This document shows, in pieces, positions 1 to 46,591 of a DNA stretch of 46,591 nt. The DNA is taken from positions 1 through 46,591 of the forward strand of contig JAQGHY010000189.1 in assembly GCA_028291455.1 (NCBI GenBank), in the 5' to 3' direction. Numbering within the stretch: position 1 is the first letter of the stretch; each line of letters begins with the position of its first letter. The notes below the pieces were generated by a model. It saw nothing but the letters and a program-made list of their open reading frames with translations, had not been told where the DNA came from and did no database searches. This stretch comes from Rubritepida sp. Lineage in GTDB: Bacteria; Pseudomonadota; Alphaproteobacteria; Acetobacterales; Acetobacteraceae. The translations under genes and the position numbers were made by a program.

Positions 1-3000
1 CACGTCGCCGGCCGCGACGCAGCAGAATTTCGGGAGCGGGACGAGTATGGAGTGCTTGAAACCCTAGCCGATCCAACCCGCGAGCACGCATTCTGCGTTG
101 TGCAAGGCGAACCAGGCTCCGGGAAATCCCACCTGATCCGATGGATTGCGGTCAATTGGCCAGTCCCCACCGATATCAAGCTGCTTCTCCGTCGTGCAGA
201 TGGGAGTCTTGAAGGCGCGCTGAGTCAACTGCGCGACCGCCTTCCAAGCGAGTTTGCTCCTCTCTTCGACAACCTAGGGCAGCGCCAGAAGGCGTCGTCA
301 CGAGGCCGTGCGAACATCTTTTTGAGCACCCTCGCCAACACACTCGAGCCAGGGCACTTCGACAAGGAACAACCTGACGAGGACTGGTGCAAGCGCTTGG
401 CGCCTGCCGAGTTGCTTGCTCACCTCAGCATCAAAGAGCGCTGGAAGGCGCCGTCCCGAATTCTCAACCTCCTCGAAGGTGCAGGGGGTGGGCGGAACTC
501 AGCGACCGCCTCATTCGACTTATTCGATATCCAAGAACTCGCCGACCTGTGCCCAGCGTTGCGCGGTCAGGCATCGATAGTGAGTTGCCAAGAACTTGTA
601 CGAAGGCTCGAACGCGAGTCCAATTCGATCAGAAATTATCGAGATCAGGAGTGGCTCGCGGACGAATTGGCAAGTGAGCATGAAGACCAATTCCCGACCA
701 GCATCGCTCTAATCAGAGCGCTCAACCTGCGCCGCAACGACGCCATTCAGAACGTGCTGGGTGTGTCGGCACAGGGCCTTAAGACTCTATTCCGCCAGGT
801 GCGCGAAGCTCTCGCGGAGCGTGGGCAGCGACTGGTGCTACTGCTTGAGGACATCACCAGTTGGGAAGGGCTCGATGACAGTCTCATCGATGTGCTGGTG
901 TTCAATGCAGCAGCACGCGGCGAAGATGATGAGAAGCCGATCTGTCCGCTGATCTCGGTCGTGGGTGTAACACCCGCCTATTACGACAAGCTGCAGAGCA
1001 ATTACCGGCAGCGCATCACCCATGAAGTTCAACTGGGCCAAGCTATCGACGGTCTTCAGGACGTGGCCACACTGCGTGGCAGCGAGACGCGACGCCAGTT
1101 CGCTGTTCGGTATCTCTCGGCGGTCCGAGCTGGTCCTGCTTTGCTCAATGAGTGGTTCAAAAAAGTACGATCGGGTAGTGACGTATCGCCTCCCAATCTG
1201 TGCGAAGCCTGTCCGCGCCAGGATAAGTGCTTTGCGGTGTTCGGAGATGTATCAGGCATCGGACTCTTTCCGTTTACGGAGCATGCCTTCGATCGCTTCT
1301 TCGAAGCACTCAAGGAGAACGACAATGGCCAGACGTGGAAAACTCCACGAGGGATTTTACAAGCCATATTGAACCCTAATCTGGTGCAGCCCGAAAGCCT
1401 CGGCGCCGGAACCTATCCCACCAGTTTCATTGAACCGGACGCCTTTCGAGCCGACCGACGATCGGATTTGGCGCTCGTTCCCCGACTGGAGCAGATTGTC
1501 AACAACAGGATCGATGCCCCGGCCGAACGCTCACGGATGAGGCGGATGCTGGCTTATTGGGCCAATCCCAATCGAGCCGACACTGAAAATGTTGCTGGAG
1601 ATCTTACATTCGCGGGCGCATCTCAATCAATCTTCGAAGCTTTCGGACTGCCATGGATCGGCGGAGATGCCACGAACACCCCGGCTGCGCCGTCCGGACC
1701 GGTCATTCTTCCGCAACCCATTATCACGCCTGCACCGACGGAGGAGGTTGAGGAGCCTGATCCGGTCGCGAAGCTGCAACTTGGTTCTTTTGCACGCCCC
1801 GCACGTCCGGCAGTTAGGGCGCCTAAACCCAAACGGCTGATGCCGAATAAAAATGAGCTTGAGCAGCTTAGAGAAGAAATTCGGACTTGGTCGACCAGCG
1901 GTAAGATCGAGAACAGCGCCAAATGGAACGAAATCCTCTACCTGATCGTGGAGCAGATTGATCTGCGAGCTATACACGTGACGCCGCCGCTCTTTAAGAA
2001 AGTCCTCACTAAAGAGATGGTAAAGTTAGAAGGTACAACCACTCGCCACCTTAACTATTTTGTGCTTCCGACCGAATTGTGGGTTCGGAACGGACTCGAG
2101 GCATTCGTTTCATTGCGTCAAGACACTGAAATGACACTTGCCGACGCCGAGTATAATCGCCGCAATCTTACGGCAATGATGCGCCGGTTGCAGCGCTCGG
2201 TCGCATCGTTCATCGATAGCAAAGTCCCGAAGCTTGCCGACGGCGGCCGCTGGGCACCGGTGAAGACTTTTGCTCAGATCCTCCTAGCGAGGGCCTATCT
2301 TCGTGGTGCGGCGCGAGCAGACGCACCGCTCGTCGATCAGATGAGGGCGGTATTGAGCGACGAAGGATTGTCGGAAACCGACTTCTCCGCACGCAGCATG
2401 CCGTGGCAAGAATGGTTGAACGCAACGAAGGGCTTTCACGAACGCCTCCGGCTGGAATTGCGAGCGATGGTCAGTCTTCGCCTTGGCGATGCTAAAGAAG
2501 GCATGGGTGGCGGCTCAGCGCTTGTAGATGCAAGTGATCTCGCCACCGCAATCGTACAATTCAACGAGAGCGGAAAGTTTGACCCGATCCCAGAAGAGAG
2601 TGCCGGACTGCCCGAACTCTATCGCAAGGCTCGCGAACTCGCGCAGCATTGGACCGAAAAGTGCTTCCAGATTGAGCGTGTTGAGCATGAACAAATTACG
2701 GGCAGAAGCCAAAGCGTGTCTTCCCTGCTACGTGGCAGAGATATCGTAACCCATGTCGCACGCTTGGATACTTGCATAAGCGGAATTGTGGGCCAACTTC
2801 CGAGCGTCGCCATCGCCAAAGTTCAAAACTGGAAACAAACATTTGTCCGTCTAAGTCCGAAGCTTGATGAAGGTGCCGGCGCCCGTATCGAGGAGTTGAT
2901 CCTCGCGCTGGAGGACGAAGTGCTTCCCGTAAAGCTGTTGCCCCGCCTGACTTGGCTAGCGCATCAACCCGTTCGAGATCTCCAGGACGTGTTGACGACG

Positions 3001-3147
3001 CTGCAAGCAGGGGAGCGGGCCGTCGAAGAACTACGCGATCACGCGCGCGACTGCGTCTGGGAAGCAGGTACCGGATCGCTTGAGGATGTGCATGCCGTCG
3101 GACGGGCGATCCGTTTGGCAGTCATTGACTTTGAGTTGGAGGAGTAG
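1..3147 (+). CDS. Large P-loop ATPase of a putative defence system (5' partial)
   Basis: The frame is open to the left edge, so the true start lies outside the window; an internal GTG at 52 is only an apparent start. About 1048 residues are visible, numbered here from the first base. A Walker A motif GEPGSGKS is at residues 36-43 and a Walker B-like stretch LVLLLEDI at about 278-285. A cysteine group C-x2-C-x5-C (401, 404, 410) could bind zinc. The second half is helical, with a Pro- and charge-rich linker near 550-600. The early ATPase module plus Cys cluster plus long helical tail recalls the large ATPases of Dpd (DpdH) and BREX (PglY/BrxC) systems; this is a resemblance by eye, not a proven assignment. 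It is followed 4 bp later by a small helical protein gene and faces the helicase-nuclease unit. Likely role, inferred: ATP-driven sensor or loader for the nucleic-acid-processing partners. Confidence 0.75.
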   Translation, partial: HVAGRDAAEFRERDEYGVLETLADPTREHAFCVVQGEPGSGKSHLIRWIAVNWPVPTDIKLLLRRADGSLEGALSQLRDRLPSEFAPLFDNLGQRQKASSRGRANIFLSTLANTLEPGHFDKEQPDEDWCKRLAPAELLAHLSIKERWKAPSRILNLLEGAGGGRNSATASFDLFDIQELADLCPALRGQASIVSCQELVRRLERESNSIRNYRDQEWLADELASEHEDQFPTSIALIRALNLRRNDAIQNVLGVSAQGLKTLFRQVREALAERGQRLVLLLEDITSWEGLDDSLIDVLVFNAAARGEDDEKPICPLISVVGVTPAYYDKLQSNYRQRITHEVQLGQAIDGLQDVATLRGSETRRQFAVRYLSAVRAGPALLNEWFKKVRSGSDVSPPNLCEACPRQDKCFAVFGDVSGIGLFPFTEHAFDRFFEALKENDNGQTWKTPRGILQAILNPNLVQPESLGAGTYPTSFIEPDAFRADRRSDLALVPRLEQIVNNRIDAPAERSRMRRMLAYWANPNRADTENVAGDLTFAGASQSIFEAFGLPWIGGDATNTPAAPSGPVILPQPIITPAPTEEVEEPDPVAKLQLGSFARPARPAVRAPKPKRLMPNKNELEQLREEIRTWSTSGKIENSAKWNEILYLIVEQIDLRAIHVTPPLFKKVLTKEMVKLEGTTTRHLNYFVLPTELWVRNGLEAFVSLRQDTEMTLADAEYNRRNLTAMMRRLQRSVASFIDSKVPKLADGGRWAPVKTFAQILLARAYLRGAARADAPLVDQMRAVLSDEGLSETDFSARSMPWQEWLNATKGFHERLRLELRAMVSLRLGDAKEGMGGGSALVDASDLATAIVQFNESGKFDPIPEESAGLPELYRKARELAQHWTEKCFQIERVEHEQITGRSQSVSSLLRGRDIVTHVARLDTCISGIVGQLPSVAIAKVQNWKQTFVRLSPKLDEGAGARIEELILALEDEVLPVKLLPRLTWLAHQPVRDLQDVLTTLQAGERAVEELRDHARDCVWEAGTGSLEDVHAVGRAIRLAVIDFELEE

Positions 3148-3151
3148 TGGC

Positions 3152-3856
3152 GTGGGCGATGCACTCCTTGAAGCCGAAGAGCTCCTCGAACAACTTCCAG
3201 CGGCGGTTGTCAGGCGTGAACTCGGGGATCGACTTGGCAAGGCGCTCAACGATCTGAGCACGTCCGATCGCCAGGTCCGAAGGATAAAGGACGCCCTTAA
3301 GATCACCAAATTGATACAGTTTGGCAGCATCAATCATCAGCGCGAAGCCCTCACCACCATGGTCGATTGGGCGCTCACGGTAGGAGAGGATCTAGAGAAG
3401 GCCCAAGACGCGGAGGCGCTACGAAAGGCAGTTTACGACTATACGAAAGACCTCAACAAATCGATCGCCGACCTCGAACGTTTGATCCGACAGCATTGGC
3501 AATCCGTTGTTACGGAGCGTTTTCAGCCCCTCCGCGGCCTCGGTGAGCTTCTGGCACTGATGAACGTGTCAAATGATCTGGGCCAGAGGCTGAAGCGGTG
3601 CGGTGAAATGGGTCAGGCTTCGACCAGCGTAGTTTCAAATACAGAATTGCTGTCCACCATCGAGAATCTACTCGCTCAATATGAGGATTTGCAGGAGGAG
3701 CGCAGGCGAGAGATCAGCGAGGATGAAGTCGGGGACTTCATCAACGCTTTAGCCGAAAAGCGAGCGACACTAGTGATGGTTACGTTGAAAGTTCGCGAGT
3801 GGCTGGCTGACCACAATGCGCTGGATCGCTTAGGGCTCACTACCCGCCAGCTATAA
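3152..3856 (+). CDS. Uncharacterised 234-residue helical protein, ATPase partner
   Basis: The start chosen is GTG at 3152, because a strong ribosome binding site GGAGGAG (3138-3144) lies 7 nt upstream, inside the end of the ATPase gene. The longer frame from 3080 would overlap the ATPase by 68 bp with a poor N-terminus. The product is almost entirely charged helix, rich in Leu, Glu, Arg and Gln, with probable coiled-coil stretches near residues 75-130 and 175-215. I see no signal peptide, membrane segment or catalytic motif, and I do not recognise the family. The 4-bp gap to the ATPase stop suggests a single transcript and a physical partner, perhaps an adaptor or scaffold. Its last 17 bp overlap the 3' end of the convergent helicase gene. 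Confidence 0.7.
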   Translation: MGDALLEAEELLEQLPAAVVRRELGDRLGKALNDLSTSDRQVRRIKDALKITKLIQFGSINHQREALTTMVDWALTVGEDLEKAQDAEALRKAVYDYTKDLNKSIADLERLIRQHWQSVVTERFQPLRGLGELLALMNVSNDLGQRLKRCGEMGQASTSVVSNTELLSTIENLLAQYEDLQEERRREISEDEVGDFINALAEKRATLVMVTLKVREWLADHNALDRLGLTTRQL

Positions 3857-6800
3857 AGCTCTGCAACAGCGAACGGCTGACGCTGGCTTCCACCAAACTG
3901 TCGCTCATAAGGTCGCTCTGCTGATGCACACAACTCCTGCAACCGTCGGCACAGAGGGGCGCTGCTAGCCGGAAAATCTGCTCCGCAACACGTGCTCCGG
4001 GCGTCAGCGACCCTTCGGCGTTTGGATCATGCTCCGCATAAGCGGTGTAGAGCCTATGCAATACCCCTGCTTCACCAGTTGTCGCCGCTGCGACGCCCGC
4101 CGAGGCAAGTTCCCACCCCGCAACTGGCCGATCCAATCCATCGAGCAAACGCCCCCGAACCGCCTCGATATCCGAGGCAAGATCGTAAAGCGCGAAGGTT
4201 TCCGCCTCGACCGCCTCCTGCGCGAAAAGGATACGAGCGAGCACGGGCGGCACCTTCTCAGCGCCTGGCTCTAAATCCGACGCGATCATGGCAAACGTGA
4301 TGGCGTCGCGCGGGTCCATTTGTCGCCAGGCCGCGTGACGATCGGTCATTTCCCAGAACCGCCTCACCATCGCGTCTTCGTCGGCATTCGGGCAAGCGCC
4401 GAGGAAACCGGAACCGACCAACGTGGCAACGGCCTCCCAGTTGTCGATCACTCCGCGCAGGGTCCCGTCGCCATGCGCGCCGGCCTCGCAGACGGTGACG
4501 ATCGTGTCGCTGTTCTCGCCAAATTGGAGAGGCAGCAGCACATGGGCGAGCAATTGCCGCTCGGCGCCCTGGCCAACCTGCGCGACGAGGAGTTTCAGGC
4601 GCAAGGCTAGGCCGTGAAGGATGGCCGAGCGGAGATATGCTCGAAAAGCCTCATCGTCGCGCGCCTCCCTTAGCGCCTCCGTCAGAATTGGATGAAACCC
4701 ATCGATTCCGAGCGCAATCGCAGCGCGCTCAACGCGCGCCGCGGTCATCATTGGATGCTGTCCAAGAAGCTGGTCACGGACCCCGACAAACAGCGTTTTC
4801 AGAGCGTCCGGAGACCAAAAGCGCCCAAGACGGCGAAGCTGTGAACTGAAAGAAGGGTGTACCGCGGCTGCGATGATAACGGCACCGAGCCGTGCATCGT
4901 AGCCGGCTATGCCTATCGCCCGACCACGACTCTCGACGAGATAGCGAAGGAACTGGGCCTCATGCCAACGACGCCGGCCAGGAGCCTTGGAAAGTTCCTC
5001 GACGACGGTGTCGATAAAACCGTCAAGCCGTTCGCGATCAATCGTGAATTGCAATCCTTCAGTGGCGACCTGATAGCCGTGCAGTAGCGGACGTCCGCTG
5101 TCGGGGTCGGTGAATATCTGCGAGATGCTCAGTGGGACCATACCCGGCTGTTTGAAGCGGACCTCTGCGTCAGCGCCCCAAAACACGCGCGCAACGTCCA
5201 GTCCCGACGGCTTGCCTGCGGTCTGATCGCCGACGTAGGCGACAACCTCGGCGATTTGAGGTAACGCTTTGGCAACAACCCTAATCGCGCGGGAATGATC
5301 TGTTGCCACTAGCAGGAATCCCCGCAATCCGGCGTGAGAATCATGCCGCAACGGAATCGGCCCAGGGTCATTGACGTCCAAATGCACAAACGTTGGGTCG
5401 CGGTCGGGCGCGAAGCCGATTTCGGGCGTCCAGTCCGCGCCTGCCATCCATCCCATAGGCTCGAGTGTTGCAATGACCGGACGACATAGGTCGCTATGAA
5501 TGCCTGCCAGTGACGCGCGTACGTCGACGGGCAATTCGGCAAGCAGTGCTGCGCTGTCGGACCGCAACGGCTGGCGCTCTGCGGAAGTATAGTCGGTGCT
5601 CGCGAGCCAGGGCGCACGACCATGGACTGGCGGACGCCAGTGTACAACGGAACTGCTGTATCGACGAGTGGCGTTGCCGGGCGCGATGGCCGTTAGGGCC
5701 AGCCCGATATCCTCAGCTCCGCCCCCACCGACGTGGCGGCCGGCGACCGTGAGCGCCGGCAGATTGATTGTATCGAAGAGGAGATTAGGGGCCCACCGGA
5801 GCCCGCGGCGAAGCTCGCTGAGAAAGCGAGGCGAAAGGGCAGGTTGAGCGGCGATCGCGGCAGCCCAGAACTCCTCTACGCCGGCGACCCTTAATTCTGC
5901 CCAAATGTCTGAGCCTAACACCCGCTCCGCAAGCTCGCCGGCCTTGACAAGCATCGCGCGTTTGGGCACGAGGCCGGGTCTCAATTCCTCGCCGCGCGCA
6001 ACGCACCGCGCCAGGCCGTCGAGGATTGCTGTTAGCGCCTGACCGCGCCGGACGAAGAAATTGTCGGGATTGATCGGAATGCGGAACCCTGATGGCGAGA
6101 TCATCTCGGCCGGGCGTCGAAAAAACCAACCGTCTCGCGGCGAGTAGATCGAGAGCGTCACTGCCGTCGTTGGGCGATCGTCGGCATTGCGCCCGCCCCG
6201 CCCCTTGCGCTGAACGAAGCTCGCGACGTTCTTCGGCGCGTAGTGCTGATAGACCAGCGTGATGTCTGGGTCATCGTAGCCCACCTCAAGCGAGGAGGTC
6301 GCAAATACGATATCTGATCCTTTCACGATCGCTTCGGCATCGCTGTTGGTGCCTGAATAAATGGGCGAACGCGCAACGCGAAGCGGGCTTCCGGGCACAC
6401 GACGTCCGGCTGCACCACGTTGATGAGGGTCATTTGCCGCGAACCACCAGCATTCGCCGTCAGCAAACTTGTCGCAGCCTATCGGCTCCCGGCAACATTC
6501 CGTCTGAGGCTGACCATTAGCATCGTCACCGAAGTCGGTGATCCGAAGAGACGCCAGTTCCTTGCCTTCTTCGGCGTCGGTGTAGGCTCCATGGAGGCGC
6601 CGCATCTTGTCGATGGAATCAAAGAATACGAGGCCGCGATAACCACCCGAAACGCTGGTGCGCCTCCGCATTCCATGACCGATGCACATTAGCCTCTGGA
6701 TTGTGGTCGACGCGCCTGCGATATCGGCACCTCGCGATTCGACTTCCGGTTGAATAAAATAGAATACCTCGCGGCCGCGAGGATTGATCTCAAGCTGGTC

Positions 6801-9800
6801 GGGATTGGGCCGGATGGTGCGAACATCGTCCCGACCGATCAGCCGGCCCCAAGCATCGCCGGGGTCGGACATGGTGGCGCTCATTCCGATCGAGACGAGC
6901 GACCGTCCGTCGCCCGCATTACTCTCGGCGCGTGCTGCGAGGCGACGAAGGGTCATCCCCACCTGGGCGCCGTGGATGTGCGTGTAGAGATGGATTTCGT
7001 CAGCCAGAAGAGCTCTAGGCGCGGCAAAGTCCGAGCAGTCGCCAAATAGCGCGCCATAGCGAGGGTCGTGCAACCACTGATGCAAACTGTCGGTCGTCGG
7101 TAGAAAAAGGGACGGTGGACGCTGACGGAGTTTCGCCTTCGATCCGATCCAGCCGTCGTACCGCCAATCTCCGGTGGAGCAGACGAGCGCGTCCGCGCCG
7201 TTCCGTCCTCCGTCGACGCGCAAGTGAAGACCATGGCCGCAGATCGGGCACGCGAAGAAGGGGAATTCATAGGCGCCCGGACCGGCACCCCGCCAAGCAT
7301 CACGATAGCGCTCCTGCATGGCCTCGAAACTATCCGGAACGTCCGAGACTTGGAGACCGAGCGTCAGCAGGGGCAAATCGGGGACACTTGCTAACGCGGA
7401 GAGATAGCCTGCGAGACGCTGCGCCTGGTTGGCCGCCAGCCGGATGCGCGGATAGGCCAGAATTGCTCGAACACCGACAATGCCTTCCAGCGCATCGCCA
7501 AGCGCGCCGGCAATCAAAGGTAGGACTGCGGCCTCTGTCTTCCCTGATCCGGTATCTGCCGCGATGGCAAGGCTCGGAGAACCCTCCCCCCGCCACGCTT
7601 CGAGCCCTTCCAACAATCCTCGGCGCTGAAAGTCTGCCAGGGAGGCGCCTTCTCCCCACTGCCCTGCGAGTGAACGACACAGACCTTCTAGCGCCTGACA
7701 TTGGGCCGGGGTCGCGACAGAAATTGCCTCATCGAAAACCACGCGCAGAGGCTGGTTGCGCACGGGCTTGTTCCGATCGCGCAGTTCCACCTTCAAATTG
7801 CGGACCAGGTACGGCCGGTCTGCCGCATCGTCGTTCTTGAAGCGCTGCTTTACGTGCCGAACCTCGCGGGCAATCTCGGCGACACGACTACGAACGCGCG
7901 CATCTTGGGCGAGCATGACATGGCTATTGGCCTCTAGCCGCGAGAGCGCTGACAGCACCTCATCGGCCGACCGTTGAGCAGTGCGCGCGAGTGCGACGGT
8001 CGAGGTCCAAGAGTCGAAGATGCCAAAATTGATCCGAGCCGCTTCGATATCTTCGAGATGATTTAGCAGCAAGAAATCATCGTCGGTGGTCCCTGGTAAC
8101 GGCTCATCGGGTACCTCGTCGGCAACTTCGGTGATCGGAACCACGATCGAAATCGTCATCGCGCCGCCGGCCGCGCCGAGTATCAGAAGGCCTTCCGACT
8201 GAAGGGTCTGGATGATCGGTAACAAGATGTCCTCGCCCCGCTCGGACATCCAGGCAAAGCGATCACGCGCCTGGCCGTAGAAGCAATATCTACCCGATCG
8301 CGCCTCGCGGATCACCGCTCCGATCCGGGCGCGCGCCGCTTCGATCTCCGCCGGATAGACTCGACGGGGCGCTTCGAAGGGCTTGGCCTGCCAAAAGCGT
8401 CCTAAGCGACCGTCGCGTTCGGTCAGAGATATCCAGCCACGCATGTGGAGGAGGCGGGCATCCGTGAACGGTTCCGTGGCCATCGCCATCGCCCGCTTGA
8501 CCTGACTGAGCCCGGCCGTCCCAAAATTGTTGCCGGCAGCGACGCGGCGGATTGCGGCGAGCAAACCCTCCAATGCGGGCGTCATCTCCGGAGCCTGCTC
8601 CTCGACCTCCGGATCAGGTGTCAGATCCAATTCGAGGCTGTCGCCTTCAAACCCACGTCCACGTATCTGCGTGCGGACTTGGCGTCCGGAGGGTCCATCA
8701 AGCACTGTCTCCACGAGCAGGTCGCACGAGTAGACGAACTCGCGGAGCAACTCCGCTTTATCCATCGTCTCCTGTTCACCGGGAACGGCCTCGAGAAGCC
8801 GCCGACTGATGATGAGCACAAGCTTCGTCCGCGCGCGGGTCGAAGCAACGTTGAGCCGTTCCGGAGAGAATATAAACTCGGCTTCAGCCAGGGCGAATTC
8901 GGGATCCGAAACGCAGTAAGAGAGGATGACGGCATCTCGCTCCTTGCCCTGGATCCGATCGACGGTCTCGACGAAGGCGCCCGACCTGAGCGTTGCCGGC
9001 ATCATCGCGCGGATTGCAGCATTCTGCGCTCGGTGAGGGCTGACGACAGCCGCGACTTCGGACCAGAATTCGGCGGTCGTTGGCCGCCCATTCTTCCCCA
9101 CAACTCTATCTGCCAATTCAGACGTAAATTTGGCCGCAAGGGCTGCCTCGAAGGGATTGGAGGTAGCGCCGGCTAGCCCATCATGCACCAGAATGACGAC
9201 GGGAAGCCCGGGGTCCAGCGCGATGCGGGATACCAGGCAGAGACTGTCACGCCAATCGCTCCGCAGATGCAGACGAGTGGTCGGGGCGGCAGAGAAGTAA
9301 CGGCCCGGGTAGAACTTGCGCTCGGGGAATTGGGCCAGCGGCCCGTTAAGCCGGAAGGTTTCTTCGAGCGGAAACTCTGCGGCCTGAGCCGACTTCAGAA
9401 ATGCATAGAGTGACCCGCCTAGTTCCCGATCGTCGATCCGCGTGGACCGCATGGACCGCACCGGCGGCAATTGCTGGTCATCTCCGGAAACGACGATACG
9501 GCAATCAGGGGCCATCCCGGCTAGGGCCATAAGCCCTTGACTGAGCACCATCTGCGAGGCTTCGTCGATGCAGACTAGATCGAACAACGGTGCCGTCGGA
9601 CCGTCGACCGTGGGCAGAACTCCCGAGCTTATGAGACGATAGAGCGACCAGATCGTCGCGCCGATTACGACTCTGCCGCTCGCAATCTCCTGAGCGAGTT
9701 CGGCTTCGTCACCGCGCCCGAGCACCTGCACGCTGGATGCGAGACCGCCGCTCGGCGGCGATCCGAAATATATAGGAGCTGGCGCGGTAGTGTCATGGAC

Positions 9801-10160
9801 TGCATGGCGTTTCGATACCGCATCGAGAACATTGCCAACCGCATTCTTTGTGAACGCTGTGACGAGCGTGCGGGCCGGGCGTTCATTCGCCGGCCGCACG
9901 GCGCCGAACCCGGCAATCAGCCACGAGAGGAGATGGGTCTTTCCGGTGCCAGGAGGGCCTAGAACGAGGCCCACTCGCTTGTCCGCAAGGCCGCGCCAAG
10001 CTGCGACCTGAGCTGGCCTAAGCGAACGATCGCCGGTCGCGGCGATGGAGGGGATCGCGAAGCCATCGAGTCCCTGGACCCAAAGGTCCCCATCGCGTGC
10101 CGTGGCTGCGAAATCGCTCGGGCTCCTGAGGAAACTCAGGATATCTTCGCGCGTCGTCAT
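3840..10160 (-). CDS. Giant double helicase: Dna2-like SF1 fused to SF2/DUF1998-type helicase
   Basis: The 2106-residue protein carries two complete motor modules. The N-terminal SF1 module resembles the Dna2/UPF1 helicases: GPPGTGKT (68-75), DEAS (199-202), GDDQQLPPV (226-234), IQGKERDAVILS (403-414) and a motif VI ending in TRARTKL. A middle region of about 460-850 may hold winged helices. The second module is SF2: DTGSGKT (869-875), DEIH (1054-1057), a SAT motif soon after, and QRKGRGGR (1317-1324). A CPIC pair (971, 974) is inserted between the first two SF2 motifs, and another Cys-rich patch lies near 1240. The C-terminus has C-x3-C-x2-C-V-H (2070-2079), like the DUF1998/MZB cluster of DrmA/DrmB, DpdJ and DruE helicases. 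The ATG overlaps the nuclease stop codon (ATGA), so the two are coupled. Inferred role: unwinding or translocating foreign DNA for the nuclease. Confidence 0.85.
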   Translation of the reverse strand: MTTREDILSFLRSPSDFAATARDGDLWVQGLDGFAIPSIAATGDRSLRPAQVAAWRGLADKRVGLVLGPPGTGKTHLLSWLIAGFGAVRPANERPARTLVTAFTKNAVGNVLDAVSKRHAVHDTTAPAPIYFGSPPSGGLASSVQVLGRGDEAELAQEIASGRVVIGATIWSLYRLISSGVLPTVDGPTAPLFDLVCIDEASQMVLSQGLMALAGMAPDCRIVVSGDDQQLPPVRSMRSTRIDDRELGGSLYAFLKSAQAAEFPLEETFRLNGPLAQFPERKFYPGRYFSAAPTTRLHLRSDWRDSLCLVSRIALDPGLPVVILVHDGLAGATSNPFEAALAAKFTSELADRVVGKNGRPTTAEFWSEVAAVVSPHRAQNAAIRAMMPATLRSGAFVETVDRIQGKERDAVILSYCVSDPEFALAEAEFIFSPERLNVASTRARTKLVLIISRRLLEAVPGEQETMDKAELLREFVYSCDLLVETVLDGPSGRQVRTQIRGRGFEGDSLELDLTPDPEVEEQAPEMTPALEGLLAAIRRVAAGNNFGTAGLSQVKRAMAMATEPFTDARLLHMRGWISLTERDGRLGRFWQAKPFEAPRRVYPAEIEAARARIGAVIREARSGRYCFYGQARDRFAWMSERGEDILLPIIQTLQSEGLLILGAAGGAMTISIVVPITEVADEVPDEPLPGTTDDDFLLLNHLEDIEAARINFGIFDSWTSTVALARTAQRSADEVLSALSRLEANSHVMLAQDARVRSRVAEIAREVRHVKQRFKNDDAADRPYLVRNLKVELRDRNKPVRNQPLRVVFDEAISVATPAQCQALEGLCRSLAGQWGEGASLADFQRRGLLEGLEAWRGEGSPSLAIAADTGSGKTEAAVLPLIAGALGDALEGIVGVRAILAYPRIRLAANQAQRLAGYLSALASVPDLPLLTLGLQVSDVPDSFEAMQERYRDAWRGAGPGAYEFPFFACPICGHGLHLRVDGGRNGADALVCSTGDWRYDGWIGSKAKLRQRPPSLFLPTTDSLHQWLHDPRYGALFGDCSDFAAPRALLADEIHLYTHIHGAQVGMTLRRLAARAESNAGDGRSLVSIGMSATMSDPGDAWGRLIGRDDVRTIRPNPDQLEINPRGREVFYFIQPEVESRGADIAGASTTIQRLMCIGHGMRRRTSVSGGYRGLVFFDSIDKMRRLHGAYTDAEEGKELASLRITDFGDDANGQPQTECCREPIGCDKFADGECWWFAANDPHQRGAAGRRVPGSPLRVARSPIYSGTNSDAEAIVKGSDIVFATSSLEVGYDDPDITLVYQHYAPKNVASFVQRKGRGGRNADDRPTTAVTLSIYSPRDGWFFRRPAEMISPSGFRIPINPDNFFVRRGQALTAILDGLARCVARGEELRPGLVPKRAMLVKAGELAERVLGSDIWAELRVAGVEEFWAAAIAAQPALSPRFLSELRRGLRWAPNLLFDTINLPALTVAGRHVGGGGAEDIGLALTAIAPGNATRRYSSSVVHWRPPVHGRAPWLASTDYTSAERQPLRSDSAALLAELPVDVRASLAGIHSDLCRPVIATLEPMGWMAGADWTPEIGFAPDRDPTFVHLDVNDPGPIPLRHDSHAGLRGFLLVATDHSRAIRVVAKALPQIAEVVAYVGDQTAGKPSGLDVARVFWGADAEVRFKQPGMVPLSISQIFTDPDSGRPLLHGYQVATEGLQFTIDRERLDGFIDTVVEELSKAPGRRRWHEAQFLRYLVESRGRAIGIAGYDARLGAVIIAAAVHPSFSSQLRRLGRFWSPDALKTLFVGVRDQLLGQHPMMTAARVERAAIALGIDGFHPILTEALREARDDEAFRAYLRSAILHGLALRLKLLVAQVGQGAERQLLAHVLLPLQFGENSDTIVTVCEAGAHGDGTLRGVIDNWEAVATLVGSGFLGACPNADEDAMVRRFWEMTDRHAAWRQMDPRDAITFAMIASDLEPGAEKVPPVLARILFAQEAVEAETFALYDLASDIEAVRGRLLDGLDRPVAGWELASAGVAAATTGEAGVLHRLYTAYAEHDPNAEGSLTPGARVAEQIFRLAAPLCADGCRSCVHQQSDLMSDSLVEASVSRSLLQSFIAGG

Positions 10161-12454
10161 GGCTGCACCTGCGCGCCCAAGAAGGTCAAGAATCTGTCGG
10201 CCTTCGCCGAGTTGAGATCAACGAAGCTTTGATCCAACCACCAACCGTCTTGGCCGGCGCGGCGCTTCACCTCCTGAAAGTACTGGCCGTTGAACGTCGG
10301 CCGAAACATCCGGACTGTCAAAAAATTGGAGGGGTCGCCTGCCCACGGATCCATGATTTGACATCCCATGGCGGACCAAAGGCGTGGCTCGAGGACCATA
10401 TCGGGCTCGCCGTCGCTTAAGATCAGCCCGAAAGCGCCGGACGATAGATTCGCAGCCTCGGCCTCCCGAGGTATCGAGAAACGAAGGAAGGCCCAGCGCC
10501 CTTTTTCACTCACATTGATGAGGCGCATCGGGCCGATGGCGTGCCCGGCGTCGCGGCGCACACGGGTCGGCCGAGCAAGCTGGATCATCGTGTCCAACAA
10601 GCCTGCTCGGTTTTCGAGTAGTTCGAAGGCACGCAGCACGTTGAGGTCGCCGGCGTCAAGTGGGTTGAAGCTGGCCTGCAAGCGGAATGGCTGCTTGTTG
10701 AGCCGCAGCATAGGCGGTTCGGATGCGGCCACCCGACGCTGGTGCTCGATCCTTAACCAATCAGCGATCGATTGGCTCGCCGCCAGTCGAGCCGTTACGT
10801 CCTCCCGTATGGAGGCTGCATCTGGGCCGTGCCCCCGCCCTTCGCGTAGATGGCGGCTGACATCGAGCGCCAGCAAGGACGAAAATGGGCGCTCAAAATC
10901 CGGCGAGGGCGAGTAGGCCTCGGCGATCAAACCGGCGCGCTGGAGAGCGGCGGATACCTGACGGAGATCGTAGGAAACCGTCACGGGCAGCGAAAGAAGT
11001 TGTTCGACGACGCTTCGCAGTGCTGTCGCTGGAAGATGCTGCATCCCGCGAAATTCGGGTTCGGGAACCACCTCATCAGGGGGGAAGAGGCGGACCATGT
11101 GGAGTAGACCCATGCGGACGCGGGGGTCTTCCATGTGCCGCTTCACAGCATTCTGGATCGCGAGACCCTCGGTGGTCTCATACAGGAAAATATGAGCGTA
11201 CAGGCTCGCAGGATCTGTTGGATCGCCGATTGCCTCGTTATGGGCGTCGATTGCTTCCAGGTCGGCAACAAGGCGCCCGAAAACGGAGACCAGCGCGTTC
11301 GCCTCCGCGGCGTGATCCGCGGTCGGCATAATTTCGATGTGTTCGCGTGCTCCAGATGCATCGACGTACCGATAGCCGAGGGTCACCAGCGTGTCGTCGA
11401 CAGGGTCATTGTCGGCAACGAGATAGATCGCCGCATCGGATCGGGGCGGCATGAGAAAGCTTTGCGGTTCGGTGCCGGGTCGAACGATGTCGTCGCGGAG
11501 AGCTTGCGCCCGACTGACAAGTTGATCCGCCCGCCTAGAAAGGGACCAGCCGGCGCCGTCGATTCGGCCAACACCGGCGCCGAGATCGGCGAGCCCGGCC
11601 ACCGTGCCAATACCGATCGATAGCAGCGTTCGCTTGGCCTCGTGGCTAAGTCCGGCAACGGCAGAAACGTCGCGCGTCCGTGCCGATCGGTTCGGCCCAA
11701 CCGCCTCGATGCAGTGTGGCAGGTAAGAGCATTGCTCGCATTTGAAGTAGACGTGGAAGAACGTCTCGTCACGACCTCGGGCAACGACTTTGTCCGCAAT
11801 CGCCGGTAGCGTGGTTCGGCAGAAGTCATCGACCAGCCGAAGATACGGCTTGAGCACGAATTCTTCTGACGTCCATCGATCATCCTCGGCATCGCCGTCA
11901 TCTGGAATCCGCCAGATTTCGCCTATCGGCTCAACTGTCGCGTCGACGCCGAGTTCCGCCAGCATCGCGCGCAGCAGCATGGCGTAGAAGGCCACTTGCG
12001 TCTTATGAAAGGCGCGTGCGGCCCGGGTCGCCTTGATGTCGATGACTGTGAAGTGAAGTCCGGTTGACCGAACTTCACGCTGGATCAGATCGGCAAAGCT
12101 TCTACGCAGCTTGATGTCGGCCCCGCCGAGGAAGGCCGGCTTGCCGCGGGGACGCAGATTCACCTGCGCTGCGAAGGTCGCTGTGCCCTGCCCCTTGAGA
12201 AAGGCAACAGCTTGACGTTCGAGCAGTCCCTGTTCGCCAGGAGCGGGACGAAGCACGCCGATTTCGCGAGCGAGTCTGGTTACGACCCGATCTTCGAAAA
12301 CGACACCCAGGGTCGCCCAAGGTTGCTCGCGCTGATCCTTGGCGACCGGGATGGAGGCGAGTTCGGTGGGATCCATAATCTCGTAGCGGGTCTTCCGCTC
12401 GCAACGATATTGGAACCAGGATTTGATAGTCGAACCACTCAGGCCAGAAGCCAT
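10157..12454 (-). CDS. Cas4/TM0106-like PD-(D/E)XK nuclease with Fe-S cluster
   Basis: The 765-residue protein matches the layout of TM0106-type RecB-like nucleases. An N-terminal Cys (C18) and C239, C242, C248 form the four-cysteine set expected for a 4Fe-4S cluster, as in Cas4, AddB and Dna2. The nuclease core shows D113 (GGAD), D139-I-K141 and Q153 followed by a helix ending in Tyr (the QhxxY motif). A helix-hairpin-helix-like segment follows at about 265-292. Then comes a region starting IYLVADNDP (343-351), which sits where related proteins have an RNase H/DnaQ-like exonuclease fold; its acidic residues look altered. The gene is first of a two-gene unit and its TGA overlaps the helicase ATG. 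In many bacteria this nuclease and a Dna2-like helicase are one polypeptide, so the pair here looks like a split version. The start is ATG, with no strong ribosome binding site. Confidence 0.85.
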   Translation of the reverse strand: MASGLSGSTIKSWFQYRCERKTRYEIMDPTELASIPVAKDQREQPWATLGVVFEDRVVTRLAREIGVLRPAPGEQGLLERQAVAFLKGQGTATFAAQVNLRPRGKPAFLGGADIKLRRSFADLIQREVRSTGLHFTVIDIKATRAARAFHKTQVAFYAMLLRAMLAELGVDATVEPIGEIWRIPDDGDAEDDRWTSEEFVLKPYLRLVDDFCRTTLPAIADKVVARGRDETFFHVYFKCEQCSYLPHCIEAVGPNRSARTRDVSAVAGLSHEAKRTLLSIGIGTVAGLADLGAGVGRIDGAGWSLSRRADQLVSRAQALRDDIVRPGTEPQSFLMPPRSDAAIYLVADNDPVDDTLVTLGYRYVDASGAREHIEIMPTADHAAEANALVSVFGRLVADLEAIDAHNEAIGDPTDPASLYAHIFLYETTEGLAIQNAVKRHMEDPRVRMGLLHMVRLFPPDEVVPEPEFRGMQHLPATALRSVVEQLLSLPVTVSYDLRQVSAALQRAGLIAEAYSPSPDFERPFSSLLALDVSRHLREGRGHGPDAASIREDVTARLAASQSIADWLRIEHQRRVAASEPPMLRLNKQPFRLQASFNPLDAGDLNVLRAFELLENRAGLLDTMIQLARPTRVRRDAGHAIGPMRLINVSEKGRWAFLRFSIPREAEAANLSSGAFGLILSDGEPDMVLEPRLWSAMGCQIMDPWAGDPSNFLTVRMFRPTFNGQYFQEVKRRAGQDGWWLDQSFVDLNSAKADRFLTFLGAQVQP

Positions 12455-12491
12455 GGCATCCTCTTGCCACCAGATGCCCGGTCAGTGTTGT

Positions 12492-12504
12492 GCCACGTCG
12501 TGGC
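12492..12504. promoter_or_regulatory. 13-bp perfect palindrome upstream of nuclease-helicase unit
   Basis: The sequence is GCCACG-T-CGTGGC, a perfect dyad around one central base, 38 bp upstream of the nuclease ATG. Its position in the leader suggests a regulator binding site or a small hairpin in the 5' untranslated region. No regulator gene is visible in the window. Confidence 0.35.
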
Positions 12505-12511
12505 CTGCCCT

Positions 12512-12537
12512 ATTAGGTGGTCCGGAGTGAACCTAAT
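12512..12537. promoter_or_regulatory. 7-bp inverted repeat, candidate operator of nuclease-helicase unit
   Basis: ATTAGGT (12512-12518) and ACCTAAT (12531-12537) are perfect inverted arms separated by 12 bp, about 58-83 bp upstream of the nuclease start. The centre-to-centre spacing of 19 bp is close to two helical turns, as for a dimeric repressor. AT-rich arms in an otherwise GC-rich leader also fit a promoter core. The function is inferred from position and symmetry only. Confidence 0.35.
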
Positions 12538-12882
12538 GCATGATCGCCTGTCTGTCATATCGGACGTTGCGGCTGCGGCGGGTGTGGCCTGTATCGCTGT
12601 CACCGCGATCGCCAGCAGACGCCGCGCCATCGCTGCTTCCAGCGTCCGCTCAACATCATCGAATCAAAGCCGCGGCGTCGGATCAACCCAACCACGCACT
12701 GTCTCATTGGCGGATGCTGGAATCGAGGAACAGCCGCACGTTGCGGATATCCCAATTGTGCGATTCAGCGCCCACAACGACGAGGCCCTGGCTGCCCGTT
12801 CAGCACATCGGGTGCTTCTTGCGCGATATGCGCGCGATACGGCAATCGTATACAGCACCATCGGCTATGCAATTGATAAGAT

Positions 12883-12959
<77 letters not shown>

Positions 12960-13224
12960 ACGCCGAAGCCTAGGTAGCGCAAGAGTTCTGCCCAGGGAAG
13001 GCCCGCTCACTGGTGTCAGGCACCATTTGAGCGGCCTGGCGCCTCGCCCATTTCGACGGCGCGACTTGCTGGTCCACGGCTTCCGTGCACAGCCGTTCCA
13101 TCTCATCGCCCGAGCTTTTTGCACCACCCGGCGGCGGAATGGACGCAGGCGCCCCCGGCATATGAGTTTGGTTGCCGGTGCATCGCCCCTCGTTCAGGCT
13201 GCCCACGAAGAACCAGGAGCCCGC

Positions 13225-14196
13225 ATGAACACTCCAAACGATTGGCCGCGCCCCGTGGATGGCCTGATTACCCCCCGCTTTGCAGGCCCCGCGACCTTCA
13301 TGCGCCTGCCCCTGCGCGACAGCGCCGAGGACGTCGACATCGCGCTGCTCGGCATTCCCTTCGACGGCGCGGTCACCAACCGCCCGGGCACGCGCCACGG
13401 CCCCCGTGCCCTGCGCGAGGCTTCGACGCTCATGCGCCGCGTGCATCCGGTGAGCCTGATCGAGCCCTATACCCTCTGCCGCGTCGCCGATCTCGGCGAT
13501 TCCGAGACCAATCCAGTCGACGTGATGGGGACGCTCGCCCTCGTCGAGGCGCGGGTCGCTTCGATCCGCGCCACCGGCGCCTGGACACTCGCCGGCGGCG
13601 GCGACCACCTGATGTCCTTGCCCATCCTGCGCGGCATCATCCGCGCGAAGCTGGGGCTGGCGCCACTCGGCATGGTTCATTTCGACGCCCATTCGGATAC
13701 CGCCGACACCAATTTCGGCGGCAGCCGCTTCACCCACGGCACCCCCTTCCGCCGCGCGATCGAGGAAGGCCTGTTGGATCCGAAGCGCATCGTGCAGATC
13801 GGCATCCGCGGCTCGCTTTACGAGAAGGACGACATGGCGTGGGCGCAGGAGGCCGGCATCCGGATCATCCGTATCGAGGAATGCGAAGAGCTGGGTCCCG
13901 ACGGCGTCGCAGCCGAGGCGCGCCGCGTGGTCGGCAAGGGCCCGGCCTACCTCACCTTTGACATCGACAGCCTCGATCCGGCCTTCGCTCCCGGCACCGG
14001 CACTCCTGAGGTCGGTGGGCTCACCCCCCGTGAGGCCATGCGCATGCTGCGCGGCCTGCGCGGGCTCCAGTTCATCGGGGCGGATGTGGTGGAGGTCTCG
14101 CCGCCCTTCGATCCCGGCGGCAATACCGCCATGGTCGGCGCCACCATGATGTTCGAGATTCTGTGCCTTCTGGCCGAGGCGCGGGCCAGTCGATAA
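13225..14196 (+). CDS. Agmatinase-family ureohydrolase
   Basis: The 323-residue protein belongs to the arginase/agmatinase superfamily, which hydrolyses guanidino compounds to urea and an amine at a two-manganese centre. All metal-binding motifs are present in order: GGGDH, then FDAHSDT, then FDIDSLDPAFAPG followed by GTPEVGG. The ATG at 13225 has AGGAG at 13215-13219; the frame opens further upstream but those codons look non-coding. The substrate cannot be read from sequence: agmatine, guanidinobutyrate, guanidinopropionate and free guanidine hydrolases share these motifs. A peptide/opine-type ABC importer lies downstream on the same strand, beyond one intervening gene, which may hint at an imported guanidino compound. 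No nickel-insertion genes are beside it. Confidence 0.9.
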   Translation: MNTPNDWPRPVDGLITPRFAGPATFMRLPLRDSAEDVDIALLGIPFDGAVTNRPGTRHGPRALREASTLMRRVHPVSLIEPYTLCRVADLGDSETNPVDVMGTLALVEARVASIRATGAWTLAGGGDHLMSLPILRGIIRAKLGLAPLGMVHFDAHSDTADTNFGGSRFTHGTPFRRAIEEGLLDPKRIVQIGIRGSLYEKDDMAWAQEAGIRIIRIEECEELGPDGVAAEARRVVGKGPAYLTFDIDSLDPAFAPGTGTPEVGGLTPREAMRMLRGLRGLQFIGADVVEVSPPFDPGGNTAMVGATMMFEILCLLAEARASR

Positions 14197-14240
14197 CCTG
14201 CAGGGAAGGGATTGAAAGCGCGCCCATAACCCGCGACATT

Positions 14241-15002
14241 ATGCAGGTGCAAAGCCGCACCCGACGCCCGCAGTTCTTCTACACCACAACGCCCCTCCCC
14301 TGCCCTTATCTGGCGGGACGGACGGAGAGGAAGATTGTGACCGAGCTCACGGGCCCGGATTCGGAGGCGCTGCACGACCGGCTTTCACGCGCCGGCTTCC
14401 GCCGCAGCCACAATATCGCCTATTCGCCGGTCTGCCCCGGCTGCCGCGCCTGCATCCCGATCCGGGTGCGTGCGGCCGATTTCGTGGCCAACCGCACCCA
14501 GCGCAAGATCCTGTCCCGCAATGCCGACCTCGAGGTCCGTGCGACCCCCGCCCGCGCCACGGCCGAGCAGTTCGCGCTGTTCCAGCACTACCAGCAGACC
14601 CGCCACCCCGGGGGCGACATGGCCGCGATGGGTTTCTACGACTACCGCGCCATGGTCGAGGACACGCCGATCACCACCGGCATCGTCGAATTCCGCGATG
14701 CCGCGGGCAAGCTGCTGGGCGGCTGCCTGACCGACTGGCTCTCGGACGGGCTCTCGGCCGTCTACAGCTTCTTCGCCCCCGAAGAGGACCGGCGCAGCCT
14801 TGGCGCCTTTGCCGTGATGTGGCTGATCGCCGAAGCGAACCGCATCGAGCTGCCCTATGTCTATCTCGGCTATTGGGTCCCGGAGAGCCGGAAGATGTCC
14901 TACAAGGCCGGTTATCGCCCCGCCGAAGTGCTGATCCAGGGCAGTTGGCGCCCCCTCGGCGAAGAAGTGCCCGTGAACGGCGAGACCGTCAGCGCAGGCT
15001 GA
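14241..15002 (+). CDS. bpt: Aspartate/glutamate leucyltransferase Bpt
   Basis: The 253-residue protein is a bacterial member of the arginyl-tRNA-protein transferase family (ATE/Bpt). It moves leucine from Leu-tRNA to proteins with N-terminal Asp or Glu, marking them for ClpS/ClpAP degradation. Visible hallmarks are the N-terminal PCPYL motif, the Cys group CPGCRAC, and the C-terminal block containing YLGYWV and KMSYK. The ATG at 14241 gives the normal family length of about 250 residues, although no strong ribosome binding site precedes it; upstream codons in this frame overlap the ureohydrolase gene. It is 44 bp from that gene and may share its transcript. A role in a common pathway with its neighbours is not evident. 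Confidence 0.92.
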   Translation: MQVQSRTRRPQFFYTTTPLPCPYLAGRTERKIVTELTGPDSEALHDRLSRAGFRRSHNIAYSPVCPGCRACIPIRVRAADFVANRTQRKILSRNADLEVRATPARATAEQFALFQHYQQTRHPGGDMAAMGFYDYRAMVEDTPITTGIVEFRDAAGKLLGGCLTDWLSDGLSAVYSFFAPEEDRRSLGAFAVMWLIAEANRIELPYVYLGYWVPESRKMSYKAGYRPAEVLIQGSWRPLGEEVPVNGETVSAG

Positions 15003-15097
15003 GCCGCTTTCCGCTTCCCACCCGCCCCCGCAACGACCTAGCATCCCTGCGAATTGCACGGTCCTGGCAAAAGGATCGGCAACGGGGGATAAACACC

Positions 15098-16711
15098 ATG
15101 AGCGTCACGTCACTCTCAAGGCGGCATCTGGCGCGCCTTCTCGGAGCCAGTGCGGCCGCCTTGCCGTTCCTATCGGGCGGCAATGCGCTGGCGCAGGCGC
15201 GGGGCAATACCCTCGTCATCGGCCTCGACATCTCCGACACCATCACCTTCGATCCGGTGCGGCAGGCGCAGTACACGCCGCCGATGACGCTGGCCGCTTG
15301 CTACGACAGCCTGATGACGCTGGAGGCGAACGACCTCATCAACCCCAAGCCATCCCTCGCCACCGCCTGGGCACGGACGCCGGACGGCAATGGCTGGCGC
15401 TTTACCTTGCGGCGCGATGTGCGGTTCGCCAGCGACGCGACGTTGACGGCGGAGGATGTAAAGTTCTCCTTCGACCGTATCCTCGGCATGCAGGAACAGA
15501 CGCAGCAATACATCAAGGCCGTCGATCGCGTGGAAGTGGTGGACGCCCATACGGTAGACTTCATCCTGAACTCCCCCAACGCGCCGGTGCTGCCGATCTT
15601 CTGCAACCCCGGTTGCGGCATCACCGAGAAGGCCGTGCTAATGCGCCAAGGCGCCACCTTCGGCCCCGGCGCCAAAGACACCGACCGCGCGACGGAATGG
15701 CTGAACAACAACTCCGCCGGCACCGGGCCTTACCGCCTCGGGCGCTGGGAGCGGAACGGCCAGATCCAGCTTCTGCGCAACCCCAACTACTGGGGCACGG
15801 CGCCAGCCTTCGAGCGCGTCATCATCCGCCATCTGTCGGATAGCGCTGCGCAGCTGCTGGCAGTGAGGCGCGGCGACGTGCACGCGGCCTTCAACCTGAT
15901 CCCGGAGCAGATGGCGACACTGCGCAGCGATCCGAACGTGCGCGTGGAGCGGCTGCCCAGTCTCGACTTCGTCTACATGGCCGTCACGCAGAACCCGGCC
16001 GCCAATCCTGTGCTGGCGAAGAAGGAGGCGCGGCACGCGATCGGTCACGCCATCGACTATGACGGCATCCTCAACAACCTGCTTGGCGGCGTCGCGCTGC
16101 GGCCGGCGCATTTCCTGCCAATCGGCGTGAACGGGAGCACCGAGCAAATCGCGCGGCAGGTCGGCTTCAGCCAGAACCTCGACCGGTCGCGGCAGTTGCT
16201 GCAGCAGGCCGGCGTGCCTGATGGCTTCGAGATGGAAATCGCATACGGCAACGCGGCGGTCGCCGGTATTTCCTACCAGGTGCTGGGCCAGAAGCTGCAG
16301 GCCGATCTTGGACGCGTCGGCATCCGCGTGCGGCTCAATCCGATGGACCAGGTGAACATCCGCACCGTCTATACCCAGGGCCGCGAGGCCGGCGGCGTGC
16401 TGACCTTCTGGAACCCGCCCGCCGTCTGCAACGACCTCTGGGCGAGCGCAGTGGTGGAGCGCGTTGCGCGGCGCGTCCATTGGACCGTTCCGCCGGAAGT
16501 GACTGCTCTCGTGAAGCAGGCTTCGGAGGAGCAGGACCTCGACACGGCGGCCAGTCTCTGGGTGGAATGGCAGCGGCGCATGGTGGATGAGGCGCATCAC
16601 TTCATCCTGTTCCAGCCGATCTACCAGATCGCCGTGCGCAACAGCCTCCGTGATTTCCCGCTGACGGCGGCCGGTTGGCAGCTCGAGATGGCGCATATCA
16701 AACCGGCCTGA
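15098..16711 (+). CDS. ABC transporter periplasmic binding protein, peptide/opine type
   Basis: The 537-residue protein is an SBP family 5 (DppA/OppA-like) extracytoplasmic solute-binding protein. The N-terminus has a Tat-like signal, SRRHLARLL followed by a hydrophobic run and ALAQA, cleaved near residue 30. The mature part shows family features: a start strand with LVIGLDISD, the PSLATAW and LRRDVRF blocks, EDVKFSFDR and GTGPYRL. The ATG at 15098 follows a GGGGGA ribosome binding site; the frame extends upstream into bpt but without a signal peptide. It begins the four-gene importer cluster. Family 5 proteins bind di- and oligopeptides, opines, nickel or glutathione, and the ligand here is unknown. 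Confidence 0.93.
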   Translation: MSVTSLSRRHLARLLGASAAALPFLSGGNALAQARGNTLVIGLDISDTITFDPVRQAQYTPPMTLAACYDSLMTLEANDLINPKPSLATAWARTPDGNGWRFTLRRDVRFASDATLTAEDVKFSFDRILGMQEQTQQYIKAVDRVEVVDAHTVDFILNSPNAPVLPIFCNPGCGITEKAVLMRQGATFGPGAKDTDRATEWLNNNSAGTGPYRLGRWERNGQIQLLRNPNYWGTAPAFERVIIRHLSDSAAQLLAVRRGDVHAAFNLIPEQMATLRSDPNVRVERLPSLDFVYMAVTQNPAANPVLAKKEARHAIGHAIDYDGILNNLLGGVALRPAHFLPIGVNGSTEQIARQVGFSQNLDRSRQLLQQAGVPDGFEMEIAYGNAAVAGISYQVLGQKLQADLGRVGIRVRLNPMDQVNIRTVYTQGREAGGVLTFWNPPAVCNDLWASAVVERVARRVHWTVPPEVTALVKQASEEQDLDTAASLWVEWQRRMVDEAHHFILFQPIYQIAVRNSLRDFPLTAAGWQLEMAHIKPA

Positions 16712-16780
16712 TGCCGCTCTTGTTGATCGTCGCAGTCCATCCGGCGCAGGATCGCCGCAACGAAGGGAGACCACGTCCAA

Positions 16781-17791
16781 TTGCCGCGATACATCGCGAC
16801 CCGATTGCTGTCCGCCATCGCGATGGCGCTGCTTGCCAGCCTGGTGGTCTTCCTCATCTCCGCGCTGGTGCCCGGCGATCCCGTGCTGGCGCAGATGGGC
16901 GACATCGCCGCTTCCAACCCGGCGACGGTGCTGGAATGGCGCGCGAAATGGGGCCTGGATCTGCCGCTGTGGGAGCGCTACGGCATCTTCCTCCGTGGGC
17001 TGGTCCACGGTGATCTCGGCATCTCCATCGCCACCCGCCGGCCGGTGCTGGACGACATCGTGCAATACGCGCCGGCGACCGTGGAGCTCGCGACCATCGC
17101 ATTCCTGATGGCGATCGGCATCGGCATTCCACTTGGCATCGCCGCGGCGGTCTGGCGCGACAGCTGGGTCGATTCGGCGGCGCGGGCGATCTCGCTGCTG
17201 GGCGTATCGGCGCCGACCTTCTGGCTCGCCTTCATCATGCTGGCGATCTTCTACGGCTGGCTCGGCTGGGCGCCGGGGCCGGGTCGCATCGACCCCATCG
17301 CCTTCCCGCCAGATGGGGCAACCGGCCTTTTCCTGCTGGATACGGCGATGGCTGGCGATTGGGAGGCCTGGTGGGATGCGGCGGCGCATCTCGTCCTGCC
17401 CGCCACCGTGTTGGCGGCGGCCACCATCGGGCTGATCACCCGCACCACGCGCGCCGCGATGCTCGACAGCCTGGGCCAGGATTACGTGCGCGTCGCCCGC
17501 GCCAAGGGCCTGCGCGCGCGGGTTGTCGTGCTGCGCCACGCGCTGCCGAATGCGCTGGTGCCGGTGGTGACACTGGGGGGTCTCGCCTATGCCAACCTGC
17601 TCGCTGGCGCGGTGATGACGGAGACGGTGTTCTCCTGGCCCGGCCTCGGCCGCTACACCTTCCGGTCCGCCGCCGCGCTCGATTTCCCGGCTATCATGGG
17701 CATCACGCTGGTGGTCTCGGCCACCTATCTGATGGTGAACCTGCTCGTCGATCTCTCCTACGCAGCGCTCGATCCGAGAGTGCGGCGATGA
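16781..17791 (+). CDS. ABC transporter permease, DppB/OppB type
   Basis: The 336-residue inner-membrane protein has about six transmembrane segments and the permease signature EAA-like loop near residues 235-255 (RVARAKGLRARVVVLRHALP), which contacts the ATPase. The N-terminal RYIATRLLSAIA start and the VPGDP motif after the first membrane helix are typical of DppB. It uses TTG at 16781, with AGGGAGA (16763-16769) upstream; no ATG or GTG in a suitable place precedes the conserved N-terminus. Its TGA overlaps the next gene's ATG, so the two permeases are translated together. Confidence 0.92.
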   Translation: MPRYIATRLLSAIAMALLASLVVFLISALVPGDPVLAQMGDIAASNPATVLEWRAKWGLDLPLWERYGIFLRGLVHGDLGISIATRRPVLDDIVQYAPATVELATIAFLMAIGIGIPLGIAAAVWRDSWVDSAARAISLLGVSAPTFWLAFIMLAIFYGWLGWAPGPGRIDPIAFPPDGATGLFLLDTAMAGDWEAWWDAAAHLVLPATVLAAATIGLITRTTRAAMLDSLGQDYVRVARAKGLRARVVVLRHALPNALVPVVTLGGLAYANLLAGAVMTETVFSWPGLGRYTFRSAAALDFPAIMGITLVVSATYLMVNLLVDLSYAALDPRVRR

Positions 17792-18648
17792 GCGCGGCCA
17801 TTGCCATGCCGGTCGCGCGGCCGCGCTGGCGGCGGCTGCTGCGGCGGTACGGCCCGGCCTGGGCGGGGGGCGTCATCGTCCTCGCCTGGCTGCTGATCGC
17901 CGTCTTCGCGCCGCTGATCGTGCCCTACCCGCCGGATGCGCAGGATATCGTCAACCGCCTTGCTCCACCCTCGGCCGAGCACTGGCTGGGCACGGACGTG
18001 CTTGGGCGCGACGTCTTCTCGCGCCTGCTCTTCGGCTCACGGCTGTCGCTCCTGGCGGGGTTTTCCGTGGTGCTGCTGGGCGCGGCGATCGGTGTCACTG
18101 TCGGTATCGTCGCCGCCTGGTCCCGCGGCTTCGTGGACGAGGCACTGATGCGCTTCACCGACCTCGTGCTTTGCTTCCCGCCGATCATCCTGGCGCTCGC
18201 CATCGCCGCCGCGCTGGGCATCGGCAGCACCAACACGATCCTGGCGATGCTGGTCGTGTGGTGGCCGAAATTCGCGCGGCTCGCCCGCGCCCTGGCACTG
18301 GTGCAGCGCAGCCAGGAGTACGTGGAGGCCGCGACGGTGCTGGGTATGCGCCCGGTCCGCATCCTCGGACGCCACATCCTGCCGAACACGCTGGGCCCGC
18401 TGGCAGTGCTGGTCACGCTCGATCTCGGCATTGCCATCCTGACCTTCGCCGGCCTCTCCTTTCTCGGCCTCGGCGTGGTGCCGCCGACACCGGAATGGGG
18501 CTCCATGGTCGCCGAAGGACGTGAGCTGGTGGAGCAATGGTGGGTCGCGGCCTTCCCCGGCTTCGCGATCCTGACGGTGGTGGTCGGCTTCAACTTCCTC
18601 GGCGACGGGCTGCGCGACTGGCTCGACCCGAAGACCCGCTCACGGTGA
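17788..18648 (+). CDS. ABC transporter permease, DppC/OppC type
   Basis: The 286-residue inner-membrane protein is the second permease. It has the DppC hallmarks: an N-terminal membrane helix, then HWLGTDVLGRDVFSRLLFGSR (given as the GTD-x-LGRD box near residues 69-76), and a coupling loop with EAATVLG and HILPN. About six membrane segments are visible. The start ATG overlaps the stop of the upstream permease (ATGA) and its own TGA overlaps the GTG of the ATPase gene (GTGA), so translation is coupled through the operon. Reading starts upstream of 17788 would be antisense-like shadow and were ignored. Confidence 0.92.
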   Translation: MSAAIAMPVARPRWRRLLRRYGPAWAGGVIVLAWLLIAVFAPLIVPYPPDAQDIVNRLAPPSAEHWLGTDVLGRDVFSRLLFGSRLSLLAGFSVVLLGAAIGVTVGIVAAWSRGFVDEALMRFTDLVLCFPPIILALAIAAALGIGSTNTILAMLVVWWPKFARLARALALVQRSQEYVEAATVLGMRPVRILGRHILPNTLGPLAVLVTLDLGIAILTFAGLSFLGLGVVPPTPEWGSMVAEGRELVEQWWVAAFPGFAILTVVVGFNFLGDGLRDWLDPKTRSR

Positions 18649-20654
18649 GGGATCCGATATTGCCGGTGCTGGAGGTCGAGGATCTCCGCACCGTGTTCCT
18701 CACCGATGCAGGCGCTGTGCGCGCGGTGGACGGCGTGTCCTTCACCGTCGGCGCTGGCGAGACGCTTGGCATCGTGGGCGAGAGTGGCTCGGGCAAGAGC
18801 GTGACGGCGCTCTCGCTGATGCGGCTGCTGGAGGAGCCGGCGCGCATCATCGGCGGCACCGTCCGCTTCCAGGGCCGCGACGTTCTGGCGATGTCCGGCG
18901 AGGAGCTGCGCAACTGGCGCGGCGATCGTGCCGCCATGGTCTTCCAGGATCCTATGACCGGGCTGAACCCCGTCATCCGCATCCTGCGCCAGGTGACGGA
19001 GCACATGGTCTCGCACGGCCGCCAGACGCCGGCGAGCGCGAAGCTGCGCGCCGTGGACCTGTTGCGCCGGATGGGCGTGGCCGCGCCGGAGCGTGCGGCG
19101 GCCTCCTTCCCGCATCAATTCTCCGGTGGCATGCGCCAGCGGGTGATGCTGGCGATCGGAGTCGCCAACGATCCCGTGCTGCTGATCGCGGACGAGCCGA
19201 CGACGGCGCTGGACGTGACGATCCAGGCGCAGATCCTCGACCTGATGCGCGGGCTGAACCGGGAGTTCGGGACGGCCATCGTGCTCATCTCGCACGACCT
19301 CGGCGTCATCGGCACGGTCTGCCGCCGCGTCGCCGTGATGTATGCCGGCGAGATCGTGGAGGAGGCCGAGACCGCTGCCGTCCTTACCGATCCGCGCCAT
19401 CCCTATGCCTGGGCGCTGGTCAATGCCGTGCCGCGGCTGGACAGCCCGGCGGGCGCCCGGCTGGTCTCCATCGAAGGCGGGCCGCCCAATGCCTTGGACC
19501 CGCCGCCCGGCTGCCGATTCGCGGCTCGCTGCCCCTTCAAGATCGCCCGCTGCGAGACGGATCATCCGCCGCTGATCGAGGTCGCGCCCGGCCGCCGCGC
19601 TCGCTGCTGGGTCACGCAGGACGGCCGCCCCCTGCCCCCGCCGCCGATCGCCGCGCAAGCCGCATTGCGCGAGCCGGCGCCCGAGGAGCGGCCGCTGCTG
19701 GAGGCGGAGAACCTGGTCAAGCACTTCCCGCTCGGGCGCCTCGGCTTCTTCGGCCCGGTGCCGGTCGTGCATGCGGTGAACGGCGTGGATCTCCGCCTGC
19801 GCCGCGGCGAGGCGCTGGGCATCGTCGGCGAGAGCGGCTGCGGCAAGTCGACCCTGGCGCGGCTGGTGACGCGGCTGCATGCGCCGACCTCCGGCACGCT
19901 GCGCTTCGACGGGCAGAACATCACGAACTTCTCGGCGGCCGAAATGCGGCCCTTGCGGCCGCGCATGGGGATGGTCTTCCAGGATCCCTACGCCTCGCTG
20001 AACCCGCGCATGACGGTCGGCGAGGCGCTGGCCGAGCCCCTGCTGGCGCATGGCCGCGTCGCGACCAAGGCCGAGGCGCGCGGGCGCGTTCTGGACCTCA
20101 TGGCAACCGTCGGCCTCAAGCCGGAATGGGCCGAGCGCTTTCCCCACGAATTCTCCGGCGGCCAGCGCCAGCGCGTCTCCATCGCGCGCTCGCTGGCGCT
20201 GGAGCCGGACCTGTTGGTGGCGGACGAGCCGGTCTCGGCGCTCGACGTGAATGTGCAGGCGCAGGTGCTGAACCTGATGCTGGACCTGCGCGCGCGACTG
20301 GGACTTTCCTACCTGTTCATCGCCCATGACCTCGCGGTGGTGCGTGCCTTCTGCGACCGCGTGGCGGTGATGTATCTCGGCCGGATCGTCGAGGAGGGAC
20401 CAGCGCTGGAGCTCTTCGCCGAGCCACTGCACCCCTACACCGTCGCGCTGACCTCGGCCGTGCCCGAGCCGGGGCGCGAACGCGTCGTGTTGCGGGGCGA
20501 GCCGCCTTCGACCCTGTCGCTACCGAATGGCTGCGCCTTCCGGGCACGTTGCCCTGTTGCGCGGCCGGTCTGCGCGGAGGCAAGGCCGCCGCTGGCCGAG
20601 GTAGCGCCCGGCCGTCGCGTGGCCTGCCACTTCCCGGGTTCGTTTCAGGCCTGA
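18645..20654 (+). CDS. Fused double ATP-binding protein of the peptide/opine ABC importer
   Basis: The 669-residue protein holds two full ABC ATPase domains in one chain, corresponding to DppD and DppF (as in GsiA-type proteins). Domain 1 has GESGSGKS, signature FSGGMRQRV and ADEPTTALD. Domain 2 has GESGCGKS, signature FSGGQRQRV and ADEPVSALD. Each domain ends in an oligopeptide-type extension with a Cys-containing RFAARCPF / RARCPV segment, which in such transporters can hold an Fe-S cluster or zinc. The GTG start at 18645 overlaps the permease stop by 4 bp. The protein would energise the importer formed with the two permeases and the binding protein. Confidence 0.94.
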
Positions 20655-20660
20655 AGCCGC

Positions 20661-21047
20661 CTAGCGGCGCGTCTCGACCTGCCGCCGCCGCAGGTCATAG
20701 ACCATCTGGCATTCCCCGCGCCCAGGATGCGTCCCGGTGAACCGGCGGGCATTGTTCGGCCCTTCGAAGATCTGTCCGGTGCCTTCCCCGAACAGACCCA
20801 GCCTTGGCAGGGCGACCGCACCCGTGGGGCTGACCGTGGCTTCGATCGGCGCATCACCGAGCATGCCCGGGATGGTCATCGTGGAACCGTGCAGCTCCGC
20901 CACCACACGCTGCTGGCCGGTGCGGCCGGTGCGACGGCACTCCTGGGCACGGAACCCGTCATAGCTTCCGTCATGCGGTCCCGAACGCTGAGCCTGCGCT
21001 GGAAAGCCGAAAAATATCGCCAGGACGGCAAGCAGGAGGACGTGCAT
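20661..21047 (-). CDS. Secreted hypothetical protein with two cysteines
   Basis: The 128-residue product starts with a clear Sec signal peptide (MHVLLLAVLAIFFGFPAQAQ, cleavage after AQA). The mature part of about 108 residues has two Cys residues (in AQECRR and GRGECQ) that could form a disulfide, and Gly-rich beta-like sequence. I do not recognise a named family. The gene begins 3 bp after the parC stop on the same strand, so it is probably co-transcribed. It is convergent with the ABC importer operon, with only 6 bp between the stop codons. Confidence 0.75.
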   Translation of the reverse strand: MHVLLLAVLAIFFGFPAQAQRSGPHDGSYDGFRAQECRRTGRTGQQRVVAELHGSTMTIPGMLGDAPIEATVSPTGAVALPRLGLFGEGTGQIFEGPNNARRFTGTHPGRGECQMVYDLRRRQVETRR

Positions 21048-21050
21048 GTA

Positions 21051-23291
21051 TCAGTTTCCGAAGCGGTTGGTGCGTGGAAAGCCATTGGGCGGAAGCTTGC
21101 CGGCCCCGGCGCGGTTGCCGCGCCAGGTGTCCAGCTCCGTCTCGGTGCGGGTGCGGTCGCCGAGGCGCCAAGTGAGGCCCTCGGCACCGGAGAAGACCTT
21201 GGCATCGGCCATGCCGCCGTCCTTGTAGGTTTGCAGCTGCACGCCACGGCCGCGCGTCATCACGGGCAGCTGCTCGACGGGGAAGATCAGCAGTTTGCGA
21301 TTGTCGCCGAGCACCGCGACGAGATCCCCCTCCGCCGGTGCGCAAAGGGCGGCGCGGGCGGTGCCCTCCAATACCATGACTTGCTTACCGGTCCGTTTCT
21401 CCGCGGTGAGTTCGGCGCCATCGATGAGGAAGCCCTTCCCGTCCGTCGCCGCCACGAGGAATTTTCCGCCGTCGACCGGCTGGAACATGGCCAGCACATT
21501 GTCCTCGTTGGGGAGGTCCACGATGAGGCGGAGCGGCTGGCCGTCGCCACGCCCGCGCGGCAGCGTGTCGGCGCGCAGCGTGTAGGCTTTGCCGTTGCTG
21601 GTGAAGATGACGAGGCGGTCGGTGCTCTGCGCATGCAGGCGGAAGGCCAGATCGTCGCCCTCCTTAAAGCGGAGCTCGGCCTCCTCGGCGAGGTGGCCCT
21701 TCAGCGCGCGGATCCAGCCTTTCTCGGAGAGCACGATAGTCAGCGGCTCGCGCTCGATGAAGGCGCTTTCGTCGACGATCACGGCCGGCATGCCCGAGCC
21801 AATCGCGGTGCGGCGGTCGCCTAGAGGGCCGGAGCCGAATTTCTTCCGCGCCTCCTCGACTTCTTTCCCGATCGCGTTCCAGCGCTTCGTCTCGCTGCCG
21901 ATCAGGCCCTGGAGCTGCTTCTGCTCCTTGGTCAGCTTGTCGTGCTCGCGGCGAATTTCCATCTCTTCAAGCTTGCGCAGCGCGCGCAGCCGCATGTTGA
22001 GGATGGCCTCGGCCTGCACTTCAGTCAGGTCGAAGCGCGCCATGAGCTTCACGCGCGGCTCGTCCTCGGTGCGGATGATGCGGATCACCTCGTCGAGGTT
22101 GAGGTAGGCGATCAGGTAGCCTTCCAGCACCTCCAGCCGCCGCGCGATGGCGGCGAGCCGATGGTTGGTCCGGCGCACCAGCACCACGTGGCGGTGGTCG
22201 AGCCAGGCGCGCAGCACCTCGCGCAGGCTCATCACGCGCGGAATGCGGCTCGCATCCAGCACGTTCATGTTGAGGCTGAAGCGGCTCTCCAGCTGGGTGG
22301 CGCGGAACAGCGTTTCCATCAGCACGGCAGGTTCCACCGTGCGATTGCGCGGCTCCAGCACCAGGCGGACGGCCTCGGTGCTTTCGTCGCGGACGTCGGC
22401 CAGCAGCGGGAGCTTCTTCTCCTCCAGCAGCAGGGCGATCTGCTCGATCAGGCGTGACTTGGCGACCTGGTAGGGAATCTCCGTGACGACGATGTTCCAG
22501 GCTCCGGCCTTGCCCTTCTCGACCTCCCATTTGGCGCGCAGCCGGAAGCCACCGCGGCCGGTCTCATAGGCTTCGGCGATGGCGGCCGCGCTTTCCACCA
22601 GCACGCCACCCGTCGGGAAATCCGGGCCAGGGACGTGCTTCAGCAGGTCGGCATTGGTCGCATTCGGGTTGGCGATGAGCTCCAGCGCCGCGGCGCAAAG
22701 TTCGCCCGCATTGTGCGGCGGAATGCTCGTCGCCATGCCGACGGCGATGCCGTTGGCGCCGTTGGCCAGCAGGTTCGGGAAGGCCCCGGGGAGCACCACC
22801 GGCTCCTTGTCCTCGCCGTCATAGGTCGCCCGGAAATCGACCGAATCCTCATCGATCCCGGCGAGCAGCGCCTGCGCGACCTCGGTCAGCCGCGCCTCGG
22901 TGTAGCGCATGGCCGCGGCGTTATCGCCGTCGATATTGCCGAAGTTCCCCTGGCCCTCGACCAGCGTGTAGCGCGCGGCGAATTCCTGCGCCTGCCGGAC
23001 CAGCGCATCATAGATCGAGCTGTCGCCATGCGGGTGGTCCTTGCCCATCACGTCTCCGACGATGCGGGCACATTTCTTGAAGCCCGAGGCGGGGTCGAGC
23101 TTGAGCTGATGCATCGCCCAAAGCAGGCGGCGGTGGACAGGCTTCAGCCCATCACGCACATCCGGCAGCGAACGCGCCATGATGGTGGACATGGCATAGG
23201 CGAGGTAGCGTTCGCTCAGCGCCTCGCTGAGGCGGGTGTCGCGAATTTCGCCGCCTTCCTTGGGGCCCTTCGGGATGATGTCGTCAGGCAT
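21051..23291 (-). CDS. parC: DNA topoisomerase IV subunit A
   Basis: The 746-residue protein breaks and rejoins DNA to decatenate daughter chromosomes, together with ParE (not in the window). The N-terminal breakage-reunion domain shows [14 protein letters not shown], the HPHGD block and the catalytic Tyr in AMRYTEARL. In the quinolone-resistance region the sequence is GDSSIYDAL: Ser at the position of E. coli Ser80, and Asp at that of Glu84. A shorter C-terminal beta-pinwheel region distinguishes it from GyrA; the GyrA box is not evident. ATG at 23291 is chosen; a GTG two codons earlier is possible. The start overlaps the recO 3' end by 8 bp. Confidence 0.93.
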
Positions 23292-24036
23292 TCTCACTCG
23301 GTCCCGTCATGGTGGTAAGGCGGTCCTGCAGCATTTCCCGCGCCGAGGGCAGCGGGCGGTGCTGGTGGCCGAAGGCGTCGCGGGCGAGGAAGAAGCCCGT
23401 CAGCCGGAGTCCCGCAAGCCATTCCTTCGCGTCAGAGGCTTGCGCGTCGTCTCGCAGGAAGGCCGGCAGCGGCAGGAGGCGATCCGCATAAGGCGACCCT
23501 GCCGCTTCGCTCACCGCACGGCCGGATTTCGGCGAGACCCAGACCAGGCCTTCCGTCGCCCCGCTGGCGGCACAGCTGGTCAGGTCCAGGCCATAGCCGA
23601 GTTCCGCCAGCAGCGCGGCCTCCCAATGAACCAGCAGCGGCAAAGCGTGCTCCGGCCCGCGCGCCAGCGCGGCGATAACACGGACGAGGCCGTGGAAGCA
23701 GGCGGGATGCGCCTCGCGCTCGGGCAGCGCGCCCTCGGCCACGGCGCAGGCGGCGGTCAGCACGGCGAGCGCCAGCGGATCGTCCAGGGCGGCGGAGGCG
23801 GCGGCATGCACCATCTCGCCGGAAATGTGCCCGAGCTGATCGGGTAGCCGTGCAATCCACCGCGCCTCGACCAGATTGCCCGGCTGCCAGAGCGCCGCCT
23901 GCCCGCGTGAGGCGCCGCCCTTGGCGAGGCCGGCATGGCGGCCCTGCGCCTCGGTCAGCAGCGTGACGACGGCACCGCCCTCGCCATGCTGGCGCACGGC
24001 CAGCACGATGGCCGGCGCCAACCACTCGACGGTCAT
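23284..24036 (-). CDS. recO: DNA repair protein RecO
   Basis: The 250-residue protein matches RecO, which with RecR loads RecA on SSB-coated single-stranded DNA. An N-terminal OB-fold is indicated by [19 protein letters not shown] and the following GLAKG; the helical C-terminal part has FFLARDAFG near the end. The usual RecO zinc cysteines are not complete (a lone Cys pair at AACAVAE and PACFHG, and one in LTSCAA). The ATG at 24036 is supported by GAGGG 7 nt upstream; a longer frame to 24063 lacks this. Its end overlaps parC. Placement after era is the common rnc-era-recO arrangement. Confidence 0.9.
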
Positions 24037-24096
24037 ACGTTTGCCCTCAGGCGCCGCAGGCATGGAGTGCCCGGTGTGACCGGCAGCCCCCGAGCG

Positions 24097-24115
24097 CCGC
24101 CCGCTTTGCGGGCGG
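24097..24115. repeat. Perfect GC hairpin between era and recO
   Basis: CCGCCCGC-TTT-GCGGGCGG forms an 8-bp perfect stem with a 3-base loop in the 96-bp era/recO gap. No T-tract follows on either strand, so a classical intrinsic terminator is not supported. It could attenuate transcription or stabilise the era message 3' end. Confidence 0.5.
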
Positions 24116-24132
24116 AGTCCGCCGGCATCTGC

Positions 24133-25113
24133 TCAGGCATCGTCCTCGAGGCCCAGCGCCCGGATCCGGCCGCGCTCCTCGTCCCAGCCCGGGCGCTCCT
24201 TCACGTTCAGGAAGAGGTGGATCGGACGGTCCAGCAGCGCCACCAGCTCAAGGCGGGCTCGCTTGCCGATCTCCTTGATGCGCGCGCCGCCGTCGCCGAT
24301 CAGGATGGCCTTCTGCGTAGCCCGCGCGATGTAGATGGTGCAGTCCACCCGCGCGCTGCCATCCGGCCGCTCCGTCCAGGTCTCGGTCTCAACCGTCGCG
24401 TGGTGCGGCACTTCCTCATGCGTCTGGCGCAGGATCTGCTCGCGCACGACCTCGGCCGCCAGCATGCGGTTGGGCAGGTCGGAGAGCTCGTCCTCGGGGA
24501 ACATCCAGGGGCCGGGCTGCATGGCCTCGGCGAGCTTCGCACGTAACCGGTCCAGACCCTTGTTCTTCTCGGCCGAGATCATGAAGGTCTCGGCGAAGGG
24601 CATCATCTCGTGAAGCTTGGCGGCGAGCGGCAGCAGGATCTCGCGCGGCAGCAGGTCCACCTTGTTCAGCGCGAGCCAGACGACGCGCTTCTGCTCCGCC
24701 AGGCGCTCGATGATGGAGCGCACCGCCTCGGTCAGCCCGCTCTTCACATCGACCACCAGGAGCGAAAAATCGGCGTCCTTGGCGCCGCCCCAGGCGGCCG
24801 AGACCATCGCGCGGTCCAGCCGGCGGCGCGGGGCGAAGATGCCGGGCGTGTCCACCAGGATGATCTGCGCCTCGGCCTCGATCAGCACGGCGCGAACGCG
24901 AAAGCGCGTGGTCTGCGGCTTGGGCGAGACGATGGTGACCTTGGTTCCCGCCATTGCGTTCACCAGGGTGGATTTGCCCGCATTCGGCGCGCCGAGGATC
25001 GCCACGAAGCCGCATCGCTGCTTCTCCATGGGGATGGTCGCCGCAGCCTTAAGCTCGGGCAGAGCGGGGGGCTCGGGCTGAGCCGAAGGCTCGGGCTTGA
25101 TGTCGTCGGTCAT
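24133..25113 (-). CDS. era: GTPase Era
   Basis: The 326-residue protein is the Era GTPase needed for 16S rRNA maturation and 30S assembly. G motifs are visible: GAPNAGKST (G1), DTPG (G3) and NKVD (G4). The C-terminal KH domain carries IGDGGARIKEIG, the RNA-binding GxxG type loop. The N-terminus has an extra segment of roughly 30 residues rich in Pro, Glu and Ala before the GTPase fold, longer than in E. coli Era. The ATG at 25113 overlaps the rnc stop (ATGA), so Era is coupled to RNase III. A longer open frame upstream is a shadow of rnc. Confidence 0.95.
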   Translation of the reverse strand: MTDDIKPEPSAQPEPPALPELKAAATIPMEKQRCGFVAILGAPNAGKSTLVNAMAGTKVTIVSPKPQTTRFRVRAVLIEAEAQIILVDTPGIFAPRRRLDRAMVSAAWGGAKDADFSLLVVDVKSGLTEAVRSIIERLAEQKRVVWLALNKVDLLPREILLPLAAKLHEMMPFAETFMISAEKNKGLDRLRAKLAEAMQPGPWMFPEDELSDLPNRMLAAEVVREQILRQTHEEVPHHATVETETWTERPDGSARVDCTIYIARATQKAILIGDGGARIKEIGKRARLELVALLDRPIHLFLNVKERPGWDEERGRIRALGLEDDA

Positions 25114-25781
25114 TCTTTGATTCCCGCGAGCCACGCTTCGGCCGCCGATTGTTCCGCCGCGCGCTTGCTCTCGCCCATGCCCTCGGCCGCGCGGCCGGCG
25201 GCGAGCACCGTCACCACGAAGACCGGCGCATGCGACGGCCCCGCGACGGAGGTATGTTGATAGTCCGGCAGGCCTAGCCCGCGGCCCAAGGTCCATTCCT
25301 GCAGCCGGTTCTTGGCGCTGACCGGCGGCTTGGCGTCCACCTCGATCGCGGCTGCCCATTCGCGGCGCACAGTAGCCTGTGCCACTGCCAGGCCGCCATC
25401 GATATAGAGCGCGCCCAGCACCGCTTCCAGTGCATCGGCCAAAACCGTCGCCCGCGCCCGCAGCCCGGTGCGCCCTTCCGAGGGCGGCACGCGCAGCGCG
25501 GCGGCCAAGCCCATGCCGTCGGCAATGGGTGCGATGATGTCCTGGGAGCAAAGGGTCGCGAGCCGCTTGCCGAGGTCGCCCTCCCGCTCCTGCGGGAAAC
25601 GTTCTGCCAGCCATTCGGCGATGCAGAGCCCGAGCACCCGGTCGCCCAGGAACTCCAGCCGCTCATTGGAATCGAGCATGCGGCGGCGCGGATCGGCCGC
25701 CGAACGGTGGGTCAGCGCCTGCTCCAGCAGCGCCGGGTCTTTGAAGCGGTGGCCGAGGCGTTCCTGAAGCGTCTTCGTCAT
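25110..25781 (-). CDS. rnc: Ribonuclease III
   Basis: The 223-residue protein cleaves double-stranded RNA, including the rRNA precursor. The catalytic signature NERLEFLGDRVLGL is present, the later acidic block is seen as ADALEAVLGALY, and the C-terminal dsRNA-binding domain begins around residue 150 (KNRLQEW) and ends with KRAAEQSAAEAWL. The ATG at 25781 overlaps the lepB stop by 4 bp. An earlier in-frame start would lie inside lepB and adds no conserved sequence. The order lepB-rnc-era is the common bacterial arrangement. Confidence 0.95.
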   Translation of the reverse strand: MTKTLQERLGHRFKDPALLEQALTHRSAADPRRRMLDSNERLEFLGDRVLGLCIAEWLAERFPQEREGDLGKRLATLCSQDIIAPIADGMGLAAALRVPPSEGRTGLRARATVLADALEAVLGALYIDGGLAVAQATVRREWAAAIEVDAKPPVSAKNRLQEWTLGRGLGLPDYQHTSVAGPSHAPVFVVTVLAAGRAAEGMGESKRAAEQSAAEAWLAGIKE

Positions 25782-26542
25782 CGTACCGCGCTGAACAGGC
25801 GCGAATAACGGATGGCGAAGGGCCAGCCCCAAACCTCCCACCAGCGCGCGCTGCCGTCGACCGAGAAGAAGATGAACTCCGCGCGCCCGACCAGGTTCTC
25901 GACCGGAATGAAGCCGACCGCGCTCGACACGCGGCTGTCGAGGCTGTTGTCCCGGTTGTCGCCCATCGCGAAGACATGGTTGTCGGGGACGCGGAATTCC
26001 TGCGTGTTGTCGAGCGGGCCGTCATTCGACTGCTCGATGATCAAGTGCGAACGCCCGCTCGGCAGGAATTCGCGCAGCAGCTGCACGGTCATACGCGGTC
26101 CGTCGCCCTCCGCCACGTAGGGTCCGAGAGGCTCCAACCGCACGGGCGTGCCGTTCACATGAAGGATGCCGCGGCGGACCTGAATGATGTCCCCGGGCAG
26201 GCCGATGATGCGCTTGATGTAATCTTGCGTCGTGTCGCGCGGCAGCTTGAAGACGGCAACGTCACCGCGCTGCGGCATCGCGCCGAAGATGCGGCCCTCA
26301 AAGAGATTCGGGCTGAAGGGCATCGAATGCCGCGAATAACCGTAGGAATACTTCGAGACGAAGAGGTAGTCGCCGACCAGCAACGTCGGGATCATCGAGC
26401 CCGAGGGGATGTTGAACGGCTCGAAAGCCACGGTGCGAATGCCGATGGCGATCAGCGCGGCGTAGACGACCGTCTTGACGCTCTCAAGCCAGCCGCCCGT
26501 GGTCTTCTTCTTCGCTATCAAGGTGGTGGTGCTTTTCGCCAT
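25778..26542 (-). CDS. lepB: Signal peptidase I
   Basis: The 254-residue inner-membrane protease removes Sec and Tat signal peptides. One N-terminal membrane segment lies at about residues 20-38. The Ser/Lys dyad is seen as Ser49 in PSGSMIPTL and Lys99 in RGDVAVFKLP. The later boxes DYIKRIIGLPGD and MGDNRDNSLDSR are also present. The start codon is ATG at 26542. It begins a run lepB-rnc-era with 4-bp overlaps at each junction. The 57-bp gap to acpS holds no obvious terminator, so the whole series from folK or rpoZ may be one transcript. Confidence 0.95.
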   Translation of the reverse strand: MAKSTTTLIAKKKTTGGWLESVKTVVYAALIAIGIRTVAFEPFNIPSGSMIPTLLVGDYLFVSKYSYGYSRHSMPFSPNLFEGRIFGAMPQRGDVAVFKLPRDTTQDYIKRIIGLPGDIIQVRRGILHVNGTPVRLEPLGPYVAEGDGPRMTVQLLREFLPSGRSHLIIEQSNDGPLDNTQEFRVPDNHVFAMGDNRDNSLDSRVSSAVGFIPVENLVGRAEFIFFSVDGSARWWEVWGWPFAIRYSRLFSAVR

Positions 26543-26599
26543 GGGAGGGGGATTGACCGCGCGGTGAAGCTCGGGATTGAGCCCAGCGCCCGCCCAGTG

Positions 26600-27019
26600 T
26601 CAAGGAAGAGCGGGCTCAAGCCTCACAGCCGAGATGATCACCATGGCACTGGCGTAAGGATACTCGTCGGTCATGGTCAGCGCGATCTCGGCACGGTGAC
26701 CCGCCGGGGTCATGGCCGCGAGGCGCGCCGCGGCACCGCCGGTCAGCTTCAGTGTGGGCTGGCCCGAGGGCAGGTTCACCACGCCGAGGTCCTGCATGAA
26801 GACGCCGGCGCGGAAGCCCGTGCCCAGGGCCTTGCTCGCCGCCTCCTTGGCTGCGAAGCGCTTGGCGTAGGTGCCGGCGCGGATACGCTCCGTCCGGCGC
26901 TCGGCCTTGGCGCGTTCAATGGGGGTGAAGACGCGGGTGAGGAAGCGTTCCCCATGGCGTTCCAGCACGGATTCGATGCGGCGGATGTCGCAAACGTCGT
27001 TGCCGATGCCGAGTATCAT
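26600..27019 (-). CDS. acpS: Holo-[acyl-carrier-protein] synthase
   Basis: The 139-residue enzyme transfers phosphopantetheine from CoA to apo-ACP for fatty acid synthesis. The two magnesium-binding motifs are clear: [13 protein letters not shown] at the N-terminus and [14 protein letters not shown] near residues 55-68. The length is normal for the family (about 125-140). The ATG at 27019 is the only sensible start; a GAGGG sequence sits almost directly on it, closer than usual, so initiation may be weak or coupled to the upstream rsh gene 27 bp away. Its placement next to lepB matches many alphaproteobacteria. Confidence 0.94.
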
Positions 27020-27046
27020 GCCCTCAGGCGCCCGGCGGAAATCCTG

Positions 27047-29305
27047 TTAACCACGCGCACGGTCCACCCGGATGACGCCTTCGCAAACCCGCAAGGTCCC
27101 CATCACCTCCGCGAGATGGCGGGTGTCGCGCACCTCCACGTCGAGGTTCAGGTCGCATTCGTCGTCGTCGCGCCGCGCCAGCCGCAGGTTCGTCAGCACG
27201 CCCTTCTGCTTGCTGATCGCGTTGGCGACGCTGGAAAGCAGCTGCGGCCCGTTCACCGCCGCCACCGAAAGCCGCACCACATGCGAGGCCGGACCAACCG
27301 AGCCTTCTTCCCAATCCACATCGAGGAAGCGCTCCGGCGTCGCCGCAAAGTTCTCCAGCATGTGGCAGTCCTGGGTGTGGATCGTGACGCCCTTGCCGGT
27401 AGTCACGATGCCCACGATCCGGTCGCCCGGAATGGGGTGGCAACATTGCGCGAAATGCAGCTGCATGCCGGCCACCACGCCCGAGATGGGCACCGCCGGC
27501 ATCGCGCTCGGCTTGGCCCCTGGCCGCGCGAGACGCGCCCGGCCCGAGACCAGCGCCATCGGCTCCACCGCACGCGGCGGCGCACGCAGTTCGGGAAAGG
27601 CGCCATGAACCACGTCTCGTGCGGAAATGCTGCCGGTCGCGACCGCGTGGTACATCTCCTCCACGCCCGACTGCCGCAGCGCCTTGACCGCGGGCTCCAG
27701 CAGCTTCTCCTGGAAATCCAGCCCATTCTGCCGGAAGGCCTTCACGATGAGGGTACGGCCCTCGTCGCGCTGCTTCTGCTTTTCCTCGGCCTGGGCGAAG
27801 CGGCGGATGCGGGCCTGCGCCTTGCCCGACTTCACGAACTTCATCCAGGCCGGGTTGGGCTGCCCGCCCTTGGCCGTGATGATCTCCACCTGGTCGCCGT
27901 TCACGAGCTTATCGTGCAGCCGCACGATCCGCCCATTGACCTTGGCGCCGACGCAGGCGTCGCCCACCTGGCTATGGACGTGATAGGCGAAATCCACCGG
28001 CGTCGCGTCGCGCGGCAGCTCGATCAGGTCGCCCTTGGGGGTGAAGCAGAAGACCAGTTCGCGATGCAGTTCGAGCTTCGTGCTCTCCATCGCCTCGTCG
28101 GCTTCGGACTCGTTTTCCAGGATGTCGATGAGGGCGCGAACCCAGGGGTAGCTGCGCGCCTGTGCCGCCTCGCCGCCCTGCTTGTAGATCCAGTGCGCGG
28201 CGAGACCGAATTCAGCGATGTGGTGCATCTCGAGGGTGCGGATCTGCACCTCGATCTTCGCCTCCTCCCGCCGGCCAGGCAGCAGCACGCCGGTATGCAG
28301 CGACTGGTAGCCGTTGGTCTTCGGCGTGGAGATATAGTCCTTGAAACGACCCGCGATGACCTTGAAGGCGTCGTGGATGGCGCCGAGCGCGACATAGCAT
28401 TGCGCCTTTTCCGGCACGATGATGCGGAAGGCCATCACGTCGGACAGCCCCTCGAAGGCGACGTTCTTCGCCTGCATCTTGCGCCAGATGGAATAGGGCG
28501 ACTTCTCCCGGCCGAGCACCTCCTCGACGGGGACGCCGTTCATCTCCAGCGCCTCGCGCAGTTCCTGCTCGATCTCGGGAATGATGTCGGCCGACCGGCC
28601 GCGCAGGTACGTGAGACGCTGCGCGATGGTGGCCCAGGCGTCCGGGTTCAGCTCGCGGAAGCCCAGCGTCTCCAGCTCGGTCTTCAGCGCCTCCATGCCG
28701 ATGCGCTCGGCCAGGGGTGCGTAGATGTCGAGGGTTTCGCGCGCCGTGCGGTGCCGGCTTTCCGGCTTCGTCACGAAGGCGATGGTGCGCATGTTGTGCA
28801 GCCGGTCCGCGAGCTTAACCAGCAGGACGCGCAGGTCCTCGCTAAGCGCCAGCAGCAGCTTGCGGAGGTTCTCGGCCTGCTTGGTGCGCTCGCTTTGCAC
28901 CTCGATGCGGGAGAGCTTGGTGACGCCGTCCACCAGCCGCGCGATCTCCGAGCCGAAGCGCTTCTCGATCTCGGGGAGCTTGTGCTCGGTATCCTCCACC
29001 ACGTCGTGCAGCAGGGCGGTGGCGATGGTCGCTGTGTCCAGCCGATAACCCGCGAGGATTTCCGCGACCGCGACCGGATGGATGATGTAGGGCTCGCCGT
29101 TCTGCCGGACCTGGTTTGCGTGGGCCTCGGCGGCGAAGCGACCGGCGCGCAGGATCAGATCGGCGTCGAGGCGCGGGTCGGCGGCGGTGATGCGGCTGCA
29201 GAATTCCAGGACGGCGTCGAGGCCGGGCGTCGCGGCAGTGCCGCCCGCCAGGCCATCCGGCGCGCGCGCAACCGCCGGTTCATCCGGGGCAGCGCGTGGG
29301 ATCAA
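27047..29305 (-). CDS. Bifunctional (p)ppGpp synthetase/hydrolase Rsh (SpoT/RelA)
   Basis: The 752-residue protein makes and degrades (p)ppGpp in the stringent response. The hydrolase HD domain is intact (IIHPVAVAEIL, LLHDVVEDT). The synthetase domain has FKDYISTPKTNGYQSLHTG (approximate residues 318-336), with the RFKD form typical of bifunctional enzymes, and EVQIRT. TGS (FCFTPKGDLIELP) and ACT domains follow. The start codon is TTG at 29305, with a GAGGGG ribosome binding site 6 nt upstream and the rpoZ stop 10 bp before, so the TTG seems real. About 30 variable Ala/Pro-rich residues precede the HD domain. It is the only long RelA/SpoT homologue in view, as expected for alphaproteobacteria. 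Confidence 0.95.
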   Translation of the reverse strand: MIPRAAPDEPAVARAPDGLAGGTAATPGLDAVLEFCSRITAADPRLDADLILRAGRFAAEAHANQVRQNGEPYIIHPVAVAEILAGYRLDTATIATALLHDVVEDTEHKLPEIEKRFGSEIARLVDGVTKLSRIEVQSERTKQAENLRKLLLALSEDLRVLLVKLADRLHNMRTIAFVTKPESRHRTARETLDIYAPLAERIGMEALKTELETLGFRELNPDAWATIAQRLTYLRGRSADIIPEIEQELREALEMNGVPVEEVLGREKSPYSIWRKMQAKNVAFEGLSDVMAFRIIVPEKAQCYVALGAIHDAFKVIAGRFKDYISTPKTNGYQSLHTGVLLPGRREEAKIEVQIRTLEMHHIAEFGLAAHWIYKQGGEAAQARSYPWVRALIDILENESEADEAMESTKLELHRELVFCFTPKGDLIELPRDATPVDFAYHVHSQVGDACVGAKVNGRIVRLHDKLVNGDQVEIITAKGGQPNPAWMKFVKSGKAQARIRRFAQAEEKQKQRDEGRTLIVKAFRQNGLDFQEKLLEPAVKALRQSGVEEMYHAVATGSISARDVVHGAFPELRAPPRAVEPMALVSGRARLARPGAKPSAMPAVPISGVVAGMQLHFAQCCHPIPGDRIVGIVTTGKGVTIHTQDCHMLENFAATPERFLDVDWEEGSVGPASHVVRLSVAAVNGPQLLSSVANAISKQKGVLTNLRLARRDDDECDLNLDVEVRDTRHLAEVMGTLRVCEGVIRVDRARG

Positions 29306-29315
29306 GCCGCGCCCC

Positions 29316-29711
29316 TCAGTCCGTGCGGCCGCCCAATTCGGCGGCGAGCTGGGCTTCGAGATCGTCGGGCGAGAAATCCTCGCCGCCGAGCTCGGCCGGG
29401 AGTTCCTCGTTCACGTCCATGACGCCAAAGATGTTCTCGTTCGTGTCGATGAGGTCCATGACCTCGTCCTCGACAGGCTCCGGCTCCGGCGCGCGGCTCA
29501 GGGACTTGATCAGATCCTGCTCCAGGGCGCCGAGCTCCACGGTCTGGTCGGCGATTTCGCGCAGCGCCACGACGGGGTTCTTGTCATTGTCGCGGTCGAT
29601 CGTCAGGGACTCGCCCCGGCTGATGTTGCGGGCACGCTGGGCGGCGAGCAGGACGAGCTCGAACCGGTTGGGGACCTGGACAATGCAATCTTCGACGGTG
29701 ACGCGCGCCAT
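29316..29711 (-). CDS. rpoZ: RNA polymerase omega subunit
   Basis: The 131-residue protein begins MARVTVEDC and contains [15 protein letters not shown] and PVVALREIA, the conserved omega core that helps assemble RNA polymerase. The C-terminal half after about residue 70 is very acidic and variable, as in other alphaproteobacterial omegas. ATG at 29711 is chosen from the conserved N-terminus; the longer frame to 29801 lies in the leader. It sits directly upstream of rsh, a widespread pairing that fits omega's link to ppGpp. A candidate promoter lies 72-100 bp upstream. Confidence 0.95.
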
Positions 29712-29782
29712 GGGGAACCTCGGCCAGTGGGGGTACTCATTGGGGGACGGGACGCAGACATGCTGCGCCGCGGCGAACCCTC

Positions 29783-29811
29783 CAGATAAGCGTTGAGGCA
29801 CGACTGCGCAA
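29783..29811 (-). promoter_or_regulatory. Candidate sigma-70-type promoter for rpoZ-rsh
   Basis: On the minus strand TTGCGC (29811-29806) and TATCTG (29788-29783) are separated by 17 bp, and lie in the only sizeable gap between folK and rpoZ. The match to the consensus is partial, so this is a candidate only. Confidence 0.3.
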
Positions 29812-29817
29812 CCCGCC

Positions 29818-30315
29818 TTAGTCGGTCAGCGGCACTATCTCTTGCGGCGGCAGGGCGGCGATCAGCGCGTCCAGCCCCTCCCCCGTGACCGGATGATGCC
29901 AGCCCGGCGCCACCTCCGCCAGGGGGAGCAGGACAAAGGCGCGGGCGGTGAGGCGCGGATGCGGCAGGGTCAGCGCCGGATCGTCGGAAATGGTACCGTC
30001 GTAGTCCAGCAGATCCAGGTCGAGAGTGCGTGGGGCGTTGGGGTAAGGCCGTCCGCGGTGGTGATCGGCCTCGATGGCGTGCAACGCCGCCAGCAACGCC
30101 GCTGGATCCATATTGCCCGCTAGCCGGGCCACGCCGTTCACATACCAGGGCGCATCCGGCATCGGCGGGATGGGCGCACTCGCCCACCAGCGGGAGAGAG
30201 CCCGGAGGCGCAACCCGGGCAAGGTATCGAGTGCTGCGGCAGCAGCGCGGCAGGTCTCACGCGGCGCGGCGCCGTCGTTGCCGGGGAGATTTGCGCCGAT
30301 CCCGATCAGGATCAC
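29818..30315 (-). CDS. folK: 2-amino-4-hydroxy-6-hydroxymethyldihydropteridine pyrophosphokinase
   Basis: The 165-residue enzyme (HPPK) pyrophosphorylates 6-hydroxymethyl-dihydropterin in folate synthesis. It starts with the family motif GIGANLPG, has WYVNGVA in the middle and the metal-binding block [12 protein letters not shown] with PHPRL just after. The start is GTG at 30315, overlapping the TGA of the upstream gene (GTGA); the frame upstream of it is a shadow of that gene. No other folate genes are in view. The gap of about 106 bp to rpoZ suggests that rpoZ has its own promoter. Confidence 0.93.
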
Positions 30316-31160
30316 GGCAGGCCGCGTCCCGCCATCAGCGCCTGGGTCGCCCGAAAGGACGGCAGCCGCCCCGCGAACCCGCAGGTGCCGAGCTGCTGCA
30401 TTTCCCGCGCCGCCTCCAGCACTCCGCCCAGGGCCGCGCGCGGCATTGCCGAGCCGAGACTTGCGCGGCGCACGCCAGCATCGGCTAGTTCCGCCATGGT
30501 AAAGGCGCCGGCACCACCCGTCAGCACGGTGACAGGGACCGGAACGGCGGCGCAAAGCGCGGCCACATCCTTGATGCGCGTGAGGCCGGGCGCATAGACG
30601 GCATCGGCCCCGGCGGCGGCATAGGCGCGCAGCCGGCGAATGACGCCGGCAAGGTCCAGGCAATCGCGCTGCAGGCCCTCGCAACGGGCAGTCAGGTGAA
30701 AGGGATAGGGCAGTTCACGCGACGCCGCAGCCGCGAACGCGACCCGGGCCGATGCCTCGGCCTCCGAATAGAGCGGCGGATCGACCAGGCCGGTGCTGTC
30801 CTCGATCGAACCGCCGGAAAGCCCCGCCTCCGCAGCAAGGCGAATGGTCTCGGCCACGTCCTCAGGGGTTTCGCCGAAGCCGTTCTCGAGGTCCGCGAAG
30901 AGCGGAAGATGCGTCACGGCGAGGATCGACCGCGCATTGGCCAGCGTCTCCTCCCGGGTCACGCCATTCAGCCCGTCGGGCCGGCCGAAGCTGTAGGCCA
31001 GACCGGCACTGGTGGTTTCCAGCGCGGGAAATCCCATCGCGGTCAGCAGCCTCGCCACTCCGGCATCCCACGCGCTGGGCAGCAGAACGCAGCCGGGCTG
31101 GGCAATGAGAGCTGTTGCGGCCTGGGCGCGCGCTGCGGGATCGGTCATGTCCTGAGGCAT
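30312..31160 (-). CDS. Isocitrate lyase/PEP mutase family enzyme
   Basis: The 282-residue protein has the TIM-barrel fold of the isocitrate lyase/phosphoenolpyruvate mutase superfamily. Visible blocks are LPSAWDAGVARLL near the start, a central FADLENGFG with GGSIEDSTG, and AGADAVYAPG. It lacks the KKCGH loop of true isocitrate lyase, so it is more likely a carboxyphosphonate/oxaloacetate-type or 2-methylisocitrate-type lyase or hydrolase of unknown substrate. Two ATGs (31160, 31148) are possible; neither has a clear ribosome binding site and I chose the outer. Its stop overlaps the folK start. Confidence 0.8.
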   Translation of the reverse strand: MPQDMTDPAARAQAATALIAQPGCVLLPSAWDAGVARLLTAMGFPALETTSAGLAYSFGRPDGLNGVTREETLANARSILAVTHLPLFADLENGFGETPEDVAETIRLAAEAGLSGGSIEDSTGLVDPPLYSEAEASARVAFAAAASRELPYPFHLTARCEGLQRDCLDLAGVIRRLRAYAAAGADAVYAPGLTRIKDVAALCAAVPVPVTVLTGGAGAFTMAELADAGVRRASLGSAMPRAALGGVLEAAREMQQLGTCGFAGRLPSFRATQALMAGRGLP

Positions 31161-31184
31161 AGGGCAGTTGATGCCGGACCGGAA

Positions 31185-31213
31185 TTGACCCCGCCTCTGA
31201 CTGCCCGCAATTT
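31185..31213 (+). promoter_or_regulatory. Candidate promoter for the Bug-type binding protein gene
   Basis: TTGACC (31185-31190) and CAATTT (31208-31213) are 17 bp apart, 40 bp before the ATG in a divergent intergenic gap. The -35 box fits alphaproteobacterial promoters; the -10 box is weak. Confidence 0.25.
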
Positions 31214-31252
31214 GCCCGGACAAAGTAAAAAAACAAACGGGAGCCGGAACGC

Positions 31253-32233
31253 ATGCAACGCCGCCATCTAATGCGGGCCCTCGCCGTCGCGCCCGGCCTC
31301 ACCCCCGCCATGGCTCTGGCTCAGTCCGGTTTTCCGCAGCGGCCGTTGACCTTCCTCGTTCCGTTCTCGGCAGGCTCGGGCACGGATATCCTGGCGCGGC
31401 TGGTCGCGCCGGCCACGGCGCAGGCGCTCGGCACCACGGCGATCATCGACAATCGCGGCGGCGCCGGCGGGACGATCGCCGTGGGAATGGCGTTGCGGGC
31501 GAGGCCGGACGGACACACGCTGGTCGTGTCGGGCACCAGCACCGTACCGATCAACCGCGCCCTTTACACCAGCCTCGGCTATGACCCGCACCGGGAACTG
31601 GCGCCGGTCGCCGTCGCTGTGACAGCGCCCAATGCGCTGGTCGTGAACGCCACCGGCCCGATCCGTGACCTCGAGGCGCTGATCGCGGCCTTGCGCCGGC
31701 GCGACAACCAAACGCGCTACTGGTCGACCGGCAATGGCACCTCGCAGCATCTCTCGGGCGTGCAGCTGGTCCGAGCTGTCGGGGGCGAGGCGCAGCACAT
31801 CCCTTATCGCGGTCCCTCCGAGGCCTTGGCGGGGCTGCTCGCGGGCGACACCGAGTGGGGATTTTCCGCTCTGCCCGCCGTGGTTCCCCTGGCGCGCGAC
31901 GGCCGGCTGAAAATCCTGGCAGCTACCGGCATGCAGCCCGTCTCGGGATTTCCGGAGGTACCGAACCTCGCCAGGATCGGCATGACCGGCTTTGCCGAGA
32001 CCGACATCTTTGTAGGCCTGTCCGTCCAACGCGCCGTGCCGCCGGAGGTTCTGGCAGCGTTACGCCAGGCCTATCGCACGGCAGCCGCCCAGCCCGGCAT
32101 GTCCGATCGGCTCGCGGCCACCGGCTTCACTCCCGCCCCGCCCATGAGCGATACGGAGCTGGAAGCCTTCACCGACCGGCAAGTGGCATTCTGGGCTGAG
32201 CTCGTGCGGGAGTCGGGCGCCAGGATCGAATAG
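31253..32233 (+). CDS. Bug/TctC-type tripartite tricarboxylate transporter binding protein
   Basis: The 326-residue periplasmic protein has an N-terminal signal peptide (RRHLMRALAVAPGLTPAMALAQ, Tat-like, given as residues 3-24) and the Bug family pattern: a first strand with LTFLVPFSAGSGTD, then IIDNRGGAGG, and HIPYRGPSEAL. Such proteins bind carboxylates or other small anions. No TctA or TctB membrane genes are beside it, so it is an orphan that may work with distant partners or as a sensor. A ribosome binding site GGGAG lies about 10 nt upstream. It is convergent with the broken peroxidase gene, 2 bp away. Confidence 0.9.
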   Translation: MQRRHLMRALAVAPGLTPAMALAQSGFPQRPLTFLVPFSAGSGTDILARLVAPATAQALGTTAIIDNRGGAGGTIAVGMALRARPDGHTLVVSGTSTVPINRALYTSLGYDPHRELAPVAVAVTAPNALVVNATGPIRDLEALIAALRRRDNQTRYWSTGNGTSQHLSGVQLVRAVGGEAQHIPYRGPSEALAGLLAGDTEWGFSALPAVVPLARDGRLKILAATGMQPVSGFPEVPNLARIGMTGFAETDIFVGLSVQRAVPPEVLAALRQAYRTAAAQPGMSDRLAATGFTPAPPMSDTELEAFTDRQVAFWAELVRESGARIE

Positions 32234-32235
32234 CG

Positions 32236-32778
32236 TCAGCTGGCGCGCGTTGCGGCGAGCGCGGCTTCCACGGCGCGGATCATCTCCGGTGCATCCGGTT
32301 CGGTCTGTGTCGAGAAGCCCTGCACATGCCGGCCGTCCCGGCTGACCAGGCACTTGTGAAAATTCCAGCGCACCGGCCCCGCCTCGCGCGCGGCCCAGGC
32401 GAAGAAGGGGTGCGCCTGCGCCCCTCGCACATGGTTCAGCGCGGCAATGGGAAAGGTGATGCCAAACATGGTGTCGCAGAACTCGCGGATCGCATGGGCG
32501 TCGGTGCTTTCCTGGTTGAAATCGGTGGAGGGCACGCCGATCACGGTCAGGCCACGCGCCTCATAGCGCTCATGAAGCTTTTACAGCGCCGCATATTGGG
32601 GCGTGTAGCCGCAGAAGCTGGCGGTATTCGTCACCAGCATCACCCGGCCGCGGAACTGCGCGAGGGGCAGCGGACCGCCCTCGATCGCCTGGAACCCGAA
32701 GGCGAAGGCATCCGTACCTTCCGCCATGGCGGCCGGGCTCATCACGAGGCCCGCGAGCAGAGCACGGCGGTCAACCAT
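32236..32778 (-). pseudogene. Glutathione peroxidase gene interrupted by an in-frame TAA
   Basis: The reading frame encodes a normal 180-residue glutathione peroxidase but codon 66 is TAA (32583-32581), so translation would stop after 65 residues. The frame itself is intact: both sides stay in phase. Before the stop there is a short signal-like N-terminus and the catalytic NTASFCGYTPQY (Cys56). After it come ERYEARGLTVIGVPSTDF, the Gln of NQEST and the Trp/Asn of VRWNFHKC, so all tetrad residues are encoded. The stop lies where relatives usually have a charged or polar residue, so one base change explains it. The catalytic residue is Cys and the stop is TAA, so selenocysteine does not explain it. 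The start overlaps the upstream molybdoenzyme gene by 8 bp. Confidence 0.88.
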
Positions 32779-33448
32779 ACCGCTCCTCCAGCCAGGGATC
32801 GGCGTTGTTGTGATAGCCGCGGACTTCCCAGAAGCCGGGCTGGTCGTCGGCGCGGAGCTCGATCCGCGTCACCCATTTGGCGCTTTTCCAGAAGTAGTAG
32901 CGCGGGATGACGATGCGGGCCGGGCCGCCATGCACACGCTCCAGCGGGGCATTGTTCCAGCTATGCGCGACCAGCACCTCCTCGGCGGCGAAGACCTCCA
33001 GCGGGACGTTCGTCGTGTAGCCGTCGTAGGAGTGGAAGACGACGAAGCGCGCTTCCGGCTTGGGGCGCGCCAGCATCAGCAGGTCCCGCGCCGAGACGCC
33101 GTGCCAGATATTGTCGTAGCGCGACCAGCTGGTCACGCAGTGGATGTCGTTCTTCCACTCATGCTGCGGCAGGGCCCGGAAGCCGTCCCAGTCCAGCGCC
33201 AGCCGCTCCTCGACCAGGCCCTCAACGCGCAACCGCCAGCGGTCCAGCCTCACCTCTGGCTGCACGCCGAGGTCGAGGACCGGGAAGTCGTCCACGAGAC
33301 GCTGGCCGGGGGGCAGGCGATTGGCTTGCGGCGTGCTGGTCTCGCCGGTGAGGAGGCGGCCGTCGCGGGCCCATTTCTCCTTGCTGGCGATCAGCTTTTC
33401 CTTGATCGCGCCGGTCAGGATCACGTCGTCGGGGTTCTCGTCGGTCAT
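32771..33448 (-). CDS. Sulfite-oxidase-like molybdopterin oxidoreductase
   Basis: The 225-residue protein has the sulfite oxidase molybdopterin-binding fold and is close to the short YuiH-type members. Cys104 in DIHCVTSW is the expected molybdenum ligand; VHGGPARIVIPRYYFWKS and KWVTRIEL follow, matching the cofactor pocket. There is no signal peptide, heme domain or dimerisation domain, so it is probably cytoplasmic, and its electron acceptor and substrate are unknown. The ATG at 33448 is used. Its stop overlaps the start of the peroxidase gene, which suggests a two-gene redox-related unit before the peroxidase was broken. Confidence 0.88.
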   Translation of the reverse strand: MTDENPDDVILTGAIKEKLIASKEKWARDGRLLTGETSTPQANRLPPGQRLVDDFPVLDLGVQPEVRLDRWRLRVEGLVEERLALDWDGFRALPQHEWKNDIHCVTSWSRYDNIWHGVSARDLLMLARPKPEARFVVFHSYDGYTTNVPLEVFAAEEVLVAHSWNNAPLERVHGGPARIVIPRYYFWKSAKWVTRIELRADDQPGFWEVRGYHNNADPWLEERYG

Positions 33449-33508
33449 GGTCCACGCATCCTTGCCATGGGGATACGTGCCACTTCCGAGCCCGGAGGCA
33501 AGATGATC

Positions 33509-34342
33509 CTAGCGCGGCACCAGAAAGGCGGCGGCCAGAGGACCCCAGGTCGCGCTGCCTCCGGACCCATAGAAAAGCCCGTGCCCGTCGCTCCCATAGG
33601 CGGGCACCGCGTGGAACTCAGCCACGCCGCCGCTCCCGCGATAGGCCTCGACAAGCTGCGAGGCCATCGCATGGTTGAAGAAGCTGTCGTTTGCCGCATA
33701 GATCCACAGCGTCGGCAGCCGCGCCGTGCCGCCATAGGCGCCGGCCGCGCGGACCAGCTGATCCGGCCGGCAGACCTGGTTCGGCACGCCGCCCTGCCAG
33801 CCGCCGCGCCCGCCCGCCATGTTGATGATTGCGCCGACCTCGGGGGGGTTCAGGCTGGCCAGCGCCAGCACGCCCCAACCACCCGCGGATTGCCCGACCA
33901 CCAGCGATGGCCCCGGCGACACGTCTGGCCGAGCCTGGATGGCGCGCACCGTGGCCAGGATATCGCGCGCCGCCTCCAGCCCGCCCGGACCGTAATTGCC
34001 CTGATCGCAGCGGCCGAAGTTCTCCTCCCAGGGTCCGCCGGTCCGCCCGTAGCCGCGCCGCATAGGGATCGCAACGAGGTAGCCGCGGGTGGTGAACCAG
34101 CGCACCGCCTCGTTGCCGCAGGGTGTCGGGCGCATGCCGGCACGCGCGGAAGCATCACCCGGCGAGCCGTGGTTGATGACGACGAGCGGCGCCGGCCCAA
34201 CGGCCCCGGAGCGGCAGATGCGGGTGAACAGGGCACGGTCTGTGAGGTTCAGCGTCTCGCCGCTATCCTCGGCCGAAAGAGGCATCTCCGCCGCGCAGGC
34301 GCCCAGCAGAAGCGCCGCCGCGAGACAGAGGCGACGGATCAC
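33509..34342 (-). CDS. Lipoprotein alpha/beta hydrolase
   Basis: The 277-residue protein begins with a lipoprotein signal (LLLGAC, Cys16) and continues as an alpha/beta hydrolase of the dienelactone-hydrolase type. The nucleophile elbow is GQSAGG (Ser152), a candidate acid Asp is in YAANDSFF, and a candidate His in GSDGHGLF; the oxyanion region is NHGSPGD. It would be anchored in the envelope, facing the periplasm. The substrate is unknown. The start is GTG at 34342, overlapping the smpB stop by 4 bp, so it is co-translated with smpB although the functions seem unrelated. Confidence 0.85.
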   Translation of the reverse strand: MIRRLCLAAALLLGACAAEMPLSAEDSGETLNLTDRALFTRICRSGAVGPAPLVVINHGSPGDASARAGMRPTPCGNEAVRWFTTRGYLVAIPMRRGYGRTGGPWEENFGRCDQGNYGPGGLEAARDILATVRAIQARPDVSPGPSLVVGQSAGGWGVLALASLNPPEVGAIINMAGGRGGWQGGVPNQVCRPDQLVRAAGAYGGTARLPTLWIYAANDSFFNHAMASQLVEAYRGSGGVAEFHAVPAYGSDGHGLFYGSGGSATWGPLAAAFLVPR

Positions 34343-34833
34343 TCGCCGCCCTTGTTCCGCATCATCCGGGCCTTGTCGCGCTGCCAGTCGCGGCTGGCGA
34401 TCGCATGCCGCTTGTCGTGCAGCTTCTTGCCGACCGCCAGGCCGATCACGACCTTGGCCCGCCCCTTCTCGTTGAAGAGGATCTCGATCGGCACCAGGGT
34501 CGCGCCGTCTCGCGTGACGGCGCCGACGAGGGTGCGGATTTCCTTCTGGTGCAGCAGCAGCTTCTTCGGCCGGACTGGGTCGAATTTCGCCATGAAGCTG
34601 CCGGCCTGATACTCGGGAATGTGGCAGCCGAAGAGGAACATCTCGCCCTCGCGCTCGCCCGCCCAGGCCTCCGCGATCGAGGCGCGGCCAAGGCGAAGGC
34701 TCTTCACCTCGGGCCCATACAGCACGAGCCCGGCCTCGAAGGTCTGGCCGATCGTGTAATCGAAGCGCGCGCGCCGGTTCTGCGCGGCGGTGCCGATACT
34801 GATGATCGTTTTCTTCTTGGGGACGACTGCCAT
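34339..34833 (-). CDS. smpB: SsrA-binding protein SmpB
   Basis: The 164-residue RNA-binding protein pairs with tmRNA in trans-translation. Family blocks are NRRARFDY near residue 20, FEAGLVLYGPEVKSLR, NEKGRAKVVIGLAVGKK, and the basic tail HDKRHAIASRDWQRDKAR. ATG at 34833 has GAGG 8 nt upstream (inside the 10-bp gap after dapA); the longer frame reaches into dapA. No ssrA gene is in view. Order dapA-smpB is common in alphaproteobacteria. Confidence 0.95.
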   Translation of the reverse strand: MAVVPKKKTIISIGTAAQNRRARFDYTIGQTFEAGLVLYGPEVKSLRLGRASIAEAWAGEREGEMFLFGCHIPEYQAGSFMAKFDPVRPKKLLLHQKEIRTLVGAVTRDGATLVPIEILFNEKGRAKVVIGLAVGKKLHDKRHAIASRDWQRDKARMMRNKGGE

Positions 34834-34843
34834 TAGAAATGCC

Positions 34844-35734
34844 TCAGTTGAGCAGCCCCGCCGCCCGCATCGCACCCTCGACGCGCGTGCGCGTGCTGGC
34901 CGCGACCGGCGCCATGGGCAGGCGGCAGAAATCGGTGCCGCGGCCGAGCAGGCTCGCCGCATACTTCACCGGGCCCGGCGAGGTCTCGCAGAACATCGCG
35001 TCATGCACCGGCACCAGACGCTCCTGGATCGCCATCGCATCCTTGATGCGCCCCTCGCGCCAGGCCTTGTGCATGTCGGCGCAGAGACGCGGCGCGATGT
35101 TGCTCGTCACGGAGATGCAGCCATGCCCGCCGGACGCCATCAGCGCGAGCGCCGTATGGTCCTCGCCCGAGAGCTGGATGAAGTCGGGCCCGCAGGTCAT
35201 GCGCTGGTGCAGCGGACGCGCGAGATTGGCCGTCGCATCCTTCACACCGATGATGTTCTTGTGCTTGGCGAGACGCCCCATGGTCTCGGGCGTCATGTCG
35301 ATCACGCTGCGCGGGGGGATGTTGTAGATGATGAGCGGCAGGTCCACCTCGTCGGCGATGGCCGTGAAGTGCAGGAACATCCCCTCCTGCGTGGGCTTGT
35401 TGTAGTAGGGCGTGACGACCAGCGTCGCATCCGCGCCGGCGGCCTTGGCGTGGCGGGCGAGCTCGATGGCCTCGGCCGTGCTGTTGCTGCCGGCGCCGGC
35501 GACCACGGGAACGCGGCCACGCGCCGCCTCTACGCAGATCTCCACGACACGCTTGTGCTCCTCGTGGCTGAGCGTGGGGGATTCCCCGGTGGTGCCGACG
35601 GGCACCAGGCCCTCGGTGCCCTCGTTGATCTGCCAGTCCACCAGCTCGGCGAAGGCGCGCTCATCCACTTTGCCATCGGCGCGCATGGGCGTGATGAGGG
35701 CGGTGAGCGATCCCTGCAGGCGAAGGGTGGACAT
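34844..35734 (-). CDS. dapA: 4-hydroxy-tetrahydrodipicolinate synthase
   Basis: The 296-residue enzyme condenses pyruvate and aspartate semialdehyde in lysine and diaminopimelate synthesis. The Schiff-base Lys165 is in GVKDAT, Tyr137 in IIYNIPPRS, and GTTGESPTL is the substrate loop. ATG at 35734 follows AAGGAAG; the longer frame runs into the divergent lytic transglycosylase leader. In the 122-bp leader a weak promoter (TTGTTG, 16 bp, CTAAAT on the minus strand) could drive dapA-smpB. The gene diverges from slt. Confidence 0.95.
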
Positions 35735-35856
35735 GGCGGCTTCCTTGTGGATTTCGCACTGAAATGGTGCGTTGGGCCTAGATTTAGGTCCGTCTTCGTT
35801 CAGCAACAAGCGCAGTCCCTGGATTACAGCCCCGCGCCGCCGGGCTAGGATGCGGC

Positions 35857-37800
35857 ATGCGCCCCTTTCTCGCTCTCCTGATCCTGCTCCTGGTATCCCA
35901 GACCGCCCTGGCCCAGCCCACGCGCGAGGCGGGCCGGCAAGCACTGGCCGCAGCCCAGGCGCAGCGGTGGGGCGAGGCGCAATCCGCCGCGGCCGGCGCT
36001 GATCCGCTGATCGCCAAGATGGTCACCTGGATGCGCCTCAGCCAGCGCGGCGGTGCCGCCACTGCCGCGGAAATGCTGGGCTTCATCGACAGCGTCGCCG
36101 ATTGGCCGAGCCAGGACGCGCTGGCTCGCCGCGCCGAGGAGCTGCTGGTCATCGAGCCGGATGACGAGTTGGCCCTGCGCTACTTCGCCGCCCGCCCGGC
36201 CCGCACGCTGGACGGTGCGACCCGGCATGTCACGGCGCTGCTGAACACCACCCGCACTACCGAGGCCCGCCGGGCCGCCAGCCGCGCCTGGGCCGAGGAC
36301 ACCGCGCCCGAGGCCTTCGCGGAAGCCACGTTTCTGGAGCGCGCCGGCTCCCTGCTGACACCGGACGACCACTGGCGTCGCTTCAACCGCCTCTCCTTCG
36401 GCCGCGACCTCGCCGCCGGCCAGCGCCTCCTGCCCCTGCTGGACCAGACGAAGCAGGCCATGGCCGAGCTCCGCCTCGCCTATATGGCCGAGGGCGGGTC
36501 CAGCGACCCCAGCCCTGCCTCCGCCGCGCTTGACCCGGGGGCGACGCTGGGGCGCGCCCGCATGCTCCGCCGTACCGAGCGCGATACCGAGGCCGCCGCC
36601 GCCTGGGCTGCCGGTGCTGGCTCGCAGGTGAACCTGCCGGCCGACGCGCAGCGCGCCATCTGGACGGAACGGCAGGTTCTGGCGCGCAAGCTGATCCGGC
36701 TCGGCGATGCGCGCGCCGCCTATACCGTCGCGTCGCAGCACGGCCAGACCCTGCGAGGCGAGCCGCGGCAGGAGGCCGAGTTCCTGTCCGGCTTCATCGC
36801 GTTGCGCCTGCTGGATGACCCGGTGCGCGCCCTCACCCATTTCCAGCGCCTCGCCGAGGGCAGCCGCAGCGCCATCACGCAGTCCCGCGCCGCCTATTGG
36901 CAGGGCAAGGCGGAGACGAACCCGGCCCGCGCCGCCGCGCATTTCCAGCAGGCGGCGAGCTTCCCGGTCACCTTCTATGGGCAGATGGGCGCCCTGGCAC
37001 TCGGGGAGAGCGGCGCGCAGATCTCGGCGCGGATCAATAACCTCGCCGTGCCGCGGCCCAGCGAGGCCGAGGCCCGCGCTTTCCTGAACCGCGAGCTCCC
37101 GCGCCTCATCTTCGCGCTGGGCGAGCTTGGCGAGGCCCGCCGCGCCCGCCCCTTCCTGCTGCGGCTGGAGGAGACGGCGCCCAGCAATGCCGAGCGGCTG
37201 CTGATCGCGCGGCTGGCCACCATCATCGGCCGGCCGGACTTCGCGGTCTGGGTAGCGCGCCGCGGCGGCGCGCAGGGGGCGATGCTGGTGGAGGATGGGT
37301 GGCCGGCGCCCTACGTCGCCCCCGACGGCAGCGCGGAACCCGCCGTGGTCTTCGCCATCACCCGGCAGGAGAGCAATTTCGACATCGAGGCGGTCTCCCC
37401 CGCCAGCGCGCGCGGGCTGATGCAGCTGATGCCGGCGACCGCGCAATCCGTGGCCCGCCGACTGGGCGTGCCGCACCAGGTCGGATGGCTCACTACCGAT
37501 CCCGCTCACAATATCCGGCTCGGCTCGGCCTATATCCAGGATCGGCTGGAGAGCTTCGGCGGCGTGATGGCCTTCGCCTTTGCTGCCTATAATGCTGGGG
37601 GCGGACGGGTCACCGAATGGCTCGGCACCTTCGGCGATCCGCGTCTGGGAAGCGTGCGGCTGCTGGACTGGATGGAGCTGATCCCCTTCGGCGAAACGCG
37701 CAATTATGTGCAGCGGGTCATCGAGAACGTGGCGGTTTATCGCGCGAAGGATCCGCGCTCGGCGGCGCTCGACCATCCGATGGCGCCCTGGGCCCGATGA
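35857..37800 (+). CDS. Soluble lytic murein transglycosylase
   Basis: The 647-residue periplasmic protein cleaves peptidoglycan with formation of 1,6-anhydro-muramyl ends. A Sec signal peptide (first about 19 residues, ending ALAQ) is followed by a long helical superhelix typical of Slt70 and a C-terminal SLT domain: ITRQESNFD with catalytic Glu505, [10 protein letters not shown] and AYNAGGGRV. The start is ATG at 35857. Its stop overlaps pgpA (ATGA), so cell-wall and phospholipid enzymes are translated together. Confidence 0.93.
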
Positions 37801-38216
37801 GAGCCATCGCCTCGCTGGGGGGCATCGGTTTCCTGCGGCCGGCACCGGGAACCTGGGGGTCGCTCGCCGTCATGCCGCTGGCGCTGTTTCCGGAATGGGT
37901 CGCGCTGGTGGCGGCCGGGGTCTTCACCGTGGCGGGGTTCTGGGCGCTGACACGGCTGCCGGAAACCCGAACCGATCCAGGGTGGATCGTCGTGGACGAG
38001 GCGGCCGGCCAGTCGCTGGCGCTGGCCGCCGCTGGAGGCTGGATCGGCGTCGTGCTTGCCTTTGTCCTGTTCCGCGCCTTCGATATCACCAAGCCCGGCC
38101 CGGTCGGCTGGGCAGATCGGCAAAAGGGCGCCTTCGGCGTCATGGCCGATGATCTGATCGCGGGCGGGATGGCCGCCATCCTGCTACTCGCATTGGCTTG
38201 GTTGGGGATCACGTGA
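37797..38216 (+). CDS. pgpA: Phosphatidylglycerophosphatase A
   Basis: The 139-residue membrane protein removes phosphate from phosphatidylglycerol phosphate. Family features are [15 protein letters not shown] at the N-terminus, [24 protein letters not shown] and the final [10 protein letters not shown], with about three to four membrane segments. The ATG at 37797 overlaps the transglycosylase stop and its own TGA is shared with the next ATG (TGATG), so the three genes form a coupled unit. Confidence 0.93.
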
Positions 38217-38704
38217 TGCTGGATGAAGCCATCCTCGCCGAGGCCGACGCCCTGCTCCAGGCGCTACAATCGCGCGGCCTGACCTTGGCTACGGCCGAAA
38301 GCTGCACGGGCGGGCTGATCGCAGCCGCGCTCACCGCCATCGGCGGCTCCTCGGCCGTGGTGCTGGCCGGCTTCGTGACCTATTCCAACGGCGCCAAGAC
38401 CAGCATGCTGGGTGTGCCGCCCGAGACGATCGAGCGCGTCGGCGCAGTTTCCGAGGAAGTCGCGCGGGCCATGGCCGAGGGCGCTCTGGCACGTTCAGGG
38501 GCCTCCATCGCGCTCTCCTGCACCGGGATCGCGGGGCCGGGCGGCGGCAGTTCAGATAAGCCCGTGGGTCTCGTGCATCTCGGGGCCGCGCGGGCGGGGC
38601 ATGGTATTATTCACTCTCGCCGGATTTTTTTGGGCGATCGCAGCGCAATCCGCGCCGCGACGGTGCGAGAGGCGTTTGCAATGGCACACTCCCTGCTTGG
38701 CTAA
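38216..38704 (+). CDS. CinA-family nicotinamide-nucleotide amidohydrolase
   Basis: The 162-residue protein corresponds to the C-terminal amidase domain of CinA (PncC/YgaD type), which deamidates NMN to nicotinate mononucleotide. It shows [14 protein letters not shown] near residue 30, VTYSNGAK, and [19 protein letters not shown]. The N-terminal MoCF/ADP-ribose pyrophosphatase half of full CinA is absent. ATG at 38216 overlaps the pgpA stop. Next to pgpA is a frequent location. Confidence 0.92.
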
Positions 38705-38742
38705 GCCGCGCTATATGACGTGCATGACAAGGATCGTCCCCC

Positions 38743-39729
38743 ATGCCTGACGACGATGACGACGAATGGGAAGTCCCCGACGCCTTCCAGCCCGACCCCT
38801 CCGAGTTCAGCTTCGACCTCGAGGAACGGCTGGCGAGCGTCGTCGCGATCAAGGCGCTGGTTCCCCCCGACGCGACCTCGGCCTCGGCCCTGGGCGTGGA
38901 GCGCGAGGGTTCGGGCGTCTGGATCGACGCGGGCGGGCTGGTGCTGACCATCGGCTACCTCATCACCGAGGCGGAGACCGTGTGGATCACGGCCAATGAC
39001 GGCCGCGTGGTCGAGGGCACGCCGCTGGCGATGGATTTCGAGACGGGCTTTGGCCTCGTGCAGACGCTCGGCCGCCTGCCCGGCCAGAAGGTGGCGCCGC
39101 TCGGCGATTCCGAGAGCATGCGCCATGGGGCGCAAGGCGTCCTGGCCGCGGCCGGCGGGCGGAGCCATGCGCTGGCCTGCACGGTCGCGGCGCGCCAGCC
39201 CTTTGCAGGCTATTGGGAGTATCTGCTGGAGAACGCGATTTTCACCGCGCCGGCCCATCCGCATTGGGGCGGCGCGGGTCTGTTCGGCGCCGATGGCCGG
39301 TTGGCGGGCATCGGCTCGCTGATCCTCCAACAGGGGCAGCAGGGCGGCAAGCGGCTCGACCTCAACATGGTCGTGCCGATCAGCGAATTGCTGCCGATCC
39401 TGGAGACGCTGCGCCGCACCGGCCATTCGGGTCGGCCCGCGCGCCCGTGGCTCGGCCTGTACGCTACCGAGGACGACGAGGAAGTGGGCGTCGGTTCCCT
39501 CGCCAAAGGCGGCCCGGCCGAGCGGGCGGGGGTCAAACCGCGCGACCGCATCCTGGCCGTGGACGGACAGGCGGTGAGCGACCTCGCCTCGCTCTGGACG
39601 GCGGTGCGCGCTGCCGGTCCGGCTGGCGCTGAGGTGCGACTCACCCTTTCGCGCGGCAGCCGGCAGCTCGATCTCGCCGTCATCAGCAGCGACCGGTCGC
39701 GGCATCTCAAGGCGCCGCGACTGCACTGA
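38743..39729 (+). CDS. Catalytically degenerate DegP-like protein with PDZ domain
   Basis: The 328-residue protein has the layout of an S1C (DegP/HtrA) serine protease followed by a PDZ domain, but the active site looks lost. The GSG motif is present (56-58), yet the usual His motif is TIGYLI (69-74), the Asp motif is DFETGFGL (98-104 region), and the nucleophile block reads HPHWGGAGL (172-179) with no Ser. A PDZ domain with PAERAGVKPRDRIL follows. There is no signal peptide; the first residues are very acidic, so it may be cytoplasmic. Likely role, inferred: a peptide-binding scaffold or pseudoprotease. The gene stands alone between cinA and yihY. Confidence 0.85.
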   Translation: MPDDDDDEWEVPDAFQPDPSEFSFDLEERLASVVAIKALVPPDATSASALGVEREGSGVWIDAGGLVLTIGYLITEAETVWITANDGRVVEGTPLAMDFETGFGLVQTLGRLPGQKVAPLGDSESMRHGAQGVLAAAGGRSHALACTVAARQPFAGYWEYLLENAIFTAPAHPHWGGAGLFGADGRLAGIGSLILQQGQQGGKRLDLNMVVPISELLPILETLRRTGHSGRPARPWLGLYATEDDEEVGVGSLAKGGPAERAGVKPRDRILAVDGQAVSDLASLWTAVRAAGPAGAEVRLTLSRGSRQLDLAVISSDRSRHLKAPRLH

Positions 39730-39785
39730 GCCTTGCAACCCTGCTGCGCACCGGAGGTTCACCCAGCGCAGAAGGAGATGGTTCC

Positions 39786-40808
39786 ATGGCGTCACGCATC
39801 GTCACAGTTGCCAAGGACACCATCAACGGGTTCCTCGAGGACGAGGCGCTGACGCGGGCGGCGGCCATCGCCTATTTCGCGCTCTTCTCCCTGGGACCGT
39901 TGCTGTTCCTGATCACCGGCATCTGCGGCCTCGTCTTCGGCGAGGAACAAGTACGCAAAGCATTGGCGGAGCAGATGCGTGGCCTTTTAGGCCAGGACGC
40001 CGCCGGAACGCTCGACGGCATGGCCCAGGGGGCACTAGGCGGAGCGCAGGGCGGGTTGGCGGTGGCGCTCGGCATCGGCACCCTGGCGCTCACGGCATCG
40101 GGCGCCTTCGGAGCGTTGCAGGCGGCGCTCAACGCCATCTGGAAGACGGAGATGAAGACTCCCGATACTGCGACGGCCGCCATCACACATTTCGTGCGTG
40201 CCAAGGCGCTGAGCCTGGGCCTCGTCGGAACCACGGGGTTTCTGCTGCTGGTGTCCCTGGCCGTCAGTGCCGCCGTCTCCAGCTTTCAGCTTTGGCTGCA
40301 TGACCGGATGCCGGGACTGGAGATCCTGCTGGCAGTCGTGAACTTCGTGGTGTCGCTGGGCTTCATCACGCTGCTCTTCGCGGCGGTCTACAAGATCCTG
40401 CCCGACCGGCGACTGCATTGGCATGACGTCATGATCGGCGCCTTCGTCACGGCACTCCTCTTCAGCTTCGGCAAGCTCGCGATCGGCATCTATATCGGCA
40501 GTTCCGATGCAGCGCGTGGCTTCGGCGCCGCGGGGACGCTCGCGATCGTGCTGCTGTGGCTCTACTACTCGGCCGTGATCTTCCTGCTGGGTGCGGAGTT
40601 CACGCGAGCCTGGTCGGGCAAGGCGCCCGCGGTCGCGCCGCCGACGGTAATTTTGGTGCCGGTGCCAAGCACCGAGCCGCGCCGGGCGCGGCGAACCGGC
40701 GCGATCCGAAAGGACGACTCCGACGAGGTCCAGGCCATATTCATCATGGCCGCCGTGGCGGGCCTTGCCGCGCTGATGAGCCGCGGACCCGCCGTCAAAA
40801 CGCGCTAG
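39786..40808 (+). CDS. YihY/BrkB-family inner-membrane protein
   Basis: The 340-residue protein has the BrkB/YihY pattern: RAAAIAYFALFSLGPLL in the first membrane segment, later TASGAFGALQAALNAIW, and a late pair LWLYYSAVIFLLGAEFTRAW. About six membrane segments can be drawn. The function of the family is not established; it was formerly called ribonuclease BN by mistake. A strong ribosome binding site AAGGAGA lies at 39771-39777. The C-terminal tail has a basic stretch (RRARRTG) and a final short hydrophobic helix. Confidence 0.9.
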   Translation: MASRIVTVAKDTINGFLEDEALTRAAAIAYFALFSLGPLLFLITGICGLVFGEEQVRKALAEQMRGLLGQDAAGTLDGMAQGALGGAQGGLAVALGIGTLALTASGAFGALQAALNAIWKTEMKTPDTATAAITHFVRAKALSLGLVGTTGFLLLVSLAVSAAVSSFQLWLHDRMPGLEILLAVVNFVVSLGFITLLFAAVYKILPDRRLHWHDVMIGAFVTALLFSFGKLAIGIYIGSSDAARGFGAAGTLAIVLLWLYYSAVIFLLGAEFTRAWSGKAPAVAPPTVILVPVPSTEPRRARRTGAIRKDDSDEVQAIFIMAAVAGLAALMSRGPAVKTR

Positions 40809-41008
40809 CACGGTCGATCCTGGTGGCGATGCACCGCCGCCCGGACGTAGTCAGACGCGAACACAAAAGAAATATCGCAGAAGACGCGGACCCGGCCCAA
40901 CGCATCTGCCGTAGCTGAGTTGTCTGTCTGCAAATCTCTACCGGCGAGGCGAAGCTATCCATCCGGATATGCTCAACTCACCCGGCAACAGCTTCTGGAG
41001 CGAATGAC

Positions 41009-41254
41009 ATGAATGGAGTTGGTTTCTTCGGTGCGATCATCATCGGCCTGCTGGCCGGCTGGATCGCCGAGCGGATGATGTCTCGCAGCCACGGCCTGAT
41101 CACCAACCTGATCGTGGGTCTCGTGGGCGCGCTCCTCGGCGGCTTCGTTGCGAGCCTGGCCGGCTTCGGCTACAATGGCTGGGTGCCGAGCCTGGTCGTA
41201 TCCACGCTCGGCGCCGTGCTTCTGCTGTTCCTGCTCGGGATGATTCGCCGCTAG
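41009..41254 (+). CDS. GlsB/YeaQ/YmgE family membrane protein
   Basis: The 81-residue protein has three short hydrophobic segments and ends LLFLLGMIRR, the family's pattern, with GLLAGWIAERMM near the start. Homologues are often stress-induced (YeaQ, GlsB) but their biochemical role is unknown. A GGAG ribosome binding site lies about 9 nt upstream. The 200-bp gap before the gene holds no other gene; I did not find an EcfG-type -35/-10 pair. The last 4 bp overlap the convergent binding-protein gene. Confidence 0.88.
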   Translation: MNGVGFFGAIIIGLLAGWIAERMMSRSHGLITNLIVGLVGALLGGFVASLAGFGYNGWVPSLVVSTLGAVLLLFLLGMIRR

Positions 41255-42213
41255 TTCAGCGGCACTTCCATCCGGCTCAGAACCGGCCGCCAGGCTTCCT
41301 GCTGTGCCACCAGGAACTGCGCGAACTCCGCCGGCGTATTGCCCACGATGTATTGCGCATCATTGGTCAGGCGCTCGCGGATCCTGGGATCGGTGAGCGC
41401 CTGGACGGCCGAGGCGTTCAGCGCCTCGATTGCGCCCTGCGGTGTGCGGGCCGGGGCCAGCAGCCCGAACCAGCTCAACGCCTCCAGCCCAGGCGCAACC
41501 TCCGCGAAGCAGGGCACATCCGGCGTAGTGGACATGCGCTGCAAGCTCGTCCAGCCGATGATGCGGCCTTGGTTGTTGCGCACCACCGGCACCGCCGTGC
41601 TGCCCGCCACCACCAGCAGATCGAGGTTGCCGGCGAGGAAGTCGTTCATGGCCGCGGCGTCGCCGCGATAGGTCACGTCCTGCATGGTAATCCCGAGCCG
41701 CTGGAGCACCATCAGCATCGCTACATTGGTCAGCGTCGTGGGACCGTTCGTGCCGTAGGTGATCTGGCCCGGGCGCGCACGGGCGGCCGCCACCATTGCG
41801 GCGATGTCTCGCGGCCCGTCCGGACGAGCGACGACGGCGAAGGGATAGGTCGTGGCCAGCGTGATCGGCGCGAAATCCTCAATCTTGTAGGGCAGGTTGC
41901 GCTGGACGATCGGGTTGATCGTCAGCGTCGTGCCCGAGGACATCAGCAGCGTATAGCCGTCGGGCTGAGCGCGGGCCACCGCCTCCCCGCCGACGATGGT
42001 GTTGCCGCCGGGCCGGTTCTCCACCTGCACCGCGCGGCCGAGGGTCTGCGTCATCCGCTCGGCCATCAGGCGCGTCAGTACATCGGTGCTGCCGCCGGGG
42101 GAGAACGGCACGATGATGGTGATGTTGCGCGCGGGAAAACCGGGCTGGGCAATGGCGGGTGCGGCAAGCAGCGATAGGGAAGCGCCCAGCGAGCGCCGCG
42201 TGATCTTGGACAT
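41251..42213 (-). CDS. Second Bug/TctC-type periplasmic binding protein
   Basis: The 320-residue protein starts with a Tat-like signal (MSKITRRSLGASLSLLAAPA, then IAQ) and has ITIIVPFSPGGSTD, VENRPGGNT and VTYRGDAAAMNDF, the Bug family landmarks. ATG at 42213 has GGAGGAATTAC directly upstream; the longer frame to 42393 is not needed. It is an orphan again, with no transporter membrane genes nearby. It diverges from the putative catabolic operon, separated by 109 bp, so it may supply or sense that operon's substrate (inference). Confidence 0.92.
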   Translation of the reverse strand: MSKITRRSLGASLSLLAAPAIAQPGFPARNITIIVPFSPGGSTDVLTRLMAERMTQTLGRAVQVENRPGGNTIVGGEAVARAQPDGYTLLMSSGTTLTINPIVQRNLPYKIEDFAPITLATTYPFAVVARPDGPRDIAAMVAAARARPGQITYGTNGPTTLTNVAMLMVLQRLGITMQDVTYRGDAAAMNDFLAGNLDLLVVAGSTAVPVVRNNQGRIIGWTSLQRMSTTPDVPCFAEVAPGLEALSWFGLLAPARTPQGAIEALNASAVQALTDPRIRERLTNDAQYIVGNTPAEFAQFLVAQQEAWRPVLSRMEVPLN

Positions 42214-42322
42214 GTAATTCCTCCATTTCAGGAGATTATGGCAGGCCCGCCGCCGCAAGGCGAGATTTCGCGTATCGTGGCGCTCGCGGTATCGGTAGGC
42301 CGTTAGATGAACGAGGAAACCC

Positions 42323-42622
42323 ATGGCAAAAATCGCCCTTATCGTTGAGTTCCACCTGAAGCCGGGCGCCCATGCGACCTTCGACGCGATCATCCGTGGT
42401 CATGCCATCGGCACCCTCGCCGACGAGCCGGGCTGCGAGCGGTTCGACGTGCTGCAGCCCAAGGGCAAGGACGGGCCGGACCTCTCGCGCGTCATGCTGG
42501 TCGAGGTCTATGCCGATGCGGCGGCGCTGGCGGCGCACCAGGCCAATCCGCGCCTGGGCCGCACCCGCGACGCCTATGCCGAGCTCGTCGTGGATCGGAA
42601 GATCCACCTCTGCGACCTCTAA
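42323..42622 (+). CDS. ABM-fold putative quinol monooxygenase
   Basis: The 99-residue protein has the small dimeric alpha/beta-barrel pattern of the antibiotic biosynthesis monooxygenase family: ALIVEFHLKPG at the start, DEPGCERFDVLQP in the middle, and VMLVEVYADAAALAAHQ. Members oxidise quinols or other aromatic rings without a bound cofactor, or act on unrelated small molecules. It begins a plus-strand series with two amidohydrolases and a Rieske protein. ATG at 42323 has GAGGAA about 8 nt upstream. Confidence 0.85.
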   Translation: MAKIALIVEFHLKPGAHATFDAIIRGHAIGTLADEPGCERFDVLQPKGKDGPDLSRVMLVEVYADAAALAAHQANPRLGRTRDAYAELVVDRKIHLCDL

Positions 42623-42712
42623 GCCGGCGCTCCGCAGCGCGGCGATCGGTGAGTTTCGGCCTTCCCGACCCCCTCGCATCGTGACAGAGTTCGTTGCGAG
42701 GGGAACGTAAAA

Positions 42713-43783
42713 ATGGAACTGCCAACAGGCACCATCGATGCCGATCTGCACCCGATCGTGCCGGGTCTCGATGCGCTCGCACCCTACCTCCCGCCTCTCT
42801 GGCGCGACCAGATCGCCATGCGCGGGATGGAGGGCTTCGACACCCAATCCTATCCGCCCAACTCACCCAAATCGGTGCGGTCGGACTGGCGGCCCGAGAC
42901 GGGCGTGCCCGCCTCCACCATCGAGCAGTTGCGGTCGCAGGTGCTGGAGCCCTGGGGCGTCGCGCGCGGAATCGTGACGCCGCTCTACGGCGTGCAGCTC
43001 GTCTTCAACGAGGATATGGGCAACGCCTTCACCTCGGCGCTGAACGACTGGACACGCGAGAAATGGCTCGATGCCGACCGGCGCCTCGCCGGCTCCATCA
43101 TCCTGCCGATGTTCAATGCCGAGCACGCCGTCGCCGAGATCGAGCGCTGCGCGCCCGACCCGCGCTTCGTGCAGGCCATGGTGCTGGTGATGGGCGAGAC
43201 CCCGCTCGGGCGCAGGCACAACTGGCCGATCTTCGAGGCGCTGGTGAAGCATGACCTGCCGCTCGCCATCCATGCCGGCAGTACCTACCGCAACCCCGTG
43301 ACCTCCCTCGGTTGGCCCTCCTGGTACGCAGAGGATTACGCGGCCAACCAGCAGGCCTTCCAGAGCATGCTGGCCTCGCTGATCACCGAGGGCGTCTTCG
43401 TGAAGTTCCCGACGCTGAAGGTCGTGCTACTGGAAAGCGGCGTAAGCTGGCTGCCGGCCTTCCTCTGGCGCCTGACCAAGGGCTGGAAGGGCGTCCGCTT
43501 CGAGGTGCCATGGCTCGACCGCTCGCCGATCGAGGTGGTGCGGGAGAACATCCGGCTCTCGGTGCAGCCCTTCGACGCGCCGGACGATGCCGAGACCGTG
43601 AAGCGGCTAATGGATCACCTGGGCAGCGACGAAATGCTGCTCTGGTCAAGCGACTGGCCGCATTGGCAATTCGACGGTCGGCCGAAGCTGCCGCCGGGTA
43701 TCGGGCCGGAGCTCGCACGGAAAATCTGCGTCGAGAACGCGCTTTCGACGTACAAGCGTCTCGCATCGGAGACTGTATCATGA
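42713..43783 (+). CDS. Amidohydrolase-2 family metal enzyme (first of tandem pair)
   Basis: The 356-residue TIM-barrel protein belongs to the amidohydrolase-2 (ACMSD/4-OH-benzoate-type) family, whose members are hydrolases or non-oxidative decarboxylases of aromatic acids. The metal ligands appear as D-L-H in IDADLHP (residues 11-13), HAGS around residue 185 and SSDWPHW near 305. A GAGGGG ribosome binding site lies upstream. Its stop overlaps the next gene (ATGA); the two proteins are clearly paralogous, both having WPIFEA, EGVFxKF and SDxPHW blocks. Confidence 0.88.
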   Translation: MELPTGTIDADLHPIVPGLDALAPYLPPLWRDQIAMRGMEGFDTQSYPPNSPKSVRSDWRPETGVPASTIEQLRSQVLEPWGVARGIVTPLYGVQLVFNEDMGNAFTSALNDWTREKWLDADRRLAGSIILPMFNAEHAVAEIERCAPDPRFVQAMVLVMGETPLGRRHNWPIFEALVKHDLPLAIHAGSTYRNPVTSLGWPSWYAEDYAANQQAFQSMLASLITEGVFVKFPTLKVVLLESGVSWLPAFLWRLTKGWKGVRFEVPWLDRSPIEVVRENIRLSVQPFDAPDDAETVKRLMDHLGSDEMLLWSSDWPHWQFDGRPKLPPGIGPELARKICVENALSTYKRLASETVS

Positions 43784-44892
43784 ACGTCATCCGCCCCCAT
43801 GCCGCTCCCGGCCGCCCGCTGGCAGCCACCCAGGGCCTCATCGACGTGGACATCCATCCGCGCCCGAGGTCCCGCCAGGATTTCGACCCCTGGCTCTCCG
43901 CCGCGATGCGCGAGCGCATGCACACCTATGGCATCCGGCCCCGCCACGGCTTCGCGAAGGGCACGCCCTACTTCAAGTCGCAGCCGCTGGCCTGCCGCCA
44001 GGATACCTGGCCGGCTGAAGGCACCCAGCCGGCGACGGTTCCCGCCCTCGTCGCCTCGCAGCATCTGGACTTCCACGGGATCGACATCGGCGTGCTGAAC
44101 CCGCTGCAGCCGACCGGCCAGGGCGACCAGAACAATCCCTTCTCGGTCGCCATGGCGCATGCGGTGAACGAGTGGCAGCTCGAGGCCTGGGTCGGCGTCG
44201 ACGACCGGCTGCGCGCCTCCGTCGTGGTGCCCTACGAGGACCCCGAGGCCAGCGCGCGGGAAATCCGCCTGCGCGGCGGCGACCCCCGTTTCTGCCAGGT
44301 CCTGCTGATGAGCCGGACGTCGCATCCCCTCGGCAATCCGAAGTACTGGCCGATCTTCGAGGCGGCGCAGGAAGTCGGCCTGCCTATCGGCATCCACGCC
44401 TTCGGCTATTCCGGCTGGGCGATGACCAATGGCGGCTGGCCGAGCTTCTACATCGAGGAAGTCAGCGAGCACGCGACCTCCTGCCAGTCGCTGGTGAATT
44501 CGTTGGTGATCGAGGGTGTGTTCGAGAAGTTCCGCCAGCTCCGCATCGTGCTGATCGAATGCGGCTTCGGCTGGCTGCCGAGCGTCGCCTGGCGGCTGGA
44601 CAAGCACTGGCCCTCGCTGCGCCACGAGCTGGCCCACGCCGGCACCCGCTCCCCGTCGGAGCAGATCCGCGAGCATATCTGGGTCAGTACCCAGCCGATC
44701 GAGGAGCCGCCGCGACCGGAGCAGTTGCTGGATTGCATGGACTGGATCGGCTGGGACAAGATCCTCTACGCCAGCGACTATCCGCATTGGGACTTCGACG
44801 ATCCCCGCACGGCGATCCCGAGCTACATCCCCGAGGCGCAGCGCGCGGCCATCTATGGCGGCAATGCCCGGAAGGTCTACGGCTTCCGATGA
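43780..44892 (+). CDS. Amidohydrolase-2 family metal enzyme (second of tandem pair)
   Basis: The 370-residue protein repeats the layout of the preceding gene with a longer N-terminus: D-I-H in IDVDIHP (residues 24-26), GIHAFG, IECGFGWLPS and ASDYPHWDFDD. Divergence is strong, so the pair probably forms a heteromer or performs successive steps rather than being a recent copy. ATG at 43780 overlaps the previous stop, and its TGA overlaps the Rieske gene ATG. A frame opening further upstream is a shadow of the first gene. Confidence 0.88.
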   Translation: MNVIRPHAAPGRPLAATQGLIDVDIHPRPRSRQDFDPWLSAAMRERMHTYGIRPRHGFAKGTPYFKSQPLACRQDTWPAEGTQPATVPALVASQHLDFHGIDIGVLNPLQPTGQGDQNNPFSVAMAHAVNEWQLEAWVGVDDRLRASVVVPYEDPEASAREIRLRGGDPRFCQVLLMSRTSHPLGNPKYWPIFEAAQEVGLPIGIHAFGYSGWAMTNGGWPSFYIEEVSEHATSCQSLVNSLVIEGVFEKFRQLRIVLIECGFGWLPSVAWRLDKHWPSLRHELAHAGTRSPSEQIREHIWVSTQPIEEPPRPEQLLDCMDWIGWDKILYASDYPHWDFDDPRTAIPSYIPEAQRAAIYGGNARKVYGFR

Positions 44893-45287
44893 CGCGCCAT
44901 ATCGTGGCCCCCGCCGCCGAGATCGCGCCGGGCCAACGCCGGGTGGTGGAAGTCGACGGCAAGCGCATCGTGCTGTTCAACCTGCACGGCGAGTTCTTCG
45001 CGCTGTCCGACCGCTGCCCGCATCAGGGCGGGCCGCTGTCGAAGGGCCCGGCAATCGGGCTGGTCGAGAGCCCCTGCCCCGGCGAGTACAGTTACGGGCG
45101 CGAGGGCGAGATCGTCCGCTGCCCCTGGCACGCCTGGGAATTCGACATCCGCACCGGCCGCTCGCGCTTCGATCCGCGACGAATGAAGGTGCGGGCTTTT
45201 CCCGCCTGCGTGGAAAAGGGCGAGACGCTGCAAGCCGAGACGTTTCCTGTGAGCGTGGAGCAGGAATACGTGGTGGTGGAGGTTTAG
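44889..45287 (+). CDS. Rieske [2Fe-2S] protein with wide cluster spacing
   Basis: The 132-residue protein carries the two Rieske motifs CPHQGG (Cys43, His45) and CPWHAWEF (Cys78, His81). The gap between His45 and Cys78 is 32 residues, about twice the usual 15-17, with a Pro-Gly-Tyr-rich insertion. It has no signal or membrane segment, so it resembles a small ferredoxin that feeds electrons to an oxygenase, or a standalone Rieske partner of the amidohydrolases. ATG at 44889 overlaps the amidohydrolase stop. No oxygenase large subunit is nearby. Confidence 0.9.
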   Translation: MTRHIVAPAAEIAPGQRRVVEVDGKRIVLFNLHGEFFALSDRCPHQGGPLSKGPAIGLVESPCPGEYSYGREGEIVRCPWHAWEFDIRTGRSRFDPRRMKVRAFPACVEKGETLQAETFPVSVEQEYVVVEV

Positions 45288-45392
45288 CCGGCTTACGGGC
45301 CGGTCGCTTCGAGCGTTGCGCAGCACCTCATAGGCTCGCCGAAACCTTGCCTTGCCTCCGATGTTAAGGGTGGAGCAAGAAGGATTTTCGGC

Positions 45393-45467
45393 ATGAACCT
45401 CATCATCTACATCGTCGGCCTCATCGTGGTTATCGCCGCGGTCCTCAGCTTCTTCGGCCTGCGCTAG
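45393..45467 (+). CDS. 24-residue hydrophobic membrane peptide
   Basis: A short frame ATG(45393)-TAG encodes a single hydrophobic helix, [20 protein letters not shown] plus FGLR. A good ribosome binding site AGAAGGA lies 9 nt upstream, and codon choice matches the genome. It stands alone downstream of the Rieske gene and ends tail-to-tail with serC (4-bp overlap). Hydrophobic small proteins of this kind often modulate a membrane complex; the function here is unknown. Confidence 0.6.
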
Positions 45468-46591
45468 GCCGCGAACTCCGCCGCTACCGCGGCGAAAGCC
45501 ACGTCCAGCCAGGGCAGCAGCGCCTCGACGTCGGAACGCTCGATGGTAGCGCCGCACCAGATGCGGAGCCCCGGCGGCGCGTCCCGATAGCTGGCGGCAT
45601 CCAGGGCCACGCCTTCCTTCTCGAGAATCGCGGCCAGGCGCTTGGCCGCCTCCATCTGCTTGTCGTAATCGAGCGCCGTGAACCAGTCCGCCGCGATCTT
45701 CAGGCAGACCGAGGTGCAGGAGCGTGTGGCGGGATCCATGGCCAGGAAGCGCGCCCAGTCGCTCGCCTCGACCCATGCGGCGACGGCGGCGAGGTTGCCC
45801 TCCGCGCGCGCGATCAGCGCCGGCAGGCCGCCGATGGCTTCGGCCCAGCGGAGCCCGTCCAGCGCATCCTCGACGCAGAGCATCGAGGGGGTGTTGATCG
45901 TCTCACCCCGCAAAATGCCCTCGTTCAGCTTGCCGTCCTTGGTGAGGCGGAAAATCTTCGGCATTGGCCATTTCGGCCTGTGCTCCTCAAGCCGCGCAAC
46001 GGCGCGCGGCGAGAGTGCGAGCATCCCATGCGCCGCCTCGCCGCCCAGCACCTTCTGCCAGGACCAGGTGACGACATCGAGCTTGTCCCAGGGCAGTTCC
46101 ATCGCGAAGGCGGCGCTGGTGGCGTCGCAGATGGTCAGGCCCTCGCGATCCGGGGCGATCCAGTCGGCGGCGGCCAGACGAACGCCGCTGGTCGTGCCGT
46201 TCCAGACGAAGACGCAGTCCCGCGCGGGGTCCACCTTCCAGACGTCGGGCAGCCCGCCATAGGGCGCGACAAGCATGCGAAACTCGCCGAGCTTCAGCTC
46301 GACGGCGATGTCCTGTGCCCATTCGGCGGAGAAGCTCTCCCACGCGAGCACGTCCACGCCGCGCGGGCCGAGCAGGCTCCACATCGCCATCTCGACGGCG
46401 CCGGTGTCCGAGGCTGGCACAATTCCGAGACGGTAATCCTCGGGCATGCCGAGGATTACCTTGGAGCGCGAAATCACCTCCGCGAGCTTGGCCTTGGGCG
46501 CGGCCGCGCGATGGCTGCGGCCGAGCAGCGCGCCTTCTAGCGCGGCGAGGGAGAAGCCGGGGCGCTTGGCGCAGGGGCCGGAGGAGAAATG
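45464..46591 (-). CDS. serC: Phosphoserine aminotransferase (5' partial)
   Basis: The frame is open to the right edge, with 375 residues visible and the N-terminus starting inside the conserved [14 protein letters not shown] segment. It makes phosphoserine from 3-phosphohydroxypyruvate in serine synthesis. The PLP lysine is in [10 protein letters not shown], and a substrate block GTTSGVRL is seen. An internal GTG at 46477 is not the true start. SerA, usually next to it in alphaproteobacteria, would lie outside the window if present. Confidence 0.93.

Follow-up and report, generated by a model that had tools for sequence, protein, structure and literature searches.

The stretch of DNA analysed here, 46,591 nucleotides of Rubritepida sp. 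(the window), carries at its start one end of what is probably a variant Dpd restriction-modification island, integrated at a tRNA gene, whose effector, as predicted from sequences and structure models, would be a Dna2-like helicase-nuclease split over two proteins. Our best reading of these data is that the Dpd system itself is known, and that what would be new is its restriction half, with a nuclease and a DpdJ extended by an SF1 motor. No description of the nuclease-DpdJ pair was found in the literature listings and article passages searched.

Locus and island

The window is contig C3, taken from its base 1, of a draft genome of 356 contigs. A sequence-only reading had recognised four genes in two converging units and in less GC-rich DNA, and this description stands: the ORFs of C3 place the genes where it had put them (Table 1), the dpdH-dpdI and nuclease-dpdJ units converge with an overlap of 17 bases, the nuclease gene shares 4 bases with the helicase gene, and the GC content is 55-63% over positions 1-13000 vs 65-73% over 13001-46000.

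Table 1. Features of the window
Feature	Position	Strand	Evidence or remark
dpdH, large P-loop ATPase	1..3147	+	5' end cut by contig start; first ~40 codons on contig C86
dpdI, small helical protein	3152..3856	+	ORF from 3080; GTG at 3152 is the likely start (inferred), 234 aa
dpdJ, double helicase SF1+SF2, 2106 aa	3840..10160	-	Profile match, motifs, model
Cas4/RecB-like nuclease, 765 aa, without Dpd name	10157..12454	-	Pfam, invariant residues, model
tRNA-Arg(CCG)	12883..12959	-	ARAGORN
Arginase family	13027-14196		Pfam
Gyrase/topo IV A	21051-23297		Pfam
GTPase with KH domain	24133-25614		Pfam
Trypsin/PDZ	38743-39729		Pfam
BrkB family	39786-40808		Pfam
TctC	41251-42393		Pfam

The ATPase is DpdH (PADLOC PDLC02884, 1179 bits, profile positions 89-1130 of 1136) and the double helicase is DpdJ (PADLOC PDLC02895, 2769 bits, positions 1-2109 of 2112). 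Given these near-full-length matches, and motifs that are invariant among 22 nucleases and 26 DpdJ proteins (see below), the four genes are more than a chance set. The helical protein is matched weakly by NCBIfam DpdI (21 bits, E 2.7e-4, far under the cut-off of 150); it is 39% identical to the protein of G189, a genome of the same family, and its position matches that of dpdI in homologous loci. The NCBIfam DpdH model gives 242.5 bits on the ATPase, under its cut-off of 450, and since DpdH, DpdI and DpdJ all fall under the NCBIfam cut-offs, the Dpd lineage of the window is divergent. None of the Dpd models in PADLOC or NCBIfam matches the nuclease. Membership in DISARM, Druantia or BREX was discarded by helicase score (DpdJ 2769 bits vs at best BrxH 56.5, DruE 40.9 and DrmA 31.6).

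No dpdA or deazaguanine gene is present in the window, as had been observed, the reason being that C3 itself starts where the window does. Such genes lie on another contig of the same genome, C86, in the order tyrosine integrase, dpdC, dpdB, dpdA, dpdB, queC, queD, queE, dpdF, dpdG and start of dpdH. DpdA (C86:21565-22827) scores 539 bits for a cut-off of 200; the two dpdB (up to 389 bits), dpdC (179 bits), queC, queE, dpdF and dpdG were detected by tblastn, and QueC and PTPS (QueD) by Pfam. The family names of dpdB, dpdC, dpdF and dpdG come via named homologues, those of dpdF and dpdG being taken from G189. The preQ0 synthesis genes are common Dpd companions rather than strictly defining. A homologous DpdH aligns by its residues 5-42 to the end of C86 and by its residues 42-1096 to the start of the window, and the two contig ends have 7 bases in common. 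By this gene continuity and these 7 bases, in a draft genome, C86 would run into the window start within dpdH. The sequence-only reading had proposed an undescribed system, and had held that an upstream dpdA would place it in a known one; the dpdA is there, and since C86 carries it together with the other dpd genes and runs into the window, the system is a Dpd system, not an unnamed one.

The 3' part of the tRNA-Arg gene (12883-12928) is repeated at C86:12835-12880, with 44 of 46 bases identical, beside the integrase (Phage_integrase match of 74 bits at C86:12988-14313). The repeat and the integrase mark the two ends of an island, which, with the continuity between C86 and C3, gives a Dpd island of ∼30 kb at the tRNA-Arg gene. 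Between the integrase and dpdC (C86:14282-18361, L020), one of the four ORFs scanned matches Pfam DUF5681 and three are without match. On the chromosomal side of the window (13027-46591), Pfam matches were obtained for 6 of the 10 ORFs scanned (Table 1).

Nuclease and DpdJ

Fold matches of the structure model divide the nuclease into a Cas4/RecB-like nuclease (residues 2-253), a DnaQ-like fold (340-586), whose first catalytic Asp, judged by eye, looks replaced, and the stalk/1B barrel of an SF1 helicase (597-763). Pfam PDDEXK_1 gives 24 bits, just over the cut-off of 22, and the nuclease profile is without match among PDB sequences up to E 1. Nine residues (D122, D139, K141, Q153, Y157, C18, C239, C242 and C248) are invariant in 22 nucleases (alignment A3, made of the window protein with 21 of 27 nuclease ORFs; alignment A4 is made of the window part with 19 loci). 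DpdJ starts with an Upf1/Dna2-type SF1 motor (residues about 1-490), followed by the SF2 DpdJ helicase with DUF1998-type Cys, and both SF1 and SF2 motifs are invariant across the 26 DpdJ aligned (the window protein and 25 loci). The cut or broken copies L050, L051, L053, L054 and L055 were excluded from all these alignments; the motor-motif, Fe-S and Upf1-domain labels put on the alignments are those we assume to apply. As predicted fold and as sequence motifs, a RecB/Cas4-type nuclease with four Cys and an SF1B motor are present.

In the models, the end of the nuclease aligns to residues 3-159 of Ighmbp2, and that of DpdJ to residues 160-648. The 1B match on the nuclease has a middling Z (9.3), and the Foldseek match of the whole nuclease to Dna2 is weak (E 7.3e-4, TM 0.15). 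The best reading of the models is that the two ends would form one Dna2/Upf1-type helicase-nuclease, split in two. It agrees with three single-chain relatives, in G175, G162 and Ca. Chlorohelix, which match the nuclease profile in some parts only. Two genes, rather than one polypeptide, carry nuclease and helicase in the window and in the loci examined, and their products might be two independent enzymes, the nuclease working alone with its C-terminal barrel outside the SF1 helicase of DpdJ. We consider this unlikely: the matched parts of Ighmbp2 are complementary, the DpdJ model has three helices and no barrel before its first RecA fold, and the single-chain relatives, the 4-base gene overlap and the joint evolution of the two genes (see below) also argue for a single split machine.

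Distribution of the nuclease

A nuclease scan of 84,980 species genomes yielded 32 loci in 31 genomes; counts given below on 32 genomes refer to these 31 and to the genome of the window. By record titles, the loci belong mostly to Alphaproteobacteria, and also to Nitrococcus, Archangium, a UBP9 and a Cyclobacteriaceae bacterium. The nuclease gene is directly followed by dpdJ in 29 of the 32 loci; of the other three, two are truncated within the nuclease by the end of their contig, and the third is degenerate. The 4-base overlap recurs in 21 of the 25 loci measured. DpdA was over cut-off in 28 of the 32 genomes and in pieces in G326, and was not found in G303, G325 and G328. Over a spread of 385 genomes of the class, DpdA matched with E <= 0.001 in 77, and over cut-off in one, that of the window.

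Within the family, the nuclease matches 5 of 299 genomes: its own, G189 with a true homologue, and G175, G112 and G162 with other large nuclease proteins (the 940-aa ORF of G112 matches the nuclease part only). In the G189 locus, dpdC, A, B, F, G, H and I face dpdJ and the nuclease, which is identical to that of Novacetimonas maltaceti (L038). Near this locus, at about 3-15 kb of G189:C14 (L007), are ORFs that we take to resemble a CRISPR array and a type I-E Cse1. The same gene set as in the window was found on four plasmids, of Caulobacter, Azospirillum, Skermanella and Methylobacterium. Window DpdJ matched 23 plasmid records, 4 at full length, 9 by the SF2 part only and 10 by the SF1 part only, and the 4 full-length ones are those carrying the full nuclease. 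In IMG/VR, a single partial copy of the nuclease was detected, at a contig end, and no other Dpd gene was found there.

Some loci deserve mention for their arrangement. In Roseovarius atlanticus (L042), dpdF, dpdG and dpdH do not face nuclease-dpdJ but come after it in the same orientation. About 1 kb extra separates the converging dpdJ (end at 18600) and dpdI (match from 19664) of L041. The Brucella oryzae locus (L051, JAAVLL010000004.1) is frame-broken, with the nuclease in 3 pieces and dpdJ in 8, due to decay or sequencing error. In Devosia sp. ZB163, a nuclease remnant adjoins a dpdH remnant (L054, 10001-11716), and the same genome has an intact locus (L040). On plasmid NZ_CP083722 of Bradyrhizobium sp. 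41S5 (L129:14082-17679), an annotated PD-(D/E)XK nuclease (398 aa) and a DEAD/DEAH helicase adjoin a dpdC-B-A-B-queEDC operon; the record is without match to window DpdJ or nuclease, and these two genes may be yet another restriction half. Plasmids of S. americanum (L126) and Rhizobium sp. WYJ-E13 (L131) have a dpdC-B-A-B-queE-D-C operon and no DpdJ match on the record, which suggests that each plasmid encodes marking but carries no recognised restriction half.

These counts bear on the possibility that the window encodes a defence system without a name, whose sole link to Dpd would be the helicases they share. The lack of a Dpd model for the nuclease and the scores of DpdH, DpdI and DpdJ under the NCBIfam cut-offs would fit such a system; against it stand the dpdA, dpdB, dpdC, queC/D/E, dpdF and dpdG genes running into the window, the DpdA of 28 of the 32 carriers and the gene set shared with four plasmids. 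We hold it to be very improbable and contradicted by the dpdA on C86. The sequence-only reading had named as support a co-occurrence of the four genes without hallmarks of named systems. They do co-occur (nuclease-dpdJ in 29 of 32 loci), but mostly in the company of DpdA; PADLOC has no Dpd model for the nuclease, and has near-full-length ones for DpdH and DpdJ.

Comparison with classical Dpd and other systems

Three classical Dpd systems were used as controls (Enterobacter cloacae pPOL9A, Agrobacterium vitis CP146243 and Shinella NZ_CP131131). Classical systems and that of the window have in common dpdA, dpdB, dpdC, dpdF-dpdI and the SF2 helicase of DpdJ. In pPOL9A and A. vitis, dpdD and dpdK (the PLD nuclease) are annotated and DpdJ has 1478 or 1517 aa, whereas window DpdJ has 2106 aa, with its SF1 motor and the adjoining Cas4-like nuclease. 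D, K, J and I of Shinella match those of A. vitis at 90-94%. The nuclease matches 5 plasmid records, none of them belonging to the three controls.

DpdK was over cut-off in none of the 32 nuclease genomes, that of the window included (model NF041068, applied to these genomes). Weak PLD matches to DpdK occurred in 5 of them, all under cut-off, and none in the genome of the window, and the two classical DpdK proteins gave no tblastn match in 38 stretches. Similarly, DpdD was over cut-off in 0 of 32, the same search being positive in 3 of 12 plasmid records taken as control. DpdE never reached its cut-off of 500 in the 32 genomes; four encode a DpdE-like protein scoring 333-384 bits, in three cases on the contig that carries dpdA, meaning that DpdE is not always lost. 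In the genome of the window, the best DpdE match has an E of 6.1e-8, like ordinary helicases. The composition of its own that had been claimed for the window therefore comes down to an unnamed nuclease with an SF1-extended DpdJ, and no DpdK or DpdD over cut-off, within a system that is Dpd.

As DpdK is over cut-off in none of the 32 genomes, the nuclease is the only recognised nuclease of the set. We infer that it is the effector of the restriction half, that it replaces DpdK, and that it assembles with DpdJ. Dna2 and Ighmbp2/Upf1-type helicases also act in replication and RNA metabolism, and the pair could be recruited repair enzymes; nuclease and SF1 extension would then be accessory, serving repair or the removal of wrongly marked DNA, and cutting would be left to another, unrecognised protein, e.g. 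DpdG or DpdI, to which no activity is assigned in this system. The strict pairing with dpdJ, the invariant nuclease residues and the 0 of 32 for DpdK make this improbable, and an effector role is preferred.

Dna2 and Upf1/Ighmbp2 resemble the window pair, by fold and sequence, in joining a Cas4-like Fe-S nuclease to an SF1B motor; unlike them, the window machine would be spread over two proteins, a DnaQ-like domain would separate its nuclease from 1B, and its motor half would be joined to an SF2 helicase. TM0106-type RecB nuclease-helicase chains (the relatives in G175, G162 and Ca. Chlorohelix) unite parts of the window nuclease and of the SF1 motor in one protein, and, unlike the window system, lack a fusion with DpdJ. 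The annotation of the 17 kb Chlorohelix stretch contains no Dpd genes. For phage 9g and two genomes, the accessible text of PMC5567051 mentions tgt genes with a Cas4-like nuclease and a helicase nearby, which we take to be a different setting from that of the window pair. The GATOR-GC preprint, in its accessible part, lists dpdA-K and describes island contents as variable (PMC11888242). BRIGADE, as presented in the accessible part of Bell et al. 2025 (PMC12458937), is like the window system in its predicted 7-deazaguanine synthesis and YprA-family helicases, with PLD or sometimes PD-(D/E)xK nucleases, and unlike it in that reports of it are limited to halophilic archaea and in having usually two YprA-like helicases; no SF1 fusion is described in that part of the account.

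Exchange of modules

The restriction genes of the window genome have close counterparts in other genomes, unlike its synthesis genes. Compared to Rhizorhabdus (L024), identities are 90% for the nuclease, 88% for DpdJ and 82% for DpdH (over the third present in L024), vs 60% for dpdA, 55% for dpdB and 39% for dpdC. For DpdF and DpdG, identity to the Sphingomonas and Chelativorans proteins is 71-73%. Over 26 loci, pairwise identities correlate at 0.89 for nuclease-DpdJ, 0.39 for nuclease-DpdA and 0.28 for DpdJ-DpdA, values that are descriptive and carry no test, because the pairs are not independent. Loci L026 and L048 are 91% identical in DpdA and 46% in the nuclease. A tree of dpdA only (39 rows) suggested several module changes. 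In a tree of five synthesis genes (13 chosen rows), the two PLD-type Rhizobiaceae systems form one clade (100/100), which sits beside five nuclease-type rows (82/87), the other nuclease-type rows being outside. From this placement of the PLD systems, at least one module exchange is what the trees support. With somewhat less assurance than for the variant itself, we favour the view of a distinct Dpd type, in which a split Dna2-like two-motor DNA shredder replaces the PLD nuclease and moves as an F-G-H-I-J-nuclease cassette between deazaguanine synthesis cassettes.

Proposed mechanism and implications

According to the accessible text of PMC12839542, Dpd marks DNA with dPreQ0/dADG via DpdA, B and C, and according to that of PMC5567051, the S. 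Montevideo Dpd cluster restricts an unmodified plasmid over 1,000-fold. In the system proposed here, preQ0 would be made by QueD, QueE and QueC of the synthesis half on C86, substituted for guanine in the DNA of the cell itself by DpdA with DpdB, and turned into the final mark by DpdC. Unmarked DNA would be recognised by the restriction half (DpdF, G, H, I, J and the nuclease), acted upon by DpdH and the SF2 part of DpdJ, and destroyed by a Dna2-like helicase-nuclease made of two polypeptides. The nuclease gene would provide the Fe-S RecB/Cas4-like cutting domain, the DnaQ-like domain and the stalk/1B of the SF1 helicase, and DpdJ the two RecA motor domains, coupling the machine to its SF2 helicase. 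This split machine would occupy the place that the PLD nuclease DpdK and DpdD have in classical systems.

The variant leads to a concrete prediction of the effector and of the residues to mutate in it, and it shows an exchange of base-marking and DNA-destroying modules. If the proposal is true, a helicase split over two proteins, with one half joined to a second helicase, would be an unusual machine, and a gene without name in the present Dpd models would be added to the system.
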